DNA from: Priestia megaterium NBRC 15308 = ATCC 14581
Lineage (GTDB): Bacteria; Bacillota; Bacilli; Bacillales; Bacillaceae_H
Direction of reading: 5' to 3'
Length of the DNA stretch: 64,000 nucleotides
Assembly (NCBI RefSeq): GCF_000832985.1
Contig: NZ_CP009921.1
Span: 1-64,000 of the forward strand
The notes under the pieces are model-generated. The model was not told where the DNA came from, searched no databases, and worked only from the letters and a program-made list of their open reading frames with translations. Made by a program: the position numbers and the translations under genes. This document shows positions 1 through 64,000 of the stretch, piece by piece. Position 1 is the stretch's first letter, and every line of letters begins with the position of its first letter.

Positions 1-720
1 GAGGTAAAACGTTTCAGACTTTAGGCTGGAATGAAACGATTCAATGGAGGCATTATCTGCAGGTGTCCCTTTGCGGGACATACTCATGATGATGCCTCTT
101 TCTTTGACTTTTCGTTGATACGCATATGATGTGTAAACCGAACCTTGGTCGCTATGCAACGTACATCCCTGAGGTAAAGAAGGGAGTTGACTTAATGTAT
201 CTAAAACAAACTCTACGTTTTGACAATCCCTCACTGAATACGCAATGATTTCGCCATTAAATAAATCTTGAATACTTGAAAGATACAACTGTTTAGGTCC
301 AAAAGGCAAGTAGGTAATATCGGTAACCAGCTTTTGAAGAGGGCGCTCTGCTCGGAAATTACGGTTTAACACGTTTTCTGCAACCTGATAAGGTTGTCCT
401 GTTTGTTTCCGTTTCTTCCTTTTAACTCGGCATTGCCAACCGTATTTCTGCATGACACGCTGCACTGTTTTATGGTTGATATGCATGGTTTGATTGAGTA
501 ACGCTGTAATTTTTCGATAGCCGTATCGAAATTTATGTTTACGGCACTGTTCACCAACTTTTCCTTCTATCCATTTCTTCCTCTTTGTTTCTTCTCCTTG
601 CTCATTTTTCTGCCAACGATAATAAGTTGATCGAGGAATACCCAGACACTGACAGATTTGAGAGATAGGCAGTTTCTCTTTTAATTCTTCTACTAAGTTC
701 AATACAACTTCTGGTACCAC
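1..720 (-). CDS. IS3 transposase OrfB (partial, runs off window)
   Basis: The minus-strand frame is open from a GTG at 720 to position 1 (240 codons) with no stop. It is the DDE integrase half of an IS3 transposase: it contains LVTDITYLPFG (first Asp), CTLHSDQGSVYT (second Asp) and the start of the region leading to the Glu. It aligns throughout with the 282-residue OrfB at 38760-39608, so about 40 residues lie outside the window. The start overlaps the end of orfA, as in IS3 elements that make an OrfAB fusion by -1 frameshifting. Confidence 0.85.
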   Translation of the reverse strand, partial: MVPEVVLNLVEELKEKLPISQICQCLGIPRSTYYRWQKNEQGEETKRKKWIEGKVGEQCRKHKFRYGYRKITALLNQTMHINHKTVQRVMQKYGWQCRVKRKKRKQTGQPYQVAENVLNRNFRAERPLQKLVTDITYLPFGPKQLYLSSIQDLFNGEIIAYSVRDCQNVEFVLDTLSQLPSLPQGCTLHSDQGSVYTSYAYQRKVKERGIIMSMSRKGTPADNASIESFHSSLKSETFYL

Positions 721-1022
721 TCCCTTTCCAACTCTTTGTACTTTTTTAAGACTTCAATCTGTTGTTTTAAATATCGATTTTCAGCTTCTAACTTTGATGG
801 AGTATCTTGAGAATGAGCCCCTTTTCGAGGGGTATATGTTTGCCCAACGGGCTGTGCCAGGCGATAGGATTCTCCATCTCTATGCCACCTCATCCATGTT
901 TTGAGCTGTGTATAGTTGCGGATCTGTAAAGTCTCCATAACTTCTTTAATTGGTACTCCTGCCAATCTCATTTCAATTGCTTTTAATTTCACTTCTACTG
1001 GATAGCTAACTCTTCTTCCCAT
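699..1022 (-). CDS. IS3 transposase OrfA
   Basis: A 107-residue helix-turn-helix DNA-binding half of an IS3 transposase. The N-terminal part (SYPVEVKLKAIEMRLAGVPI) is the HTH, and a C-terminal coiled coil follows (SKLEAENRYLKQQIEVLKKY). It is nearly collinear with the OrfA at 39590-39910 and overlaps orfB by about 22 bases. Confidence 0.88.
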   Translation of the reverse strand: MGRRVSYPVEVKLKAIEMRLAGVPIKEVMETLQIRNYTQLKTWMRWHRDGESYRLAQPVGQTYTPRKGAHSQDTPSKLEAENRYLKQQIEVLKKYKELEREWYQKLY

Positions 1023-1197
1023 AGAAAAAACACCTCCAAGTTATTGTTAGGTACTACATACCCGTTTTTTACTTAAAGGTGTTTTTTTATTTGTCTCACT
1101 CTATGGGGTCAGTCCCTAAAAAGTGTGGTCTTTTCTGTATATTTTAAGCTATTTGCTATTCGAGATTAGCATGTTTACTATACATTTTATTAGAATC

Positions 1198-1671
1198 TAT
1201 GCTTTTTTCTCTCTAAAGCGTAAGATTAAGGCATCATAAAATAACAGCATTGTTTGCTCAAATAGAGATCCCCTTGGTTGAATGGTCCTGTAATCACCTT
1301 CAGATTGATTTTTCGTGACTCCCGGTAATTTAACAGTAATATCAGCTAACTCTCCAATGGTTGATTCAGGAGAATCAGGAGAAATGGTTATAGCTGCGAC
1401 TATACCTCCTAAGCTTTTTCAGCAATGGCAATTAAGGTTTTGGTTTCTCCTGATCCTGAACCAATGATTAATAAATCGTCTTTTTCTAAATTAGCTGTTA
1501 CTGTTTCCCAAACTACATAGGCATCAATCCAGATCTGCCTGCACCCGCCACAAAGGTTTTCTTGGATTCTAAAATCTGTTTTATTAATTTCTCTGCTTCT
1601 GAATCACCAATCAAGTGGATTGTTTGACTTAATTCTTGAACGATCTCGGCTACATATTGAGTAATCTTCAT
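1198..1671 (-). pseudogene. hxlB: 6-phospho-3-hexuloisomerase remnant (hxlB)
   Basis: The frame from ATG 1671 gives the PHI N-terminus (MKITQYVAEIVQELSQTI, then FVAGAGRSGLM). It then loses roughly 13 family residues (the stretch after GRSGLM) and resumes at VVWETVTANLEKDDLLIIGSGSGETK. A further frameshift occurs near 1413 before the LGGIVAAITISPDSPE and TIQPRGSLFEQTMLLFYDA blocks. The C-terminal tail seen in B. subtilis HxlB is absent. PHI would convert hexulose-6-phosphate to fructose-6-phosphate after HxlA; this copy cannot make a full protein. It lies 7 bases after the hxlA stop, as in the usual hxlAB operon. Confidence 0.85.
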
Positions 1672-1678
1672 TGTTAAA

Positions 1679-2311
1679 TTAACCTTGTTCAATTAATTTT
1701 TTCATTTCGCGTGCTGTAGCTTTTTTATCTTCTTTATTCGTAATTCCCCCACCTACGATAACAAGATCTGGGTGTTGTTTAATTACTTCAGGAAGTGTTT
1801 CTAATTTGATTCCACCTGCAATGGCAGTTTGCGCGTTTTTAACAACTTTTTTGATGGTTGAAAGGTCTTTGAAAGAATTCTTTCCAACTGCTTGAAGATC
1901 GTAACCTGTGTGAACGCAGATATAATCAACGCCAAGTTCATCCAGTTCTTGTGCGCGGGCTGCAATATCCTTCACGGCGATCATATCAGCAAGGATTTGT
2001 TTACCTTGTTTTTTAGCTTCTTCTACTGCGCCTTTAATTGACTCGTCTTCTGCAGTGCCAAGAATCGTAATGATATCAGCACCTGCAGCAGATGCTTGGC
2101 TTACTTCATATCCAGCTGCATCCATAATTTTTAAGTCTGCTAATACGGTTAAGTTAGGAAATGCAGCCTTTACTTCTTTCACTGCTTTAAGACCTTCATT
2201 GATCACCACAGGTGTGCCAATTTCTACAACATCAATATGCTCTTCTACCTCTTTCACTAATTCAATAGCTCCCTGAATATTGACAAGATCTAATGCTAAT
2301 TGTAATTTCAT
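1679..2311 (-). CDS. hxlA: 3-hexulose-6-phosphate synthase
   Basis: A 210-residue TIM-barrel enzyme of the OMP decarboxylase superfamily that condenses formaldehyde with ribulose-5-phosphate. Visible family blocks are LQLALDLV (N-terminal Asp), VLADLKIMDAAGYEV (the DxKxxD catalytic motif), DYICVHTGYDLQA and ITNKEDKKATAREMKKLI. Length is that of B. subtilis HxlA. It starts at ATG with AAAGGAGC upstream. It is divergent from hxlR and upstream of the broken hxlB, so formaldehyde fixation here would need isomerase from elsewhere in the cell. Confidence 0.95.
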   Translation of the reverse strand: MKLQLALDLVNIQGAIELVKEVEEHIDVVEIGTPVVINEGLKAVKEVKAAFPNLTVLADLKIMDAAGYEVSQASAAGADIITILGTAEDESIKGAVEEAKKQGKQILADMIAVKDIAARAQELDELGVDYICVHTGYDLQAVGKNSFKDLSTIKKVVKNAQTAIAGGIKLETLPEVIKQHPDLVIVGGGITNKEDKKATAREMKKLIEQG

Positions 2312-2409
2312 TTATATTTGCTCCTTTTAATATGATTTTATATTGTGCTATAGGCTGTCATTATACCGGTGTAAATGTTTCCTTTCGAAAAGCTATTTAC
2401 TCACTAGCA

Positions 2410-2490
2410 CGTTTCTTAGTATACTGAGTATGTTGTTGAATTAAAAGTACACACTTTTACCGCATATAGTGATAAAAAGTATACTATGGG
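2410..2490. promoter_or_regulatory. candidate HxlR operators between hxlA and hxlR
   Basis: The 205-base divergent spacer repeats the palindrome AGTATACT at 2418-2425 and 2479-2486. Between them is the inverted repeat AAAAGTACACACTTTT (2443-2458). B. subtilis HxlR is known to activate hxlAB from paired sites upstream of its promoter, so these repeats are the likely sites. The assignment is inference. Confidence 0.5.
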
Positions 2491-2515
2491 GTAAAATAAG
2501 GGGGAGGTGAAGTAA

Positions 2516-2878
2516 ATGCCAAATTTAGGAGAGAAAACATTTAACTGTGAAAAAGAATTGACACTTTCAATAATTGGTGGTAAATGGAAAATGTTAATTT
2601 TATGGCATCTAGGTAAAGAAGGAACTAAACGATTTGGTGAATTAAAATCCCTTATGCCGGGTATTACCCAACGAATGCTTGTTAATCAATTACGCGAACT
2701 TGAAGATCATTTAATAGTACATCGAAAAGTTTATCCTGTAGTTCCGCCTAAAGTTGAATATTCATTGACTGAGCATGGAAAAAGTCTTATACCGATTTTA
2801 GATGCTATGTATGAATGGGGCAAAGGTTATATTGTGAATGTATTGGAAGAGGAAACTGAAGACAAATCAGCCACTTAA
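2516..2878 (+). CDS. hxlR: HxlR-family transcription regulator
   Basis: A 120-residue winged-helix protein of the HxlR/DUF24 family. Landmarks are the conserved N-terminal Cys ([20 protein letters not shown]), the recognition segment [15 protein letters not shown] and the wing [19 protein letters not shown]. It is transcribed away from hxlA, which fits the formaldehyde-responsive activator of hxlAB. GGGGGAGGTGAAG precedes the ATG. Its terminator is at 2921-2955. Confidence 0.92.
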
Positions 2879-2920
2879 TAGAAAAAAGTTTCTTTTCATG
2901 ATTTAAGACAATAATAACTT

Positions 2921-2955
2921 ACCACGGTTAGCCATTATTAATCGTGGTTTTTTTT
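2921..2955 (+). terminator. terminator after hxlR
   Basis: ACCACG(g)TTA pairs with TAA(t)CGTGGT, followed by an eight-T run. Confidence 0.85.
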
Positions 2956-3003
2956 CCATGTATTTAAAGAGTAGAAACTATACTTTCTTATAGAAATAGT
3001 ATT

Positions 3004-3053
3004 AAAAAGCCTTGAACAGTGACGTTTACATACTCGCTGTCCAAGGCTTTTTT
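3004..3053 (+). terminator. second hairpin terminator, bidirectional
   Basis: AAAAAGCCTTG..ACAG pairs with CTGT.CAAGGCTTTTT. It separates hxlR from the zwf unit. Confidence 0.8.
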
Positions 3054-3219
3054 ACTTTTATAGTCATAGTATTAATTCCCACACTAGCTTACCTCGATAT
3101 AACTATATGCAAATAAAGTGCGTACTTTTAAAGACGAAATATACGTAATATACTGTTTTAGCAAAGCAATGCGAATCCACGTTAGCAAGTTGATGGATGG
3201 TACGAAAGGAGAGATTCTA

Positions 3220-3324
3220 ATGGAAAATCTCAAAGGGAAACATCGTTGGGTTTGTGAAAGATGTTTAACATTTACCCATAATAATAAACAATGTCCACCA
3301 TGTGGATATACCCATTTAAGTTAA
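3220..3324 (+). CDS. small zinc-ribbon peptide
   Basis: A 34-residue peptide beginning MENLKGKHRWVCERC. The ATG at 3220 is chosen over an upstream in-frame start at 3118 because AAAGGAG sits 8 bases before it. Two CxxC knuckles (CERC and CPPC) suggest a single bound zinc. It lies upstream of zwf and may share its transcript. Function unknown. Confidence 0.55.
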   Translation: MENLKGKHRWVCERCLTFTHNNKQCPPCGYTHLS

Positions 3325-3443
3325 ATTAAAATTTGCTAGTACACAGGAAGGAAGAAATAAACAAAATGCACCTGTAAAAACGGGGTAATGATAATCCTTG
3401 TATTTAGTTGATTAGAACTAGCTCAAGAAAGTGAGGAATTTCA

Positions 3444-4898
3444 ATGGACTCTATGACGTTTGTATTATTTGGGGCAACAGGGGATTTAGCGAAAAGAAAA
3501 ATCTATCCTGCCTTGTTTAATTTATATCTAAATCAAAAATTACCGAAGTCTTTTTCCATTATTGGCGTAGGAAGACATAATATTACTGATAGTGAATTTC
3601 AATCAAGGGTAGTAGATTCCTTGTATACATTTTCTAGACATTTGATAAATGATAAATCGAAAAAAGAAGCGTTTGCCAAGGCATTTCATTATTGTCAGTT
3701 AGATTTTACTAATACGGAAGGCTATAAGAAGTTGCTAGAACTTGTTCAACAAAATGAAAAAGACCAGAATATTGAAGAGAATAGAATGTTCTATTTATCA
3801 GTCGCCCCTGAGTTTTTTGACGTGATTGCCATGAACATCAGGGATAGTGAATTGGGCACAACAAAAGGATGGAAACGATTGATTATCGAGAAACCATTTG
3901 GACATGATGTAAAATCGGCCCAAGAATTAAATGAAAAACTAAGCAGAGCGTTTGAAGAAGATGAAATTTACCGCATCGATCATTATCTAGGGAAACCAAT
4001 GGTACAGAACCTTGAAGCCTTAGCTTTTGCTAATCCTGTATTGCAATCATTATGGAACAATCGATTTATTGCCAATGTCCAAATTACGGCAAGTGAAATC
4101 GTTGGGGTTGAAGAAAGAGCTGGTTATTACGACAAAGCAGGAGCTATTCGCGATATGGTTCAAAATCACATGTTACAGCTGTTAATGATGACAGCCATGC
4201 ATTTGCCTAAAAGGATTACTGCAAATGAAATTCGTAAGGAGAAAAGAAAAGTCTTGGAATCTTTACGTCCATTACAAAGGGATACAGTAGGTGTACATGT
4301 TGTCAGGGGGCAATATGGGGCTGGAGAAATAAACGGCAGTCCTGTAGCTGCATATAAAGAAGAACCTGGCGTGGATGCTTTTTCGCAAAATGATACATTT
4401 ATTGCGGCTCGTCTATGGATTGATAATTCCTTCTGGGATGGGGTTCCGTTTTATATCTGCACTGGAAAGAGAATGGCGGAAAAAGCAACAAAGATTGTCA
4501 TTGAATTTAAAAATCCGTTAAAGGATTCGTATCCTTCTGAAATGGAACAGATAGAACCGAATCTATTAACAATAAATATCAATCCCAATGAAGGTGTATC
4601 ACTGCGATTAAATAGCAAAAATCCAATAAATGGAGAAATGGAACCTATCACAGTAGACTTTTCTGCGAGTAAACAAGACGTACCCGAAGCGTATGAACTA
4701 TTGTTATTTGATGCTCTCGTTGGGGATTCAACATTTTTTGCTCATTGGAACGAAGTAGAACTATCTTGGAATTGGGTAGAACCTATTTTAGAGGCATTTA
4801 AAGAAAATAGGGTTCCCCTTCACTCCTATTCATCTGGATCAATGGGACCAGAGGCTGCTCATCAATTGTTAGAAAAAGATGGATATAAGTGGTGGTAA
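3444..4898 (+). CDS. zwf: glucose-6-phosphate 1-dehydrogenase
   Basis: A 484-residue enzyme oxidising glucose-6-phosphate to 6-phosphogluconolactone with NADP. The Rossmann motif GATGDLAKRKIYPAL is at residues 9-23, and the active-site signature RIDHYLGKPMVQNL is near 180. Full family length. In an RuMP setting, Zwf plus Gnd form the dissimilatory cycle that burns formaldehyde to CO2, which explains its place next to hxlAB. It was probably followed by gnd, now removed by the IS6 insertion at 4972. Confidence 0.95.
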   Translation: MDSMTFVLFGATGDLAKRKIYPALFNLYLNQKLPKSFSIIGVGRHNITDSEFQSRVVDSLYTFSRHLINDKSKKEAFAKAFHYCQLDFTNTEGYKKLLELVQQNEKDQNIEENRMFYLSVAPEFFDVIAMNIRDSELGTTKGWKRLIIEKPFGHDVKSAQELNEKLSRAFEEDEIYRIDHYLGKPMVQNLEALAFANPVLQSLWNNRFIANVQITASEIVGVEERAGYYDKAGAIRDMVQNHMLQLLMMTAMHLPKRITANEIRKEKRKVLESLRPLQRDTVGVHVVRGQYGAGEINGSPVAAYKEEPGVDAFSQNDTFIAARLWIDNSFWDGVPFYICTGKRMAEKATKIVIEFKNPLKDSYPSEMEQIEPNLLTININPNEGVSLRLNSKNPINGEMEPITVDFSASKQDVPEAYELLLFDALVGDSTFFAHWNEVELSWNWVEPILEAFKENRVPLHSYSSGSMGPEAAHQLLEKDGYKWW

Positions 4899-4951
4899 AG
4901 TTACTAAAAATGCAATGCAAACCAGAAAAGAATTTAAAGAAATATAAAGTT

Positions 4952-4971
4952 TTAGGAGGATTACTATGAAG
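4952..4971 (+). pseudogene. start stub of the gene after zwf (probably gnd)
   Basis: A strong ribosome site (TAGGAGGATT) and ATGAAG are followed directly by the IS6 terminal repeat, so only the start codon and one further codon survive. Position after zwf makes gnd (6-phosphogluconate dehydrogenase) the best guess, but nothing of its coding sequence is left to prove it. Confidence 0.4.
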
Positions 4972-5833
4972 GGTTCTGGTGCAAATACTTGAGGAGAATA
5001 AAAAAAACAAAAGATTTCTAGTGACCTCTTGTCTTAAGCAACTATTCCAAACAGTTGATGGATGAATTCTTTTTGATTTTGGACAGAATTCTCTCTTTGA
5101 AGAGTCTGTCCTTTTTTGATCATGTGCATAGCCTCTATCCCCCCAATAATTCGTTTGGCAGTCCGTAAGGACTTTAATCCAAGCATCGGGCGAATCCGTT
5201 TTTTAATAAAGCGATGATCCTGCTCCACGATATTGTTGAGATATTTAACTTGCCTTAGTTGGATGCCTTTAGGCATCTGTTTTTCTTCTTTTAACTCTTG
5301 GATAGCGATAGGATAAGCTGGGTTCTTGTCTATTGTTATCACACGAGGCTTAGAAACGTGCGAAAAAGCCAGGGCTTTCTTAAAAAAGCGCTTGGCTGCT
5401 TGTTTATTTCTTGCTTTACTTAGATAAAAATCAATGGTATTCCCTTCTGAATCAACGGCACGATACAGATACATCCATTGACCTTTGACTTTCACATACG
5501 TCTCATCGACTCGCCAAGAATCATTGGTTGGCTTAAGATGATGTCTTACTCGCTCATCTAATTCAGGACCATACTGATGAACCCAGCGCATAATCGTTGT
5601 ATGGGCAATGAAGAGTCCCCGTTCTTCCATCATTTCAGCCAAATCACGGAAACTAAGGTTGTACCGCAGGTACCATCTTACGGTTAATAAAATAATATCA
5701 GGTTGATAATGTTTCCACTTAAATACATTTTCCTTTTCCATACTGACCACGTCCTTTCTTTAGAGTACTAGTATCAGTATGTTCAAGTTTTAGAGATTAC
5801 TTGCAATTTTCTTGAAGTTTTTGCACCAGAACC
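4972..5833 (-). mobile_element. IS6-family element (IS240-like)
   Basis: An 862-bp element bounded by perfect 14-bp inverted repeats GGTTCTGGTGCAAA (4972-4985 and 5820-5833, inverted). The eight flanking bases differ on the two sides (CTATGAAG and TCTAATAA). There is thus no target duplication, as expected when IS6 recombination has deleted adjacent DNA. Confidence 0.9.
5034..5750 (-). CDS. IS6-family transposase
   Basis: A 238-residue single-protein DDE transposase of the IS6/IS240/IS26 group. It has an N-terminal HTH region (FRDLAEMMEERGLFIAHTTIMRWVH), the catalytic Asp in SWRVDETYVKVKG, the second Asp in VITIDKNPAYP and the Glu in NIVEQDHRFIKKR. Intact. Confidence 0.95.
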   Translation of the reverse strand: MVSMEKENVFKWKHYQPDIILLTVRWYLRYNLSFRDLAEMMEERGLFIAHTTIMRWVHQYGPELDERVRHHLKPTNDSWRVDETYVKVKGQWMYLYRAVDSEGNTIDFYLSKARNKQAAKRFFKKALAFSHVSKPRVITIDKNPAYPIAIQELKEEKQMPKGIQLRQVKYLNNIVEQDHRFIKKRIRPMLGLKSLRTAKRIIGGIEAMHMIKKGQTLQRENSVQNQKEFIHQLFGIVA

Positions 5834-6072
5834 TCTAATAAGGTTGTTGTCAAGATAATTATGGTACCAAATAACAAAATTTCTAAAATAATGTCTCGTT
5901 TAACAAGTTTAGCCCATATAACCCAAGGCACAACTAAAAAAACGACTAGTATCCACCATTTCCAAATTAAAAACTCATTTTTTAGCCAACCATTTAATTC
6001 TAAATGATACAGCTTATCTTCTAATAAACGTATTTCCTTAAGATTTTCAAATATATTATCTATTGATATCAC
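5797..6072 (-). pseudogene. CBO0543-type membrane protein, C-terminus cut by IS6
   Basis: The N-terminal ~75 residues look like the CBO0543 family of Bacillus membrane proteins: a soluble head, WKWWILVVFLVVPWVIWAKL as first membrane segment, and IILEILLFGTIIILTTTLLEVL as second. From about 5833 the frame runs into the IS6 inverted repeat, so the last residues (about VLVQKLQENCK) are IS sequence. The family is about twice this length; the rest is gone. Confidence 0.7.
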
Positions 6073-6176
6073 CCCTATATTTAAATTAAAAGCTAACAGA
6101 TATTTTTGAATTCAAACTCTTTGAGCTGCCTTTTTAGTATTTCTATTTTTTAGTAATGAAATTCCATCGTAAATAA

Positions 6177-6216
6177 GAAAAAAACCCATGTTGAAAGTTC
6201 TTCTAACACGGGTTTT
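6177..6216 (-). terminator. terminator after cls
   Basis: AAAACCCATGTT pairs with AACACGGGTTTT. The T-run lies on the cls side of transcription. Confidence 0.75.
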
Positions 6217-6310
6217 CGACTTTTTTCAAATGAATCAGAAATATTTTAAAAACAATGAAATTTTTAAAATCTAGATTTAAGATAGAACAATAAAAACAGG
6301 ATACATCATC

Positions 6311-7822
6311 TTATAATAATGGAGAAAGCAGGCGAGAACCCTGTTCAACAATGCGCTCGGTCAGGGATCGTTGCAGCAAGTCTTCAATTCTTAATGGTAC
6401 AGAATCAGTAAGATCCCTCTCGAACTGCTCTGTGAGTTCCCCTGCCACATCAGCACTGTACACGACTTGACACACTTCATAATTCAGGCGAAAACTTCTC
6501 ATATCATAGTTTGCTGCGCCTACTTCTGCAATTTCCTCATCAATGATCATCAGTTTCGCATGTAACATTCCTTTATCGTACTGGTAGATTTGGACCCCAG
6601 CTTCTATAAGTTCCCCGTAATAGGTACGACTTGCAAAGCCCACGATTTTTTGATCAATATGGCGAGGAACAAGTAATCTTACGCGTACACCACGAGCCAC
6701 AGCTGTCTTTAATGCCATAATAATATCTGTTTCTGGTATAAAGTAGGGCGTTGTTATATCAATGGTTTTGGTCGCTTGTGTTATAAATATAAAGTAAGCT
6801 TGACGAATAACTGGTGTAGGAATTCCAGGGTTTCCTTCCAACGTATGGATGTATGCTTTTTGCAATTCTCCTGTCTTTGTTTGAGTATTGTCTATTTTAC
6901 CTTCTATAGCCCATAACTCAGATCCTAATTCGGCAGACCATCTTGAAAGATCTATGCTGCCGGTTGGATTGATTTCCTTTGATTTATATTTTGGGATTTT
7001 AGTGGGCTTTTTCGTTGCCTCAGATTTTGTTTTTGACTTTATCCGTTCTGGTACAGCGATATTCCAATGAGCGTCGAAGATAGTCTGCAAGTCGCCTGTT
7101 GCTTCCCCTATAATTTGCAAATGAGTGTCCCTCCAAAATCCTACGTCTGACTTTAATCCTGTATATTCATACCCAACGTTCATACCGCCAGTAAAGGATT
7201 CCTTTCTGTCAATCGTGACAATCTTACAATGATCCCGATAATTCCAATTGGACAAAATCCAGGGAAAGCTTAAAGGAAATATTGTCCGACATTCTATCCC
7301 TGCTTCCACCATCTGAAGAATTTTTTGACGCGGAAATTTTTTACTCCCCCAACCATCTCTAATAAAACGAACCCGCACTCCATTTACTGCTTTTTCAATC
7401 AGCAGTTCTGTGATGCGATTACCAATTTGGTCGTTCCGATAGATGAAATATTCCAGATCAATGGTTTTTTGGGCTTTTTGTAGGGATTCGATAAGTTGTT
7501 CATATTTTGCTATTCCATTGTTTAGTACTTGGACTTTGCCGACTCGAAGCCCGCCTACAGTAAAATACCTTAAAGCATCGGCGATTATCGATGCTGAATC
7601 ACTACATGTATCAGGTAACTTATCAGACTCATTATGAAAAGAGGTCAATCTTTTACGATGAATAAGCTTGGGATTTGATATGCTAAGATATAGTAAGAAA
7701 CCAATGACAGGCAGAACAAGGACGATTACTATCCAATTCAAAGCTTTGGCTGGCCGACGAACTTCCCAAATTGCTATGAATAAGATAAAGAACGTATTTA
7801 ACGGGTATAGAAAAAAATCCAC
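6311..7822 (-). CDS. cls: cardiolipin synthase (phospholipase D family)
   Basis: A 503-residue membrane enzyme joining two phosphatidylglycerols to cardiolipin. Two N-terminal membrane segments (residues ~3-20 and ~28-48) precede two PLD domains with HKD motifs: HCKIVTIDRKESFTGGMN and HAKLMIIDEEIAEVGAANYD. The start is GTG at 7822 with AGGAGGAA upstream. Length and layout match Bacillus Cls paralogues. A cargo copy probably adds to chromosomal enzymes. Confidence 0.93.
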   Translation of the reverse strand: MDFFLYPLNTFFILFIAIWEVRRPAKALNWIVIVLVLPVIGFLLYLSISNPKLIHRKRLTSFHNESDKLPDTCSDSASIIADALRYFTVGGLRVGKVQVLNNGIAKYEQLIESLQKAQKTIDLEYFIYRNDQIGNRITELLIEKAVNGVRVRFIRDGWGSKKFPRQKILQMVEAGIECRTIFPLSFPWILSNWNYRDHCKIVTIDRKESFTGGMNVGYEYTGLKSDVGFWRDTHLQIIGEATGDLQTIFDAHWNIAVPERIKSKTKSEATKKPTKIPKYKSKEINPTGSIDLSRWSAELGSELWAIEGKIDNTQTKTGELQKAYIHTLEGNPGIPTPVIRQAYFIFITQATKTIDITTPYFIPETDIIMALKTAVARGVRVRLLVPRHIDQKIVGFASRTYYGELIEAGVQIYQYDKGMLHAKLMIIDEEIAEVGAANYDMRSFRLNYEVCQVVYSADVAGELTEQFERDLTDSVPLRIEDLLQRSLTERIVEQGSRLLSPLL

Positions 7823-8036
7823 TCCAACTAAAATTCCTCCTTAGTTTTTCCCTTAATATGTACAAACTATGTAGCAAGTATACGTTTGGAATACGAGGAA
7901 TTGTTTAGATTGACCTTTTCTCATGAGACACCTCAAATAATTTTGTAATTAGTTTGTTTTGTCATAGCAAATTTAATGTTGGAGATGTATCGAAAAACAA
8001 AAAAGGAGGTTCGTTTTACATTCATTTCATTTAAAC

Positions 8037-8501
8037 CTAAAATATTACATTATTCTGCTGTAGCTGACTAAGTATATTCGATGTTAAAAAGACTCCAACA
8101 GAAGGCAAGGTACCACTAATTACGGGATATCCGGTAAGAGCTCTATCGGTTGTAGTAACCCATGTTCCGTATTCGCCTGCTTGTAAAGAAGGAGGTTTCA
8201 TAATAAGCCTCCCATTTAAAATAAAATGTCGAATTCTAATCTGGGGTTCATCAAATATGGTTAAGTTTCCAGAAAAAGTGGCATAGGGTGAATCAAATCT
8301 TATTTGTTTGGTGTTTTCATCCCAAAATCCATTAATTGGAATAGGTGTGCCACGAAAATTAACCGTCCCAATTATCCTGTTATCTGTAATAGAGTTAATG
8401 TTGAGTACGCCCCAAACGATTGGTTTACCAGCTATAGCAGCATGGATACCCATTACTGATGGGAATGGAATACTAACCATTGTTTGCTGTGCAGTTTGCA
8501 A
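8037..8501 (-). CDS. hypothetical protein, beta-rich
   Basis: 154 residues, not recognised. The start is TTG with GGGGGAG 7 bases upstream. No signal peptide or membrane segment is seen. Alternating hydrophobic residues and many Gly/Pro turns (GTVNFRGTPIPINGFWDENTK, FSGNLTIFDEPQIRIRHFILNG) suggest an all-beta fold. It stands alone between cls and a recombinase. Confidence 0.6.
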   Translation of the reverse strand: MQTAQQTMVSIPFPSVMGIHAAIAGKPIVWGVLNINSITDNRIIGTVNFRGTPIPINGFWDENTKQIRFDSPYATFSGNLTIFDEPQIRIRHFILNGRLIMKPPSLQAGEYGTWVTTTDRALTGYPVISGTLPSVGVFLTSNILSQLQQNNVIF

Positions 8502-8988
8502 TACTAATCTCCCCCTAAATTTAAAGTTTATGTTCTGAAGAATAAAGAATTAGATATCTTATTTACTACCCTATATAAAGGACCAATCCAGTATATGCAC
8601 CACAAGCTGAATATGTTTACTTTTAATGGTTAGAAGCTCATCCTTTCGTTGAAAAATGCAGATTATTCAACAAATAGTTGTTTAGAACAAAAAATTATGT
8701 TACAAAAAAATTCCTTTATTCAACTATATAGCCCTTTTCTTGAATAACTAACGTGTTTGAGAGGTTATTTAATCACCTTCAAGCACAAATAAATTTTAAA
8801 CACTAAATTAAACAACTTTTTTTACTCAACTAGATTACCAAAAACCAGTATTTTTGTAACGATGGATTACTGCTTCACTTGCCTTTGATTTTATTAGGAT
8901 TATCGTTTACCAAAAAGATTACCAAATACCTTTACAACAAAGTTGCCTCTAGTAAAATGAAAATATACAAGTTTACTGGAGGTTACAT
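8502..8988. other. AT-rich spacer, no gene seen
   Basis: No open frame with a ribosome site was found in about 490 bases. The spacer should hold the promoters of the divergent 8037-8501 gene and the recombinase. Confidence 0.5.
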
Positions 8989-9555
8989 ATGATTATTGGT
9001 TATGCACGTGTTTCTACTATTGACCAAAACTTAGATCGTCAAATTAGTATTCTTACTGAATACGGTTGTGAAAAAATAGTAAAAGAGAAGTTTACTGGTA
9101 CTATTAAAGAGCGAAAAGGTCTTCATCAACTTTTTGATATGCTCAGGAATGGCGATACAGTTGTAGTGGAGAGTATCTCCCGTTTAGGACGTAAAACATT
9201 GGATATCCTCAACATTATTCAACAGTTGGAAGAGATCGGAGTGCAATTCATTTCTTTAAAGGAAAATATGGATACAAGAACCTCTACAGGCAAAGCGATG
9301 TTCCAAATGATGTGCGTAATTGCTGAATTAGAAAGAAATCTTATTGCTGAGAGAGTAAAGGAAGGACTCGAAGCAAGTAAAAAGCGTGGAAAAACATTAG
9401 GTAGACCCAAGCTAGATAAAGAAAAGCTCACTGTTGCACTTCGGATGTATGACAGTAAAGAATATTCTGTTAAAGAAATAGTCTCAGCAACCGGAATATC
9501 TCAAGGTTCTCTATATAGGGCAATAAATCGAAGAAAACTAGGAGAAATAAACTAA
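8989..9555 (+). CDS. serine recombinase (resolvase/invertase family)
   Basis: 188 residues. The catalytic serine is in GYARVSTIDQNLDRQ (residues 4-18). The conserved blocks SRLGRKTLDIL and TGKAMFQMMCVIAELERNLIAERVKEGL follow. The C-terminal HTH contains EIVSATGISQGSLYRAI. Length is typical of Tn3-type resolvases or plasmid multimer resolvases. The ribosome site is TGGAGG. No transposase of the Tn3 class is adjacent. A second, different paralogue lies at 27507-28052. Confidence 0.92.
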   Translation: MIIGYARVSTIDQNLDRQISILTEYGCEKIVKEKFTGTIKERKGLHQLFDMLRNGDTVVVESISRLGRKTLDILNIIQQLEEIGVQFISLKENMDTRTSTGKAMFQMMCVIAELERNLIAERVKEGLEASKKRGKTLGRPKLDKEKLTVALRMYDSKEYSVKEIVSATGISQGSLYRAINRRKLGEIN

Positions 9556-9569
9556 TAAGGCGTATTTTA

Positions 9570-9722
9570 TTATTTCTTCACATTTACTTTGCGGTCTAGA
9601 GCAAGAACCCTGTCATTAAGCCTAGTTGCGCTCATTAACTTGGTTGTTTCTCTATATGAGCTGCGCTTATTTAGGTACAAATCAATAGCTTTCAACTTGT
9701 CTTCAAATGTATGTCTCGACAT
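9570..9722 (-). pseudogene. IS3-type OrfA N-terminal remnant
   Basis: A 50-residue frame beginning MSRHTFEDKLKAIDLYLNKR. It resembles the HTH start of IS150-group OrfA proteins, then ends early. The GGGGGCGCAG stretch at about 9761-9770 may be the old inverted-repeat end. No orfB is left. Confidence 0.5.
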
Positions 9723-9980
9723 AAAAACACCCCAATCATTAGAGTTTCTTTGTCTAACAATGGGGGCGCAGTTCAGAATTGAGGTAGTTTTAAAAAAAAA
9801 GAAATTGTACTACATATCACATTAGACTACATGACATTTGATGCCCCACAGCGTCTCTTATAGCTTATCTAAATCATTGGATCGTATTCGTCTTTTCCTT
9901 TTTAGAATACCAGTTCTATTGGCTTGATGAATACGTGATATTCCTGAAAAATTAAGGTTGTTTTAATTAGCCTTTTACAA

Positions 9981-10157
9981 CTAACTGATCTGATTCCAAA
10001 CTCTATCCAGATTTAAAGGGACATATACTTTATCCCCATGTATCTGTTTATGTATGATAGGATGAACGTATTGATCCAAATCAACGACTCCTTTTTTATG
10101 CCTTGCTTTGAGATCTGCTCCTAATAACTTTTCTAATCTTTGTCCGGAAACTTTCAT
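9981..10157 (-). CDS. small hypothetical protein
   Basis: 58 residues, MKVSGQRLEKLLGADLK through VPLNLDRVWNQIS. CGAGGAGAAAGG precedes the ATG. It is charged and soluble, with no recognised domain. It could be a C-terminally complete small protein or a relic. Confidence 0.45.
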   Translation of the reverse strand: MKVSGQRLEKLLGADLKARHKKGVVDLDQYVHPIIHKQIHGDKVYVPLNLDRVWNQIS

Positions 10158-10245
10158 ATTCCTTTCTCCTCGTATATTATATTCAAGCTCTATTTAGGAG
10201 CTAAGATCTGTTTCCATATTAATGAATAAACTAAACAACATATTA

Positions 10246-10498
10246 CTTGGACGTCTCAAGATATTTCTAGATAATGATCATAGGATCATTTGGGACAATT
10301 CTTCTTTCTCCTGTGGACTAACCACAATGTAAGACTGTTTCTCAGTGAACGCGCGGGACTCCCTACTCGCAGGCTGAGCAGCCTGTCATTCGAACCTAGA
10401 GGGTAGTAGCTCTATGGCGGCTTTCGAATGCAGGGAAAGCTCTGATACACGAGGTTGTTGGTCGGCGTACACACTAGAGATATCTCGAGACGTCCAAG
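10246..10498 (+). ncRNA. candidate IS110 bridge RNA leader
   Basis: A structured non-coding stretch immediately upstream of the IS110 transposase. It is enclosed by a 25-bp inverted repeat (10246-10270 and 10474-10498, 23 of 25 matching). Inside are the hairpins AGGCT/AGCCT (10371-10384) and CATTCGAA/TTCGAATG (10387-10430) with a ~28-base internal loop. IS110 elements are known to encode a bridge RNA that pairs with target and donor in this position. Loop pairing could not be tested. Confidence 0.55.
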
Positions 10499-10538
10499 GA
10501 AATGCCAAGTGATTCTAAATCGAAAGGAGGTCTTTCCC

Positions 10539-11648
10539 GTGAGATTATTTGTTGGTTTAGATGTAAGTTCGTTTGATATGAAAGTATGCATTTTAAATGG
10601 TGAAGGAGAAAAGCTGAATGCCTTTACCGTCACCAATGACTTACCAGGCGCAACGTTGCTTAAAGAGCGTTTATTGGACTGCATAGGCGATCAAGAGGTT
10701 GACGTCTTAAAGATTGGCTTAGAATCTACATCGGTCTATAGCTTTCACCCGTCGATGTTTCTCCATCATGATGAAGACTTAAAAGTCTTCGGCGCCAAGG
10801 TGTTTGTCATGAACCCTAAACAAATAGCTAATTTTAAGAAAAGCTATTCGGATATGAACAAAACAGATGAAATCGATGCCTTTATCATTGCGGATTACTT
10901 ACGTTTTGGACGTAACCAGATGTCAGTGGTCAAAGAAAGCCAATACGTGGCCTTACAACAACTGACTCGGTCCCGTTACCGGCTCATTCGTATGATGACG
11001 AAAGAAAAGCAGCATTTTCTTCAACACCTAAGCTATAAGTGTAATACTTTCTCTCAAGAAGTAGACTCCTCGGTCTTCGGTAGCGCAATGATGGAGCTTT
11101 TCTTAGAGAAATACAGCTTGGAAGAACTAGCCCACCTACCACTGGAGGAACTAGCAGCATTCCTTCAAGAGAAAGGGAAAAACCGATTTGGTGACCCGAA
11201 ATGTGTCGCAACCTCCATTCAGAAAGCCGTGCGATCTTCGTATCGCTTGGACAAGGTAGTGGAAGATTCCATGGATGTGATACTAGGGACCTCGATCGAG
11301 GTCATTCGCACCTTCCAAAAGCAGATAAAAGAAATTGACAAAGCGATCAAAAAACTGATGGCTGGATTGACAAACACGCTTGAATCCATCCCTGGAATTG
11401 GTCCCGTATTCGCTGCGGGTATCATAGCTGAAATTGGCCAAATAGACCGGTTTGATGATGAAACTAAAGTAGCGAAATACGCAGGTCTATACTGGCGAAA
11501 GCATCAGTCTGGGCGCTTTACTGCCGAAGACACGTCCCTATCACGTAACGGTAACCACTACTTGCGATATTACTTAGTTGAAGCCGCCAACTCCGTAAGA
11601 AGGCAAGTTCCGGATTACCGGGATTTACTACGTGAAAAAGTACAGTGA
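10539..11648 (+). CDS. IS110 transposase (C-terminal frameshift)
   Basis: A DEDD transposase with a RuvC-like N-terminal domain (LFVGLDVSSFDMKVCIL with the first Asp; GLESTSVYSFH with the Glu; NKTDEIDAFIIADYL with the Asp pair) and the C-terminal Tnp2 domain (LESIPGIGPVFAAGIIAEIG; the catalytic Ser is not placed). The GTG at 10539 follows AAAGGAGG and is preferred to the long frame from 10455. Near 11620 the frame shifts: the third frame carries on with YYVKKYSEVPKHQHKRALVL to a stop at 11769, so about 45 C-terminal residues are lost here. Confidence 0.88.
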   Translation: MRLFVGLDVSSFDMKVCILNGEGEKLNAFTVTNDLPGATLLKERLLDCIGDQEVDVLKIGLESTSVYSFHPSMFLHHDEDLKVFGAKVFVMNPKQIANFKKSYSDMNKTDEIDAFIIADYLRFGRNQMSVVKESQYVALQQLTRSRYRLIRMMTKEKQHFLQHLSYKCNTFSQEVDSSVFGSAMMELFLEKYSLEELAHLPLEELAAFLQEKGKNRFGDPKCVATSIQKAVRSSYRLDKVVEDSMDVILGTSIEVIRTFQKQIKEIDKAIKKLMAGLTNTLESIPGIGPVFAAGIIAEIGQIDRFDDETKVAKYAGLYWRKHQSGRFTAEDTSLSRNGNHYLRYYLVEAANSVRRQVPDYRDLLREKVQ

Positions 11649-11769
11649 AGTACCAAAACATCAACACAAACGTGCACTCGTTCTAACCGCAAGAAAACTC
11701 GTGCGATTGGTGGATGCGCTACTACGCAGTCACCAACTCTTTACGCCAGAAAGGGGCGTGAAAATATGA

Positions 11770-12110
11770 CATAAAACTTGTCATCGCTACCTTTCAAATA
11801 ATTTCCAGTAAATAACATTCGTTACTGGTCTAGTTTCGTGATGCTTTTTTTAAGTAAATTGCCCTTTGATAACTTTACATTCTTTCATTTTTTAGTTGAC
11901 ATACTACCGCAGGTCTTTATTATCCATTATTAAAAATTATGTTTATACTATATCCATTAATGGATTTTAATATGATGGATGAGAATGTAAAAATTCATTA
12001 TTTATAGAGCGCTATTTATTTTAGAGATTTTACTAAAGACCCTTCTATCCTATGCCAACTGCTAAATTGTTACTTCTGACTTTATAGCTTGAAACCCGTC
12101 ATAACCTTAT
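11770..12110. other. spacer with no feature recognised
   Basis: About 340 AT-rich bases between the IS110 end and the DUF421 stop. No gene or clear hairpin seen. Confidence 0.4.
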
Positions 12111-12971
12111 TTAACCTCTTAAAAGAGGGGTCACTTTATCAATGGCTTCTTGTAACTTTTGACTGTTTTGGCTATACATATGTTTCGCTTTTTCTGCTTC
12201 TGTCCCAAGCGCAAATAATTCTAAGTCCGCCTGACATTTTTTCATAGTTGAAAGTAATAAAGGCTTTTCTTGAGGAGAAGGAACTTGAAGTTTATCATCA
12301 AAAAGGTCAACGGTTAATTGCCCATAAGAATCTACCTGCCCAAGAAAGACATTTTCAATGGTAACTCCTAGTTTTTCTAGTTCAGTGTGTAACCACCTTC
12401 TGCTTTGACCGATTGTCGATAGTGGTTCATCCAATATTTCACCGTCCATAATAACTGTCTGAGGTTCCTTACTTGGAGCAACGGCCACACCTAAATCTTT
12501 TGCGGTTAACGGTCGATTTTCTTTCTTTAACAAGACGTTGAGATCGCCGGTTGCCTCTAATACCGCAAATTCCACATCAGCTGCCTGATAGACACTTTTC
12601 TTTCGAAGTAAATCTAACAATTCATCGATTGTGTATTTTTCCTTTTTTAAATTATCTTCCATGATTTTTCCATCCTTGATAAAAACCGTCCCTTTCCCCT
12701 CTATAAAGTCGCGAAAAGGTTTATTTTTCAAGGAAATGATGCCTGCTAAGAAGGGTACTATCGCAAAGGTTACGATACTAAGTATCCCATTAATAATGCT
12801 TTTCTCAATTCCCGTGGCCATTTCTGCTCCTATATTACCAATGGTAATACCGGTGACATATTCAAAGAAGGAAAGCTCAGATATTTGTTTTTTACCTAAC
12901 CATTTTGTAATAGCAAAAAGAACAACTAAAAACAATAAAGACCGCAAAACTACAATTAACCAATCTGGCAT
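12111..12971 (-). CDS. DUF421/YetF-like membrane protein of spoVA2mob operon
   Basis: 286 residues. Three N-terminal membrane segments (about 5-22, 33-55 and 58-80) are followed by the cytoplasmic YetF domain: FRDFIEGKGTVFIKDGKIMEDNLKKEKYTIDELLDLLRKK and later SRRWLHTELEKLGVTIENVFLGQVDS. Last gene of the seven-gene spoVA2mob-like operon. In B. subtilis and relatives the mobile operon raises spore heat resistance and dipicolinate content; the YetF-like member is considered a main contributor. Confidence 0.9.
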   Translation of the reverse strand: MPDWLIVVLRSLLFLVVLFAITKWLGKKQISELSFFEYVTGITIGNIGAEMATGIEKSIINGILSIVTFAIVPFLAGIISLKNKPFRDFIEGKGTVFIKDGKIMEDNLKKEKYTIDELLDLLRKKSVYQAADVEFAVLEATGDLNVLLKKENRPLTAKDLGVAVAPSKEPQTVIMDGEILDEPLSTIGQSRRWLHTELEKLGVTIENVFLGQVDSYGQLTVDLFDDKLQVPSPQEKPLLLSTMKKCQADLELFALGTEAEKAKHMYSQNSQKLQEAIDKVTPLLRG

Positions 12972-13010
12972 CTTTTACACCTCCTATAAAATTAGAAAAA
13001 GCTGTTCGTC

Positions 13011-13217
13011 TTAAAAACCTTTATATTGGGCTTCTTCTCTCTCTAATTCTCCCACTCGATTTTTTAAATCTGTTACGATTTCATTCATGACATTCATCGT
13101 TTCGTGCAAAGTCTGCTTTGATTGATCATCTTGAGTTCGTAATGCTAAATTGGATAAACCAGCTTCTACTCCTTTAAGACTGACAAGACATTGTTTCACA
13201 TCTGATGCAATCGTCAT
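13011..13217 (-). CDS. DUF1657 protein (second in operon)
   Basis: 68 residues, mostly helical, beginning MTIASDVKQCLVSLKGVEAG and containing NLALRTQDDQSKQTLHETM. Same family as the proteins at 15644-15862 and 17015-17227. These small proteins accompany spoVA2mob operons; their role is unknown. It sits between spoVAEB and the DUF421 gene with short spacers. Confidence 0.88.
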   Translation of the reverse strand: MTIASDVKQCLVSLKGVEAGLSNLALRTQDDQSKQTLHETMNVMNEIVTDLKNRVGELEREEAQYKGF

Positions 13218-13229
13218 TTTACATCCTCC

Positions 13230-13580
13230 TTATCCTTTTGGTTTAAAAAATATAGCGCCAATCATTCCAAAAATAATGGCGGCTGAAATTCCGGCACTTG
13301 TTACTTCAAACATTCCTGAAATAACACCTACTAACCCATGTTTTTCGGCTTCAGCCATTGCCCCATGTACAAGAGAATTTCCGAAACTTGTAATAGGAAC
13401 GGTCGCTCCTGCTCCTGCAAAATCGATAAAAGGTTCGTATAAACCAAACCCATCTAGAAGAGCGCCAATCACTACAAATGTACTTAAGGTATGTGCTGGT
13501 GTAAGTTTAAATACATCAAACATAATTTGCCCAATAACGCAGATCAAACCTCCTACAACAAAAGCCCAAAAGAAAATCAT
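13230..13580 (-). CDS. spoVAEB: stage V sporulation protein AE (SpoVAEb)
   Basis: A 116-residue integral membrane protein with about four helices: [38 protein letters not shown], the [20 protein letters not shown] turn shared with SpoVAC, and [16 protein letters not shown]. Part of the inner-membrane dipicolinate channel of the spore. Starts 5 bases after the spoVAD stop. Confidence 0.93.
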
Positions 13581-13585
13581 AGCTC

Positions 13586-14596
13586 TTATTCACCTCCATA
13601 TTCAATTGATACCGCATGAGCGATACAAGGAATAGTTTCACTCTGCTGAAAGCTTAATGGCGATAATAAAGCACCTGTTGCTACGACTAATATTCGTTTA
13701 AATTCGCCTTTTTTCATTCGGTTTAATAGATGACCATATACAACGGTTGCTGAACATCCTGGCCCACTAGCGCCAGATAGAACTGGCTGTCCTTCTCGAT
13801 AAATCATAAGGCCACAATCTTGATATTGTTCTTCACGTATTGGTGTTCCATGTTTTTTAAATAAATCAAGTGAGACTCCTCGTCCAATGTGGCCAAGATC
13901 TCCCGTTACAATCAAATCGTAATAAGATGGATCAAGATTTCGCTCAGTAAGATGTGCTTCAATGGTATCAACAGCCGCCGGAGCCATTGCTCCTCCCATA
14001 TTAAATGGATCCGTCATTCCCATATCGATCACGCGTCCAATCGTTGCAGAGGTCACACGAGGTCCCTCTCCAGAATCACTTAACAAAGCAACGCCAGCAC
14101 CTGTCACTGTCCATTGAGCAGTAGGTGGTTTTTGTCCACCGTATTCGGTTGGATAACGAAATTGTTTTTCGACGGCGGTATTGTGACTCGAAGCACCAGT
14201 TAACAAATAGTTAGCTCCTTTTGTGTTAACTAAGTAAGCACCAAGAGCCAGTCCTTCCATGGATGTAGAACAAGCACCAAATAATCCAAGGTACGGTGTG
14301 CCAAGTGTTCGGCAAGCAAAACTAGTGGGCGTAATTTGATTAATCAGATCTCCTCCAAGGAAAAACTGAACCTGTTCCTTTTGAAGACCTGCTTTTTCGA
14401 TGGCTTTTTGACTCGCTTCTTCTAACAAAACCTTGTGCGCTTTTTCATAAGAATCCTGTTCTAACCATAAATCAGAATGAAGTAAATCAAAATCATTAGC
14501 AAGTGCTCCTTTTGCTTCAAAAGGTCCTCCGACCGTTCCAGTGGAGATAATGACAGGTTTTTGATCAAAGACCCATGTACGATGTCCCGTAAGCAT
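13586..14596 (-). CDS. spoVAD: stage V sporulation protein AD
   Basis: A thiolase-fold peripheral protein that binds dipicolinic acid for uptake into the forespore. The start is taken at the ATG overlapping the spoVAC stop (TAATG, 14596), giving 336 residues, the family's usual size. Blocks seen are [38 protein letters not shown] (position of the thiolase Cys) and [15 protein letters not shown]. Translationally coupled to spoVAC. Confidence 0.95.
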
Positions 14597-15075
14597 TACA
14601 AGCCACCCCACTGTATGAGAATCGTTTTAATGGTCGCAATAACAAATGCCGAAAAGGTACCAAATAAAATGACGGAGCCAGCTAACTTAAACATATTACC
14701 ACCAACACCTAAGACAAATCCTTCCGTTCGATGTTCAATACATGCTGATATGACGGCATTTCCAAAGCCGGTAACGGGAACCGCAGAACCGGCACCTCCA
14801 AATTGAGCAATTCGATCGTAAACACCGAAGCCTGTTAGAAGCATAGCAATAAAAATCATGGTCCCTACTGTTGGGTTTCCGGCCGTTTGATCTGTAAAAT
14901 CAAAATAATAAATATAAAACAGTTGAATAGCTTGGCCAATAAGACAAATGATCCCACCCGTAAAAAAAGCTTTGATACAATTTTTAACTACTGGTCTCTT
15001 GGTTTCTTTCTGTTTTTCAAGATCTTGATATTCCTGTTGGACAGGTGTTAATTGTTTCTTTTGATTATTTGACAT
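14596..15075 (-). CDS. spoVAC: stage V sporulation protein AC
   Basis: A 159-residue membrane protein with about four segments; SpoVAC is known as a mechanosensitive channel component of the SpoVA complex. The hydrophilic N-terminus (QQEYQDLEKQKETKRPVVKN-type) is followed by CIKAFFTGGIICLIGQAIQLFY and the signature FGGAGSAVPVTGFGNAVISA. A stop-start overlap links it to spoVAD. Confidence 0.95.
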   Translation of the reverse strand: MSNNQKKQLTPVQQEYQDLEKQKETKRPVVKNCIKAFFTGGIICLIGQAIQLFYIYYFDFTDQTAGNPTVGTMIFIAMLLTGFGVYDRIAQFGGAGSAVPVTGFGNAVISACIEHRTEGFVLGVGGNMFKLAGSVILFGTFSAFVIATIKTILIQWGGL

Positions 15076-15091
15076 GTGTATACCTCTTTCA

Positions 15092-15565
15092 TCACGCTTT
15101 TTCTTTCATAAGGTTTTTAATATTGTTAAATTCTCTTTTTAATGTTTTTTTCTTTGTCTTGTCTTTTTGCAGTTTTTCTTCTAATTGTTCCAACTCCCAA
15201 TAGATTTTTTGATCAGTTGAAACTAAGACTTTATAATCCGGATACGCTTTTTCTACGTCTGTTTTCACGTTCTTTTTGATTTTTTTTAATTGAAAGCGAT
15301 GAAATTGATCTACTTTTATCGCCATTAACAGCTCTTTATCGGTATTTACTGCTTTAACAGCCGAAACTTCTTCCTCTTTTATGATCTTTTCTTTTGCTTG
15401 ATTGGCAACTGTTTGATTAATGGGTTTGCTTGTATGTACTTTGACGATCGTTGTATCATTATTGTCATTAGTCGAATGATTCTGTTGCCCCGTACATCCG
15501 GATATATATACAATAATCATGGCTAAAAAAAGAAAATGATTTAATCTTCTTATCTTTCTTTTCAT
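15092..15565 (-). CDS. YhcN/YlaJ-family sporulation lipoprotein
   Basis: 157 residues. Type II signal peptide with lipobox (HFLFLAMIIVYISGC, Cys about 24), then a YhcN/YlaJ domain (KVHTSKPINQTVANQAKEKIIKEEEVSAVKAVNTDKELLMAIK). Expected to be anchored in the forespore inner membrane. It is the second gene of the spoVA2mob-like operon, 17 bases before spoVAC, the usual order for this operon. A second relative is at 16177-16725. Confidence 0.9.
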   Translation of the reverse strand: MKRKIRRLNHFLFLAMIIVYISGCTGQQNHSTNDNNDTTIVKVHTSKPINQTVANQAKEKIIKEEEVSAVKAVNTDKELLMAIKVDQFHRFQLKKIKKNVKTDVEKAYPDYKVLVSTDQKIYWELEQLEEKLQKDKTKKKTLKREFNNIKNLMKEKA

Positions 15566-15603
15566 ACAATCACCTGTCCGTTTCTACTCAAGAATTGAAG
15601 TGT

Positions 15604-15634
15604 AAAAAGGTTGGTTAATTGAACCAACCTTTTT
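15604..15634 (-). terminator. hairpin inside the spoVA2mob operon
   Basis: AAAAAGGTTGGTT pairs with AACCAACCTTTTT between the first gene (DUF1657) and the lipoprotein gene. As an intrinsic terminator it would let the first gene be made in excess over the channel genes, with read-through supplying the rest. Confidence 0.8.
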
Positions 15635-15643
15635 ATCGTATTC

Positions 15644-15862
15644 TTATTGTTTGTATTGAGGCTCTTCTTGTTCAATTTGTTGAACACGGGGAGAGAGTGT
15701 GTCAACAATCGCTTGCGTTTGTTGAGCAGCATCTTGATATAATTGCTTTGCCTGTTGATTATCAGTTGCTAAAGCAAAACCTTCAAAACTTGCTTGTGCG
15801 CTTTTTAAACCAGCTAGAGTTTGTTTAACTTGATTGATTACTGTCATGAATGATTCCTCCAA
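15644..15862 (-). CDS. DUF1657 protein (first gene of spoVA2mob operon)
   Basis: 72 residues; the likely start is the second ATG in MEESFMTVINQVKQTLAGLK because of GGAGGAATCATTC upstream. Helical, Gln/Ala-rich (ATDNQQAKQLYQDAAQQTQAIVDTL). Directly behind the predicted sigma-G promoter and directly before an intrinsic terminator. Confidence 0.88.
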   Translation of the reverse strand: MEESFMTVINQVKQTLAGLKSAQASFEGFALATDNQQAKQLYQDAAQQTQAIVDTLSPRVQQIEQEEPQYKQ

Positions 15863-15883
15863 AAATTTAATAACTTTCCATTA

Positions 15884-15913
15884 TAGTATGACAAAGAAAA
15901 ATAGTTCTTATGC
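15884..15913 (-). promoter_or_regulatory. sigma-G-type promoter of spoVA2mob operon
   Basis: On the minus strand, GCATA (15909-15913) and CATACTA (15884-15890) are separated by 18 bases. This matches the sigma-G pattern (-35 GnATR, -10 CATnnTA). Forespore expression is what SpoVA proteins require. Confidence 0.7.
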
Positions 15914-16176
15914 TTTTTACATTCATCCATTTTATGTAAATGTTTTATATTTATGCGCGAAAAGATGGTTCAGTTTCAATCAGCTTCACTTTCCCTTTAT
16001 ATCTGCGAGATTTGAACAGTTACATAATTACTAATTCACTTCATCAAACAATAAGAATTTTGAGGTTAAAGAGTAAAGATAGTTAAACAGTATATAAAAA
16101 AGCTAGTATACTCTCCTTTCTTTAAACGGATAATAACGGAAGAAATGTTATGTTAAAATGAAAGGAGTAAGACAAG

Positions 16177-16725
16177 ATGAAAAAAAGAAAATATTTATTT
16201 GGCCTTCTATCCACCATTTTATCTGTAGGATTCCTTTTCGGTTGTAATGATAAAAAGGATGAAGCTGAGCCCGATCCAACTGAAGAACCTTCTGAACAAA
16301 AGGCAGAAAATGATCGCAACAATGGACCACGAGATGTGGGATTCCAACCCGATGGAACCCAGAATAATAATGTAGATGATAATAATCAGACACGATTAGA
16401 GGTAGCTGATAAGGCTGCAGATCGCATTGCTAAATTAGACGAAGTAGACAGTGCAAATGTGATTGTTACAAACCGAAATGCCTATGTGGCAGTTGTTTTA
16501 CGTGATGGAACAAAAGGAGAAGTAACAGATCGTTTAGAAAAGAAGATTGCCGATCAAGTAAGAGCGACAGATCCAGATATTCGAGACGTATTTGTATCAT
16601 CTAATCCTGACTTTGTAGAGCGTATGAGGGATTATGGAAACAGAATTAATGAAGGCGCTCCAGTAAAAGGGTTATTTGAAGAGTTTACTGAAACCGTTCG
16701 AAGAGTATTTCCTAACGCTCGTTAA
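16177..16725 (+). CDS. YhcN/YlaJ-family lipoprotein
   Basis: 182 residues. Signal peptide and lipobox (LLSTILSVGFLFGC, Cys ~23), an acidic linker (DEAEPDPTEEPSEQKAEND) and the YhcN/YlaJ domain (VADKAADRIAKLDEVDSANVIVTNRNAYVAVVL). AAAGGAG precedes the ATG. Divergent from the spoVA2mob operon and ended by its own terminator, so it is a separate unit of the same spore module. Confidence 0.9.
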   Translation: MKKRKYLFGLLSTILSVGFLFGCNDKKDEAEPDPTEEPSEQKAENDRNNGPRDVGFQPDGTQNNNVDDNNQTRLEVADKAADRIAKLDEVDSANVIVTNRNAYVAVVLRDGTKGEVTDRLEKKIADQVRATDPDIRDVFVSSNPDFVERMRDYGNRINEGAPVKGLFEEFTETVRRVFPNAR

Positions 16726-16766
16726 ATTAGAGTGATTGAGTGTAACAAGTCCATTCGCTATGTGCT

Positions 16767-16804
16767 AAAAAAGAGAAACCCTTGTTCAACGGGTTTCCTT
16801 TTTT
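16767..16804 (+). terminator. terminator after YhcN-like gene
   Basis: AAAAAAG.GAAACCC pairs with GGGTTTC.TTTTTT. Confidence 0.85.
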
Positions 16805-16947
16805 AGTTACTATGATAGTAGGGTTTATCAAATCATATTTTTTTGCCTTTTGTAGAGAAGTAAAAAGCATACTAAAGTTTGTTTTTATAGATTTAGCTGT
16901 AGGATTTGAATAGCCACATAATTACTAATTCATTAAATAAAAAATGT

Positions 16948-16977
16948 ACATAAAAACTGATAAAGCAGACCATGATA
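16948..16977 (+). promoter_or_regulatory. possible sigma-G promoter of third DUF1657 gene
   Basis: ACATA (16948-16952), an 18-base spacer and CATGATA (16971-16977) resemble a sigma-G promoter 38 bases before the ATG. The -10 fits well, the -35 less so. Confidence 0.5.
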
Positions 16978-17014
16978 TAAGAGGTTTAAAAATATCATAT
17001 AGGAGGAAACAAAA

Positions 17015-17227
17015 ATGCCACAACAAATTGATACAAACCAATTAAAAAAAGCTGCAGCTGCAGTGTCACTTTCTAAGGGACTTATTACGCAAGCAATTGA
17101 ACAATCTGCTGCGGATCAACTACAATGTGAAGAAGCCTTAAAACAAGCTGCAACTGAGATAGCTCAAGCCCAAACGTTGGTAAGTCAAGTACAATCGTCT
17201 CTTCAAACACAGTCAGCTACAGAATAA
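17015..17227 (+). CDS. DUF1657-type small protein
   Basis: 70 residues, MPQQIDTNQLKKAAAAVSLSKG onward, Ala/Gln-rich helices. Related to the two DUF1657 proteins of the spoVA2mob operon. Preceded by AGGAGG and followed by two hairpin terminators. Confidence 0.75.
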   Translation: MPQQIDTNQLKKAAAAVSLSKGLITQAIEQSAADQLQCEEALKQAATEIAQAQTLVSQVQSSLQTQSATE

Positions 17228-17248
17228 AAACAAAATCCAATTTATACA

Positions 17249-17343
17249 AAAAAAGCGCTGATGATAGTAGCTCATCGCTTTTTAATTCTATTATTATCTA
17301 CTTGATTTGGTGATTATCTTGCCTAAGATAATCACCTTTTTTT
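17249..17343 (+). terminator. tandem terminators
   Basis: First hairpin at 17249-17283 (AAAAAGCG.TGATGA with TCATCGCTTTTT). The second, at 17309-17336, is a perfect 12-bp stem GGTGATTATCTT/AAGATAATCACC followed by seven Ts. Confidence 0.8.
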
Positions 17344-17426
17344 CCATTTTTGCAACTTGATTGAACTAGTTATTCTTTTTTCTTTGAGCGATTATTTTCA
17401 CCTTTTGTAGAAAATAAGTATATGTA

Positions 17427-18100
17427 TCAGGCATTCTGATTGCCGGTATCAACGATTAAAGAATGATCTTTATCACTCACGGCTGCATAAAAGATGGTAT
17501 TGATTTGATGAAATCCTTCTTTCATTAACTCTTCCTGAAGCCATTTTTCATCCTTTTGGATTAATCTTAAATTTTTATCCTGGACTTTCCCTTCGACGAT
17601 TACAGCAATCGGCAATCCTTGATAGTCTGTTTCAATATTTAAGTGTTTGGGTGTCAAATTGACAACAGCTTGGTTCGGCAATGTACTCAAACTTCCATTC
17701 GGTTCAAGAATTACATAATCGAGATCCTGTATGTTCGGATACCCTGCAGACCGAATGGCTGACAAGAGCTCTACAAGAGAAAAGCGAGTTTTCCGCAATT
17801 CTTTTTTTGAGATTTTCCCATGTTTGATCAAAATACTCGGCTGACCGATAAATAATCGGTTTAACCAGCGAAAAAGACTTAATTTAGAAAACAAAAAGCA
17901 CATGGTGACAATGATGATAATTCCCACAATCGCCTGTCCAATTCCATTGGCTTTGATAGGACTGACGGACAATGTGACGAGAAACACAATGGCAGCAAGA
18001 TCAGGCGGAGTCAACTGAGCCAACACAGTCTTTCCCATAAAACGCATCGCTAGAATCACCAGTCCAAAAAAAGAATTAACTTTCCAATAAAAATGAACAT
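17427..18100 (-). pseudogene. DUF421/YetF-like gene with start-proximal frameshift
   Basis: The frame from 18059 gives 210 residues (AMRFMGKTVLAQLTPPDLAAIVFLVTL, then SILIKHGKISKKELRKTRFSLVELLSAIR). The expected start lies upstream: ATG at 18100, behind AAGGGTGG, encodes MFIFIGKLIL and would join the family sequence FFGLVILAMRFMGK if the T7 tract (18066-18072, A on the plus strand) had eight Ts. A one-base loss therefore separates start and body. It could be a real null, a phase-variable tract or a sequencing error. Confidence 0.75.
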
Positions 18101-18459
18101 TGTACCACCCTTATTTTTATGTAGTTATCCATAAAAAACCTATATATATTATCTCAAGTAAATCCGGAAACATACTTATTGCATAGTGAAAAGAGGTGTA
18201 AATGGGACCTTTTCTAACGTTTTATGCTAGTAATGGATAGGATCAAAGCTAATCCTAAGACTATCTTTGACTAGCCATACTACTTACTAAATAAAAAATT
18301 CCCCTTTTAACAGGGGAGCATAAGGTAGATAGACGGAGTTTTTTGTGCCTTGATTATTTTTTTCTATTCAACGCACTATTATTACTTATATTCAAAACTA
18401 TGTTGTTTATTTCTTTTGATTAAAAGTTCCTTTATTAGAAATCTTCGCGAGTGGATAGG
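18101..18459. other. spacer, no gene seen
   Basis: About 360 bases. A small hairpin (TTCCCCTTTTAACAGGGGAG, about 18299-18319) is the only visible structure. Confidence 0.4.
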
Positions 18460-18528
18460 CTACACTCAGTTGGACAGAATTTTTAAGGTCAAGTAGACTA
18501 CAGATAACATACTAAAGGAGCATCTACA

Positions 18529-18813
18529 ATGACCAGAAGAGAACGTCGAACATTTACAGAGGAATTTAAACAACAGATGGTGCAGCTTTATCAGAACGGG
18601 AAGCCGAGAAATGAGATTATTCGTGAATATGACTTGACTCCTTCGTCTTTAGATAAGTGGGTGGAGCAAAGTCAAACATCTGGTTCGTTTAAAGAAAAAG
18701 ATAACCTGACCGAGGAACAAAAAGAACTGATGGAGCTTCGCAAACGAAATAAACAATTAGAAATGGAGAATGATATTTTAAAGCAAGCCGCGCTGATACT
18801 AGGACGAAAGTAA
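18529..18813 (+). CDS. IS3 transposase OrfA
   Basis: 94 residues with an HTH (RTFTEEFKQQMVQLYQNGKPRNEIIREYDLTPSSLDKWV-type) and a C-terminal leucine-zipper-like coil (LMELRKRNKQLEMENDILKQAALIL). AAAGGAGCATCTACA precedes the ATG. Two bases separate its stop from the orfB frame. Confidence 0.9.
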   Translation: MTRRERRTFTEEFKQQMVQLYQNGKPRNEIIREYDLTPSSLDKWVEQSQTSGSFKEKDNLTEEQKELMELRKRNKQLEMENDILKQAALILGRK

Positions 18814-18815
18814 AA

Positions 18816-19649
18816 GTGATTAAAAATAATCAGCACAAATACTCGATATCAGCAATGTGCAAAGTCCTAAAACTCCCAAGAAGTACGTATTATTATGAAG
18901 CGAAGGAGCGTCCGACCGAAGACGACGTTACCTCTGCCATCATAGATATTTTTCATGCCAATCGTCGGGTTTATGGGACACGCAAAATTAAGTATGAGTT
19001 AAAGAAACAAGGAAAAGTTGTCTCAAGACGTCGCATTAGTCGTATCATGAAAGAACAAGGGTTAGTTTCTATCTACACAGTAGCTCAGTTTAAACCACGC
19101 TCTACTGAACCCAACGAATCCGAACAAAAAAACGAATTGAACCGACGGTTCAAGTAAGAGAGAGTGTTGTCCGTTGTCGTCAGTGATCTCACATATGTAA
19201 GAGTGGATAAAAAATGGTCTTACATATGTGTATTTGTCGATCTCTTTAATCAAGAAATTATCGGTTATAGTGTAGGGCCTAATAAGGATGCCTTATTGGT
19301 TTATCGAGCATTTGCGTCCATAAAAGCGAATCTTCATCAAATTCGTCTCTTCCATACAGACCGAGGAAATGAGTTTAAAAACAACCTCATAGATAAAGCA
19401 CTAGAGACATTTAAGATCGGACAATCGTTAAGCATGAAGGGTTGTCCATATGACAACGCGGTCGCTGAAGCGACCTTTAAAATCATTAAAACGGAATTTG
19501 TGAACGGGCGAAATTTCACTAGTCTAGAAGAATTAACAAGGGAATTACAGGACTATGTCCATTGGTTTAATCACTTGCGTATCCATGGAACACTTGAGTA
19601 TATGAATCCTATTCAATACAAAATGAAACACCTTAAAAAAACTGTCTAG
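18816..19649 (+). pseudogene. IS3 transposase OrfB with in-frame stop
   Basis: Two segments, 18816-19157 and 19164-19649, are in the same frame and separated only by a TAA codon (19155-19157) between RRFK and ERVLSVVVSDLTYV. A CAA-to-TAA change would explain it. Catalytic landmarks remain: SDLTYVRVDKKWSY, LFHTDRGNEF and DNAVAEATFKIIKTE. Unless the stop is suppressed, the element cannot move by itself. Confidence 0.85.
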
Positions 19650-19661
19650 TTTAGTGTTGAC

Positions 19662-20531
19662 ATACCAAGAAGCACAGGAAATTATGTGCAGGACAGCCTG
19701 TCAATGGGCTGGTGTACCGATACAAGAAGGAAAAGTTAGGGAGCTGACAAAAGATTTGGGAGCGATGTTTGAATCGCCGGCTGCAATTGGTCCAAACCAT
19801 TGGCTCGGGAGAAATACGCGAAATCGAGTGGGAAAGTGGATTGGAGAACTGATTGATGAGGTTCGTAATGGAAATATGAATGTCCCCACTAATATCATAT
19901 TATACAGATTTACGCAGTATCGTGATTTAGAAGGGAATCTTCTGGACACCAATACTGCTGCCGTAGAAGTAATAAACATCTTGAGACCAATTGTAGCGAT
20001 TGCTATCTTTATTAACTTTATTATGCTTTCATTACACCATTTCCCTGAGGAGAAGGGCAAACTTAAATCTAGAGATGAAGAGTATGCACAGATATTCATA
20101 CAGGAAGTTCGTCGCTTTTATCCATTTTTCCCCTTTGTCACGGCATTGGTAAAAAAGGATTTCACTTGGAATAACTATAAATTTGAGGAAGGTACATTAA
20201 CTTTGCTAGATCTTTACGGTACAAATCACGATCCTAAGATTTGGAACAATCCTGATATATTCAATCCTGACCGGTTTACAAAATGGGAAGGAAGCCCATT
20301 CAGTTTCATTCCACAGGGCGGTGGTGATTACTTTATGGGACATCGTTGTGCCGGTGAGTGGGTCACTCTTGAAGTCATGAAAGTGAGTCTTGATTATCTA
20401 GTAAATCGAATAGAGTATGAGATTCCTGACCAAGATTTAAATTTTAGCATGGTTGATATTCCATCTATTCCTCATAGTAAAATCGTTATTAAAAATGTTG
20501 TGACCGCCAAGGTTACGTGGCTCTTTCTCAC
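19662..20531 (+). pseudogene. CYP152-type fatty-acid peroxygenase P450, N-terminus lost
   Basis: Homologous to P450 BS-beta/CYP152 (hydroxylates fatty acids with H2O2). Present are [20 protein letters not shown], the substrate-binding Arg-Pro in [13 protein letters not shown], the helix [14 protein letters not shown], and the heme-ligand loop [20 protein letters not shown]. About 120 N-terminal residues are missing because the IS3 end abuts the gene. At the 3-prime end the natural stop was split by the ISL3 insertion: without it the frame reads NVVTAKVT and stop. The intact heme loop alone cannot rescue function. Confidence 0.85.
20511..20518 (+). repeat. 8-bp target duplication of first ISL3 (left)
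   Basis: GGTTACGT here and at 22040-22047 flank the element exactly. Confidence 0.95.
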
Positions 20532-22039
20532 TTTTGGTGAAGGTGCTTTATAGATGATATATTGAAATAAAAAGGAGCGAATTGCGACATGCCTTTTTCC
20601 TCTTTCACTAATATAGAATGCTTACGCGTTATAAAAGAAGATCAGTCTTATATGTATCTAGTAAAATCTAAAAGTTCTTCTTGCATATGTCCTTCTTGTC
20701 ATACGCTATCTCACCGTATTCATAGTCGATATGTTAGGTCTCTTCAAGATGTGCCGGCGCATGGTAAATCAACTTATGTACAAATACAAACGCGTAAGTT
20801 TTTTTGCGATAAATGTAGTTGTCCACAGGCTATTTTTACAGAAAGATTTACATGGTTAGGAACCTATCAGCGAAAGACAAAGCGTTTACAAGAGATGTTG
20901 AAGTCAATCGTCTTATCTACGAGCTGTAAAGTAGCATCTCGGCTATCTAAGCACCTAGGTATTGTAACCGGTCATCACACACTTTTACGCCTTCTTCATA
21001 GATTGAAACTGCCTTCTTATGAACCGCCGGTTCATATTGGTATCGACGACTTTGCATTCAAGAAACGTTGTCGTTACGGTACGATTATTATTAATCAAGA
21101 AACCCGAAGACCCATGGCTATCTTAAATGGTAGAGATAAAGAAACAGTAGTAAAATGGCTCGAACAGCATCCAACGATTCAAATGGTGACTCGGGATGGT
21201 TCTTCCACATACGCTAAAGCTATTTCTCAAGCACTTCCTCATGCTTATCAGATTACGGACCGTTGGCATATACTGAAAGCGTTATTTACAGCAATTAAAC
21301 AGACCTTACAACAATCTTTTCCTTCCACATGGAGAAAAACAGAATACAAGAATCATACATCTGAACCACTAATTATCCGCAAGACAGATATTCAACGCAA
21401 CCTGTATGCGGAAAAGGTTTGGCAGCGTAGCTTAGAAGTAAAAGAGTGGAAAGTTAAAGGGAAATCGATCTCTTGGATTTCTCGTTACATGGATATCTCT
21501 CGCTCTACTTTAAATGAAGCCGTTTCAAGAATTCGCCATGAATACAGAGCCAGTGCTACAACTCATGCGATATCTAGAGATTCCTTACTATGGAAAATAT
21601 GGAGTGAGAAGAATAGTGACTGGCTGAAGTCATTACCTTCGGTATGTTTAAAAGAGTTTCCTCTGATATCACAATTATTTGAAGTGACCCCTAGCTTTAA
21701 AGACATCGTCAGGAAACGTAGCACTCAAGGTATACCTGAATGGATTGAAACATATAAAACGTATTCATTCCCAGCTCTCAATACCTTTATAAGCTATATC
21801 GAAAAGGATTTACAAGGAGTAATGGCTGCTTGTGTTGACCCTTTAAGTAATGGGCTATCTGAAGGGCATATACATCGTGTAAAGATGTTAAAACGTATGA
21901 TGTATGGTCGCGCAAGTGACGAATTATTGAAAAAGCGAGTGCTCATTCCATTATTATAGGTAGGATTGTTTTTCTGAAAAAACAACTTATATCTTTGACA
22001 CACGGCGACGCCTGCCTTCACCAAAAGTGAGAAAGAGCC
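20519..22039 (+). mobile_element. ISL3-family element, internally deleted copy
   Basis: 1521 bp. Terminal repeats begin GGCTCTTTCTCACTTTTGGT. Perfect 8-bp target duplication. Exactly 162 bp shorter than the copy at 22273-23955, all of it from within the transposase. Confidence 0.95.
20589..21959 (+). CDS. ISL3 transposase with 54-residue internal deletion
   Basis: 456 residues against 510 in the neighbouring copy. The zinc-ribbon head (CICPSCHTLSHRIHSRYVRSLQDVP..CDKCSCPQ), DDE residues in HIGIDDFAFKKRCRYGTI and VTRDGSSTYAKAI, and the C-terminal DPLSNGLSEGHIHRVKMLKR are present. In-frame loss between SRYMDISR and STLNEAVSRIRHEY removes an HTH-like segment, so activity is doubtful. Confidence 0.92.
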   Translation: MPFSSFTNIECLRVIKEDQSYMYLVKSKSSSCICPSCHTLSHRIHSRYVRSLQDVPAHGKSTYVQIQTRKFFCDKCSCPQAIFTERFTWLGTYQRKTKRLQEMLKSIVLSTSCKVASRLSKHLGIVTGHHTLLRLLHRLKLPSYEPPVHIGIDDFAFKKRCRYGTIIINQETRRPMAILNGRDKETVVKWLEQHPTIQMVTRDGSSTYAKAISQALPHAYQITDRWHILKALFTAIKQTLQQSFPSTWRKTEYKNHTSEPLIIRKTDIQRNLYAEKVWQRSLEVKEWKVKGKSISWISRYMDISRSTLNEAVSRIRHEYRASATTHAISRDSLLWKIWSEKNSDWLKSLPSVCLKEFPLISQLFEVTPSFKDIVRKRSTQGIPEWIETYKTYSFPALNTFISYIEKDLQGVMAACVDPLSNGLSEGHIHRVKMLKRMMYGRASDELLKKRVLIPLL

Positions 22040-22047
22040 GGTTACGT

Positions 22048-22264
22048 GAACACTTTATGCTAAATAAGAGTTAACACTTTTCTGGAAAATAGAACGTGCT
22101 CATTGTCAATTGACATGGAGCCTCTACGTACTGATTTTTCAGAAAAATTCCGTCATAACAAGGGTTATACTGCCTACATAAGGCTATCATGTACGCCTCT
22201 CCATATAAAGTGCACGTCTTTAACTGGAAAAAAAGTGTTCACACTAAATGAGCAAAATTTGTTC
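22048..22264. other. 217-bp spacer between ISL3 copies
   Basis: The unique sequence that once followed the P450 stop. No gene recognised. Confidence 0.5.
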
Positions 22265-22272
22265 ACTTTTAT

Positions 22273-23955
22273 GGCTCTTTCTCACTTTTGGTGAAGGTGC
22301 TTTATAGATGATATAGTGAAATAAAAAGGAGCGAATCTCAACATGCCTTTTTCTTCTTTCACTAATATAGAATGCTTACGAGTTATACAAGAAGATCAAT
22401 CTTATATGTATCTAGTAAAATCTAAACATTCCTCTTGTATATGTCCGTCTTGTCATACTCTATCTCACCGTATTCATAGCCAATATGTTCGATCCCTTCA
22501 GGATGTACCGGCGTATGGTAAAACAACATATATAAAGATACAAACACGTAAGTTTTTTTGCGATGACTGTAGTTGCCCACAAGCTATTTTTACAGAAAGA
22601 TTTACGTGGTTAGGGACCTATCAACGCAAAACCAAACGTTTACAAGAGATGTTAAAGTCAATCGCACTATCTACGAGCTGCAAAGTAGCATCTCGGCTGT
22701 CTAAGCATCTAGGTATTGTAACCAGTCATCATACGCTTTTACGCCTGCTTCATAAATTGAAGCTGCCTTCTTATGAACCGCCGGTTCATATTGGGATTGA
22801 TGACTTTGCATTTAAGAAGCGTTGTCGTTACGGTACGATTATTATCAATCAAGAAACCCGAAGACCCATCGCTATTTTAAATGGGAGAGATAAAGAAACA
22901 GTCGTAAAATGGCTCGAACAGCATCCAACGATTCAAACGGTGACTCGTGATGGTTCTTTCACATACGCTAAGGCTATCTCTCAAGCGCTGCCTCATGCTT
23001 ATCAGATTACGGACCGTTGGCATATTCTGAAAGGTTTATTTACAGCAATTCGAGAGACCTTACAACAATCTTTTCCATCTATATGGAGAAAAACAGAATA
23101 TAAAAATCCTACAACAGAACCACTTATTATCCGCAAGACAGATGTTCAACGCCATCAGTATGCTGAGCAAGTTTGGCAACGCGCCTTAGAAGTGAAAGAG
23201 TGGAAAGAAAAAGGGAAATCCATTGCTTGGATTTCGCGTCAAATGCATATTTCACGTAATACGGTCTATAAAGATTTAAGACGCAAGAAAAAAGAGCCTA
23301 TTAGTCGTGTAAGACTATTAGATCCATTCCTAAATCAATTACGTCAATGGAACCTATCTGGGTGGACGACGAGTCGTATGGAGGCAGAACTTAAAAAGAT
23401 AGGCTATACAGGATGTCGCTCTACTTTAAATGAAGCCGTTTCGAGAATTCGTCATGAATATAGAGCCAGTGCCACAACGCATTCTTTGTCTAGAGCTTCC
23501 CTACTGTGGAAAATATGGAGTGAAAAGAATAGAAACTGGTTAGATTCATTACCTTCGGCATGTTTAAAAGAGTTTCCATTAATACCACAATTATTTGAAG
23601 TGACACGTAAATTTAGAAACATCGTGAGTAAACGTAGTAATCAAGGCATACCTGGTTGGATTGAAACATGTAAAATGTATTCGTTTCCAGCTCTCGATAC
23701 CTTTATAACCTATATAGAAAAAGATTTACAAGGGGTAATGGCTGCTTGTGTTGATCCTTTAAGTAATGGGCTATCTGAAGGACATATACATCGTGTGAAG
23801 ATGTTAAAACGTATGATGTATGGTCGGGCAAGTGATGAGCTGTTGAAAAAACGAGTGCTCATACCATTATTATAGGTAGAGTTGTTTTTCTGAAAAAATA
23901 ATGCATGTCTTTGACATATAGCGACGTTTACCTTCACCAAAAGTGAGAAAGAGCC
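22273..23955 (+). mobile_element. ISL3-family element, full-length copy
   Basis: 1683 bp with the same inverted ends as the copy upstream. Perfect 8-bp target duplication ACTTTTAT at 22265-22272 and 23956-23963, so this is an independent insertion. Confidence 0.95.
22343..23875 (+). CDS. ISL3 transposase
   Basis: 510 residues, full length. N-terminal zinc ribbon (CICPSCHTL, CDDCSCPQ), catalytic Asp residues in GIDDFAFKKR and TRDGSFTYAKA, an inserted HTH (IAWISRQMHISRNTVYKDLRR) and the C-terminal Glu in NGLSEGHIHRVKM. AAAAGGAGCG precedes the ATG. Confidence 0.95.
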   Translation: MPFSSFTNIECLRVIQEDQSYMYLVKSKHSSCICPSCHTLSHRIHSQYVRSLQDVPAYGKTTYIKIQTRKFFCDDCSCPQAIFTERFTWLGTYQRKTKRLQEMLKSIALSTSCKVASRLSKHLGIVTSHHTLLRLLHKLKLPSYEPPVHIGIDDFAFKKRCRYGTIIINQETRRPIAILNGRDKETVVKWLEQHPTIQTVTRDGSFTYAKAISQALPHAYQITDRWHILKGLFTAIRETLQQSFPSIWRKTEYKNPTTEPLIIRKTDVQRHQYAEQVWQRALEVKEWKEKGKSIAWISRQMHISRNTVYKDLRRKKKEPISRVRLLDPFLNQLRQWNLSGWTTSRMEAELKKIGYTGCRSTLNEAVSRIRHEYRASATTHSLSRASLLWKIWSEKNRNWLDSLPSACLKEFPLIPQLFEVTRKFRNIVSKRSNQGIPGWIETCKMYSFPALDTFITYIEKDLQGVMAACVDPLSNGLSEGHIHRVKMLKRMMYGRASDELLKKRVLIPLL

Positions 23956-24009
23956 ACTTTTATTTAGCAGTCACAAATGTTTAAAAAACGCTTTAATTTA
24001 ATAAAAAGA

Positions 24010-24036
24010 GGAGCCACTTTTGGCTCCTTTTACTTT
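24010..24036 (-). terminator. terminator after hsp20
   Basis: Stem GGAGCC/GGCTCC with T-rich flanks on both sides. Confidence 0.7.
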
Positions 24037-24037
24037 T

Positions 24038-24475
24038 TTAATGAAAGTCCACATCAATTTTTTTTGTTTCATCTTTTGCTAATTTAGGCATTCTAACTTC
24101 TAGAACTCCATTTTTATAAGATGCTTTTGTCCCTTCGTTAGAGACAGAACTTGGAAGATGCACAGAACGATGAAAACGGCCTAAAAAACGTTCTTTTCGA
24201 TGCATATTTTCCTCTTTGACTTCATTTGTTCGAGTGGTAGATCCACTAATACTTAGTGTATTGTTTTCCACTGTAACATTGACATCTTCTTTACTTTGCA
24301 GCCCTGGAATATCACAAGTAACCACAACTTCATTCTCTGTTTCATGGACATCTACTCGAATTTCTCCAAAATTTGTTTCTGTCCCCAGAGTGGAAGGGAA
24401 ATCAGAAAAGAAGCGTTCAAAATCTTTTCTCATATTAGATAGTTGTCTAAATGGATCATATGGTACAAGTGCCAT
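24038..24475 (-). CDS. small heat-shock protein Hsp20
   Basis: 145 residues from the ATG behind AAGGAGGATGTATCA (an upstream in-frame start at 24502 lacks a site). Alpha-crystallin domain about residues 40-135: RVDVHETENEVVVTCDIPGL, the GRFHRSVHLPSSV block and the C-terminal YKNGVLEVRMPKL with a short tail. An ATP-independent holdase. Spore-former cargo copies often accompany heat-resistance genes; here it follows the ISL3 pair. Confidence 0.93.
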   Translation of the reverse strand: MALVPYDPFRQLSNMRKDFERFFSDFPSTLGTETNFGEIRVDVHETENEVVVTCDIPGLQSKEDVNVTVENNTLSISGSTTRTNEVKEENMHRKERFLGRFHRSVHLPSSVSNEGTKASYKNGVLEVRMPKLAKDETKKIDVDFH

Positions 24476-24814
24476 TGATACATCCTCCTTCTTTCTTAGC
24501 ATGAGATTAGTATGGCTCCTGTTTAGAGAAGTTATTCAAGTTCATGTAGGGGTACCGCCAGCAAAACGCATATTTACAACGTTAAGAAAACTATTGAAAA
24601 GTTCAATTTCTCAGCATAAAATTAAGAAATTAGATTTTTGTTACTCTATAAACACGCTCCATTCTTAAATAAGGGCTAATTTCCCCATGATAAAAAAAGC
24701 TAATCGAACATTGTCGATTAGCTCTATTTTTTAGTATTGATTCGCTTTTTTAACCATTTTGCAACTGTAACTATACGTTTAATTACAACAATAAATATGT
24801 CTGTTTCATATTTA
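24476..24814. other. spacer, no gene seen
   Basis: About 340 bases. It includes a hairpin near 24700-24735 (AGCTAATCGA..TCGATTAGCT followed by T-rich DNA), probably the terminator of the DoxX unit. Confidence 0.45.
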
Positions 24815-25168
24815 TTATTCAACTTTCCTTATTCTAATCAAAACAAAGAGACTTAGGGCAAAGAAGATTAAGGCAGGCATCATTACATTTATACCTTGAC
24901 CAGCTTTAAAATGTGAAAATACAGCGCCAGCCATCAGTAAAGTAAGTCCCCCAGAAGCTAATAAAGCAATTCTTGACTTCCAGAAACCAACCAAAAGTCC
25001 AATAGCCCCTACAATTTCACAAATACCTACAAAATACATCAATCCTAATGGATAACCAAAACCTTCAAATGTGTGAACTTGCATAGGATTTCCTGTAAGT
25101 TTCATTGTACCAAAAGCGAAAAAGCCAACTACAAGTAATCCTTGAATAATACGTAAAACCCATTTCAT
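24815..25168 (-). CDS. DoxX-family membrane protein
   Basis: 117 residues with four predicted membrane helices (IIQGLLVVGFFAFGTMKLTG, LMYFVGICEIVGAIGLLVGFW, ALLASGGLTLLMAGAVF, MPALIFFALSLFVLI). DoxX relatives are linked to redox and thiol stress. Last gene of a pirin-MarR-DoxX run. Confidence 0.88.
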   Translation of the reverse strand: MKWVLRIIQGLLVVGFFAFGTMKLTGNPMQVHTFEGFGYPLGLMYFVGICEIVGAIGLLVGFWKSRIALLASGGLTLLMAGAVFSHFKAGQGINVMMPALIFFALSLFVLIRIRKVE

Positions 25169-25197
25169 TTATCATTTCTCCTCTTAATCTTTGTCTT

Positions 25198-25650
25198 TTA
25201 TTTTTGTAAACTTTGTGCACCAATTCCTATTTTCTTTAATAAACCTACCAGTTGTTCTTTCTCTTCATTGCTTACAAATGAAAAATTTTCTGAGATTGTT
25301 GTAACGTGCTGGGCAAACATTTCACTAAACAAAACTTCTCCGTTTTCAGTCAAAGTGACATTAAACGCCCTCTTATCGTTTGGATTTGGTTTTCTTTCTA
25401 CAAGTCCCTGCTTTTCAAGCTTATTCACGACGTAAGTAATGCTTCCACTTGGAATAGATAGCGTTTCACTGATTTTTTGAATAGGATGAGCACCTTTGTT
25501 ATAAAGCAATTCAAGTACCATAAAATTTTCAGGGCTGATACTATAACTTTCTATATCCTTCCGAATATTTTCAAATACAGCCTTATTTGCTTTCATCCAG
25601 ATTCGAAATAGCCTTAAATCTAATTGGCTCTTCTCTTGTTTATAATCCAT
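25198..25650 (-). CDS. MarR-family transcription regulator
   Basis: A 150-residue winged helix: ENFMVLELLYNKGAHPIQKISETLSIPSGSITYVVNKLEKQGLVERKPNPNDKRAFNVTLTENGE is the HTH-wing signature, here noted by its parts IPSGSITYVV and DKRAFNV. Probably controls the pirin and DoxX genes that bracket it, like other MarR repressors of the quinone/thiol-stress type. Confidence 0.92.
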   Translation of the reverse strand: MDYKQEKSQLDLRLFRIWMKANKAVFENIRKDIESYSISPENFMVLELLYNKGAHPIQKISETLSIPSGSITYVVNKLEKQGLVERKPNPNDKRAFNVTLTENGEVLFSEMFAQHVTTISENFSFVSNEEKEQLVGLLKKIGIGAQSLQK

Positions 25651-25690
25651 GCAATTTACACCTCTTTGAAGTTGGAATCAAAAACAGAAA

Positions 25691-26452
25691 CTATCTATCT
25701 TTTGGATACAATGGATACTCGACTTGAGTTGGAATTTCTATAAACACAATGCGAAGACTATCTCCCTTAGGCTTGATTGTAATGGTTTCAGTTTTCTCAG
25801 ATTGAATAATAATAAAATCTTTTTTATCAAAAGAGAGCTCTTGCTGCACAATCTTGCCTCCATCACCTCTTATAGCTAGTCCTGCAATGGTTCGATTTGG
25901 AGTAAGTGTAAGCTGATAACTTGAGCTATTAGAAATTTCTATATCGTACATAAAGGCATCTGTTATCAGATTAATTGGCGAATCAGTTCCAAGTATAGTT
26001 TTAATGGTTACACCCTCTCCTTGAATGACAGGAAATTCCTCGTTTTTATATTTTGAATAGTTTGGTGTACGCTTGATTGCATCATTTAAATATGGTTCAA
26101 GCCATATTTGAAACATTTCTGCAGGGCCATCTGATCCTTCAGCATGCCACATGCCTGACCCTGTTTGCATAAGTTGTACACCTCCAGCGTCAACCTCGCT
26201 TTGGTTTCCTAGTGAATCTTTATGAAAACCTTTACCTGACAGGATATAGGTTAAAATTTCAAACCCTTGATGAGGGTGTTCGCCAATTCCACCTGCTCCT
26301 TTTGCTTGCCCCCATGCCCAGTAGAATAAAGGACCAAGTCGACTGATAACAGATCCTTCACCAGAAAACCCAATGGGTTTTTGTTCTATAATCTTGCCAC
26401 CATCAAATTCACCTTTTGCCTGTTCACTTGTATGAATGATTTTGACTTCCAT
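25691..26452 (-). CDS. pirin-family protein (bicupin)
   Basis: 253 residues. The N-terminal cupin has the metal-binding pattern GIGEHPHQGFEILTYILSG and the partner His in GSGMWHAEGS. A C-terminal cupin follows. Bacterial pirins of this type (YhaK/YhhW-like) include quercetin dioxygenases and redox sensors. First gene of the run; GGAGGAACAATA precedes the ATG. Confidence 0.92.
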   Translation of the reverse strand: MEVKIIHTSEQAKGEFDGGKIIEQKPIGFSGEGSVISRLGPLFYWAWGQAKGAGGIGEHPHQGFEILTYILSGKGFHKDSLGNQSEVDAGGVQLMQTGSGMWHAEGSDGPAEMFQIWLEPYLNDAIKRTPNYSKYKNEEFPVIQGEGVTIKTILGTDSPINLITDAFMYDIEISNSSSYQLTLTPNRTIAGLAIRGDGGKIVQQELSFDKKDFIIIQSEKTETITIKPKGDSLRIVFIEIPTQVEYPLYPKDR

Positions 26453-26887
26453 TATTGTTCCTCCTATAAGTTAAATGAATGAATTAAAATTGAAACCTAA
26501 CATTTCAAAAATATTAACAAATATAATGGTATGATTATTAGCTGTTTTTGAAATTATCGCATTTACCCTAACATTAGGATAAATCCGTGTCAACAAAAAT
26601 ATTCCCTATTTTTGATGGAGTGTCTACTGTCAAAAAGCACACCTTTTTATACGGTAAAAAAACGAATGATAAAACCTCTATTTAATCTAAAAAACAAGCC
26701 TTGTTAGACTTATTAAAAATACAAGGCCTTATTGTACGCTTGGTTTACGTCTCTTCCTAGCTGATAACTCTCAGCATTATTTTTGGAGTTAGAAATAGTT
26801 GTTTAATTCAGAAAATAATTATAGGAATACTCATTTCGGCATACTTCGACATCCATTATGTAGTAATATTTTATATAAATATACACA
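26453..26887. other. 435-bp non-coding region
   Basis: A GCCTTGT/ACAAGGC hairpin (about 26698-26727) is visible. The rest should hold the pirin promoter and the promoter for the riboswitch RNA. No gene seen. Confidence 0.45.
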
Positions 26888-26983
26888 TTCAGATAAAGGC
26901 AAACTAGTTGAAAAGCTAGGACGCAAAGCTACAGGTCTAAAGTCAATTGACTATGACAGCTGAGCCTCCTGAAAATCTGGAGG
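26888..26983 (+). ncRNA. cyclic-di-GMP-I (GEMM) riboswitch
   Basis: Matches the GEMM aptamer. P1 is TTCAG/CTGAA (26888-26892 with 26969-26973). The core is AAAGGCAAAC. P2 is CTAGTT-GAAA-AGCTAG with a GNRA loop (26904-26919). The conserved GGACGCAAAGC, the loop receptor GGTCTAA, P3 AGTCAATTGACT, and ATGACAGCTGAGCC follow. CCTCC (26965-26969) can pair with the ribosome site GGAGG (26979-26983). Because P1 uses bases of the same segment, ligand binding should free the ribosome site: a predicted ON switch. Confidence 0.85.
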
Positions 26984-26988
26984 AATTT

Positions 26989-27123
26989 ATGTTTATGGAC
27001 AGTAAAAAAGAAGTAATAACGTCACATTTAGACCAAGAATGGATTAGACTTATCCAAGAGGCTAAGGAAGTAGGGTTATCGGTTAAAGAAGTAAAAGCAT
27101 TCTTAGATAATAAACAAACCTAG
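26989..27123 (+). CDS. SinI-like anti-repressor peptide under c-di-GMP riboswitch
   Basis: 44 residues (ATG 26989, 5 bases after GGAGG; an alternative ATG at 26995). The core LDQEWIRLIQEAKEVGLSV, then KEVKAFLDN, matches the SinI dimerisation hook that sequesters SinR, the repressor of biofilm matrix genes. Full SinI size. The direct coupling to a c-di-GMP riboswitch is notable. It ends at a bidirectional terminator shared with a second SinI-like gene. Confidence 0.85.
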   Translation: MFMDSKKEVITSHLDQEWIRLIQEAKEVGLSVKEVKAFLDNKQT

Positions 27124-27130
27124 TGATAAT

Positions 27131-27167
27131 AAAAAACATTAGATAGGCACGCTATCTAATGTTTTTT
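27131..27167. terminator. bidirectional terminator between SinI-like genes
   Basis: A perfect 16-bp stem, AAAAAACATTAGATAG/CTATCTAATGTTTTTT, with a 5-base loop. Confidence 0.92.
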
Positions 27168-27181
27168 ATTACCGTGTTATC

Positions 27182-27295
27182 TTAAGATTTTGCTTCTAGA
27201 AACTGTTTAAATTCTTCTTTACTCACATTTGAATTCATTGCATCTTTTACTAGTTTCATCCACTCTTCTGGCAGAACTGCTATAGACTTTTTCAT
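27182..27295 (-). CDS. second SinI-like anti-repressor peptide
   Basis: 37 residues; ATG 27295 is preferred to 27298 for spacing after GGAGG. The motif LPEEWMKLVKDAMNSNVSKEE, then FKQFLEA, is the SinI hook. Convergent with the riboswitch-controlled peptide and clearly different in sequence, so it may bind a different SinR-like partner. No riboswitch upstream. Confidence 0.75.
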   Translation of the reverse strand: MKKSIAVLPEEWMKLVKDAMNSNVSKEEFKQFLEAKS

Positions 27296-27506
27296 CATAG
27301 TACCTCCTTACATAAATACTTTTTATCATTTACCGTTTGTTTTAAGCTTAATACTCTATTTTATAGTGACCATCCACTATATTACAACTAAATAGTTAAT
27401 CCTCTTTACTTTAATCGACTATAGATAGCTGTTTATGTAGTGAAAAATAAAATTCTTTCTACTATTCTCCCGTAGACACCGCATTTTTTAGTTTCTGATA
27501 TTCTTT

Positions 27507-28052
27507 TCACCGGCGATAAAAAGTAGCTTCACTTATATTTGTGATTTTACAGATTTCCTTTACAGGCTTATTAGTGGTTTCATGTAGTTCGATAGCATGC
27601 CTTACTCCATCATGCTTTAACGTAAATTTCTGTTTCTTTCCTTTATATATACCTTTTCTTTTTGCAATGGCAATTCCAGCTTGTTGCTTTTCTTTAATCA
27701 TTGTCCGATCAAGCTCACTAAATGCTGACATAACTGTTAAGATGAATTTTCCTGAAGGTGTTCGTGTATCGATACCTAAATTTAAAATCACTAAATGAAT
27801 ACCTCGTGCCTCTAATTCTTCAATAAGTTCCAATAATTGTTTCGTATTTCTTCCTAGACGATCCATTCTTGTCACCATCAACGTGTCACCTTTTACTAAT
27901 TGATCAAGCAATTGTGTTAATTCTTCTTTTTGATGGTGAATACCAGATACTTTTTCTTGTACAATTCGATCGACGTTTGCCTCTCTCAATTGTTCAATCT
28001 GCGAATCTAAAAGTTGATCAAAGGCTGAAACACGTGCATACCCAAAAATCAT
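27507..28052 (-). CDS. serine recombinase (resolvase/invertase family)
   Basis: 181 residues from the ATG behind GAGGAGGTTTTTT (longer frame from 28073 rejected). The catalytic Ser is in FGYARVSAFDQLLDSQ; TRMDRLGRNTKQLLEL and TPSGKFILTVMSAFSELDRTMI follow; the C-terminal HTH is EICKITNISEATFYRR. Different from the recombinase at 8989. No associated transposase. Confidence 0.92.
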   Translation of the reverse strand: MIFGYARVSAFDQLLDSQIEQLREANVDRIVQEKVSGIHHQKEELTQLLDQLVKGDTLMVTRMDRLGRNTKQLLELIEELEARGIHLVILNLGIDTRTPSGKFILTVMSAFSELDRTMIKEKQQAGIAIAKRKGIYKGKKQKFTLKHDGVRHAIELHETTNKPVKEICKITNISEATFYRR

Positions 28053-28327
28053 AAAAAACCTCCTCAAAATCAATAATTAAAAGACAAGTCTATATGATAG
28101 TTAAATTATACAGTAAAATCAACCCTCTCCTCAACTATCATTTAGGCATACTCTATTGATTGATTAATTAATAACTAATTATCTCTTTATATTGAGGAAT
28201 ATTCGTATTAACACAAAATTATTGATGTTCCCGAGTACAATAAAATAAATGACTTCAAGTTTTACTTTAAAGCGTTAAATTGTTACCATGTTATTAGACA
28301 ATCTTTTCTTATTGTTATTCCTTAGCC

Positions 28328-28366
28328 AAAAAAGCACAAACCATATATAGTGGTTTGTGCTTTTTT
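28328..28366. terminator. bidirectional hairpin terminator
   Basis: AAAAAAGCACAAACCA pairs with TGGTTTGTGCTTTTTT. No gene of its own is seen directly beside it. Confidence 0.85.
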
Positions 28367-28429
28367 AACTTTATAGGCCATTTTATAAACTTTATATTTA
28401 AATTCGTTGTCCATCTAATTTATTCGTAT

Positions 28430-28569
28430 GCAAAAAAGAACCCTTAAAGTAGAACGGGGACTGACCGGTTCTACTAAGGATTCTTTTTCCGGAGTATGCA
28501 GCTTTTTATACATCTTTATTATGCTAACGGCTTCTTCATAGGTGTATGAAAGATCCATGTATAAGAAGG
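28430..28569 (+). repeat. structured intergenic repeat, copy A
   Basis: Shares an ordered set of blocks with 55268-55393: GCAAAAnGAACCCTT, CTAAGGAT, GAGTATGC, CTTTTTATACATC and ATGTATAAnAAG. The last two blocks are complementary, closing a long hairpin. Partial copy C is at 60574-60650. Could be a structured RNA or a MITE relic. Confidence 0.5.
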
Positions 28570-28676
28570 GCACCATTTATCATATGTTTGTATGGTGAAA
28601 AATAGTCTTTACGAGTAAAACATGTTACGATTTACTTGCGGTTATATTTTGGTACTTTATAATTGTCAATCCTGAT

Positions 28677-28722
28677 AAAAACTACCTCGCTTGTTGGAGC
28701 ATTCTGTATCGAGGTAGTTTTT
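28677..28722 (-). terminator. terminator after small membrane peptide
   Basis: AAAAACTACCTCG pairs with CGAGGTAGTTTTT around a 20-base loop. Confidence 0.75.
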
Positions 28723-28737
28723 ATTGTATTATCCATT

Positions 28738-28857
28738 TCAATTATCTCTATATTTTTTAGTCTTCAAGATGTTCGTAGTGGCCCAACTTATAACTCCACC
28801 TACTAGCACGCCTCCACTAAGAGCTAAAAGATGATAGATATAGTCCCCAAAATACAT
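28738..28857 (-). CDS. small single-pass membrane peptide
   Basis: 39 residues, MYFGDYIYHLLALSGGVLVG start, one membrane helix (about 9-30) and a basic tail KTKKYRDN. AGAGGTGAAG precedes the ATG, and an intrinsic terminator follows the stop. Not recognised. Confidence 0.6.
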   Translation of the reverse strand: MYFGDYIYHLLALSGGVLVGGVISWATTNILKTKKYRDN

Positions 28858-29030
28858 ACAAACTTCACCTCTACATTTTCAGTGAACTTAATTATATCTA
28901 TCCTACTACTTTTTCAGTGAAATAATTGTAGTAATTTGGATAACAACGAATAGTTAGTCATTTTTTCCTAAGGGTATATATAAAATATATTGTATTGTTA
29001 TAAACTGCTTGTGAGAAAAGAGGGCTGTTT

Positions 29031-29204
29031 ATGCTAGATAAATATGAAGTGCTATTATTTACGAGGGATCTTTCAAATTTAACTAAAGATTATCCTACCT
29101 GTACAGATCCTTTAACGAAAGAAAGAATGTATCAGCAAATAGAACTGCTACGTGAGGTTCTTCGCTTACACGATCATAGTGAATTCAAATCATCTTTACA
29201 GTGA
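29031..29204 (+). CDS. small hypothetical protein, family X1
   Basis: 57 residues, MLDKYEVLLFTRDLSNLTKD start. It shares the spaced pattern LLFxRxxxxLxxxYxxC...KxxxxxxIxLLxE with the 52-residue protein at 31034-31192, which supports both as real, related small proteins. Predicted helical hairpin. Function unknown. Confidence 0.6.
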   Translation: MLDKYEVLLFTRDLSNLTKDYPTCTDPLTKERMYQQIELLREVLRLHDHSEFKSSLQ

Positions 29205-29257
29205 TTTTTTATTTAATAAAAGGTGCCTGCCAACTAGCACTCTTTACTAGTTTAGTC

Positions 29258-29292
29258 TAAAAGACCCTCTAATAAGGTAGAGGGTCTTTTTA
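29258..29292. terminator. bidirectional terminator
   Basis: AAAAGACCCTCT pairs with AGAGGGTCTTTT between the 29031 gene and the convergent 29322 gene. Confidence 0.85.
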
Positions 29293-29321
29293 ATCATCAA
29301 TAGTTGTATCCATAAGATGTA

Positions 29322-29684
29322 TTACTGTTCTTTAAGATAAGTAAAATAATCTTCTAAAGCTTGCAATGAAAGGGATTCTTTGTAATCGAACTTGTTATCT
29401 TCATCTGCTATTTCATAATGAGACCAAGGAATGGCTTGATATACTTCATTTATGAAATCTTTAGATCCTGCTAGTACAATCTTAGCTGTACCAGGCTGGG
29501 TAACAGCGAGATAAGCTAGGCCACTTTTTTGACTAAGAGTTTGGAAAACTGTGTATCTTTCTTCAGTTGCTAAGTCAGCCAACTTAGCAGGATAGTAGAC
29601 AACATCATTACACGGCGTAGGTAAAGCAACAAATTCTTTTGCGAGCGTAGATTGAGTTACATCTTTTGTTATGATTTTCATCAC
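29322..29684 (-). CDS. hypothetical protein, paralogue of 58869-59231
   Basis: 120 residues, not recognised. It aligns end to end with the protein at 58869 (shared VALPTPCNDVVYYPAKLA-type, FQTLSQKSGLAYLAVTQPGTAK, and a C-terminal ALEDYFTYLKEQ). No signal or membrane segment; alpha/beta composition. Two copies in one window suggest duplication or a plasmid-typical family. Confidence 0.65.
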   Translation of the reverse strand: MMKIITKDVTQSTLAKEFVALPTPCNDVVYYPAKLADLATEERYTVFQTLSQKSGLAYLAVTQPGTAKIVLAGSKDFINEVYQAIPWSHYEIADEDNKFDYKESLSLQALEDYFTYLKEQ

Positions 29685-29863
29685 CTTTTCTATATTAGAT
29701 TTAGCTTATGATTCTTTATACTATCATCTATTTAGTATTTGTAAAAATAATATAGATACCATCTATGTAATGATTACTCGTATAGTAGGGACTTCTACAG
29801 CCTCAGGCACCCGTCACAAAAACAAGCATGTTTGTGATAGTACATGGTAAAAACTTATATAAC

Positions 29864-29900
29864 AAGAAGAGCCTTTACCATCAAGGTGAAGGATCTTCTT
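29864..29900 (-). terminator. terminator after 29949 gene
   Basis: AAGAAGA.CCTT pairs with AAGG.TCTTCTT. Confidence 0.65.
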
Positions 29901-29948
29901 ATTATTTGCTCTAATAGATTCTTTTAAGATCTTCATCTTTATATTAAA

Positions 29949-30422
29949 TTAAGGTCTATGAAAATTGACGGTTTTCTCGTCATCTCCTGTGCGTTCAAAC
30001 CATCCTCTAAAGGCCCAGTTATCATAGCCTCCATCACCTTCATTAATAAATGTTCCTTCTTCAAATATCCAGACTCCATACGTAATACCATCGTAATCTA
30101 CTGTATCAAAATATTGTACACCTTGTAATTGATCTGAATTATAACCTTGACTCAAATTCATCACCATTACATTATATTGCTGACCCGATTCAAAGAATGC
30201 TTTTTCCATCGCTCCCTTGACGAATCCACTTCGGTTATCAGCTGATTTTTTTACGTCATCAATAGCCTGTCCAATCGCTACAGGATCAACGGTGACTTCT
30301 CCTCCAACCTCTGCTGCTTGTGCAGAACCAGTATCATCTCCTAAAGACGGTAGAGTTAGGGGTGTCGCTAACACAGCTAACCCTAATGCAGAAGCCACAG
30401 CAGCTTGTTTCGCTTTTCTCAT
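29949..30422 (-). CDS. secreted hypothetical protein
   Basis: 157 residues. Sec signal peptide (RKAKQAAVASALGLAVLATP, cleavage near SAQAAE about residue 37). The mature part is rich in Gly and aromatics: YNVMVMNLSQGYNSDQLQGV, YDGITYGVWIFEEGTFINEGD and WAFRGWFERTG. That pattern resembles Bacillus proteins labelled stress protein, but I cannot confirm a function. Probably exported during stationary phase or sporulation. Confidence 0.65.
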   Translation of the reverse strand: MRKAKQAAVASALGLAVLATPLTLPSLGDDTGSAQAAEVGGEVTVDPVAIGQAIDDVKKSADNRSGFVKGAMEKAFFESGQQYNVMVMNLSQGYNSDQLQGVQYFDTVDYDGITYGVWIFEEGTFINEGDGGYDNWAFRGWFERTGDDEKTVNFHRP

Positions 30423-30548
30423 TCTATCTCCTCCTCATTTTTAGATGATCCTTAGAAAATTTACCCTATTAATCCAATGTTAAACAAAAATAAGGAAATG
30501 ATAAGTAACGTACTGTACATGATTCATATCAAAATAAATATTCGTCCA

Positions 30549-30596
30549 AATTTTGTTTAGTTGGGTAGGAAGGCCCTCTCACGAGTGCCCTCCTAC
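30549..30596. repeat. long hairpin resembling group II intron domain VI
   Basis: GGGTAGGAAGGCCCTC pairs imperfectly with GAGTGCCCTCCTACC. The order of motifs resembles the relic at 58595-58667 (GTCGGGTAG..CTCGCGG..GCCTTCC), but no domain V is seen here, so it may equally be an unrelated hairpin. Confidence 0.35.
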
Positions 30597-30983
30597 CTGA
30601 CTAAAACGTTTTATGAGCTAAATCACTTCTAATACACATGTAATGATTCGTAGAAAAAAATAGAGTATTTTTCTACATGCGTTTAGAAAAATATTTCTCA
30701 TTTTACTTTTTAATATCAAATAATGCTCCACAAATTCGGTATTTTATGACCATTCAGGAAGTTACAGCTTTATAAGCTGCCAAAAAACCTCAATAAAAGG
30801 GTTCTTTAGCATGATGTTTCAGATATTTTCTATCATGCAAATCGGTCTCTACTTCAAATCAACGAAAGATTTTGTGGAAATTTGCATTTATTTTTATTTG
30901 AAAAGAGTAAAATTATTTGATGATAATTTAGAATTTTTGTAAATTAATAGGAAGTTTTGTAGAAAGTATTTTATATACAGGAG

Positions 30984-31015
30984 AAAACTAACATAATGTA
31001 TTTAATGTTAGTTTT
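30984..31015 (+). terminator. hairpin in leader of 31034 gene
   Basis: AAAACTAACAT pairs with ATGTTAGTTTT and ends 18 bases before the ATG. Either an attenuator of the small gene or the terminator of something upstream. Confidence 0.55.
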
Positions 31016-31033
31016 TATAAGGAGTTTATTACA

Positions 31034-31192
31034 ATGCATAATGAACACAATCTTTTGTTATTTAGAAGAGAAGTGAATCGCTTGAGAGAAGAATACAAGA
31101 ATTGTGAAAAGGAACTGATTAAAAGTGAAATTCATAGGGATATTATATTATTGAGTGAGGCCATAAAAGTTGATTATAAAGTAAATAGGTAG
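31034..31192 (+). CDS. small hypothetical protein, family X1
   Basis: 52 residues, MHNEHNLLLFRREVNRLREE start, charged helical hairpin. Related to the protein at 29031. AAGGAG lies 12-13 bases before the ATG, after the leader hairpin. Function unknown. Confidence 0.6.
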   Translation: MHNEHNLLLFRREVNRLREEYKNCEKELIKSEIHRDIILLSEAIKVDYKVNR

Positions 31193-31343
31193 GAAATATG
31201 CGTTCACTTATGTAATCAAATTTACTTATTTATTACACCATTTTAACTTCATTTTCATTTCCTTGTAACTGGCATGCTTTATAATGAATTAAAGTAGTTG
31301 GACAATCATACGAAAGACCATTTTGAATTTAGGCGGTGGGATA

Positions 31344-31517
31344 ATGAGCGAACAGACCTATTCTGACATACAACGTAAAAAAAACTCGATTATAGATTCT
31401 TTAATCCATTTAGGAATCTATAAAAAAGGAAACAAACAGCTCTATGAATTAACATTACATGAGTTAGAAACAGAGTATCATATAGTTAATCCAGCAATCC
31501 AAGACCTATCTTTTTAA
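31344..31517 (+). CDS. FbpA-like (Fur-regulated basic protein family)
   Basis: 57 residues from ATG 31344. The segment IQRKKNSIIDSLIHLGIYKKG and QLYELTLHELETEY matches the FbpA family of small proteins known from the B. subtilis iron-sparing response. No Fur box was identified upstream, so iron control is unproven. Confidence 0.7.
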   Translation: MSEQTYSDIQRKKNSIIDSLIHLGIYKKGNKQLYELTLHELETEYHIVNPAIQDLSF

Positions 31518-31561
31518 GCTTTTGCTAATCACAATTCATTCTTTAAGAGGAGGGTTAATCT

Positions 31562-31744
31562 ATGTTTTTGAAAAAACTAGTCAAAAATGGTTTAATTACG
31601 GTTAATTATTATGAAAATGGGTCATTACAAACGTGTAAAGGCCGTGTTTATAACCTTAATCTCCATGAACAGACCCTGTCTTTAAAAGATGAAAAACAAA
31701 ATATTTTCTTTATTCGTTTATCCGGTATTGAAGACATTTATTGA
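31562..31744 (+). CDS. small hypothetical protein (YolD-like?)
   Basis: 60 residues, predicted beta strands (LITVNYYENGSLQTCKGRVY, LSLKDEKQNIFFIRLSGI). The layout recalls YolD-type small barrels, but the match is weak. GAGGAGGG precedes the ATG. 44 bases after the FbpA-like gene, likely co-transcribed. Confidence 0.5.
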   Translation: MFLKKLVKNGLITVNYYENGSLQTCKGRVYNLNLHEQTLSLKDEKQNIFFIRLSGIEDIY

Positions 31745-32639
31745 TTTCCTTTATCTGATTTGAACTTAGTAAAGAATTTTCTCTGTTTTTATGATAAATG
31801 GTTACTTTATATGTATAAGAGATTTCTAGTTAGGGAGCCATAAAGATATAAAAGTGAAATGAAAAAGGAGGAGGAATGATGAGAGAAAACAAACAAATAT
31901 AGCCTGATTTTATTGAGGAGGACCGATTTGAACTATGTTCGTACCTTACTTATTTATTTATTTAAACAATGTCACGATGAGAATCTAAGACAGTTAGAAG
32001 ATGAAAATATGAAAGAATAAACCTATAAATAAAGCAAATTGGAAGGATAAGAAATGAAAATGAAAATAATGTAGGCGACCTTATGATTCTGATCTGAATG
32101 AATAGGTCGTCTATTGCTGTTATAAATCTTTTTATAGGGAGCGTCAAAAGAAAGCGTAATGTTAAATTTGAGGATTAATTTATGTAAACAGATTAAAGAT
32201 TTACTAGAAGAAATAGAGCAGGGGAATTTAGTTTAAAAAGGAATATATATAAAATAAAACCTCCTAATTTTCTTTAAAGCTGGTAAGGAGAAAGTCTAAT
32301 TATTAGTTTATCAATGATTTCTTTTTAGTCATCTTAATATGGTATTAGTGCAAAAATTATCAAATCAAGCTAATTAAATTGCTCATGGGATCAACAATCC
32401 TTTGCTACAGAGATAATTTTTCTCTTCCTCACTATCTTCTACGCGTATCCATACAAACTCCCGTTTTCTAATATAATACACTCATGTAACAGCTTCCACC
32501 TGCAATATTACGTAGTATTTTCATTATAGATAGTAGAGTGTTTTTTCTACACACAGTTAAAAAGTTTTTTCGTTCAGTTTATAGTAACTATGTGGTATCC
32601 GGTTTTTAACCGTCTGAATTTTTGAAGGAGGAATTCCTT
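31745..32639. other. 895-bp region of very small or decayed frames
   Basis: Only tiny frames with ribosome sites are seen: 31928-32020 (30 residues from TTG, behind GAGGAGG) and 32160-32237 (about 25 residues). None is recognised. Probably decayed small genes. Confidence 0.4.
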
Positions 32640-32903
32640 GTGAATACAACTGTTAATGAATTGTATGATTTTGGAACAGTCGTAAAGAGGAAGCTATTAA
32701 ATAATAATCTATATGCTCATTATTTGAGTGATGCCATGAGAAGAGGAAATCATTTTGATTTTTTATATTATTTTTTGACAGCAACTGTAGATAGTCGAAC
32801 ACCTATACCAGAACATGTCTCTACTGTTTTTTTGAAGGTTCTTAGCGATAAAACAAAGTTGAGTGATCTTACTCCATTTATCATGGGAATGGTCGGGAAA
32901 TAA
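32640..32903 (+). CDS. hypothetical protein
   Basis: 87 residues. GTG at 32640 is chosen because AAGGAGG sits 8 bases upstream; the longer TTG frame from 32622 would include that site. All-helical, with MNTTVNELYDFGTVVKRKLL and HFDFLYYFLTATVDS. No family recognised. Confidence 0.55.
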   Translation: MNTTVNELYDFGTVVKRKLLNNNLYAHYLSDAMRRGNHFDFLYYFLTATVDSRTPIPEHVSTVFLKVLSDKTKLSDLTPFIMGMVGK

Positions 32904-33070
32904 ACAAAAGTTAAGAGCTGTATGTCTTAAATCCTTTAATTGAGGCACCCAACTAGGAATCGGTTTAATAGTTCGGTTTAATCGGGATATGAATATGATT
33001 TAAAGATACGTCAATTACATTCGTTCCAATGATCAAATAAATCGATTAAATAACAGGAGGAGCACTTTAT

Positions 33071-33343
33071 ATGGATACTATATTAAGAGTATCATCACTA
33101 TCAAATCCAAATTCAGTTGCAGGTGCAATTACAGCCGTATTTAGAGAAAGAGGTAATGTAGAAATTCAAGTAATGGGAGCCGGCGCTTTAAATCAAGCGA
33201 TTAAGGCCGTTGCGATTGCAAGGGGATTCGTAGCTCCTAGTGGTGTTGATTTGGTTGTTGTTCCTGGGTTTACAAATATTTTAATCGATAATGAAGAAAG
33301 AACAGGGATCAAATTAATTTTAAGCCCTAGAAAAAAACGATAG
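33071..33343 (+). CDS. spoVS: stage V sporulation protein S family
   Basis: 90 residues, Alba-fold SpoVS. ILRVSSLSNPNSVAGAITAV and VMGAGALNQAIKAVAIARGFV are the family signature; the C-terminus is KLILSPRKKR. SpoVS affects spore coat assembly and late sporulation. An extra copy on accessory DNA fits the sporulation cargo elsewhere in the window. Followed 36 bases later by a dif-like site. Confidence 0.93.
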   Translation: MDTILRVSSLSNPNSVAGAITAVFRERGNVEIQVMGAGALNQAIKAVAIARGFVAPSGVDLVVVPGFTNILIDNEERTGIKLILSPRKKR

Positions 33344-33378
33344 ATTTGCGTTAAGTAAAAAGGGATTTTTAGCTTGTT

Positions 33379-33406
33379 ATTGTCGATAATTGCTGTTATG
33401 TAAACT
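33379..33406 (+). other. dif-like Xer site 1
   Basis: XerC-type arm ATTGTCGATAA, centre TTGCTG, XerD-type arm TTATGTAAACT (11+6+11). The XerD arm is identical to that of the B. subtilis chromosomal dif as I recall it. Plus orientation, just after spoVS. Confidence 0.75.
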
Positions 33407-33437
33407 AAAAAAGCATAAAATATACATTTTTAAATGC

Positions 33438-33463
33438 AAAAAAACTACCCGAGGTAGTTTTTT
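33438..33463. terminator. bidirectional terminator, spoVS/HU
   Basis: AAAAAACTACC-CGA-GGTAGTTTTTT. Confidence 0.88.
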
Positions 33464-33524
33464 GAGAACATACACCATAATAAAATTGGATTCGATGTTT
33501 CCATCTCTATAATTAATCTCCAAT

Positions 33525-33803
33525 TTATAGCGATTTAATAGCTTCTTTTAATTCTTTTCCTGGCTTAAATGCAGGAACTTTTGAAGCTGGGATGGTCATT
33601 TCTTCACCTGTTTGAGGGTTGCGACCTGTACGTTCTGCACGTTCACGTACCTCAAATGTACCAAATCCAATTAATTGAATTTTTTCTTCTTTTGCGAGTG
33701 TATTAGAAATCGTTTCAAACAACGCATCTACAGCTTTTCTCGAATCTTGTTTCGTTAGTTCTGATTTTGTTGTAACTGCATCGATTAATTCAGCTTTATT
33801 CAT
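33525..33803 (-). CDS. HU-family DNA-binding protein
   Basis: 92 residues from the ATG at 33803 ([20 protein letters not shown]). The DNA-binding arm motif [21 protein letters not shown] is intact. A nucleoid protein. A second, incomplete HU gene is at 63841-64000. Accessory HU copies are common on large Bacillus plasmids. Confidence 0.95.
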
Positions 33804-34058
33804 GTTTAAGTACCTCATTTCTTACTGCACATATAGTGTGTATATGTAAAACATATCATAGTCTTTAGAAGATGTTCAAACATAAGCTCTTATTCTGATA
33901 GATTAAAGGGTCATCATTAAGATAAATGCTGAGATTTGCACTATGATGAAACGGACTCCGTTCAAGATGGATAATGAGTCATTCACTGCAAAATCCCTCA
34001 CTATAATGTATATCAAGTTATAAAACTGGAAAGATTAATAACTGACTCGATTTTTGTT

Positions 34059-34099
34059 AAATAAGCATGTATCTTACTATTTAAGATACATGCTTATTT
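34059..34099. terminator. hairpin beside small frame
   Basis: A perfect 17-bp stem, AAATAAGCATGTATCTT/AAGATACATGCTTATTT; it overlaps the stop of the 34077-34241 frame. Confidence 0.7.
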
Positions 34100-34241
34100 T
34101 ATGACGAGTTTCTTCTATTTTATTTTCACTCTGTTTAAGGATTGAAGCATACAATTTGTCATGCTCCCACTGCTCCCCATTACGTTCTTCTTTGACACAC
34201 GGTCCATTGCGAAATAAATCGCAGATGAATGTAGTCGTCAT
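34077..34241 (-). CDS. possible small protein or gene fragment
   Basis: 54 residues (MTTTFICDLFRNGPCVKEER start, SENKIEETRHKISMYLK end), charged and helical. It ends exactly in a terminator hairpin, which supports transcription in this direction, but there is no good ribosome site, and the frame stays open upstream. It may be the 3-prime end of a lost gene. Confidence 0.35.
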   Translation of the reverse strand: MTTTFICDLFRNGPCVKEERNGEQWEHDKLYASILKQSENKIEETRHKISMYLK

Positions 34242-34343
34242 ATTGTAGTCAGAAACACTACATTTGAAGATTATATTAGTCGAGGAGAACGTTGTGGTAA
34301 GTATATATGTTATAAAGAGAAAAATATACGGAAACTATATAAC

Positions 34344-34482
34344 GTTAAGTAAATATTAAAGTACTTTAGCTAAAAAACCTTTAGTATTTACCTATTTTTG
34401 TAGAAAAACTTTGTATTTGTCGTCAGTAAGTGTAATTAATAAAACTAATAATTTTAATGAAGTGCTTTAGTATTTACTTAAC
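34344..34482. repeat. candidate MITE
   Basis: A 139-bp AT-rich element with 23-bp terminal inverted repeats (34344-34366 and 34460-34482, 21 of 23 matching, ends GTTAAGTAAATA). No coding capacity and no clear target duplication. Confidence 0.5.
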
Positions 34483-34500
34483 AGAGAAAGTTCAATTAAT

Positions 34501-34536
34501 AAAAAAACTCTCAAGTTAATACTCTAGAGTTTTTCT
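34501..34536 (-). terminator. terminator after 34546 gene
   Basis: AAAAACTCT pairs with AGAGTTTTT. Confidence 0.65.
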
Positions 34537-34545
34537 GTATATCAA

Positions 34546-35010
34546 TTATTTCTTTAGGTTTTTGGAGAAACTATTAAATGAATCCGTAACATCTTTATTT
34601 ACAGGGTACATAAAGTCATCCATACCATCATCTAAAGGAAGCACTCCGTCTTTCTTCAGCTTTGTAAAAAATTTCTGAAATCCTTGCTCAAATGAGAAAA
34701 GAAAATCCATAAGGTTAAATTTATATATATCCCTGCCGCCAGGTTTCCTTACTTCCTCAATTCTTATCACATTCGAATCCCTCACAAATAAATAATAATC
34801 AGCACTTCCATAATGCTCTAACTTAAATTTAGTCTTCTTATATGTATATAAAGCATTCAAGTCAGAAAAGAAATTACGCAATGTAATAGCAGCAAGTCCA
34901 ATAGAAATAATCAAATTCTGATTCTTATCTGAAACAATAATCTCTCCATCTCCATCATCTAAATCAATCGTTACTGAACAACTAAGAGAACTTTTCATAA
35001 AGGCCCCCAT
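34546..35010 (-). CDS. hypothetical protein
   Basis: 154 residues; the fifth residue (MKSSLSCSVTIDL) is an alternative start. Beta-rich N-terminal half (TIDLDDGDGEIIVSDKNQNL, YYLFVRDSNVIRIEEVRKPGG) and helical C-terminus (FEQGFQKFFTKLKKDGVL). No family recognised; it looks like a small immunity- or sensor-type protein, which is only an impression. Confidence 0.5.
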   Translation of the reverse strand: MGAFMKSSLSCSVTIDLDDGDGEIIVSDKNQNLIISIGLAAITLRNFFSDLNALYTYKKTKFKLEHYGSADYYLFVRDSNVIRIEEVRKPGGRDIYKFNLMDFLFSFEQGFQKFFTKLKKDGVLPLDDGMDDFMYPVNKDVTDSFNSFSKNLKK

Positions 35011-35049
35011 TCTTAGCTTTATTTTAACAAAGCATTTGACTAACTGTTA

Positions 35050-35079
35050 AAAAAGCCCTTTAAATTACAAAAGGCTTTT
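35050..35079 (-). terminator. terminator after methyltransferase
   Basis: AAAAGCC..TT pairs with AA..GGCTTTT. Confidence 0.7.
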
Positions 35080-35086
35080 ACAATAT

Positions 35087-35833
35087 TTATATCGATGTTC
35101 CACACTCATAGACATAAAATGAGATACCTTCTCCATAGCCATCTTTTACTTCATGAATAGTAAAGTTGTTAAATCCATTAGGGTTAAGGATACTTTCAAA
35201 CTCTCCTGGGCCATAAAGTCGAAGGGGTAAATCCATCATCTCCACCTTTTTTATCTCGTCCCTTTGCAGTAATTCATATCTTATCTTAGTATTCAAAAGG
35301 CTCGTTCTTTTATCGTAGAAACTCTTTTTATAGACAATAACAGTTTCTTTATTGAAAGATACTCTATTCGTTTCAGTCCAATCTGAAAGTTCTTCAATTT
35401 CATTCTTTTTCTTTATAATAGTTAAAAGTAATTTACCATCGTCTTTTAAGACTGCTTTCATATTTCGAAGACTCTTAACAGCTACATCATCTGCTAACAG
35501 CGAAAAGGAACCGAAAGGTATTATAACAAGATCATACTTTTTGTTACTTTTAAAATCCTCAATGTTTTGATACCATACATTTGGTTTCAGATTGATTCTT
35601 TCAGATTTTTCTATACATGCTTTAAGCATATCTTTAGAAATATCGAACCCTTCAATATCAATTCCTTGTTGCATAAATGGAAGGAGCATTCTGCCGTTCC
35701 CACACATCGGTTCTAATACTTTCATATTTTCGTCTTTAACAAAGGAAAGATAAAACTCAAGTTCTTTTTTATTTGCAGAGGATTTATCACCCTCATACAA
35801 TCTCGTACAAAGCTCTCCATAGTAATCATTCAT
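35087..35833 (-). CDS. class I SAM-dependent methyltransferase
   Basis: 248 residues from the ATG behind GAGGTGAAAATAAGA; a longer frame from 35908 lacks a site. Motif I MKVLEPMCGNGRMLLPF, motif II IEGFDISKDML and the post-motif DLVIIPFGSFSLL fit the methyltransferase-25 group. Substrate unknown. Lies with two GNAT genes on the same strand. Confidence 0.88.
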   Translation of the reverse strand: MNDYYGELCTRLYEGDKSSANKKELEFYLSFVKDENMKVLEPMCGNGRMLLPFMQQGIDIEGFDISKDMLKACIEKSERINLKPNVWYQNIEDFKSNKKYDLVIIPFGSFSLLADDVAVKSLRNMKAVLKDDGKLLLTIIKKKNEIEELSDWTETNRVSFNKETVIVYKKSFYDKRTSLLNTKIRYELLQRDEIKKVEMMDLPLRLYGPGEFESILNPNGFNNFTIHEVKDGYGEGISFYVYECGTSI

Positions 35834-35952
35834 TCTTATTTTCACCTCACATAGGTAGTCTTCCATACACTTATTAAACTTTCCTGCCCTATTATCTCTA
35901 GTCAACATAAATCATATTTTGGGCACTAAAAAACCTGAAACCTCAAGGTCTC

Positions 35953-36384
35953 TTATTGGTAGTTACTAACCTTCTTAAAAAACACGATTTCCATGTCTTC
36001 ATCATCTAAATTATCAATGCATCCACTTCTAACATAATTCAGTGAATTAAAGACTTTTTGCATTTTTTTATTTGATTTATTTGTTGATGAAAAAATCTTA
36101 TTAGTGGGACAAACATTTTCTACATACTTCATAAGCGTTTTTGCAATACCATGTCGTTGTAGTGTCGGGCGTACAATCACTAAATCTATAAACAAGTGGC
36201 CAAAGAAATATTTATGATACACTAGAAAACCGGCGATCTGATCTTCTATTTGTCCTAAAAAACATCTATTTTCTTTAATGGACTCCCTTAGCTTTGCTTC
36301 CCTTTCTCTGTTACCGATAACTTCAGAATCAATATATACCAGTTTCTCTAAATCATTAAGTGTTGCCATTCTTATCTGAACCAT
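35953..36384 (-). CDS. GNAT-family N-acetyltransferase
   Basis: 143 residues. The acetyl-CoA loop appears as IVRPTLQRHGIAKTLMKYVE (a Q/RxxG/A variant). Strands before it (GFLVYHKYFFGHLFIDLVIV) and the C-terminal LNYVRSGCIDNLDD complete the fold. Substrate unknown. Confidence 0.85.
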   Translation of the reverse strand: MVQIRMATLNDLEKLVYIDSEVIGNREREAKLRESIKENRCFLGQIEDQIAGFLVYHKYFFGHLFIDLVIVRPTLQRHGIAKTLMKYVENVCPTNKIFSSTNKSNKKMQKVFNSLNYVRSGCIDNLDDEDMEIVFFKKVSNYQ

Positions 36385-36477
36385 TTTATCTTCCCTAACC
36401 TTACAAGTTTGTGTAATTCCTATTATAGATACCTCACTTCTACACTTCCAATAATGGATTTTCTCAGTATTAATACC

Positions 36478-36927
36478 TTATAGATTTAGAGAATGCGTTG
36501 ATTTTGAAACACTATTATCTTTTATAAACCCTAATGAAGTGTAGAACTTATCAGCATGTTCTGTGTCTGTGTAGAGAACTATACTCTCATAGTGCTCGCT
36601 AGCATCCTTTAATATCCTTGTTACTAATCTTTTACCAACACCTTTTCTTCGATGGTCCTTAGAAACATAAAATCTTCGCAAACGCCCAATTCGTTCATTC
36701 GTTGAGAAAGGATCTTTATTAATTCCGCCAATAGCAATTACTGAACCTTCTTGATTAAATACACCATATAAGATTTCTCCTGGCTTACTGAAGGTGTTGG
36801 TTCCATTTTTATAATCATTGATTAATCTCTCTAGAAAAAGAAAACCTTCCTTTTTACTTTCTATAATTAAGTTTGTTAAATCAATGTTTAACAAGTCTTT
36901 TACTCGCTTTAATTCAAATTGCTTCAT
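36478..36927 (-). CDS. GNAT-family N-acetyltransferase
   Basis: 149 residues with the acetyl-CoA signature RRFYVSKDHRRKGVGKRLV. Then ILKDASEHYESIVLYTDTEHADKFYTSLGFI is the beta5-alpha4 part in two pieces (SIVLYTDTEHA, FYTSLGF). TAGGAGGGAAAA precedes the ATG. Substrate unknown. Confidence 0.88.
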   Translation of the reverse strand: MKQFELKRVKDLLNIDLTNLIIESKKEGFLFLERLINDYKNGTNTFSKPGEILYGVFNQEGSVIAIGGINKDPFSTNERIGRLRRFYVSKDHRRKGVGKRLVTRILKDASEHYESIVLYTDTEHADKFYTSLGFIKDNSVSKSTHSLNL

Positions 36928-36969
36928 AGCTTTTCCCTCCTAATTGATGGTATGTAAGAGTGTTAGTCT

Positions 36970-36997
36970 AGTTACCATAATTATAGTTATTAAAAAT
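36970..36997 (-). other. dif-like Xer site 10 (degenerate)
   Basis: Minus orientation: XerD arm TTATGGTAACT, XerC arm ATTTTTAATAA (8 of 11 to site 8). Weaker than the others, without a gene end directly beside it. Confidence 0.35.
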
Positions 36998-37080
36998 AAA
37001 TAACAGACTACAAGTATACGTATCTATAATGTTGGACAGACTATTAAAGTATTCCCCCCTATTCCAATAAATTTGAAAAT

Positions 37081-37113
37081 CCTTTGCTTTTGTAGCAAAG
37101 GGTTATTTTTTTG
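37081..37113 (+). terminator. terminator-like hairpin
   Basis: CCTTTGCT pairs with AGCAAAGG, then a T-run. Confidence 0.65.
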
Positions 37114-37178
37114 CTTCAAAAAGGTATTTTGCTCCTTCTATCTAAAACTACAAATAAACAAATTAAAATTTACTAAAA

Positions 37179-37210
37179 ACTGTAACTTTTGCTCTCGTTC
37201 ATGCGAATAT
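37179..37210 (+). promoter_or_regulatory. possible ECF autoregulatory promoter
   Basis: TGTAACTTTT followed about 17 bases later by CGAATAT, upstream of the sigma gene. This recalls the AAC...CG pattern of ECF promoters. Suggestive only. Confidence 0.4.
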
Positions 37211-37238
37211 AGGGTGCATGGAATAAGGAGGGAAATTG

Positions 37239-37781
37239 GTGAATCATTACTCAGATGAGGAGCAGCGTATTGCTCAAATTTATGATCGTTACTATTTAGA
37301 CGTATATCGCTTTATTATGTGCTTTACAGGTCATAAGAGTGAAGCAGAGGACCTAACTCAAGAAACGTTTATTCAAGTATTAAAGTCTCTTCCTACCTAC
37401 AATTCGTCTTATCCACTTAAATCTTGGGTCTTATCTATCGCTAAGCATGTCACAATTGATCAACATCGTCGAAGAAAGTTCTATCATTTATTTAAGGATT
37501 CTTACTTTCAGCAACTAATATCTTCAGAAAGATCGCCTTCCCAATGGATGGAGATAAAAACAGAAAGACAAATGGTGGAGAAAGCTTTACTTAAAGTGAA
37601 GCCTACCTATCGGGCAGTCTTTATTCTTCGTGCCATAAATGAACTATCCATTAAAGAGACAGCCGAAGTTTTAGGTTACTCAGAATCAAAGGTAAAAGTG
37701 ACGTATCTTAGGGCCATAAAAAAACTACAAACGTTATTACACATCGAGTGGGAGGAATGGAAGCATGAGAGCACGAACTGA
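37239..37781 (+). CDS. ECF RNA polymerase sigma factor
   Basis: 180 residues from the GTG 7-8 bases after AAGGAGG. Region 2 is YLDVYRFIMCFTGHKSEAEDLTQETFIQVLKSLP-type (DLTQETFIQV), and region 4 is LSIKETAEVLGYSESKVKVTYLRA. Similar in length to SigV/SigW/SigX. The downstream gene overlaps by 17 bases and encodes its probable membrane anti-sigma partner. Confidence 0.93.
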   Translation: MNHYSDEEQRIAQIYDRYYLDVYRFIMCFTGHKSEAEDLTQETFIQVLKSLPTYNSSYPLKSWVLSIAKHVTIDQHRRRKFYHLFKDSYFQQLISSERSPSQWMEIKTERQMVEKALLKVKPTYRAVFILRAINELSIKETAEVLGYSESKVKVTYLRAIKKLQTLLHIEWEEWKHESTN

Positions 37782-38685
37782 GCAAGAATGGATCCGTTTA
37801 TTAAAAGAAAGTGACGAATTGAAACCAGATCAAGAATATATTCATCAAACAAGAAAAAAACTCCTTTATGAAGCAAGAAAGCTTCGTTCAAAGCGAGAGA
37901 AGAAGAAAGTATGGAGAATGCTTTGGCCTAGTATGATGGCAGTGGCTATTGCTGCTATTTTAGTCATAACCACTCTAAATCAAGTCAGTCCTCCTGTACA
38001 GCGATCTGCTAGTCATAATAGCTTGGGAACTGCGAGTAAAACTTCAGCGACAAATAAGGAAACTAAAGTATTTATTTATCAAACCCATAGCCAAGAGTCG
38101 TTTGAAATAAAAGAAGTTGCAGGATATAATTCAAAAAAGAATGTTCGAACAGTAGGTAAGAAATTAGGCACCTATTTAAATAAGGAATCTATACCCGCAG
38201 CAGTCAACACGACGGATTATGTGAAGCAATTGTTAAAGAAGGAGATGGAATACAAGGAGATATATGAACTTTCTCGAAACTCTGTAAAGGAAGCCATCAA
38301 AACATACCCAAATGTACAATTGTTATTAGACGTTCACCGAGATGGTGAAATAAAGAATAGGCAGTCTACTACAACCAAAGTAGATGGCAAAAATGTTGCA
38401 ACAGTCTTGTTTATTATCTATAAAAATCAGCCCTATACAAGTGAGAACACAAAACTGGCTATCGAGTTAGATAAAGCATTAAATGAACTTTATCCTGGCG
38501 TATCTAGAGGAGTTGTTCAAAAAGATAAAGGAATAGCTAGCGTTCCCTCCTATAATCAGGATCTACATGGGGGATCAATTATGGTGAACATTGGAGGAGT
38601 AGAAAATACATTAAAGGAAGAAACACGTACAGCAAAAATGCTAGCAAAGGCTATTAAAGTCGTACTAGAGAAAAAAGCCGATTAA
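37765..38685 (+). CDS. putative anti-sigma factor with SpoIIP-like extracellular domain
   Basis: 306 residues. Cytoplasmic N-terminus (~1-50, charged helices), one membrane helix (MLWPSMMAVAIAAILVITTL, ~51-70), then from ~95 a domain matching SpoIIP amidases: FIYQTHSQESF, LLLDVHRDGEI, VATVLFIIY, YPGVSRGVVQKDKG, YNQDLHGGSIMVNIGGVENT. Metal-ligand His and Glu positions (HSQE, DVH) are kept. Where SpoIIP and Amidase_3 enzymes usually have Glu before the IGG/VGG motif, this protein has Asn (IMVNIGG), so it may bind peptidoglycan without cutting it. Overlap with the sigma gene supports an anti-sigma role. Confidence 0.75.
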   Translation: MRARTEQEWIRLLKESDELKPDQEYIHQTRKKLLYEARKLRSKREKKKVWRMLWPSMMAVAIAAILVITTLNQVSPPVQRSASHNSLGTASKTSATNKETKVFIYQTHSQESFEIKEVAGYNSKKNVRTVGKKLGTYLNKESIPAAVNTTDYVKQLLKKEMEYKEIYELSRNSVKEAIKTYPNVQLLLDVHRDGEIKNRQSTTTKVDGKNVATVLFIIYKNQPYTSENTKLAIELDKALNELYPGVSRGVVQKDKGIASVPSYNQDLHGGSIMVNIGGVENTLKEETRTAKMLAKAIKVVLEKKAD

Positions 38686-38759
38686 CTTTTAATTGAATAA
38701 AAAAAGCCTTCTCCTATCGGGACTGACCCCTGTTTTTGAGACAGGGATCAAAACACCTT

Positions 38760-39608
38760 TTAAACGACCAGTTGCCGATATTGTACAGGTGACTGGTTGT
38801 TTAGTTTTGTTTGAATACGGGCATTGTTATAGTAAGTAATATAGTTTTTGACGGTTTGCTCTACGATGGTGGTCGTAGTGTATGTCAACTCGTCAAGGTA
38901 GAACGTTTCAGACTTTAGCGAGGAATGAAACGATTCGATAGAGGCATTATCTGCGGGAGTCCCTTTGCGGGACATACTCATGGTAATGCCTCTTTCTTTG
39001 ATTTTTTGTTGATAAGCATACGATGTGTACACAGAACCTTGATCGCTATGCAACGTACATCCTTCAGGCAAAGAAGGAAGTTGGCTTAACGTATCTAAAA
39101 CAAACGCTACGTTTTGACAATCACCAATGGAATACGCAATGATTTCTCCGTTAAATAAATCTTGAATACTTGAAAGATACAACTGTTTAGGTCCAAAAGG
39201 CAAGTAGGTAATATCCGTAACTAGTTTTTGAAGTGGACGATCAGCTCGAAATTCACGATTTAATACATTCTCTGCAACCTGATAAGGTTGCCCTGTTCGC
39301 TGACGTTTCTTCCGTTTTACACGACATTGCCAACCATACTTCTGCATGGTACGCTGCACAAACTTATGATTAATCTTCATCGTTCGATTGAGTAATGCTG
39401 TAATCTTTCGATAGCCATATCGAAACTTGTGTTTATGACATTGTTCACCCACTTGTTGTTCCATCCATTTTTTTAATGTAGCCCGTTGTTTATGGTGCTT
39501 CCAACGATAGTAAGTAGATCGAGGGATATCAAGATGTAAACAAATTTGATAAATAGGTACCTGACCTTTCAATTCTTCCACCACATTCACTACAATTTCT
39601 GGTACCAC
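38760..39608 (-). CDS. IS3 transposase OrfB
   Basis: 282 residues from GTG. HTH_21 region (RYGYRKITALLNRTMKINHK) and rve core with D (LVTDITYLPFG), D (TLHSDQGSVYT) and E (NASIESFHSSLKSE). Start overlaps the orfA 3-prime end; expression as an OrfAB fusion is likely. Confidence 0.95.
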   Translation of the reverse strand: MVPEIVVNVVEELKGQVPIYQICLHLDIPRSTYYRWKHHKQRATLKKWMEQQVGEQCHKHKFRYGYRKITALLNRTMKINHKFVQRTMQKYGWQCRVKRKKRQRTGQPYQVAENVLNREFRADRPLQKLVTDITYLPFGPKQLYLSSIQDLFNGEIIAYSIGDCQNVAFVLDTLSQLPSLPEGCTLHSDQGSVYTSYAYQQKIKERGITMSMSRKGTPADNASIESFHSSLKSETFYLDELTYTTTTIVEQTVKNYITYYNNARIQTKLNNQSPVQYRQLVV

Positions 39609-39910
39609 TTCCTTTCCAATTCCTTGTACTTTTTTAAGATCTCAATCTGTTGCTTTAACTGCCGGTTCTCTGCCTTCAATTTAGACGTCTCGCTATCAAA
39701 TTCTGGACCTTTCCCATACGAATATTGCTTGCCTACAGGCTGTTCGAATCGATGCATTTCCCCATTTTTATACCATGTCATCCACGTTTTTAATTGGGTA
39801 TGATTACGAATATTCAGTTGTGATAATACTTCTTTTACAGGTACACCAGCTAATCTCATTTCAATGGCTTTTAACTTTACTTCTACCGGATAACTGACTC
39901 TTGTCCCCAT
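39590..39910 (-). CDS. IS3 transposase OrfA
   Basis: 106 residues: HTH (YPVEVKLKAIEMRLAGVPV), then a coiled coil (SKLKAENRQLKQQIEILKKY). A probable slippery A-rich tract near 39636 in the overlap with orfB. Confidence 0.93.
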   Translation of the reverse strand: MGTRVSYPVEVKLKAIEMRLAGVPVKEVLSQLNIRNHTQLKTWMTWYKNGEMHRFEQPVGKQYSYGKGPEFDSETSKLKAENRQLKQQIEILKKYKELERKWYQKL

Positions 39911-40063
39911 AGAAAAAACACCTCCAAGTTATTGTTAGGTACTACATACCCGTTTTTTAACTTAAAGGTGTTTTTTATTTGTCTCACTCTAGGGGGTCAG
40001 TCCCATCAACAGAAGGCTTTTTTCTTGCTATATTAAATAGCATATTGAAGACAATATATACTT

Positions 40064-40657
40064 TTATTTAAGTAATTCTTTTTGATAACAAATGCATTCA
40101 TGGATTCTTTTATATTCACTCATAAGTTTTTCCTTTTCGGTGCCTGTATAATGGGCAAATGCTTGAACTGGGTGTAAATCTTGCACTGAGCTATTAATCG
40201 CTTTCCGTATTTCCTTAGAGCTTTCAAGGAATACATGAAAATAAGAGGTCTTAGCTTCAAAACTGTTTTTTAGATACCAATTGTTTACCCAATCATCATC
40301 ACGAGTCCATGCTTCGAGAAAAGTAATACCTAGTTTTCTAACTCGATTCTCTGCTTCACAAAGTAATTGATAGGCAATTCCTTTACGACGAAAGTCAGGA
40401 TGAACAGCTATATGCCAAACCATACCTCCAAGATTGTTCCCTTTTTTAGAACAAATTGTTCCTGCCTGCATTTCACACTCAATATCGATAAGCCCTACCA
40501 CCTGATTATTTTCTATAGCTACTAGTTCAACTGCCAAATTTTCATATTGTTCCTTCCTTGTAAGAACGTTATCAAAATATGCAGTATCTAAGAAAGCTAA
40601 CACTCTACATCGGACCCAACCAATTTCATCTGTCCTCTTATAATCTCTTATATACAA
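40064..40657 (-). CDS. GNAT-family N-acetyltransferase
   Basis: 197 residues from TTG behind AGGAGGATTTTC. The acetyl-CoA motif is IAVHPDFRRKGIAYQLLCEA; WTRDDDWVNNWYLKNSFEAK is the C-terminal fold part. Extra C-terminal helices. Substrate unknown; sits downstream of the MFS/ArsR pair on the same strand. Confidence 0.88.
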   Translation of the reverse strand: MYIRDYKRTDEIGWVRCRVLAFLDTAYFDNVLTRKEQYENLAVELVAIENNQVVGLIDIECEMQAGTICSKKGNNLGGMVWHIAVHPDFRRKGIAYQLLCEAENRVRKLGITFLEAWTRDDDWVNNWYLKNSFEAKTSYFHVFLESSKEIRKAINSSVQDLHPVQAFAHYTGTEKEKLMSEYKRIHECICYQKELLK

Positions 40658-40740
40658 GAAAATCCTCCTAAACTCAAAAAACTTTTAATATAAAATTCTT
40701 TAAGAATTAGCTAATGTCCTTGTTGATTATGAAGACTTAC

Positions 40741-41973
40741 TTACATGTTAGAGAATTCCTTCTTTTCCTCATTGAGAAATGAAAAGAAAGGTAAAGTAAG
40801 AGCAAATAAAGCAGGAATGATAATTAAACTTCCAATTATCATATATAAGAGCCGAATTCCAGATATCTCAACTACCTGACCAGCAAATAAAACGCCTAGT
40901 GGCATGGTTACTCGTATTAAAAAAAGTCGGACAGAGAAAATTTGTCCCATTAACTGAGTAGGAATGGTTTTCTGATAAAAAGTAGTTTGATGAACATTAA
41001 AAAATGGAAAACACACACCTCCAAGAAACTCACATAAAATAGCAAGAGGTATAAATTCAACAAATCCCAACAGAAGAAAAGATATCCCTCCCATCAATAG
41101 ACCTGATAGCATTATATACCTTCGTACTCCTTTACTTTCCCATTTACCGACTAAGAAAGAACCCACTACGTACCCTAATGGAAAACCTCCTATAAACACC
41201 CCATACGTAAACGAAGTTCCTTTCAGTTCTTCTAAAACATAAGGAACATTAATAACCATGGTTACCCCCACACTAAATTGAACAAGAGAAGTAAAAAAGC
41301 CTAACCATATCAGTTGTTTTTGCTTAAAAAAATAACGATAACCAACTAGTACTTGCTTTAACCAAGGAATCTTTTGTTCTTGCTGTTTTAACATAGGTTC
41401 TTTTAAATAAAATAAGCTAATGGCACTAAGTAGAAAAAGCATCCCAACGACTATATAAGTAGATGAGGTTCCTAAATAAGCTGCTACAATGCCTCCTATT
41501 GTTGGTGCTAAAAAACTCATTGTTCGTACCGTTCCATCCATCCAGGCATTCATTTGTGTTAATTGATTTTCTGCCGCAATTGTAGGTAGCAAAGCTGAGG
41601 CAGCAGGAACATAGAGAGGTTGCAAGATTCCAAGAATCGCTTGAATCACAAATAAGCTCCATACCTCCATGTGACCGGAAAACATTAAAATTACAGGTGA
41701 AAAGAACACCATACTACGTATAACTTGGGAGCTTAACATAACGTGTTTTCGACTTACTCGATCAATCATAGGCCCTATAAAGAGTTGAACGAGTAAAGAT
41801 GGAATGAAATAGGTTAGCCATAGTGTTCCCATTACTGATTTTGATCCAGTTAGCTCATATAGCCATAAAGAGTTACACAAGGCACCTATCGCACCTCCAA
41901 GTTCAGAGATGCTTTCACCTATCCATAAATATAAAAAGGAACGGTTAGCAAGAACATGTGAAGGTTTCTTCAC
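40741..41973 (-). CDS. MFS transporter
   Basis: About 410 residues from the GTG at 41973, chosen over 42033 because GGAAAGGAAATAATAAG is directly upstream and it follows the regulator stop by a few bases. Twelve membrane helices; the loop motif GPMIDRVSRKHVM after helix 2 is typical of MFS exporters of the macrolide-efflux (MFS_3) kind. Translationally linked to the ArsR-type regulator. Confidence 0.9.
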   Translation of the reverse strand: MKKPSHVLANRSFLYLWIGESISELGGAIGALCNSLWLYELTGSKSVMGTLWLTYFIPSLLVQLFIGPMIDRVSRKHVMLSSQVIRSMVFFSPVILMFSGHMEVWSLFVIQAILGILQPLYVPAASALLPTIAAENQLTQMNAWMDGTVRTMSFLAPTIGGIVAAYLGTSSTYIVVGMLFLLSAISLFYLKEPMLKQQEQKIPWLKQVLVGYRYFFKQKQLIWLGFFTSLVQFSVGVTMVINVPYVLEELKGTSFTYGVFIGGFPLGYVVGSFLVGKWESKGVRRYIMLSGLLMGGISFLLLGFVEFIPLAILCEFLGGVCFPFFNVHQTTFYQKTIPTQLMGQIFSVRLFLIRVTMPLGVLFAGQVVEISGIRLLYMIIGSLIIIPALFALTLPFFSFLNEEKKEFSNM

Positions 41974-41977
41974 CTTA

Positions 41978-43021
41978 TTATTTCCTTTCCAAAAAACGTT
42001 GTAGTTTTTCTTGGAGAGAATTGAGATTCTCAATTTGAATATAATACCGAGACTTGTGTACTTTCACAATCCAAGCAGCTCGAAGTAAAGCCAAATGATG
42101 ATGAACAGTGGACTTGGGAATCGTAAGCTTTTTCGTTAATTCTTGAAGAGAATAATCTTTTTCAGTCAGTAACTTAATAATCTTTAATCTAGTTTCGTCT
42201 CCAAGAGCCTTATATCCATGAAGTAAAGCAGATGGTGGAGAATATGGATCTTCTATTTCATGAACATTCTCATCAGAAATGGGATAATAAAAGACTTTAA
42301 CTCCTGGTAAAGTAGTTTCTACGTTCCAAGGACGATAGACATATTGAGGAATCAGTAAAACTTGATGGATGGATGGTTCCGGTTGATAATCAATGCCTGT
42401 CACATGCTTCACAAATTCTTCTGATGTATAAGTTGAATAAAGGGCACGTTTTTGTTGAACATCTCGTTCTAACATGGCTGTAAACTCTGTATAGTTGGGT
42501 TCTATAACGGTCTTATACCAACCTTCAGATATAATTTTTAAGTGTTTTTTTAATACATCAATGTCAACCATTGAAATGTATTCAATATAGGCTGGAAAAA
42601 ACTTATGGTGTTTGCAGCTGTTCATTAAAGAAGCAATTGCTTCTTCCTCCTTATGAGAAGCTTTTCTTCGAGTTTCTTCATGTCGAGAACCAATGTAAGG
42701 TAAACAATATCTTCGCACTTTACTTTCAGGGAGTTGATAAAGAAATTCAATGAAGGTCTGAAGTGAATCAAAATGATTAGAATGGAGAAGTTGCAGCAAA
42801 GCAAACCACGTATTGTATTTATGTGTGTAGTTCAACTCTTTCTGGACTGTAGAAGATAACTCGTTTTTAATATCCTCCCAATAACCAGTGGGTTTTTCTA
42901 ACGTATGATGAAAATCATAATATGTATAAGCAGCGATACCTAATCCCATTTCAAATAAAATCGAATATTTCATTTGTGTCGAATACGTTTCTCTCATAGA
43001 ATTTAAATTCATTATTTTCAT
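41978..43021 (-). CDS. ArsR-type transcription regulator (long form)
   Basis: 347 residues. An N-terminal ~240-residue sensor region of the DUF5937 kind and a C-terminal winged helix: GYKALGDETRLKIIKLLTEK, LTKKLTIPKSTVHHHLALLRAAWIV. Upstream is a perfect palindrome at 43041-43064, the likely operator. It probably controls itself and the co-transcribed MFS exporter. AGGAGAG precedes the ATG. Confidence 0.88.
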   Translation of the reverse strand: MKIMNLNSMRETYSTQMKYSILFEMGLGIAAYTYYDFHHTLEKPTGYWEDIKNELSSTVQKELNYTHKYNTWFALLQLLHSNHFDSLQTFIEFLYQLPESKVRRYCLPYIGSRHEETRRKASHKEEEAIASLMNSCKHHKFFPAYIEYISMVDIDVLKKHLKIISEGWYKTVIEPNYTEFTAMLERDVQQKRALYSTYTSEEFVKHVTGIDYQPEPSIHQVLLIPQYVYRPWNVETTLPGVKVFYYPISDENVHEIEDPYSPPSALLHGYKALGDETRLKIIKLLTEKDYSLQELTKKLTIPKSTVHHHLALLRAAWIVKVHKSRYYIQIENLNSLQEKLQRFLERK

Positions 43022-43040
43022 AAGCCATCTCTCCTTTCTT

Positions 43041-43064
43041 TATATTCTATATTTATAGAATATA
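43041..43064. promoter_or_regulatory. palindromic operator of ArsR-MFS operon
   Basis: TATATTCTATA-TT-TATAGAATATA: perfect 11-bp half-sites, 20 bases before the regulator's start. Confidence 0.75.
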
Positions 43065-43142
43065 AAATTCAATATTTTTAGAATTTTTATATAAATACAC
43101 TTCTTGATGTATCAAATCTTAATGCATATCGTATGCAAATCT

Positions 43143-43170
43143 AGTTAACATAAGCAATATTATCGGCAAT
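43143..43170 (-). other. dif-like Xer site 2
   Basis: Minus orientation: XerC arm ATTGCCGATAA (43160-43170), XerD arm TTATGTTAACT (43143-43153), 6-base centre. Lies just beyond the terminator at 43178-43216. Confidence 0.7.
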
Positions 43171-43177
43171 CATAAAG

Positions 43178-43216
43178 AAAAAAGCATCCTTAATTTTGAT
43201 TAAGGGTGCTTTTTTT
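43178..43216 (-). terminator. terminator after DUF3888-like gene
   Basis: AAAAAAGCATCCTTAAT pairs with ATTAAGG.TGCTTTTTT. Confidence 0.88.
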
Positions 43217-43288
43217 GATTACTTTACACTATAAGTAAATCTGAAATATTGAATAATTTATAAAGATAAATTTAATAAGTTCGCTATT

Positions 43289-43705
43289 CTATCTGTCAAC
43301 AAATTTACTTAACTTTCTAAATTCATCAGAAGAAATCTTTTTATGTTCATACTGAATGACACTATAATCAGTATAATTTTCACCAGGAAGCCTAAGGGTC
43401 ATACGGATTAATTTGTATGGAGGATTAATCGCACCTTCATATCCGATTACCCTTAATGTAATATCGTAAAAATCGCTTTGCTCATTTCTTGCAATTTTCT
43501 CTATACGTCCTGATGTGAATAGTTGTAAATCTCCGTGTTTATTCATGACATTTAATATGGTAGGACCAAGCCCCCTAAGAAATGCTAATTCCATTACTGT
43601 AGGTGGATTATTCTGAGGGATGCGTTCAGTTTCAGCCATAACATTGACGCGCCAATTAAAGGTAAGAAGGATGCTTATTATACACATTACAATTAATTTA
43701 CTCAA
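43289..43705 (-). CDS. secreted DUF3888-like protein
   Basis: 138 residues from TTG behind GAAAGGAAG. Signal peptide (LIVMCIISILLTFNWRVNVMA). Mature part with LAFLRGLGPTILNVMNKHGD, FYDITLRVIGYEGAINPPYKLIRMT-type strands and a final YSVIQYEHKKIS, which resembles DUF3888 exported proteins of Bacillus. Function unknown. Confidence 0.6.
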   Translation of the reverse strand: MSKLIVMCIISILLTFNWRVNVMAETERIPQNNPPTVMELAFLRGLGPTILNVMNKHGDLQLFTSGRIEKIARNEQSDFYDITLRVIGYEGAINPPYKLIRMTLRLPGENYTDYSVIQYEHKKISSDEFRKLSKFVDR

Positions 43706-43842
43706 GATGGGCTTCCTTTCTCGATATAGTTTTTCATAACAAATAACTTTTTAAAGATAAGTCATTTTATTTGCAAGATTGAATCACATTTTGAAGAACA
43801 GGAGGCCCGATTTTTTAGATATCCCTTCGTCAGCTTCTTCAT

Positions 43843-44003
43843 TTAGTTGATTGTTTTTTGTTGAGTAGATGCTTTGAATTCATTTTCAGATTTAGAAATT
43901 ACTAGAGTTGCCACACCATTTCCAATTAAGTTTGTTACCCCGCGAGCTTCTGCTAAAAAGCGATCCAAGCCAAGAAGGATGGCCGGTCCTTCGGTTCTGG
44001 TGC
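43843..44003 (-). pseudogene. dicarboxylate/glutamate:cation symporter C-terminal remnant
   Basis: Reads [21 protein letters not shown] then [11 protein letters not shown], the C-terminal signature of the DctA/GltP family. About 50 residues remain; everything upstream is absent. Confidence 0.75.
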
Positions 44004-44239
44004 AATAGAGCCTAAATTTGCACTGTATTTGTGTCCTAAATTAGAACAATGTTAGATGATTTAACATAAATGTTGTAAAAAACATTCAGAAAATATAGTA
44101 TTTTTATGTGGTTCATAAATTAATAAAGAAGAGGCAAACTTGATTTTTTAGAAATATTCTAGGGATAGAGTAAGATGAGTTTGTCTAAATAAGTTCTCTT
44201 ATTAAAATAATAATTAAACAAGTCCAAGGGGGATTTTTT

Positions 44240-45238
44240 ATGGGTAGCATTGGAAGTATGGTAAAACCAACAAATGGATTTTTAACTGCTTTAGTCCAGT
44301 ATCCAGTACCAATAGTTGATTCAAGAGCTGATATTGATAAACAAATCAAAGAGATTGTTAGAACAGTCCATTCAACAAAAGCTGGCTATCCTGGAGTAGA
44401 GTTAATTGTTTTCCCTGAATACAGCACTCAGGGTTTGAATACAAAAAAATGGACAACAGAGGAATTCTTATGTACCGTACCTGGACCAGAAACGGATCTA
44501 TTTGCTCGTGCTTGCCAAGAAGCAGAAGTATATGGTGTCTTTTCTATTATGGAAAAAGATCCTGATGGTGGAGACCCATACAATACAGCAATTATTATTG
44601 ATCCTCAAGGAGAAATCATATTAAAATATCGTAAATTAAACCCCTGGGTACCAGTTGAACCATGGCAAGCAGGTAATTTAGGCTTACCTGTTTGTGACGG
44701 GCCGGGTGGTAGTAAATTAGCAGTTTGTATCTGTCATGATGGCATGTTTCCTGAAATCGCTCGTGAGGCTGCATATAAAGGCGCGAATGTATTAATCCGT
44801 ATTTCAGGATATAGTACACAAGTCAATGATCAATGGATTTTGACTAACCGTTCGAATGCATGGCAGAATCTAATGTACACTTTGTCTGTAAATTTAGCAG
44901 GTTATGATGGAGTCTTTTATTATTTTGGTGAAGGCCAAGTATGTAACTTTGACGGAACTACTTTAGTCCAAGGTCACAGAAATCCTTATGAAATTGTTAC
45001 CGCAGAGGTTTACCCAGAACTAGCTGACCAAGCTAGGATAGGATGGGGACTTGAAAATAACATTTATAATTTAGGAGCTAGAGGTTATGTATCTACTCCT
45101 GGGGGAGTAAAAGAGAATCCATATACATTCATTAAAGATTTAGCTGAAGGAAATTACAAGCTTCCTTGGGAAGACAAAATTAAAATTAAAGATGGATCAA
45201 TTTATGGATATCCAGTAAAAAATACAGTGCGTTCGTAA
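44240..45238 (+). CDS. amiF: formamidase (aliphatic amidase family)
   Basis: 332 residues of the nitrilase superfamily, hydrolysing formamide to formate and ammonia. Catalytic triad visible as Glu in [11 protein letters not shown], Lys in [12 protein letters not shown] and Cys in [12 protein letters not shown]. Family length and the N-terminal [10 protein letters not shown] fit AmiF. AAGGGGGA precedes the ATG; single gene with its own terminator. One-carbon link to the hxl block is possible but distant. Confidence 0.92.
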
Positions 45239-45248
45239 AGAGTTAAAA

Positions 45249-45293
45249 GTAAGAAGACCCTATCTATACAAACTATAGATAGGGTCTTCTTAC
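45249..45293 (+). terminator. terminator after amiF
   Basis: A 20-bp perfect stem (GTAAGAAGACCC..TATA with complement), short loop. Confidence 0.88.
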
Positions 45294-45403
45294 TAATTGA
45301 CAAGTATTTATAAGAAGAGAGAGAGGGGGAATAAATCTTTTTAGTTCTTCTCTATAAAACCAATATAATAACATTTTTTGAAAACATTTCTTTTTTATTG
45401 TTT

Positions 45404-45431
45404 AGTTAACGTAATCGACGTTTATAGCAAT
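45404..45431 (-). other. dif-like Xer site 3 (degenerate XerC arm)
   Basis: XerD arm TTACGTTAACT, centre 6, XerC arm ATTGCTATAAA. Lies beyond the minus-strand fragment and terminator at 45487-45624. Confidence 0.45.
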
Positions 45432-45504
45432 GAAAAAAGTTGAGGAAACTTTATCAAAGGACCTTTAACCCTGTATATCAAAAAAAGAACCTAATAATAG
45501 GTTC

Positions 45505-45624
45505 TTAAAATAACTTAACAGGTAACTTTTTTAATTCTTTTGGAGTTTTTCTAAACATTGCTTTCATACCTAAACTTGCTAATTTTTTTCTCTTTTCAAA
45601 AATCACATCTTTATATTCATCCAC
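45505..45624 (-). pseudogene. short C-terminal fragment with terminator
   Basis: 39 residues (DEYKDVIFEKRKKLASLGMK then AMFRKTPKELKKLPVKLF). The stop lies in a terminator stem GAACCT/AGGTTC with a T-run (45484-45507), showing a real gene ended here. No good start. Parent gene not recognised. Confidence 0.45.
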
Positions 45625-45718
45625 TTATTCTTAAAGGATTTATTGAAAAACTATAGAACATATTATTTGCCAAAAATTATATAAATATTTTCAATTAAAA
45701 TTGAAAGCAGGTGAAAGT

Positions 45719-45901
45719 ATGGGAAATGAAAAAATGGTTGAATTACTTGATAAGTTAATTGAAAGGTCTGAAAGGTGGTCTAAGGATGCAGAAAAAAGAA
45801 AAGATCTAAATAGTTCAATATTTTATGAGGGACAAACGAAAGCTTTTGAAGAAGTAAAACGAATGTTTAAGCGAAATATAGATAATTATTCACACTTATA
45901 A
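45719..45901 (+). CDS. small hypothetical protein
   Basis: 60 residues, MGNEKMVELLDKLIERSERW start, amphipathic helices with many charges. AGGTGAAAGT precedes this ATG, so the upstream start at 45701 is less likely. Followed by a terminator. Unknown. Confidence 0.5.
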   Translation: MGNEKMVELLDKLIERSERWSKDAEKRKDLNSSIFYEGQTKAFEEVKRMFKRNIDNYSHL

Positions 45902-45914
45902 TCTGTACACGAAG

Positions 45915-45953
45915 AAAAAACTACTGTTCCCCACTCCAAGCAGTAGTTTTTTT
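45915..45953 (+). terminator. terminator after 45719 gene
   Basis: AAAAAACTACTG pairs with CAGTAGTTTTTT. Confidence 0.85.
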
Positions 45954-45985
45954 CTGTTTTTAGGCTGTATATGCTATACAAACTT

Positions 45986-46013
45986 AGTTTACATAAGACT
46001 GATTCGCGGAACA
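45986..46013 (-). other. dif-like Xer site 4
   Basis: XerD arm TTATGTAAACT (45986-45996, same as site 1), centre 6, XerC arm TGTTCCGCGAA. Directly beyond the terminator of the 46058 gene. Confidence 0.65.
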
Positions 46014-46027
46014 AACTCCACCATAGC

Positions 46028-46054
46028 AAAAAGCCACTTTCACAAGTGGCTTTT
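46028..46054 (-). terminator. terminator after 46058 gene
   Basis: AAAAGCCACTT pairs with AAGTGGCTTTT, tetraloop TCAC. Confidence 0.85.
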
Positions 46055-46057
46055 AAG

Positions 46058-46291
46058 TTATTCTTTATCATTAATAGAACTGATCTTGTGACGCACATTA
46101 CTTATAAACTCTCTAATCAGATTTACTACAAAAAATATACCGCCATATAAACCTATTAATAGGGTGCATGCTATTGTTACTAAAGGATGTATATTCAAAA
46201 GGGCGATAATTCCCAGAATCACTACCGGAGAGATAATAAGAATCATTTTCTGCGTTTCATTTTCTAAAGCACACCATATGGACCTAAACAC
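46058..46291 (-). CDS. small membrane protein, two helices
   Basis: 77 residues with segments MILIISPVVILGIIALL and LVTIACTLLIGLYGGIFFVV and a charged C-terminus. Not recognised. Gene, terminator and dif-like site 4 lie in that order on the minus strand. Confidence 0.55.
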   Translation of the reverse strand: MFRSIWCALENETQKMILIISPVVILGIIALLNIHPLVTIACTLLIGLYGGIFFVVNLIREFISNVRHKISSINDKE

Positions 46292-46695
46292 AATTAATCA
46301 TCCTAACTTTCTTTATCATTTTCATACAAATTCAAAATAGAGCAAATGCCTTTTTAAATTGGAAATTAAATATTTTGATAATTTGATTAAAAAGGTGCTT
46401 CCTTTCCAGAGAAGCACCAACATATAGTACCTAGTTCAAACTTATTTTATCATATCTCCAGCTCAGTTTACTTCCAAATTCAACCGATGTATCAACTAGT
46501 CTAATGTGTTAACTGATCTAATAAAGAAAGATTTTTAAATGTATATAAGTTCTTTACATTACATTTGTAATAAAAGAAGTAACCTTTAGTTCTATTTGTA
46601 TCTTATTTTACTGTTATTTATTTTGAACTAAATTCTCAAAAGATCTGAGAACTTTTAGAATAAAGGGTGAAAAATAATAAGGGAGGATTAATAAG
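46292..46695. other. 404-bp spacer
   Basis: Holds a hairpin at 46397-46421 (GGTGCTTC/GAAGCACC) and presumably the CMD promoter. No gene seen. Confidence 0.45.
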
Positions 46696-47112
46696 ATGAC
46701 AAATATTTCTTTATCTAGCAATGGAAGCACGCCTTTTCAGCAGCTATTAGGCCATAACGCAAATATAATGAATGCTTGGAACAATTTAGGAGAAATTTTG
46801 GGAGAGGATAACAGCTTATCAGCTACTCTGAAAGAGCAAGTTAGAAGAACATTAGCTCAAAAAAATGGATGCGAATATTGTAAAGCAAAAGGAAAGCCTA
46901 ACCCAGATTTATTTGATGAAAAAACGTCTCTTGCGGTAGGTTTTGCAGAAGTTTTTTTAAAACAAAGAGGGGAAATAAATGAATCTTTTTTTCAAGTGTT
47001 GAAGGAAACTCTCACGGATCGTGAAATTAGTGAGTTGTGTGCATTTATCAGCTTTACTACAGCTTCACAATACTTTGGAGCCATGTTATCTTTGAAGCCA
47101 ACTACGGAGTAA
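46696..47112 (+). CDS. carboxymuconolactone decarboxylase-family (AhpD-like) protein
   Basis: 138 residues, all helical. The redox pair is in RRTLAQKNGCEYCKAKGK (CxxC, as in AhpD). TDREISELCAFISFTTASQY is the second repeat. Likely a peroxide/alkylhydroperoxidase-type reductant; substrate unproven. GGGAGGATTAATAAG precedes the ATG. First in a plus-strand run of detoxification genes. Confidence 0.88.
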   Translation: MTNISLSSNGSTPFQQLLGHNANIMNAWNNLGEILGEDNSLSATLKEQVRRTLAQKNGCEYCKAKGKPNPDLFDEKTSLAVGFAEVFLKQRGEINESFFQVLKETLTDREISELCAFISFTTASQYFGAMLSLKPTTE

Positions 47113-47329
47113 CTATATCGTCTGGTAGATGAAGATTTCTTCCAGGCGTAATAAAAAGTATAAATATGTAGATTTTATTTCATATTTATTTTATCTATTT
47201 AATAAATGTATTTCTGTTCGTAAACTAAGGGGGAAGGCATGATTTAAATAAGATAAAATACATAATCTTTATTAAAATTTACAGCAAATGTGAAGAGAGC
47301 AAATACCTTTTAAAAAGGGAGGCAGTTAA

Positions 47330-48541
47330 ATGGGAAAAGTTCTATTTTTTAATTTTCCTGGAGAAGGTCATGTTAACCCTACAATTGCACTAGTAGAAGA
47401 GTTAGTAAAGCAAGGGGAAGAAGTAGTTTATTACTGTGTAGAAGAATATAAAGGCAAAATAGAAAAAACAGGTGCTTTATTTCGCCCCTATGAAAATTTC
47501 CTAGATCCTTCCCATACAACCAAAAGGGTGGAGAAGAAAATAGATCCTCTTGAAACGTTGTTACATATGGGAAGGTCCATGGACAAGGTGATAGAGAATA
47601 TTTTAAATGAAATAAAGGGTGAGAAATATGACTACGTAATTTATGATAATAACTTTGCTGCAGGATGGATTATTGCAGACATTTTAAAGCTCCCTAAAAT
47701 TTCTTCTTGTACGACATTTGCTATTAATGACAAGATTTTTTCTACCCTTATGAACATCAGAGGAGAAATGGATAAAAACTCCCCCAAACATCAAGAGATT
47801 GAAGAGATTACAACAAAATGGAGGGACCAATATGGTGTGATTCTTACTAATAATAAGAATCTGATGACATGTCCCGGCGATCTCACCCTTGTATATACCT
47901 CAACGCTCTACCAACCTGATGCTGAAAAATTTGATGAATCCTTTGTTTTTGTTGGTCCATCTATTGCAAAACGTCATGATACAGAAAGCATTCGTTTGGA
48001 GACAAATCGGGATAAGAAACTCATTTTTATCTCCATGGGAACGGTATTTAACCACCAGCCCGAGTTATATACAGCATGTTTTGAAGCATTTAGGGATAGT
48101 CCATATACTGTGGTGTTAGCAGTAGGAAGGCAGACAGATCTTGAACAATTTAATAATGCTCCTTCTAATTTTATAGTTCAGCCTTATGTAAACCAATTAG
48201 AAATTTTAAAACAAGCAGATATATTCATTACCCATGGGGGGATGAACAGTTCCAGTGAAGGGCTTTATTTTGGTGTTCCTCTTCTCGTGATTCCTGTTAT
48301 GGGCGATCAGCCGATAGTGGCTAAACGAATTGAAGAATTAGGAGCTGGGTTACAACTCAATCGCCATGAACTAGATGCTCTTACATTACGAAATACGACC
48401 GAACAAGTACTATTAAACCCTTCGATTAAAGAGAATAGTAAAAGAGTTGGAAAGTCTTTACGAGAAGCCGGTGGATATAAACGGGCAGTGGAGGCTATTT
48501 TAAAATTTAAAGAGGACATGAATAAACGTAAGCCTAGTTGA
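47330..48541 (+). CDS. MGT-family glycosyltransferase
   Basis: 403 residues, GT-B fold of GT family 1 (macrolide glycosyltransferases such as OleD, Bacillus YjiC/YojK). N-terminal FFNFPGEGHVNPTIALVEEL; C-terminal donor-site motif FITHGGMNSSSEGLYFGVPLL, then VIPVMGDQP. These enzymes glucosylate macrolides or flavonoids with UDP-glucose, giving tolerance. GGGAGG precedes the ATG. Confidence 0.92.
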   Translation: MGKVLFFNFPGEGHVNPTIALVEELVKQGEEVVYYCVEEYKGKIEKTGALFRPYENFLDPSHTTKRVEKKIDPLETLLHMGRSMDKVIENILNEIKGEKYDYVIYDNNFAAGWIIADILKLPKISSCTTFAINDKIFSTLMNIRGEMDKNSPKHQEIEEITTKWRDQYGVILTNNKNLMTCPGDLTLVYTSTLYQPDAEKFDESFVFVGPSIAKRHDTESIRLETNRDKKLIFISMGTVFNHQPELYTACFEAFRDSPYTVVLAVGRQTDLEQFNNAPSNFIVQPYVNQLEILKQADIFITHGGMNSSSEGLYFGVPLLVIPVMGDQPIVAKRIEELGAGLQLNRHELDALTLRNTTEQVLLNPSIKENSKRVGKSLREAGGYKRAVEAILKFKEDMNKRKPS

Positions 48542-48578
48542 TTTTACATGACATTAATTTAAAGCAGAGGGGATAAAA

Positions 48579-49217
48579 GTGGAACCATTTATTAAAAGTT
48601 ATCAATTTAATTTCATCGAAATGCAAGCTCAAACCTTGGTTAATGGACATGCTTCAGTTAACGATGAAGCAGTTCTTAAGGCACTAAGGTATAGTTCACA
48701 AGACAAAATCCTGAATTTATTTCCAGATATTGATAAGCAACAAATGGATTTATTAAATCCCTTTATTGAAATAAAGGAGAAGCTCGACGCGGAGCGTTTT
48801 TTGTTAATATTAAGACCTTATGTTATTCCATTTAAAGAAGTAACAGAAAAAACGGTTAAAAAATTATTTCCTAAAGTTAAAAAATTAAAAGTTCCAGACT
48901 TTGATCATATAGATCTTAAAAAAGTCTCATATTTGTCTTGGAACGATAAAGGATCTGGTAAGAGATATATCATTGCAGAGTACAAAGATAAATTAATTGG
49001 TCTACAAGGGACGTTTAAGAATAGTAACCAAAAAGGGATTTGTACTTTTTGTAATGGTATCTCAGAGGTAGGTATGTTTATGACTGAAGTTAAGGGAGAT
49101 ATAAAGGGGACGTATATAAAAAGAGGCAATTACATTTGTCAAGACAGTGAAAGTTGCAATCACAATTTAACTGAAAAAGATAAATTAGATACTTTCATTG
49201 AATATATTCTTAAATGA
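48579..49217 (+). CDS. FusB-type EF-G-binding protein (fusidic acid resistance family)
   Basis: 212 residues. The N-terminal helical domain (MEPFIKSYQFNFIEMQAQ) and the C-terminal zinc domain with CTFCNG and CQDSESC ligands match FusB/FusC proteins, which pull EF-G off the ribosome and protect it from fusidic acid. GTG start behind GGGGATAAAA. 37 bases after the glycosyltransferase, so probably one operon. Resistance itself is inferred. Confidence 0.88.
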   Translation: MEPFIKSYQFNFIEMQAQTLVNGHASVNDEAVLKALRYSSQDKILNLFPDIDKQQMDLLNPFIEIKEKLDAERFLLILRPYVIPFKEVTEKTVKKLFPKVKKLKVPDFDHIDLKKVSYLSWNDKGSGKRYIIAEYKDKLIGLQGTFKNSNQKGICTFCNGISEVGMFMTEVKGDIKGTYIKRGNYICQDSESCNHNLTEKDKLDTFIEYILK

Positions 49218-49267
49218 AAATGTCTAAGTGTAAATCACTATTTTTTCTGGATAAAAGGAGTGAAATT

Positions 49268-49402
49268 ATGCTTAGGCTTGTCTTATTTAACTTATGGATA
49301 AGCTCTCATAGGGAGTTACCAAAAAAAATTGTCGAAAAAAAAGAAGTGACACCCGCATATACAAGTATTTCACAACAGATTTATAGTAAGAAAAATGATT
49401 GA
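49268..49402 (+). CDS. small hypothetical peptide
   Basis: 44 residues (MLRLVLFNLWISSHRELPKK start), ATG behind AAAGGAGTG. No family recognised; could be a relic. Confidence 0.35.
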   Translation: MLRLVLFNLWISSHRELPKKIVEKKEVTPAYTSISQQIYSKKND

Positions 49403-49519
49403 CAAAGCTATAAGAACAAAACTGTAAATGATTCCTGAATAAAAATAAAAGAATTGTAAGCTATAGATACTAATTTTATATGTGAAAGTTAGTTAAAAAG
49501 CTTTTAGGGAGATGGTTAA

Positions 49520-50389
49520 ATGAATAATTTAGAACTAGACTATCAAGGAAATACTTATAGTCAGTCATATGATAAGAGCCTAGAATTATGGCCAATTAAA
49601 TTTTCTACTCGCTTCATAAAAACCTCTCAAGGCATAACACATGTTATTGATAATGGAAATGAGTTAAATCCACCTATAATATTACTACATGGAGCAAGAA
49701 TGAGCTCCACTATGTGGTATTTAAATATTGCGGACTGGAGCAAAGATTATAGAGTGGTTTGTATTGATATTTTAGGAGACAAAAATAAAAGTATTTTAGA
49801 GAAAGAATTTACAGATCGTTTTAGCTATGCCTTATGGTTAAAGGAAGTATTGGATGAATTGCATATTAGCAAAACACATATTGTAGGATTGTCATATGGT
49901 GCTTTACATACTGTCAACTTTCTCTCTTTTTTCCCTGAGATGGTTAATAAAAGTGTAATCATGAGTCCTGCGGCAACCTATCTTCCATTCAGTCCTACTT
50001 TTTATTCATATGCTTTTGAATTGGTACATAAAAAAGAAGGCGTAGAAAGGTTTCTAAAGTGGATTTTTAATAATCGTTATACAGTTCATCCATTTATAAA
50101 GGCGCAATTAATAGCAGGAATAGAGAAGGTTAGTTCTGTAAAGAAGAATCAGAAAGAGGAAGGATTTCCATATATTTTTAGAGATGAAGAGTTAATTAAA
50201 ATAGATAATCCCTTCTTGCTATTACTAGGAAAAAATGAGGTAATGTACGATTCAAATGAGGCCTTTTATCGTGCAAGAAATTCTTCTCCCAATTTAACCG
50301 TGGAGATGGTGGAAGGTGTTGGACATTTAATGTCGATGGAAAAGCCTAAGTATATCAACAGAAAAGTATTAGATTTCTTTAGTAAATAG
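49520..50389 (+). CDS. alpha/beta-fold hydrolase
   Basis: 289 residues. Oxyanion HGARMSSTMWY, nucleophile elbow VGLSYGALHT (Ser), acid region LLLGKNEVMYD and catalytic His in GVGHLMSMEKP. Resembles BioH/YcgS-type esterases. Substrate unknown. GGGAGATGG precedes the ATG. Confidence 0.9.
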   Translation: MNNLELDYQGNTYSQSYDKSLELWPIKFSTRFIKTSQGITHVIDNGNELNPPIILLHGARMSSTMWYLNIADWSKDYRVVCIDILGDKNKSILEKEFTDRFSYALWLKEVLDELHISKTHIVGLSYGALHTVNFLSFFPEMVNKSVIMSPAATYLPFSPTFYSYAFELVHKKEGVERFLKWIFNNRYTVHPFIKAQLIAGIEKVSSVKKNQKEEGFPYIFRDEELIKIDNPFLLLLGKNEVMYDSNEAFYRARNSSPNLTVEMVEGVGHLMSMEKPKYINRKVLDFFSK

Positions 50390-50470
50390 TTGTAGTAAGT
50401 ATTCATAAGAATGAAGCGTTAATTAAAATAAATTAAATTCATAAAGACTATTCTTGAAGAGGTGTAGTAC

Positions 50471-50875
50471 ATGGGGATTGAGGAAGAATTATACACAGAA
50501 GCGATAAATTTCATTCAGAAACGTTATCCTACTGGGTGGGGAGGAGCAGCAGCAATGAGGCTTGAAAGTGGACAAATACTCATTAGTGTTGCTCCTAAAG
50601 TAATTAACGCGTCAACAGAGTTATGTATGGAAACAGGTGCAATTTGTGAAGCTCATAAGCTCGGTCAAAAGATTACTCATAGTATTTGCGTGACTAGAGA
50701 CGATACAAATTCTAATTTCAAAGTTTTGACGCCTTGTGGTGTATGCCAAGAGCGCCTTTTCTATTGGGGACCAGAGGTTAAAGCTGGTATATATTCTGCT
50801 GAAAATGAGTTAATCTTTAAAACCTTAAAAGAAATCCAACCATATCATTGGTATGAAGCGTATCAAAATCATTAA
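50471..50875 (+). CDS. cytidine deaminase-like protein
   Basis: 134 residues of the cytidine deaminase fold. Zinc ligands in TPCGVCQERLF (PCxxC) and a Cys in METGAICEAHK. The usual Cys/His-Ala-Glu triad reads Cys-Glu-Ala here, a difference to note, though related Bacillus proteins appear to share it. May act on nucleosides or on blasticidin-type antibiotics. Confidence 0.8.
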   Translation: MGIEEELYTEAINFIQKRYPTGWGGAAAMRLESGQILISVAPKVINASTELCMETGAICEAHKLGQKITHSICVTRDDTNSNFKVLTPCGVCQERLFYWGPEVKAGIYSAENELIFKTLKEIQPYHWYEAYQNH

Positions 50876-51136
50876 TAAAAAAGAGAATGGCACAAATATA
50901 GTATTCTTTCTTTTTATTTCCGACAAAGTACATGTTTAGCTACCGTACCGTGATCTATTCGTAGTTAAGGATCTATAAGGCTGTTTTATTATTCGAAAAA
51001 AAATATATGTGCGTCAACTACAACTTCTAGTGAGAGCCTAAAAAATTATGACATCTTTGTTAACAACAAGGTCTTTCTCCTCCCTATCTCGAAATAACCT
51101 ACTTGTAGAAAAAAATGGTAAAGGAGACAAAATCTT

Positions 51137-52603
51137 ATGCAAAAAATAAAATCCTCTCTTACAGGTCGCCTACGTGATTATACAAAGGAAATGATGAAAG
51201 ATTTAAATGTGCCAGGGGCATCAGTCGCAATCATAAAAGATGGAAAAATTATTCTTTCTGAAGGATTTGGGTATCGCGACATTGAAAATAAAAAACCTGT
51301 TACACCAAATACACTGTTTGCAATTGGTTCATCTACAAAAGCTTTTGGTACACTTTCTCTAAGTTTACTTGCCCAGCAACAAAAGTTTAATTGGGATAAA
51401 TCCATTCAGACTTATATTCCTACTTTTTCACTCCATGATCCTCTAGTAAGCTCACAAACTACAGCTCGTGATTTAGCCTCTCATCGTTCTGGTGTTAGTC
51501 GTCATGAACTGCTATGGTATGGATCTTCATTAACACGAAAAGACATCGTGGAAAAAATTCAATATTTGGAGCTAGATGCACCATTTCGTACAAGCTTTTT
51601 ATATAATAATTTAATGTATGCAGCCATTAGCTATATGGTAGAAGAAATTACAAATCAGACATGGGAACAGTATGTAACCGAACATATTCTGCAACCTCTT
51701 CATATGGAAGATACAAATTTCTCGGTTACTACTTCACAAGAAAAAGATGATCACGCATTTCCATACATTGAAAAAAACGAAGATATAGTCAAAGTCCCAT
51801 TTCGTAACATCGATACAGTTGGCGCTGCGGGATGCATAAATTCAAATATAGAAGATATGGCCAAATGGGTGCTGTTCCATTTAAATCAGGGGAAAGTGGG
51901 CGAACATGAGCTTATTACACCGAATATGTTACAGCAGATGTATCAACCGCATATCCCAATTCCGGATGAACCACTTTTATCTACATCAGAAACAACACTA
52001 AATTGTTATGGACTTGGCTGGTTTATTAGTGCATATCGCGGTCATAAAGTAATCCATCACGGTGGGAATATTGACGGATTTTCAGCACTCGTATCTTTTA
52101 TACCAGAGGAAAATATGGGGCTTGTTATATTAACAAACACTGGAACAACGTTATTACCATCTTACCTTGCGAATCAAATTTATGATGAGCTTCTAGAGCT
52201 AGATGCAATTGACTGGCATAAAAGAGCTGTAGAAGATACAGCTAAATTTAAAGAAATGATGAAAGAATTAGATAAGCCTCTTCCACAAGTAAAAGAGACA
52301 ACCTTTACACATGCAGTAGAAGAGTATACAGGGATATTTGAGCATCCTGCATATGGAAAAATTGAAGTGTATAAACAAAATGATACGTTATATTTAAAGT
52401 GGGAATCAGTTGATATAGAGATGAAACATCATCATTACAATATGTACACAACGAAGTGGAATCTTTCTCATACAGAAATGAATGTATTAATTGCCTATGA
52501 GATGGACGTAGAAGGAAAATTATCGCAGTTAAAATTAAATTTACCACCCATGTTGAGTACAAAACCGATTGTGTTTAGTAGAAATGTAGATAGAAATTCA
52601 TAA
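51137..52603 (+). CDS. serine hydrolase, beta-lactamase (class C/PBP-like) family
   Basis: 488 residues. Catalytic SxxK in FAIGSSTKAFG, YxN as SFLYNNLMYA, and third motif HHGGNIDGFSALV. No signal peptide, so likely cytoplasmic. A C-terminal ~100-residue beta domain (DUF3471-like: YTGIFEHPAYGKIEVYKQND). Closer to esterase/D-peptidase members than to true AmpC enzymes. AAAGGAG precedes the ATG. Confidence 0.9.
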   Translation: MQKIKSSLTGRLRDYTKEMMKDLNVPGASVAIIKDGKIILSEGFGYRDIENKKPVTPNTLFAIGSSTKAFGTLSLSLLAQQQKFNWDKSIQTYIPTFSLHDPLVSSQTTARDLASHRSGVSRHELLWYGSSLTRKDIVEKIQYLELDAPFRTSFLYNNLMYAAISYMVEEITNQTWEQYVTEHILQPLHMEDTNFSVTTSQEKDDHAFPYIEKNEDIVKVPFRNIDTVGAAGCINSNIEDMAKWVLFHLNQGKVGEHELITPNMLQQMYQPHIPIPDEPLLSTSETTLNCYGLGWFISAYRGHKVIHHGGNIDGFSALVSFIPEENMGLVILTNTGTTLLPSYLANQIYDELLELDAIDWHKRAVEDTAKFKEMMKELDKPLPQVKETTFTHAVEEYTGIFEHPAYGKIEVYKQNDTLYLKWESVDIEMKHHHYNMYTTKWNLSHTEMNVLIAYEMDVEGKLSQLKLNLPPMLSTKPIVFSRNVDRNS

Positions 52604-52643
52604 AATTAAATATAAAACTTACCATACATCAGTTTTAATAAAA

Positions 52644-52690
52644 AGAAAGTATTAACCGAGGCGCAACTTCTCGCTTAATACTCTCTTTAT
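52644..52690. terminator. hairpin after beta-lactamase-fold gene
   Basis: GAAAGTATTAA pairs with TTAATACTCTC, followed by T-rich DNA. Confidence 0.6.
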
Positions 52691-52782
52691 AATTTTTTAT
52701 ATGGATATAGCACTAAATAGTAGTATTCAACCTAATTTTTCAGTATTTTTTTCTTTAGATAATCGGTAACATATTTATATCC

Positions 52783-52810
52783 AGTTAACATAACAGGTAT
52801 TATCGGTAGA
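52783..52810 (-). other. dif-like Xer site 5
   Basis: XerC arm TCTACCGATAA (52800-52810), 6-base centre, XerD arm TTATGTTAACT (52783-52793). The XerC arm contains the stop codon and last codons of the GNAT gene. Confidence 0.75.
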
Positions 52811-53402
52811 AATTAAAATCTACAAAGTTTTTTTCTTTTACATTTATCCATTCATCAGAAATAATGCTAAAGTAAACATCATCACGCTTATTTCCATTTT
52901 GATCTATGTAATTATTTCTAAAAATACCTTCCTGTTTTGCACCTAGTTTTAAAATCGCTTTTTGTGAACGAATGTTATCTATGTCTGCACTTAATTGGAC
53001 TCTATTAAACTTCATTTCTTCAAAGATGTATTTTAAAAGTTCATATTTACAAGCATGATTTAAACCAGTTCCTTGGAACTCCTTACCATACCAAGTCCAT
53101 CCAATTTCTAATCTTTTATTGTGAAAATTTATGTTTCCTAGTCTTGTGCTTCCTGCCACACAATTAGTTTTTTTATCTATAATGATAAAAGGATAAGATT
53201 TACCTTCATTTCTTTCCAATAAAGTTGAATTTATATAATTTTTTAAGTCTTGATCTGTCTCAACGACCATACCCATATAACTCCAAATTGATTCATCAAA
53301 GATAATATCTTTTAGGCCCTCTCTATATTGTTCTTCAAAAGGAACTATTGAGACTCTAGAATTTTCTAATTTAATATTTTGGCTAAATAAAGAATTCATC
53401 AT
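52800..53402 (-). CDS. GNAT acetyltransferase (RimJ/RimL type)
   Basis: 200 residues. Opens with the RimL-like SQNIKLENSRVSIVPFEEQ; IGWTWYGKEFQGTGLNHACK is the acetyl-CoA region; SADIDNIRSQKAILKLGAKQEG and FRNNYIDQNGNKRDDVYFS complete the signature. AGAGGATG precedes the ATG pair. Its stop lies inside dif-like site 5. Single-gene unit bounded upstream by the degenerate site at 53529. Confidence 0.9.
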   Translation of the reverse strand: MMNSLFSQNIKLENSRVSIVPFEEQYREGLKDIIFDESIWSYMGMVVETDQDLKNYINSTLLERNEGKSYPFIIIDKKTNCVAGSTRLGNINFHNKRLEIGWTWYGKEFQGTGLNHACKYELLKYIFEEMKFNRVQLSADIDNIRSQKAILKLGAKQEGIFRNNYIDQNGNKRDDVYFSIISDEWINVKEKNFVDFNFYR

Positions 53403-53528
53403 TTATAACATCCTCTACATTTGTTTGATAAATTAAATTGTATATGGATTAACTTAAAATAAAAGCGACAGATTTCAAATAATCTAAGGTGTCACTTTCA
53501 ATGAATTAGAAAAAGAATACATAACTTT

Positions 53529-53556
53529 AGTTACCATAATAACCGTTAAATAAATA
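53529..53556 (-). other. dif-like Xer site 6 (XerD half only)
   Basis: XerD arm TTATGGTAACT is recognisable; the XerC arm (TATTTATTTAA) is not. Position after the HAD gene and its hairpin fits the series. Confidence 0.35.
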
Positions 53557-53590
53557 AACCATAGAATGAACTCTATGGTTTATTTATTTA
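53549..53590 (-). terminator. terminator overlapping HAD gene stop
   Basis: AAATAAACCATAGA pairs with TCTATGGTTTATTT. Confidence 0.85.
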
Positions 53591-54119
53591 GTAGCCAATT
53601 GATACCATCATTTAAATCTTCTGCAATATAGCTTGGATCAATGTCTTCCCATTTTTCCCTATGTTCATTTAAGGCTTCCTGTCCTGCCCCAGTTTGCACA
53701 AGTATTGTTTTAGCTTTTACCTTTGATCCTGCTACAATATCAGTCCAACGATCTCCAATAACAACGCATTTAGTTAAATCTAAGTTGTAATCATCTGCTG
53801 CTTTTAAAAGCATTCCTATCCCTGGCTTTCTACAAGAACAACCCTCAGTATGACTATGTGGACATACATAAATACCATCAAAGCCAAATGCTTTTAACTC
53901 TTTAATAAAATCCTCTTTACTTGCTTCACCTCTAGAAATACCAGGCTGGTTCGTAAAAGATAAAATCTTAATATTTTTCTCTTTAAGAATTTCAATAATT
54001 TTTTTAGTGAAGGGAAACAAACTAAATTCTCCTGGGTAATGAACAGTATTATCTCCACCAATGGTTCCATCGCGATCTATAAATATTGCTTGGATATTTT
54101 CTAATGGTAATGTACTCAA
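53580..54119 (-). CDS. HAD-IIIA phosphatase (GmhB-like)
   Basis: 179 residues from TTG. HAD motifs: IFIDRDGTIGG (DxD nucleophile), SFTNQPGISRG, a Lys and VVIGDRWTDIVAG. The Cys/His cluster CPHSHTEGCSCRKPG is the zinc loop of GmhB/histidinol-phosphate phosphatases. Substrate unproven. Single-gene unit between dif-like sites 6 and 7. Confidence 0.9.
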   Translation of the reverse strand: MSTLPLENIQAIFIDRDGTIGGDNTVHYPGEFSLFPFTKKIIEILKEKNIKILSFTNQPGISRGEASKEDFIKELKAFGFDGIYVCPHSHTEGCSCRKPGIGMLLKAADDYNLDLTKCVVIGDRWTDIVAGSKVKAKTILVQTGAGQEALNEHREKWEDIDPSYIAEDLNDGINWLLNK

Positions 54120-54257
54120 AATAAATCCTCTTCTCTTTTTTGGAATATATGTAAAATATAAGATTTATCATACAATTTAATAGGGATTCCTTCAATGAAA
54201 AGAAGCTTATTTTCTTATAATCTGCACTATCATAGCCTTTATACTTCATACATTTTT

Positions 54258-54285
54258 AGTTAACATAAAACCTTTTATCGGTAGG
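54258..54285 (-). other. dif-like Xer site 7
   Basis: XerC arm CCTACCGATAA (54275-54285), XerD arm TTATGTTAACT (54258-54268), 6-base centre; directly beyond the GNAT terminator. Confidence 0.75.
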
Positions 54286-54286
54286 A

Positions 54287-54314
54287 AAAGTACTTGAATT
54301 AATTCAAGTACTTT
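54287..54314 (-). terminator. palindromic terminator overlapping GNAT stop
   Basis: A perfect 28-bp palindrome centred on GAATTAATTC; the last codon and stop of the GNAT gene lie in it. Confidence 0.8.
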
Positions 54315-54733
54315 ACAAATAGAACCTTATCTTGATTGTCTTTATTCCATTGTTCAATTTCAAAACCCATTTTAGTATGATAAGCAATTGAAGCTTTATT
54401 CACAGGAGAAGTCACACAGCGAACAATATTGCGGCCACTTTGTTTAATTACATCGAAAAATTGATTATATAGTTGTCTCCCAATACCTTTTCCCCTGTAC
54501 TCCGGATGGATTCCAACAAAATGAATGTATGCTTCATTCGAATAGGATTGAGATAAGAATCCAATTAAAAAGCCTATGATTTCACCTTCTTCTTCAACAA
54601 TAAAACTAGTATTTTTAAAATGATCAAAAAAAAGCTTTGGCAACAAGTCAGACATTTGCCTTCCATTCCACCAGTCGTTGATTAACGGAGATATTACATA
54701 ATAATCTGATCCTTTCACTAAACGAACTGTCAT
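54299..54733 (-). CDS. GNAT-family N-acetyltransferase
   Basis: 144 residues. Acetyl-CoA motif VGIHPEYRGKGIGRQLYNQF, then NKASIAYHTKMGFEIE. GGGAGAG precedes the ATG. Single-gene unit between dif-like sites 7 and 8. Substrate unknown. Confidence 0.92.
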   Translation of the reverse strand: MTVRLVKGSDYYVISPLINDWWNGRQMSDLLPKLFFDHFKNTSFIVEEEGEIIGFLIGFLSQSYSNEAYIHFVGIHPEYRGKGIGRQLYNQFFDVIKQSGRNIVRCVTSPVNKASIAYHTKMGFEIEQWNKDNQDKVLFVKYLN

Positions 54734-54864
54734 TCTAATCTCTCCCTAATTTATTTATGAATTTACTTAAATTGATGCTATCACAGGAAGAAAATGCTAT
54801 GTTGTTCTTTCTTATTTTTTATTAATGAGTGCTAATATGAAAAGTGAATAGAATATACAAAATC

Positions 54865-54892
54865 AGTTTCCATAATCCATATTATCGGAAAT
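54865..54892 (-). other. dif-like Xer site 8
   Basis: XerC arm ATTTCCGATAA (54882-54892), XerD arm TTATGGAAACT (54865-54875), 6-base centre. Confidence 0.7.
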
Positions 54893-54900
54893 CAATAACA

Positions 54901-54936
54901 AAAAAACGCCTAGAATACTAACTCTAAGCGCAGAGA
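54901..54936 (-). terminator. hairpin after small membrane gene
   Basis: AACGC.TAGA pairs with TCTA.GCG. Confidence 0.5.
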
Positions 54937-54937
54937 T

Positions 54938-55120
54938 CTATATTTGTTCAGAATTACTAGACTCAGTAGTATTTCTCTTTTTTAATTCAAGAAGGAGAGC
55001 GATAATCCCAATAAGTCCACCTATCGTAAAGAGGTAAGAAACAAATGGTATTGGTTCACTTATTAATAAACCTCTGATTCCAAAAACAAATAAGATAATA
55101 TTACTGATTAAACCAATCAC
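54938..55120 (-). CDS. small membrane protein
   Basis: 60 residues, two membrane helices (IGLISNIILFVFGIRGLLI and FTIGGLIGIIALLLEL) and a polar tail. The GTG start has no close ribosome site; AGGAGGAG is further upstream near 55150, so an upstream non-ATG start is possible. Unit between dif-like sites 8 and 9. Confidence 0.5.
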   Translation of the reverse strand: MIGLISNIILFVFGIRGLLISEPIPFVSYLFTIGGLIGIIALLLELKKRNTTESSNSEQI

Positions 55121-55233
55121 AACTCTAATATTTTTACTAATGTTTTTCTCCTCCTTGTATTTTGCTTTTTAATCTATATAGAATATTTTACCATATTAAC
55201 CTATTTGATAACATGAATATCATATGCAGAACT

Positions 55234-55261
55234 AGTTTAGATAAAGCCTCTTTCCGGAACC
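55234..55261 (-). other. dif-like Xer site 9
   Basis: XerC arm GGTTCCGGAAA (55251-55261), XerD arm TTATCTAAACT (55234-55244), 6-base centre. Adjoins structured repeat B. Confidence 0.6.
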
Positions 55262-55267
55262 AAGCAA

Positions 55268-55393
55268 GCAAAAGAACCCTTGCGGCAGTAGGGTTCAGCT
55301 AAGGATCATTTTGCTTGAGTATGCGTCTTTTTATACATCGTTGATATGACTACGTTCTTTGGGTAGTTGAAAGAAACGAGAATGTATAAAAAG
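55268..55393 (+). repeat. structured intergenic repeat, copy B
   Basis: Shares block order with copy A at 28430-28569. Internal hairpins GAACCC/GGGTTC and CTTTTTATACAT/ATGTATAAAAAG. Confidence 0.5.
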
Positions 55394-55568
55394 AGCTCCT
55401 TTTATACATATGCAGCATCAAGAAAAATATAAATAAATTGGAAAAATATGATATAATTTAATAGTTATGGCATTCATTCTTCAACGAGTGTGAATCCTAA
55501 AAAGCAACCTCACTCCTATGACAAAAATGGAGTGACCCCTGTCAAATAGACAGTCTTAAGAAAACTAC

Positions 55569-56450
55569 CTATGCAGCCTGAGTTCTATACTGATAAGGAC
55601 TCAGGTTATTTAATTTTCGTTGAAATCGTTCATGATTATAAAAATTTATGTATTGGTGAACGGCATTTTTGACTTCATTGGCTGTTTGGAATTTATATAG
55701 ATAGAAGCATTCCGATTTAAAATGACTAAAGAAACTCTCTATACAAGCGTTATCCCAACAGTTGCCTTTTCTAGACATACTAACTTTCATCCCATTCGCT
55801 TTTAAGAAGCGATGATAAGCACGAGATGTATATTGAATTCCCTGATCACTATGTATGAGGACTCCTTCTAAATTTCTTCGTTTCTTGGCAATTTCGAGTG
55901 TATCCATTACTAATTTCAAATCATTCCTCGAACTTATCTTATAGGCAACAATTTCATTGTTGTACAAATCTTTAATCGCTGATAAATACAAAGATTGTCC
56001 ATTAAAAATTAAATAGGTGATATCGGTTACCCATTTCTGGTTAGGCTGCGAAGCCTTAAACTCTCTGTTCAGATGATTAGATGACAGAACGAAAGCTTCT
56101 TTTTTTCGATAATATGGCCGTTTTTTTCTAATAATAGCTTTTAGCTTCAGCTCTTTCATTAACCGTTGAATACGTTTGTGATTTACATGTAATCCATATA
56201 CGACCTTTAACCAGGTCTGTACTCTCCTATATCCATAGATACCTCTGAACTTTTGATAGCACTCTCTTATTTTTTGTTTCATTCTTCTATCTTCACATTG
56301 CTTATGAGAAGGGGAATCCTCACGGTTCCGCCATTTATAATAGCCACTTCTAGAAACCTCTGCAATTTTACATAAGAGGCAGATAGAGAAGCGTTTCTTT
56401 GACATTTCTTTAATAACTTTATATTTCTTTTGGATAGGTACTGCTTTCAT
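55569..56450 (-). CDS. IS3 transposase OrfB
   Basis: 293 residues. HTH_21 (RGIYGYRRVQTWLKVVYGLHVN) and rve domain: WVTDITYLIFNGQ (D), LIHSDQGIQYTS (D), DNACIESFFSHFKSE (E). Intact. Confidence 0.95.
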   Translation of the reverse strand: MKAVPIQKKYKVIKEMSKKRFSICLLCKIAEVSRSGYYKWRNREDSPSHKQCEDRRMKQKIRECYQKFRGIYGYRRVQTWLKVVYGLHVNHKRIQRLMKELKLKAIIRKKRPYYRKKEAFVLSSNHLNREFKASQPNQKWVTDITYLIFNGQSLYLSAIKDLYNNEIVAYKISSRNDLKLVMDTLEIAKKRRNLEGVLIHSDQGIQYTSRAYHRFLKANGMKVSMSRKGNCWDNACIESFFSHFKSECFYLYKFQTANEVKNAVHQYINFYNHERFQRKLNNLSPYQYRTQAA

Positions 56451-56458
56451 TCCTCCTT

Positions 56459-56755
56459 TTACACCTGTAAGAGCTTTTTTAACATTTCATTCTCAGCTTC
56501 TAATCGTTTTATTTTTGTTTCTGTATCTTCTGGATAAGTAGATGGATGCCCTATTGTAGAGCCTTGTGTTTTTCCTCTTTTTTCTTCAAGGCCTTTCAGG
56601 CCTTCAGCTTCAAAATGTCGAACCCAGCGCAGAACGGTTGTATGGTCAATCCCTAATTCTTTTCCAACGGCCTTACAGCCCATTCCATCCCAAAGATATA
56701 AATCGACTGCTTTTTTCTTAAACTCAATGTTGAATGTCCTCCTCTTTTTCCCCAT
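56459..56755 (-). CDS. IS3 transposase OrfA
   Basis: 98 residues: HTH (FNIEFKKKAVDLYLWDGMGC, then TTVLRWVRHFEAEG) and a short C-terminal coil (IKRLEAENEMLKKLL). 8 bases before orfB. Confidence 0.93.
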   Translation of the reverse strand: MGKKRRTFNIEFKKKAVDLYLWDGMGCKAVGKELGIDHTTVLRWVRHFEAEGLKGLEEKRGKTQGSTIGHPSTYPEDTETKIKRLEAENEMLKKLLQV

Positions 56756-57026
56756 AAAAAATCCCCTCCATAGTAGACAGAATAGGTTGCTTTCTTTTAT
56801 TTGTCTACTATAAGGGGAGCATACCAGAGTAAGGTAGTTTCTCCATTTACACCTCAGAAAAAAGAAATTGTTGGGAGGATAAATCCTCTTTTATAGTTTG
56901 CTCAGCATATAGAATGTTATTCATTATTGCAAGTACACAATGATCTAAAATTGAATATGACATATCGTCTATAAAGGTAAATTACTTTTTTTACGTCCAT
57001 AAAGGTCTATTTTATTAACTAAATAG

Positions 57027-57305
57027 ATGTTCTGTCGTTTGATTCTACATAGTCTAAAAAGGTGTACCTTTTTGGACTATGTACATTGGAGAGCCTTAAC
57101 CATAGATTATGTATTGTATCCAGAATTAATCAATGTAACAAAAAACACCAAAATAAATATAATGTTACATATTTTTGTTACAACAATATTAGGGATTTCA
57201 GAGATTCATTATACTTTTGAGTTATCAGTAACAAAACTGGTCGTTTTTGTTGCGTATGAAATACCTAGTTTTTATTTTTGGTTGCATAGAATGGGGAACA
57301 GGTGA
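57027..57305 (+). CDS. possible membrane protein remnant
   Basis: 92 residues with hydrophobic segments INIMLHIFVTTILGISEI and LVVFVAYEIPSFYFWL; no ribosome site and no recognised family. The layout recalls the tail of CBO0543-type proteins. Probably a decayed gene. Confidence 0.35.
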   Translation: MFCRLILHSLKRCTFLDYVHWRALTIDYVLYPELINVTKNTKINIMLHIFVTTILGISEIHYTFELSVTKLVVFVAYEIPSFYFWLHRMGNR

Positions 57306-57382
57306 AAAAATCTTATTTGAAAGAAGGAAACATCCCTTTTTTATAGAATGTAAGTACTTTACTTAAGAGGAGGGTGATCTCA

Positions 57383-57901
57383 TTGGGAAAAAGAGCTTTA
57401 CTGGTATTTTCATTACCAGAATACAAAGAAGAAATTGGCCGATGGCTATGGTGTTTAGAAGATGTTCGCCGTACTCTTCTAACACAATTAAATGGCACCA
57501 GCCAATGTATGCTTGATACAAAAATTGATGAAAGACAAACGATTAGCTCACTATTATATCACATTGCATTTATCGAGGCAGATTGGTTATATAATGAGGT
57601 TCTTGTTACTGAATGGGATTCCGAAATACGGTCGTTGTTTCCATTAGAAAATAGTTCTGAAGATGGCTCTTTAACCCACATTAAAGGACAAAGTTTAGAG
57701 GAACATTTTTACCGTCTTAATAAGGTGCGAGAAGTATTTCTTTATCACTTTCGTTCAATGGATTTAACAGATTGGCGTAAACCAAGAGTACTTGAACATT
57801 ACGACGTTACACCTGAGTGGGTTGTTTACCATTTGATTGAACATGAATCTCATCATAGAGGTCAAATTTTCCAATTACTTAGAGAACTACGAAGCGATTA
57901 A
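57383..57901 (+). CDS. DinB-family protein
   Basis: 172 residues from the TTG 9 bases after GAGGAGG. Four-helix DinB/YfiT bundle; metal-ligand His residues in SSLLYHIAFIEADWL and LIEHESHHRGQIFQLL. Members are metal-dependent thiol transferases or unknown. 31 bases before the DUF1697 gene; likely one operon. Confidence 0.88.
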   Translation: MGKRALLVFSLPEYKEEIGRWLWCLEDVRRTLLTQLNGTSQCMLDTKIDERQTISSLLYHIAFIEADWLYNEVLVTEWDSEIRSLFPLENSSEDGSLTHIKGQSLEEHFYRLNKVREVFLYHFRSMDLTDWRKPRVLEHYDVTPEWVVYHLIEHESHHRGQIFQLLRELRSD

Positions 57902-57932
57902 GATGTTAAAGTAATGAAATAAAACAAAAGAG

Positions 57933-58481
57933 GTGCCAAAAATAACTATTTATATTGCTTTATTACGGGGCATTAACGTAGGCGGGCACAAATTAATAAA
58001 GATGCAAGAATTAAAGAACGTATTAACAAACATGGGATTAGATAAAGTTAAAACCTACATTCAAAGTGGAAATGTAATATTTCATTCCGAAAGAAATGCA
58101 GAACAATTAGAAGAACAAATGGAGCAAGAGATTAGAAGTGCTTTCGGTTTTTCTATCATTATTATCTTAAGAACAGCTTCAGAATGGGAACAAATTATTA
58201 ACAATTGTCCTTATCCAGTTAACTCGTTATCGGAAGGAGAGAGTGTACATATATCGTTGTTAGCTAAAGAACCTTCTAAGGAATGCATAAATCATTTACT
58301 CAACTATAAAAGCGAGATGGAGCAATGTTGCATAAGGGGCAGAGAGATTTATTTATATTTGCAACAAAGCATCCGGCATTCTAAGCTTTTTGCTCAACTT
58401 CAGAAGGTAGGTGTTCCAGGAACATCTCGCAATTGGAAAACCATTAAAAAGCTCGGAACTATGGTAAATGAAATACAATAA
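57933..58481 (+). CDS. DUF1697 protein
   Basis: 182 residues. Signature start YIALLRGINVGGHKLIKMQE and KTYIQSGNVIFHSE. Function unknown; RNA- or nucleotide-linked roles have been suggested. GTG start close to AAGAGG. Confidence 0.9.
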   Translation: MPKITIYIALLRGINVGGHKLIKMQELKNVLTNMGLDKVKTYIQSGNVIFHSERNAEQLEEQMEQEIRSAFGFSIIIILRTASEWEQIINNCPYPVNSLSEGESVHISLLAKEPSKECINHLLNYKSEMEQCCIRGREIYLYLQQSIRHSKLFAQLQKVGVPGTSRNWKTIKKLGTMVNEIQ

Positions 58482-58594
58482 GTAGTTTGAAGAAATCCTT
58501 ATAATTTCGTTGTTCAACTAATACGAAGAGTGTGTTAGTTATTTATTATGTATCTTGCGGAAAAATAGGCAATTTTTCTACTTAAGTCGGGTAG

Positions 58595-58667
58595 AAAGGA
58601 GTCCTCGCGGACGCCTTCCCCCCCAAGAACCTTACGTGACAGATTTCCCATCATACGGATCAAGCCT
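58595..58667 (-). repeat. group II intron 3-prime end relic (domains V-VI)
   Basis: On the minus strand, a domain V-like hairpin (GATCCGTATG .. GGAAA .. CACGTAAGGTTC) is followed by a domain VI-like hairpin ending CTACCCGAC. The catalytic triad reads ATC instead of AGC, and no intron-encoded protein remains, so it is dead. Confidence 0.5.
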
Positions 58668-58868
58668 TCTTTTTATCCAAACAACTCTTTTAATTAATAC
58701 AAGGTACATGTACCAATTTAACAGCTTTACCTGTAGAAACTTCTAGATTTCGCACAGTAACTTTTTCTCCATTTTGTAGAGTTCTGATACACTAAAATTA
58801 ATGGGCGGTCTTTGTTATTAATATTCATCTGGAATAAGGTTTTCTTGTACTGGCATCCGTACAATAAA
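58668..58868. other. spacer, no gene seen
   Basis: Could include the upstream part of the intron relic; nothing definite. Confidence 0.3.
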
Positions 58869-59231
58869 TTATTGTTTCTTGAGATTATTAAAATAATCTT
58901 TTAATGCTTGGAATGAGGGAGCTGTTTTATAATAAAACGTATGGTCTTTATTCGTGATTTCATAATCAGGCCAAGGAATAGATTGATATAATTCATTCAT
59001 TGAATTTCTAGACCCAGCTAATATAAATTTAGCTGTATCAGGTTGAGTAATAGCTATATAAGCTAGGCCACTTTTACGACTTAAAGTTTGGAAAACAGAG
59101 TATTTCCCTTGAATTCCTAAGGTAGCTAAATTAGCAGGATAGTAGACAACATCATTACAAGGTGTTGGTAAAACAATTAAGTCTTTAACTAAAGTAAATG
59201 GAGTTAAATCTTCTGTTACCATTTTCATCAC
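58869..59231 (-). CDS. hypothetical protein, paralogue of 29322-29684
   Basis: 120 residues; aligns along its full length with the protein at 29322 (shared LPTPCNDVVYYPANLATLG-type block, VFQTLSRKSGLAYIAITQPD and the C-terminal ALKDYFNNLKKQ). No known family. AGAGGTG precedes the first ATG cluster. Confidence 0.65.
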   Translation of the reverse strand: MMKMVTEDLTPFTLVKDLIVLPTPCNDVVYYPANLATLGIQGKYSVFQTLSRKSGLAYIAITQPDTAKFILAGSRNSMNELYQSIPWPDYEITNKDHTFYYKTAPSFQALKDYFNNLKKQ

Positions 59232-59403
59232 CTCTTCTATATAAGATAGACTAATTATTAATCATAATCGTGAATTTTACAACTAAATCTTCTGTTTGTA
59301 ATTACTTTTAAACAAAAAGGACAACGAACTTCTTCCCAGTGATTCTATTTGAATTTATGAAATGAATATACCCATAATTTAAAAGAAGTAAAGGACAAGG
59401 ATT

Positions 59404-60297
59404 TTAACTGGTCAATTTCTTTTTGCGTAATCGGTTTAATCTTCTTTGAACCCCATGCCTTGATCGTCCTATTAGTTGGCCGATTTCTTGTTGAGTGCGA
59501 TTTTCCTCGTAGAACATATACCATAGACGAGCATCTTCTTCTTCTGTCCATTTTTTATTTTCATGTTTAGGGCGATTAGAATAATCACATCTTCTTTGTT
59601 TCTTTACCCAATCAGGCTCTGGAATTAGAGTATTTCTAGGTATCTTAGAAAAGTTAAGAAGTTCTTTATTCTGTTCAGCCCATTTCCAAAAAGCCAATAC
59701 ATCGATTCCTATAAAGTTCCGTGTTCTTGCCCGCGTCATTTTATAAGGCAATCTATTATTCTGAATCCAGTTATAAATGGTATGAACATCAACTTGGAGG
59801 CACTTTGCTAGTTCATACACCGTAATATTTCCTGTATGGGCCCTTGCTCCATATACACCTAAGCGATTTAATCTAGACTCTAACGCAGGTATACTTCGTT
59901 GTAGTCGTATAGATATGTGTTCAAGAGATTTAGATCCATAATACTTTAGTAGGTATTCATCTTCTTGACCGGTCCATCTACGTAGCGTTTCTTTTCGTGC
60001 TAGTTTTAATATTTTAATACGAGTAGCAACAGAAGAAGGGCTCTTACCTAAATGATTTCCTATTTCACGATTATTCATGATATCAATATTTTCTGTTAAA
60101 AAAGTATCTTGCTCCGTTGTCCATTTTTTACGTAAGCAATTTTCTTCACTACGAAGGTTTAATCGTATAATCCGTTTATTAACGGATTCTTTGCTACGAT
60201 TTAAATGTTCACCAATTCTTTGGAACGTCATCTGTCCATATTGTTCTTCCAGGAATAAATCTTCCTCCTTGGTCCATAGCTTTTGATTTTCACTCAA
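59404..60297 (-). CDS. Myb/SANT-repeat DNA-binding protein with excisionase-type HTH
   Basis: 297 residues from TTG behind GGAGGGAGATAACA. Three N-terminal SANT-like repeats (LWTKEEDLFLEEQYGQM, KWTTEQDTFLTENIDIM, RWTGQEDEYLLKYYGSK) are followed by a MerR/excisionase-like HTH (VYELAKCLQVDVHTIYNWIQ), then a fourth SANT repeat (KWTEEEDARLWYMFYEEN). The repeats share W-T-x-E/Q-x-D and R-I/L-x-R-S spacing. A regulator or DNA-organising protein; target unknown. Confidence 0.8.
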   Translation of the reverse strand: MSENQKLWTKEEDLFLEEQYGQMTFQRIGEHLNRSKESVNKRIIRLNLRSEENCLRKKWTTEQDTFLTENIDIMNNREIGNHLGKSPSSVATRIKILKLARKETLRRWTGQEDEYLLKYYGSKSLEHISIRLQRSIPALESRLNRLGVYGARAHTGNITVYELAKCLQVDVHTIYNWIQNNRLPYKMTRARTRNFIGIDVLAFWKWAEQNKELLNFSKIPRNTLIPEPDWVKKQRRCDYSNRPKHENKKWTEEEDARLWYMFYEENRTQQEIGQLIGRSRHGVQRRLNRLRKKKLTS

Positions 60298-60914
60298 TGT
60301 TATCTCCCTCCAGTTCGTGTAGAAATCTAAAGTGAAGAAGACAGTAAAAAGGGCGTTAGTAACCTGTACTAACGCTCCTAATGGTATTCATATTTTATGG
60401 ATTAGTAGAGCTTTTATTTGTGATTATCTAGATTAGTTATAATATGTCGTGTTATAGATATGTATATAATATATCATATTTTCACATGGACAAATAAACA
60501 TAAATTCCTATTTATAAAGCTATAAAGTGCTATAGTGAAAATAAATACCTAGTTCTTCTCTATGTTGGAAAATGGGTTCAGTTCAGGCAGTAGGAATTCT
60601 AGATGAGGCTATTTTCTCGTTTATGTAGTTTTTTATACATTCTTGATGTGTCAACGTTTTTCAGAAAGGTGATTAATTAGTAAAACTTATTTTAAATATA
60701 AATGATTTTTACGTAAATTTATAATTTATCCTTGGCGAAAACGTTTCCTAAATTATACAATAATCTCAAGTGCAAAATTACATTTTGTTACGCAACTCTT
60801 AGGAACACCTTGCCCTTTATCATGTTTTTAGCCATCATGAGTAGTTAATCTATATTTAAACGGTTTTTTACTAGGATGATAGGATTAAAAAACATAGGAG
60901 GTTTATGAATAAGT
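60298..60914. other. 617-bp non-coding region
   Basis: Contains partial repeat C (60574-60650) and the promoters of flanking genes. No gene seen. Confidence 0.45.
60574..60650 (+). repeat. structured intergenic repeat, partial copy C
   Basis: Retains GGGTTCAG, TTATGTAGTTTTTTATACAT and TCTTGATGTG in the order seen in copies A and B; the closing arm is missing. Confidence 0.35.
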
Positions 60915-61070
60915 ATGACAATTCATAAGGTTGACACAGAGGTTTTGTATATGGATAAACGTTTTAAAGTTATTCATGTTTATAATTCTGGTTATTGTGA
61001 AATTCGTAAAATCAGTAATTCTTATCAAGTAGAACTAGCATTATTAACCGATTTGGATACCATAAAATAA
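60915..61070 (+). CDS. small hypothetical protein
   Basis: 51 residues, MTIHKVDTEVLYMDKRFKVI start, beta-rich. AGGAGG is 12 bases upstream. Ends in front of a hairpin (61113-61140). Unknown. Confidence 0.45.
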   Translation: MTIHKVDTEVLYMDKRFKVIHVYNSGYCEIRKISNSYQVELALLTDLDTIK

Positions 61071-61112
61071 AAACGTCTATTAATTATATCAGTACTTTCG
61101 ATAAAATTATGT

Positions 61113-61140
61113 AACCTCCACTGGTTTAGGTGGAGGTTTA
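61113..61140 (+). terminator. terminator after 60915 gene
   Basis: AACCTCCAC pairs with GTGGAGGTT, followed by TATTT. Confidence 0.65.
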
Positions 61141-61160
61141 TTTAGAATAGTATAGCAAAA

Positions 61161-61935
61161 TTATCGATTGAAATTAGGGGTTAAGGAAATTTTTAATGAT
61201 TTTTCTAGGTGTTTTTTTTGCTTTTCCATTCGATGCTCTTCAGGTTTATAATCACCATGACATCGTATATCCATGACCCAACCATTATTTTTAGAGGAAA
61301 TTTTTATATCATCAACCACATTACGTTTAGTGATGTTTAAGCTCTGAGCTACTTTTAAGATAGAACCTAGTAAACACATTTTTTTTGTTCCTCTTTTGTG
61401 TACCAATCTTTAAAAGGCTCTATATATTGGCGAAAGGTTCTCTTTCCTTTATACGAAGCTACAAGAGCGAGTTTCACACGCTCTCGATGAGATAAACCTA
61501 AAATTGATCGATTAGAAAGTAAATAGAAAGTATGATGGCTACTGGATTCTTCGTTCAAGTATTTTCCTAGGTGGAAAATACTTGATGCTTGCTCTAACAA
61601 CATTCTATCTTGTTTCGTTATGTACCCTTCCATCTTGTTTATTTTATTAACTTGTTCCACGATGACATTTGCTATTTTGATCATTTGTCTACTATTATCA
61701 ATATTGATATGGAAATCATAAATAATTTCTTCAATACCTATGTCTACTAAGGATGTGGAGCTATCATCTTGTTTGTCGATTTTGTTGTATAGAATTCCTT
61801 CTCTTAACCCTTTTTTGCTTATGATAAATTGGGTCGCTTTAGATGCCTCCAGTAATATATCAAATACTTCCATAGAGGGTAATATCGTGTCAGCACGCTC
61901 CTTACTCAAACTAACTTTACAATGGATTAATGCTC
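61161..61935 (-). pseudogene. ppx: exopolyphosphatase (Ppx/GppA) C-terminal remnant
   Basis: Two frames join across an A8 tract (61379-61386): upstream SLSKERADTILPSMEVFDIL, GLREGILYNKI; downstream MCLLGSILKVAQSLNITKRN and a tail with KQKKHLEKSLKISL. The N-terminal catalytic domain is missing: family sequence begins only near 61935. Dead by both truncation and frameshift. Confidence 0.8.
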
Positions 61936-62012
61936 CTTTAAACAAAAATTCACGTCTGATTGCTATCGTATTATATGTGTCCCATCTTATTTTAAAAATT
62001 CGGGAGGTTATT

Positions 62013-63233
62013 ATGAATAAGCAAAAATCAGGCAATTACTTTAAAGTCTTGAGTATTATGGCATTAGGTTCCTTTTTAGCTATATCTATTCCTGCGAATG
62101 CAGCTAAAAATAATAAAGAAAAAGCTGATCAACCATTTCAAAATAAAAATTGGGAATACAATATAAAAGAAACGCATAATATTGGAAGCCTAAAAATGAT
62201 TGGAGAGCAAAGAATCCCTTTTAAGAAAGAATTTCAAGGTGCTGTTATAGGGGGGCTATCAGGACTTGCCTATAACGCTAAGCAAGGTACATGGATGATG
62301 ATAAGTGATGACAAATCGGATAACAGTCCTGCCCGTTTTTATACAGCTCAATTGAATTACGATAATAAGAATTTTGATTCGGTTAAATTGACAGGAATGA
62401 ACTTTTTAAAACAAGCCAATGGTACAAACTATCCTAATCAAACGCAATATACTGTAAAGGGAGGAGAAGTACCAGATTTTGAATCTATACGTTTAGATCC
62501 AAAAGACGGAAGTGTTTGGTATACAAGCGAAGGGAGCCGTTCTCTTGGCTTAAATCCTTTCGTAAAGCATGCGACTGGGGAAGGGAAATATTTGGCTACT
62601 TTGCCTTTAGCGAAACAATTTAAGATGATACCAGAACACGAGATTGGATCACGTGATAATTTAACTTTTGAAGGAATTGCCTTTGCAAACGACGGTAATT
62701 CCTTATGGGTTTCCATGGAAGCACCTTTATATCAGGATGGACCTGTACCTACAACAACTAATGGGGCGCTATCACGAATTACACAATATGACCGTAAGGG
62801 AAAACTATTAGTACAATACGCATATCCTATTGATTCCATTCCGGTGAAGCCTGGACCTGGTAAGTATGCAGATAACGGAGTATCAGAAATTTTATCTATA
62901 AATAAACACAAACTTCTAACCATTGAACGTTCTGGTGTACAAAGTGCAGATGGAACATTTAAAAATTATATCCGTATTTATGAATTAGATACACGTGGGG
63001 CCAGTGACATTAGTAATATTCACTCACTACAAGGACAAAAATTTAAACCTGTGAAAAAGCGTCTTGTTCTGGATTTGACAACATTAGGTTTATCGGTACT
63101 GGACAATATTGAAGGGATATCTTGGGGACCAAAGCTCCCAAATGGACATGACAGTTTAGTTCTAGTTTCAGATGACAATTTCAATCGTAACCAAGTAACC
63201 CAATTCTTAGCGTTTGAAGTATTGCCAAAATAG
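62013..63233 (+). CDS. secreted phytase-like esterase family protein
   Basis: 406 residues. ATG 62013 is chosen because CGGGAGG precedes it and it opens a Sec signal peptide (FKVLSIMALGSFLAISIPANA). The upstream in-frame extension to 61740 is over the ppx relic. The mature domain is the esterase-like activity of phytase family (PF13449 type): GGLSGLAYNAKQGTWMMISDD, FEGIAFANDGNSLWVSMEAP, NIEGISWGPKLPNGHDSLVL. Probably releases phosphate extracellularly. Confidence 0.85.
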   Translation: MNKQKSGNYFKVLSIMALGSFLAISIPANAAKNNKEKADQPFQNKNWEYNIKETHNIGSLKMIGEQRIPFKKEFQGAVIGGLSGLAYNAKQGTWMMISDDKSDNSPARFYTAQLNYDNKNFDSVKLTGMNFLKQANGTNYPNQTQYTVKGGEVPDFESIRLDPKDGSVWYTSEGSRSLGLNPFVKHATGEGKYLATLPLAKQFKMIPEHEIGSRDNLTFEGIAFANDGNSLWVSMEAPLYQDGPVPTTTNGALSRITQYDRKGKLLVQYAYPIDSIPVKPGPGKYADNGVSEILSINKHKLLTIERSGVQSADGTFKNYIRIYELDTRGASDISNIHSLQGQKFKPVKKRLVLDLTTLGLSVLDNIEGISWGPKLPNGHDSLVLVSDDNFNRNQVTQFLAFEVLPK

Positions 63234-63591
63234 GGATTCTAGTGCAAAAAATACTCTCTAGAAACATAGGGTGTTAGTTTCATACAGTAGGTCTAAATAA
63301 CTTCAAAGGGAAAGTTTCTACCTCTGAGAACGGGGATGACTCTTCTACGAAATCATACAATCCTTTCTAACGAGAACTTAAAAGGTTTCTGGTCAGTTTG
63401 AAAAGAAGGTTAATATTTATTAACCTTCTTTCTTTATTATTATAGATTAAGACAGTACTTAATAGTGTACCTTTTACTAATAAGATGACCTATTTATTAC
63501 TTACACATTTAGCATAAAGAATGAGTTTTTCACCATAGTTATAATAAGGATAAATTAAATCTATTAAGTAACCTAAAGGTGGTGAGTTTTT
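63234..63591. other. 358-bp spacer with terminator
   Basis: The hairpin AAAGAAGGTTAATA/TATTAACCTTCTTT at 63402-63432 terminates the phytase-like gene. Otherwise nothing. Confidence 0.6.
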
Positions 63592-63741
63592 ATGAAAAAC
63601 AGGGATAAAAGACGAAAAAAGAAACGTGACTTTTTAAAGGATTACTTAAAAAATAAGTTAGGAAATTGGAAGCCTAGACTTGGCAAAGAGCCTACCTCTA
63701 ACTCTAAGACGACGACTCAAGAAAATAGAAACCTTGATTAG
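63592..63741 (+). CDS. small basic peptide
   Basis: 49 residues, MKNRDKRRKKKRDFLKDYLK start, strongly basic N-terminus and polar Ser/Thr-rich tail. AAAGGTGGTGAG precedes the ATG. May bind nucleic acid or be a spore core peptide; no family recognised. Confidence 0.5.
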   Translation: MKNRDKRRKKKRDFLKDYLKNKLGNWKPRLGKEPTSNSKTTTQENRNLD

Positions 63742-63788
63742 GAAATGTTTAGATGGAGGTATTTAGAAATTTTCCACCATGAAAAATA

Positions 63789-63818
63789 CCCCCCTTTAGA
63801 AGTCTATCTCTAGGGGGA
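63789..63818. terminator. hairpin between small peptide and HU gene
   Basis: CCCCCTTTAGA pairs with TCT.TAGGGGG; no strong T-run. Confidence 0.45.
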
Positions 63819-63840
63819 ATTGCTTATAAGGTATATTTAT

Positions 63841-64000
63841 TTAACAGCTTCTTTTAATTCTTTTCCCGGTTTAAAAGCAGGAAACTTTGAAGCCGAAATT
63901 GTCATTTCTTCACCTGTTTGCGGGTTACGACCTGTACGAGCTGCACGTTCACGTACTTCAAATGTTCCAAATCCAATCAACTGAATTTTTTCTTCTTTCG
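63841..64000 (-). CDS. HU-family DNA-binding protein (partial, runs off window)
   Basis: The last 52 residues of an HU protein (from about the [20 protein letters not shown] region to [11 protein letters not shown]). Close to, but not the same as, the HU at 33525. The N-terminus lies beyond the window. Confidence 0.92.

What the first reader, a model, noticed from the sequence alone, without database searches (positions are those of the whole stretch)
52783..55261. Integron-like array of single-gene cassettes punctuated by Xer sites
In 2.5 kb, five sites in the same orientation separate four units, each a single minus-strand gene followed, in most cases, by a terminator and then the site: GNAT, HAD phosphatase, GNAT, small membrane protein. 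Gene-terminator-recombination-site order and uniform direction mirror integron cassettes, but with dif-like instead of attC sites and without a local integrase.
Basis: partly seen in the sequence, partly recalled or inferred. Interest (0 to 1): 0.92.

Follow-up and report, generated by a model that had tools for sequence, protein, structure and literature searches.

The report
Xer-site gene cassettes in Priestia plasmids
Large plasmids of the soil bacterium Priestia megaterium carry long rows of mostly single-gene cassettes separated by near-copies of the chromosome's own dimer-resolution site, and comparing strains shows these cassettes being swapped at those sites, much as integrons do but apparently without an integrase of their own.

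Summary
The window lies on a 301-kb Priestia megaterium plasmid. Four strong dif-like sites and one decayed site, all in one orientation, separate four minus-strand genes; three have a hairpin at the 3' end. The core TAGTTAACATAA-N6-TTATCGGAA scores at 707 places in 3.29 Mb of stretches chosen for having sites (22 strains); about half of them carry a palindrome, TGTATANNNTATACA, before the XerD arm. Neighbouring sites are mostly direct repeats; modules are about 0.8-0.9 kb, most often with one ORF. Between strains homology changes over inside the 6-bp spacer: in 100 of 110 module-to-copy comparisons both neighbours differ, in none are both kept. The arms match chromosomal dif, and host XerC and XerD are present. 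No integron integrase passes its cut-off; the one plasmid tyrosine recombinase tested, and resolvase genes, do not track the sites. Host XerCD is the likeliest enzyme (inferred). It works like an integron but is not one. The nearest known kind is the Acinetobacter pdif module, from which it differs in direct orientation, unmatched spacers, a change-over near the spacer centre, and the palindrome. Circles and enzyme dependence are untested.

The parts
52784..52806 (+). dif-like site 1: GTTAACATAA caggta TTATCGG
   Evidence: 0 mismatches; score 30.8; homology to NZ_CP137803, NZ_CP071469 and NZ_CP016791 begins at 52800, the first base of its XerC-like arm
52800..53402 (-). module 1 gene: GNAT acetyltransferase, 200 aa; stop codon inside the XerC-like arm
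53530..53552 (+). decayed dif-like site 2: GTTACCATAA taaccg TTAAATA (XerC-like arm lost)
   Evidence: score 13.0; homologous module in NZ_CP071469 ends at an intact site
53547..53590 (-). terminator-like hairpin, 19-bp perfect stem, 3' of the HAD gene
   Evidence: z -8.3
53580..54119 (-). module 2 gene: HAD-IIIA family hydrolase, 179 aa
54238..54252 (+). palindrome box of site 3 (10 of 14 matches to TGTATATNATATACA)
54259..54281 (+). dif-like site 3: GTTAACATAA aacctt TTATCGG
54282..54320 (-). stretch with a terminator-like hairpin 3' of the second GNAT gene
   Evidence: z -6.1
54299..54733 (-). module 3 gene: GNAT acetyltransferase, 144 aa
   Evidence: module recurs in NZ_CP069609, NZ_CP137804 and NZ_CP086209
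54845..54859 (+). palindrome box of site 4 (12 of 14 matches)
54866..54888 (+). dif-like site 4: GTTTCCATAA tccata TTATCGG
54890..54940 (-). stretch with a terminator-like hairpin and T-run 3' of the small ORF
   Evidence: z -3.1
54938..55120 (-). module 4: 60-aa ORF, by its look a small membrane protein (reading, not a search result)
   Evidence: relatives in NZ_CP127876, 80%, and CP136440, 69.6%; related DNA beginning at a site in G010, a genome of another genus (77% identity)
55214..55228 (+). palindrome box of site 5 (12 of 14 matches)
55235..55257 (+). dif-like site 5: GTTTAGATAA agcctc TTTCCGG
   Evidence: 3 mismatches; score 25.5
45966..45980 (+). palindrome box of the site at 45987 (13 of 14 matches)
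45987..46009 (+). further dif-like site left of the finding, same orientation: GTTTACATAA gactga TTCGCGG
   Evidence: score 28.1
43144..43166 (+). further dif-like site, same orientation: GTTAACATAA gcaata TTATCGG
   Evidence: score 33.0
50937..52783 (+). serine-hydrolase segment (gene 51137-52603, +): a separate site-bounded module in G008 and NZ_CP072477; its left site is not recognisable in the window
   Evidence: the name serine hydrolase comes from the annotation of its relative in NZ_CP071468

Best explanation
An array of exchangeable gene cassettes whose boundaries are dif-like Xer recombination sites. A cassette runs from one XerC-type arm, through (most often) one gene, to the next XerD-type arm; in most single-gene cassettes the gene's 3' end faces the XerC-type arm. 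SHOWN by sequence comparison: the sites and their direct orientation; that cassettes in different plasmids have different neighbours; that homology changes over inside the 6-bp spacer; that spacers at the two ends of a cassette match no more often than chance; that the first three spacer bases tend to be inherited with the XerD arm while the last three are not; that a palindrome precedes about half of the sites and none of 13 loci taken as chromosomal dif. INFERRED: host XerC/XerD pair two such sites on one or two replicons; a half-reaction makes a Holliday junction whose branch point sits mid-spacer; because the other spacer half does not match, the junction is finished by a cellular resolvase or replication rather than by the second recombinase pair. 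Events within a molecule would excise a circle and events between molecules insert or swap cassettes. The palindrome probably binds a dimeric accessory protein that sets when or in which direction the sites react. The effect would be a reservoir of mostly single-gene functions shuffled among co-resident plasmids and the chromosome.
For: Sites: 707 at matrix score >16 in 50 stretches, 3.29 Mb, 22 strains; in the first 1.76-Mb set 409 observed, none in 2 Mb of simulated sequence. 9 of 707 lie inside ORFs of at least 100 aa, which cover 63% of the DNA. Orientation: 303 of 326 neighbours closer than 6 kb point the same way, 93% against 66% in shuffles. Shuffling: 312 modules were compared, giving 110 module-to-copy rows (ordered, so a pair can count twice), 48 bounded by sites at both ends there, 100 with both neighbours different, none with both the same; 24 distinct site-bounded pairs aligned base by base change over in the spacer. 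In the all-against-all comparison 68 of 2,333 alignments had both ends within 25 bp of a site centre, against 0.6 on average for 20 shifted site sets (maximum 5). Spacer: mutual information links positions 1-3 to the D arm (z 12.3, 6.1, 5.7; to the C arm 2.1, 0.1, 1.6) and positions 4-6 to the C arm (z 11.3, 6.3, 18.0; to the D arm 1.7, 3.3, 0.6). With the D flank kept, retained fractions are .68 .68 .56 | .06 .08 .05 (45 groups, at least 95% flank identity); with both flanks kept, 26 of 26 pairs of at least 97% flank identity (37 of 45 at 80% or more) have identical spacers. Cassette ends share a spacer in 3 of 294, the chance rate. Direct neighbours sharing the first spacer triplet are depleted: 41 of 480 seen, 58.5 expected, 0.3% of permutations as low, as expected if such pairs excise. 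Enzyme: the dif arms of G000 score 31.2 (maximum 35.8) on the cassette-site matrix; XerC and XerD pass their equivalog cut-offs; the 382-aa plasmid recombinase is not found at the 1e-40 limit in G010 and G013, which have sites, and is found in G005 (90% identity) and, as 42%-identical relatives, in G012 and G015, which have no site by the pattern used; G008, richest in sites, has two resolvase-family matches. Palindrome: 53% of 668 sites match at least 10 of 14 positions, 0.0-0.3% at six control offsets; 13 loci taken as chromosomal dif match 2-7.
Against: No circle, excision or enzyme test was possible. Published XerCD exchange on Acinetobacter plasmids needs identical or nearly identical spacers (PMC13141974, PMC11705084, passages); these data do not fit that. 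Most alignment ends lie elsewhere: 7.1% of ends are within 25 bp of a site centre (1.1% for shifted sites), so other rearrangements dominate overall. The C side is weakly inherited: with the C flank kept, retention at positions 4-6 is only .24 .39 .53 (54 groups), falling to .07 .30 .42 after dropping CTC-ended spacers and the stretches of one plasmid, so position 4 is inherited from neither side and the half-reaction model is incomplete. Depletion of matching neighbours is not significant for the last triplet (12 against 18.1) or the whole spacer (4 against 5.5). Only 48 of 110 copies are bounded at both ends by recognisable sites. Clean insertion cases are few: 29 candidate compact/expanded rows, 16 with sites at both borders, 9 of those within one stretch. 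A promoter-like signal between the D arm and the gene is not clearly above control. Tyrosine recombinases other than the 382-aa one were not tested for co-distribution; a group with 305-aa ORFs is listed in G000, G006 and G008.
Confidence: 0.72

Rival explanations
1. A plasmid-encoded recombinase, such as the 382-aa tyrosine recombinase that in NZ_CP069609 lies near an FtsZ/TubZ-like gene, moves the cassettes; host XerCD is not involved.
For: It is a PF00589 protein on site-bearing contigs of G000, G002, G007 and G008, and lies in the chromosomal site cluster of G008 (1.764 Mb within 1.749-1.876 Mb).
Against: Not found at E <= 1e-40 in G010 and G013, which have 22 and 11 pattern hits (one of each has the dif-type TATATA spacer) and the same palindrome; found in G005 (and distantly in G012 and G015) with no hits. 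The core arms match chromosomal dif. Other tyrosine recombinases, such as the 305-aa group, were not tested this way.
Confidence: 0.12
2. A serine recombinase cutting in the centre of the site exchanges the cassettes, which would explain the mid-spacer change-over directly.
For: The change-over lies near the spacer centre.
Against: No conserved central dinucleotide; G008 with the most sites has two resolvase-family matches, one of them with a 233-aa ORF like those of 228-230 aa in the site-poor G004, G012 and G015 (by length only); the arms are dif arms.
Confidence: 0.06
3. Acinetobacter-type behaviour: modules swap between plasmids by cointegration and resolution at pairs of sites with matching spacers; the mismatched spacers seen now are a by-product of many past events.
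For: Genomes hold several site-bearing contigs. Among pairs with the D flank kept at 95% or more, 7 of 77 have an identical spacer, and 15 of 102 with the C flank kept, above the 1% chance rate.
Against: Matching-spacer exchange would leave the whole spacer unchanged in nearly all recent pairs; most differ, while spacers at unrearranged sites do not (26 of 26 identical).
Confidence: 0.1
4. Homologous recombination and IS activity shuffle these plasmids and the sites are bystanders.
For: IS elements and large repeats occur on these plasmids, and 93% of alignment ends do not lie at sites.
Against: Alignments with both ends at sites exceed shifted controls about a hundredfold, and aligned pairs change over inside a 6-bp spacer between unrelated flanks.
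Confidence: 0.03

Closest known systems
pdif (dif) modules of Acinetobacter plasmids
   Same: Gene modules bounded by XerC arm - 6-bp spacer - XerD arm sites on plasmids, shuffled between plasmids; an insertion sequence family targets the sites (PMC10132070, start of abstract in a listing).
   Different: There the sites alternate in inverse orientation (C and D modules) and exchange needs identical or nearly identical spacers (PMC13141974, PMC11705084), and no accessory sequences were seen near two sites examined for this (PMC11705084). Here neighbours are directly repeated in 303 of 326 cases, spacers are unmatched and change over near the centre, and about half of the sites carry a palindrome. 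PMC6449649 found no pdif sites in closely related genera and knew of no data from other systematic groups.
Integron gene cassettes
   Same: Directly repeated sites, mostly single-gene cassettes with a bias in gene direction, shuffled order; IS110/IS1111-type elements target the sites (for attC: PMC11187229, passages).
   Different: No integron integrase above cut-off in this genome (0 of 19 matches); the sites are short dif-like cores; no attI platform identified.
IMEX such as CTXphi, VGJphi and TLCphi, which use host Xer
   Same: Use of host XerCD at dif-like sites; a half-reaction where one spacer half lacks homology (VGJphi, PMC5357621, passages).
   Different: IMEX integrate at the chromosomal dif; here the elements are small gene cassettes in plasmid arrays.
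cer-type plasmid dimer-resolution sites
   Same: Xer core with accessory factors; at cer XerC makes a junction finished by a cellular resolvase (PMC5357621, passages).
   Different: cer serves dimer resolution with its own accessory proteins and an 8-bp central region; here tens of sites per plasmid, a 15-bp palindrome, a 6-bp spacer, and cassette exchange.

Membership tests
Acinetobacter-type pdif module system | Sites of XerC arm - 6-bp spacer - XerD arm related to host dif | tested here: met
   Dif of G000 scores 31.2 of 35.8 on the cassette-site matrix; 102 of 108 hits of a pattern allowing 5-7 have a 6-bp spacer
Acinetobacter-type pdif module system | Modules move or reshuffle between plasmids at the sites | tested here: met
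Acinetobacter-type pdif module system | Alternating inverse orientation of sites (C and D modules) | tested here: not met
   303 of 326 close neighbours directly oriented
[quoted passage not shown]
   Most recent junction pairs differ in spacer while unrearranged sites do not; inferred from sequence, not an assay
Acinetobacter-type pdif module system | Dependence on host XerC and XerD | not testable with these tools
   Both proteins present; no assay possible
Integron | Integron integrase IntI | tested here: not met
   TIGR02249 over its cut-off in 0 of 19 matches in the genome
Integron | attC sites (folded, recalled) and an attI site | tested here: inconclusive
   Conservation at cassette ends is confined to about -21 to +32 around a dif-like core; no dedicated attC or attI search was run
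Integron | Direct array of mostly single-gene cassettes in shuffled order | tested here: met
Serine recombinase cassette system | A resolvase/invertase gene that tracks the sites | tested here: not met
   2 matches in G008, richest in sites, against 24 in G003 with 2 pattern hits; by counts, not by tree

The most novel reading that the evidence does not exclude
A distinct cassette system of Priestia and a related genus: directly repeated dif-derived sites with a built-in palindromic control box, at which host XerCD performs a half-reaction needing no full spacer match, completed at the mid-spacer branch point by other cell functions. In effect it would be an integron-like gene-capture system run by the chromosome's dimer-resolution enzymes.
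Probability: 0.4. Interest if true: 0.92.

Novelty: new variant of a known kind. Interest (0 to 1): 0.85.

Why it matters
It points to a second, independent Xer-site cassette system, in Gram-positive soil bacteria, arranged as direct arrays like integrons. It gives several hundred natural junctions that record how Xer sites recombine without matching spacers, and a fixed accessory palindrome to identify. It may also explain how Priestia plasmids assemble their varied gene content.

Tried and rejected
The 382-aa plasmid tyrosine recombinase as the dedicated enzyme: presence does not follow the sites. Serine recombinases: counts do not follow the sites. Integron: integrase below cut-off. Matched spacers within cassettes: chance level. 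A promoter-like signal upstream of cassette genes: 8.62 against 8.50 shuffled and 8.40 on the opposite strand, not informative (n = 138). Palindrome as the cassette gene's promoter: 126 of 192 antiparallel against 36 of 70 parallel modules have it (p 0.044), a weak link, so not adopted. A binder for the palindrome: none found; among the 34 exact copies away from sites, all of which were listed, no single regulator gene stood out. An attI-like anchor right of site 5: that stretch is a repeat of about 200 bp found in many places on these plasmids, so not a unique platform. Hairpins near sites in general: a perfect 9-bp stem within 90 bp on the C side in 25% and on the D side in 15% of 705 sites, shuffled about 1%, so the excess is not confined to the gene's 3' side.

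Counting notes. Stretches were chosen because they hold sites (G genomes) or similarity to the window array (17 of the 37 PLSDB records, from 15 strains, were used as sequence; an eighteenth, W17, was only searched), so site densities are not those of random Priestia DNA. Module-to-copy rows are ordered and can count a pair twice. The C-flank and D-flank classes exclude pairs with any weak similarity on the other flank. Some loci taken as chromosomal dif (7 of 13) are from other families and were taken as dif because of their TATATA-type spacer.
Full report
WHERE IT IS. The window is bases 1-64000 of contig C7 (301,264 bp) of a genome held as G000. Its array is 100% identical over the 2,601 bases searched to NZ_CP035095 (P. 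megaterium NBRC 15308 = ATCC 14581, 301,273 bp) and to two P. megaterium plasmids of 143,742 and 143,745 bp (37 records matched in all, most only at the right-hand repeat).

THE OBSERVATION. Exact sites lie at 52784, 54259 and 54866, a three-mismatch site at 55235 and a half-decayed one at 53530, all in the same direction. They separate four minus-strand ORFs: GNAT, HAD-IIIA hydrolase, GNAT and a 60-aa ORF. Hairpins stand at the 3' ends of genes 2, 3 and 4 (z -8.3, -6.1, -3.1); gene 1 ends inside the XerC-like arm. More sites lie to the left (33383 -, 35901, 36971, 43144, 45987) and in other clusters of the plasmid (about 69-96, 201, 240-255, 281 and 297 kb). The gene at 51137-52603 is also a cassette: in G008 and NZ_CP072477 it is bounded by sites on both sides, while its left site is not recognisable in the window.

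THE SITE. A matrix trained on pattern hits and scored on the arms alone finds 409 sites (score >16) in 1.76 Mb where 2 Mb of simulated sequence gave none, and 707 in an enlarged set of 3.29 Mb, 50 stretches, 22 strains. All stretches were picked for having sites or similarity to the array, so this is not a density for Priestia at large. The core is TAGTTAACATAA-N6-TTATCGGAA. The chromosomal dif is AGTTTACATAATATATATTCTAGGAACC in 5 of 10 genus genomes; 3 more have a related form and 2 none at up to 2 mismatches; G000 has a second, weaker match 31 kb from the first. The dif of G000 scores 31.2 on the cassette matrix, maximum 35.8. Across 397 genomes of the order, 63 have the strict pattern; those with five or more copies are G000, G002, G007 and G008 in the window's genus and G010 and G013 in another genus of the family; the rest have one to three, most often with a TATATA spacer as in dif. 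The control pattern, read backwards, hit 2 of those 397 genomes once each.

A PALINDROME. Conservation runs further out on the XerD side as TGTATATNATATACA at -21 to -7 (430 flanks after removing relatives); on the XerC side only weak A-richness follows the arm. Of 668 sites, 53% match at least 10 of 14 positions, against 0.0-0.3% at six control offsets; exact TGTATAN3TATACA occurs 123 times near sites and 34 times elsewhere, 0.5 expected; some of the 34 stand before what look like degenerate sites. Thirteen loci taken as chromosomal dif match 2-7 positions. Counts per genome broadly follow the sites: 65, 44 and 24 in G008, G002 and G000, 11 and 10 in G010 and G013, 0-6 in the other eleven, among them the site-bearing G007 with 5; controls 0-3. 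A pattern of half palindrome plus core with one mismatch allowed found 34 places in G000 and one place in the 397 other Bacilli genomes drawn (that draw held no other genome of the family).

SHUFFLING. In the first set 303 of 326 neighbours nearer than 6 kb point the same way (93%, shuffles 66%) and the median direct module is 930 bp. In the larger set direct modules of 250-2500 bp number 452, median 804 bp, with one ORF of at least 80 aa in 262, none in 77 and two to four in 113; in single-ORF modules the gene runs against the site in 192 of 262. Of 312 modules compared, copies elsewhere gave 110 ordered rows (at least 85% covered, 75% identical): 48 bounded by sites at both ends there, 100 with both neighbours different, none with both the same. 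The window's modules 1 and 3 are among them; module 4 recurs with a site at one end; module 2 was found only in near-identical plasmids and one distant record.

THE CHANGE-OVER POINT. Twenty-four distinct site-bounded pairs were aligned by base: identity falls from the arm on the module side to near chance across the spacer. Among 742 sites, 45 pairs keep both flanks, 405 only the D flank, 276 only the C flank. Pairs with both flanks at least 97% identical have identical spacers, 26 of 26. With only the D flank kept at 95% or more (45 groups), retained fractions are .68 .68 .56 | .06 .08 .05; with only the C flank kept (54 groups) .15 .30 .23 | .24 .39 .53. Removing CTC-ended spacers and one plasmid's stretches leaves .69 .71 .52 | .00 .09 .01 and .14 .34 .26 | .07 .30 .42. 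So the D arm carries the first half of the spacer and not the second; the C arm carries the second half only in part, which I cannot explain fully. Mutual information agrees. Spacers at the two ends of a module agree in 3 of 294, as by chance, and direct neighbours with the same first triplet are rarer than in permutations (41 of 480, 58.5 expected, 0.3% as low), as expected if they excise each other; the last triplet and the whole spacer show no significant depletion.

THE ENZYME. XerC (C6:1018.8-1019.8 kb) and XerD (C6:1211.9-1212.8 kb) pass the curated cut-offs. The 382-aa plasmid tyrosine recombinase does not follow the sites and scores far under the Xer and integron cut-offs. Other tyrosine recombinases were listed but not tested for co-distribution. 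Resolvase-family counts do not follow the sites. No integron integrase passes its cut-off. Host XerCD is therefore the best candidate, by inference. Precedent for half-reactions comes from passages of PMC5357621: at cer XerC makes a junction that a cellular resolvase finishes, and VGJphi attP lacks homology on the XerD side of the spacer.

COMPARISON WITH WHAT IS KNOWN. Passages of PMC13141974 (abstract among them), PMC11705084 and PMC6449649 were seen. Acinetobacter pdif modules alternate in inverse orientation, recombine at identical or nearly identical spacers, and were not seen in closely related genera. Searches for this system in Bacillus or Priestia listed no title or abstract start describing it; several of those listings were cut to the best 10-15, and the library lacks most subscription papers and preprints, so this is not proof of novelty.

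SUPPORTING PARALLEL. An IS110-type element (PF01548) lies 9 bp from the D arm of a site in six of twelve alignment rows (one of them the query itself) and 4 bp in a seventh; the other five rows, among them two near-full copies in G008, have no scored site beside them; three of the occupied sites are found empty in G008. IS1111-family elements that target integron attC sites are described in PMC11187229 (passages), and an IS family that targets pdif sites in PMC10132070 (start of abstract in the listing).

VERDICT. A real, extensive and shuffled cassette system at dif-like sites; integron-like in working, not an integron; a new variant of the pdif kind with features that the pdif papers seen here do not report.

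Noticed in passing
L161-L166 (NZ_CP072477), L167-L172 (NC_014023), L099; e.g. NZ_CP072477 57398-59150: An IS110-family element of about 1.75 kb sits 9 bp (once 4 bp) from the XerD arm of dif-like sites in seven of twelve alignment rows; two near-full copies in G008 have no scored site beside them. Three of the occupied sites are empty in G008.
   Followed up: partly
window 23930-30505 and C7 167672-174250: A 6.6-kb repeat, 99.6% identical, lies 143.74 kb apart on the 301-kb plasmid, the same length as two plasmids carrying the identical array (143,742 and 143,745 bp): the 301-kb plasmid looks like a cointegrate of two plasmids joined at this element.
   Followed up: partly
window 55213-55413: A repeat of about 200 bp beginning at or just before site 5 occurs in many copies (68-87% identity) on these plasmids; sites reading CTC-TTTCCGG recur in many plasmids.
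   Followed up: partly
G008 C1 1,749,000-1,876,000 (L055-L061): A chromosomal cluster of dif-like sites that also holds the plasmid-type 382-aa recombinase gene, as if a plasmid had integrated.
   Followed up: no
window 26888-26972 (+): c-di-GMP-I riboswitch, 80.6 bits.
   Followed up: no
window 38854-38956 (+): Match to the Listeria rli23 RNA family, 55.8 bits against a cut-off of 45.
   Followed up: no
window 58586-58663 (-): Group II intron match, 41.7 bits against a cut-off of 40.
   Followed up: no
window 55569-56755 (-): Two neighbouring ORFs (293 and 98 aa) that look like an IS3-type transposase pair just right of the array; label from reading, not from a search.
   Followed up: no
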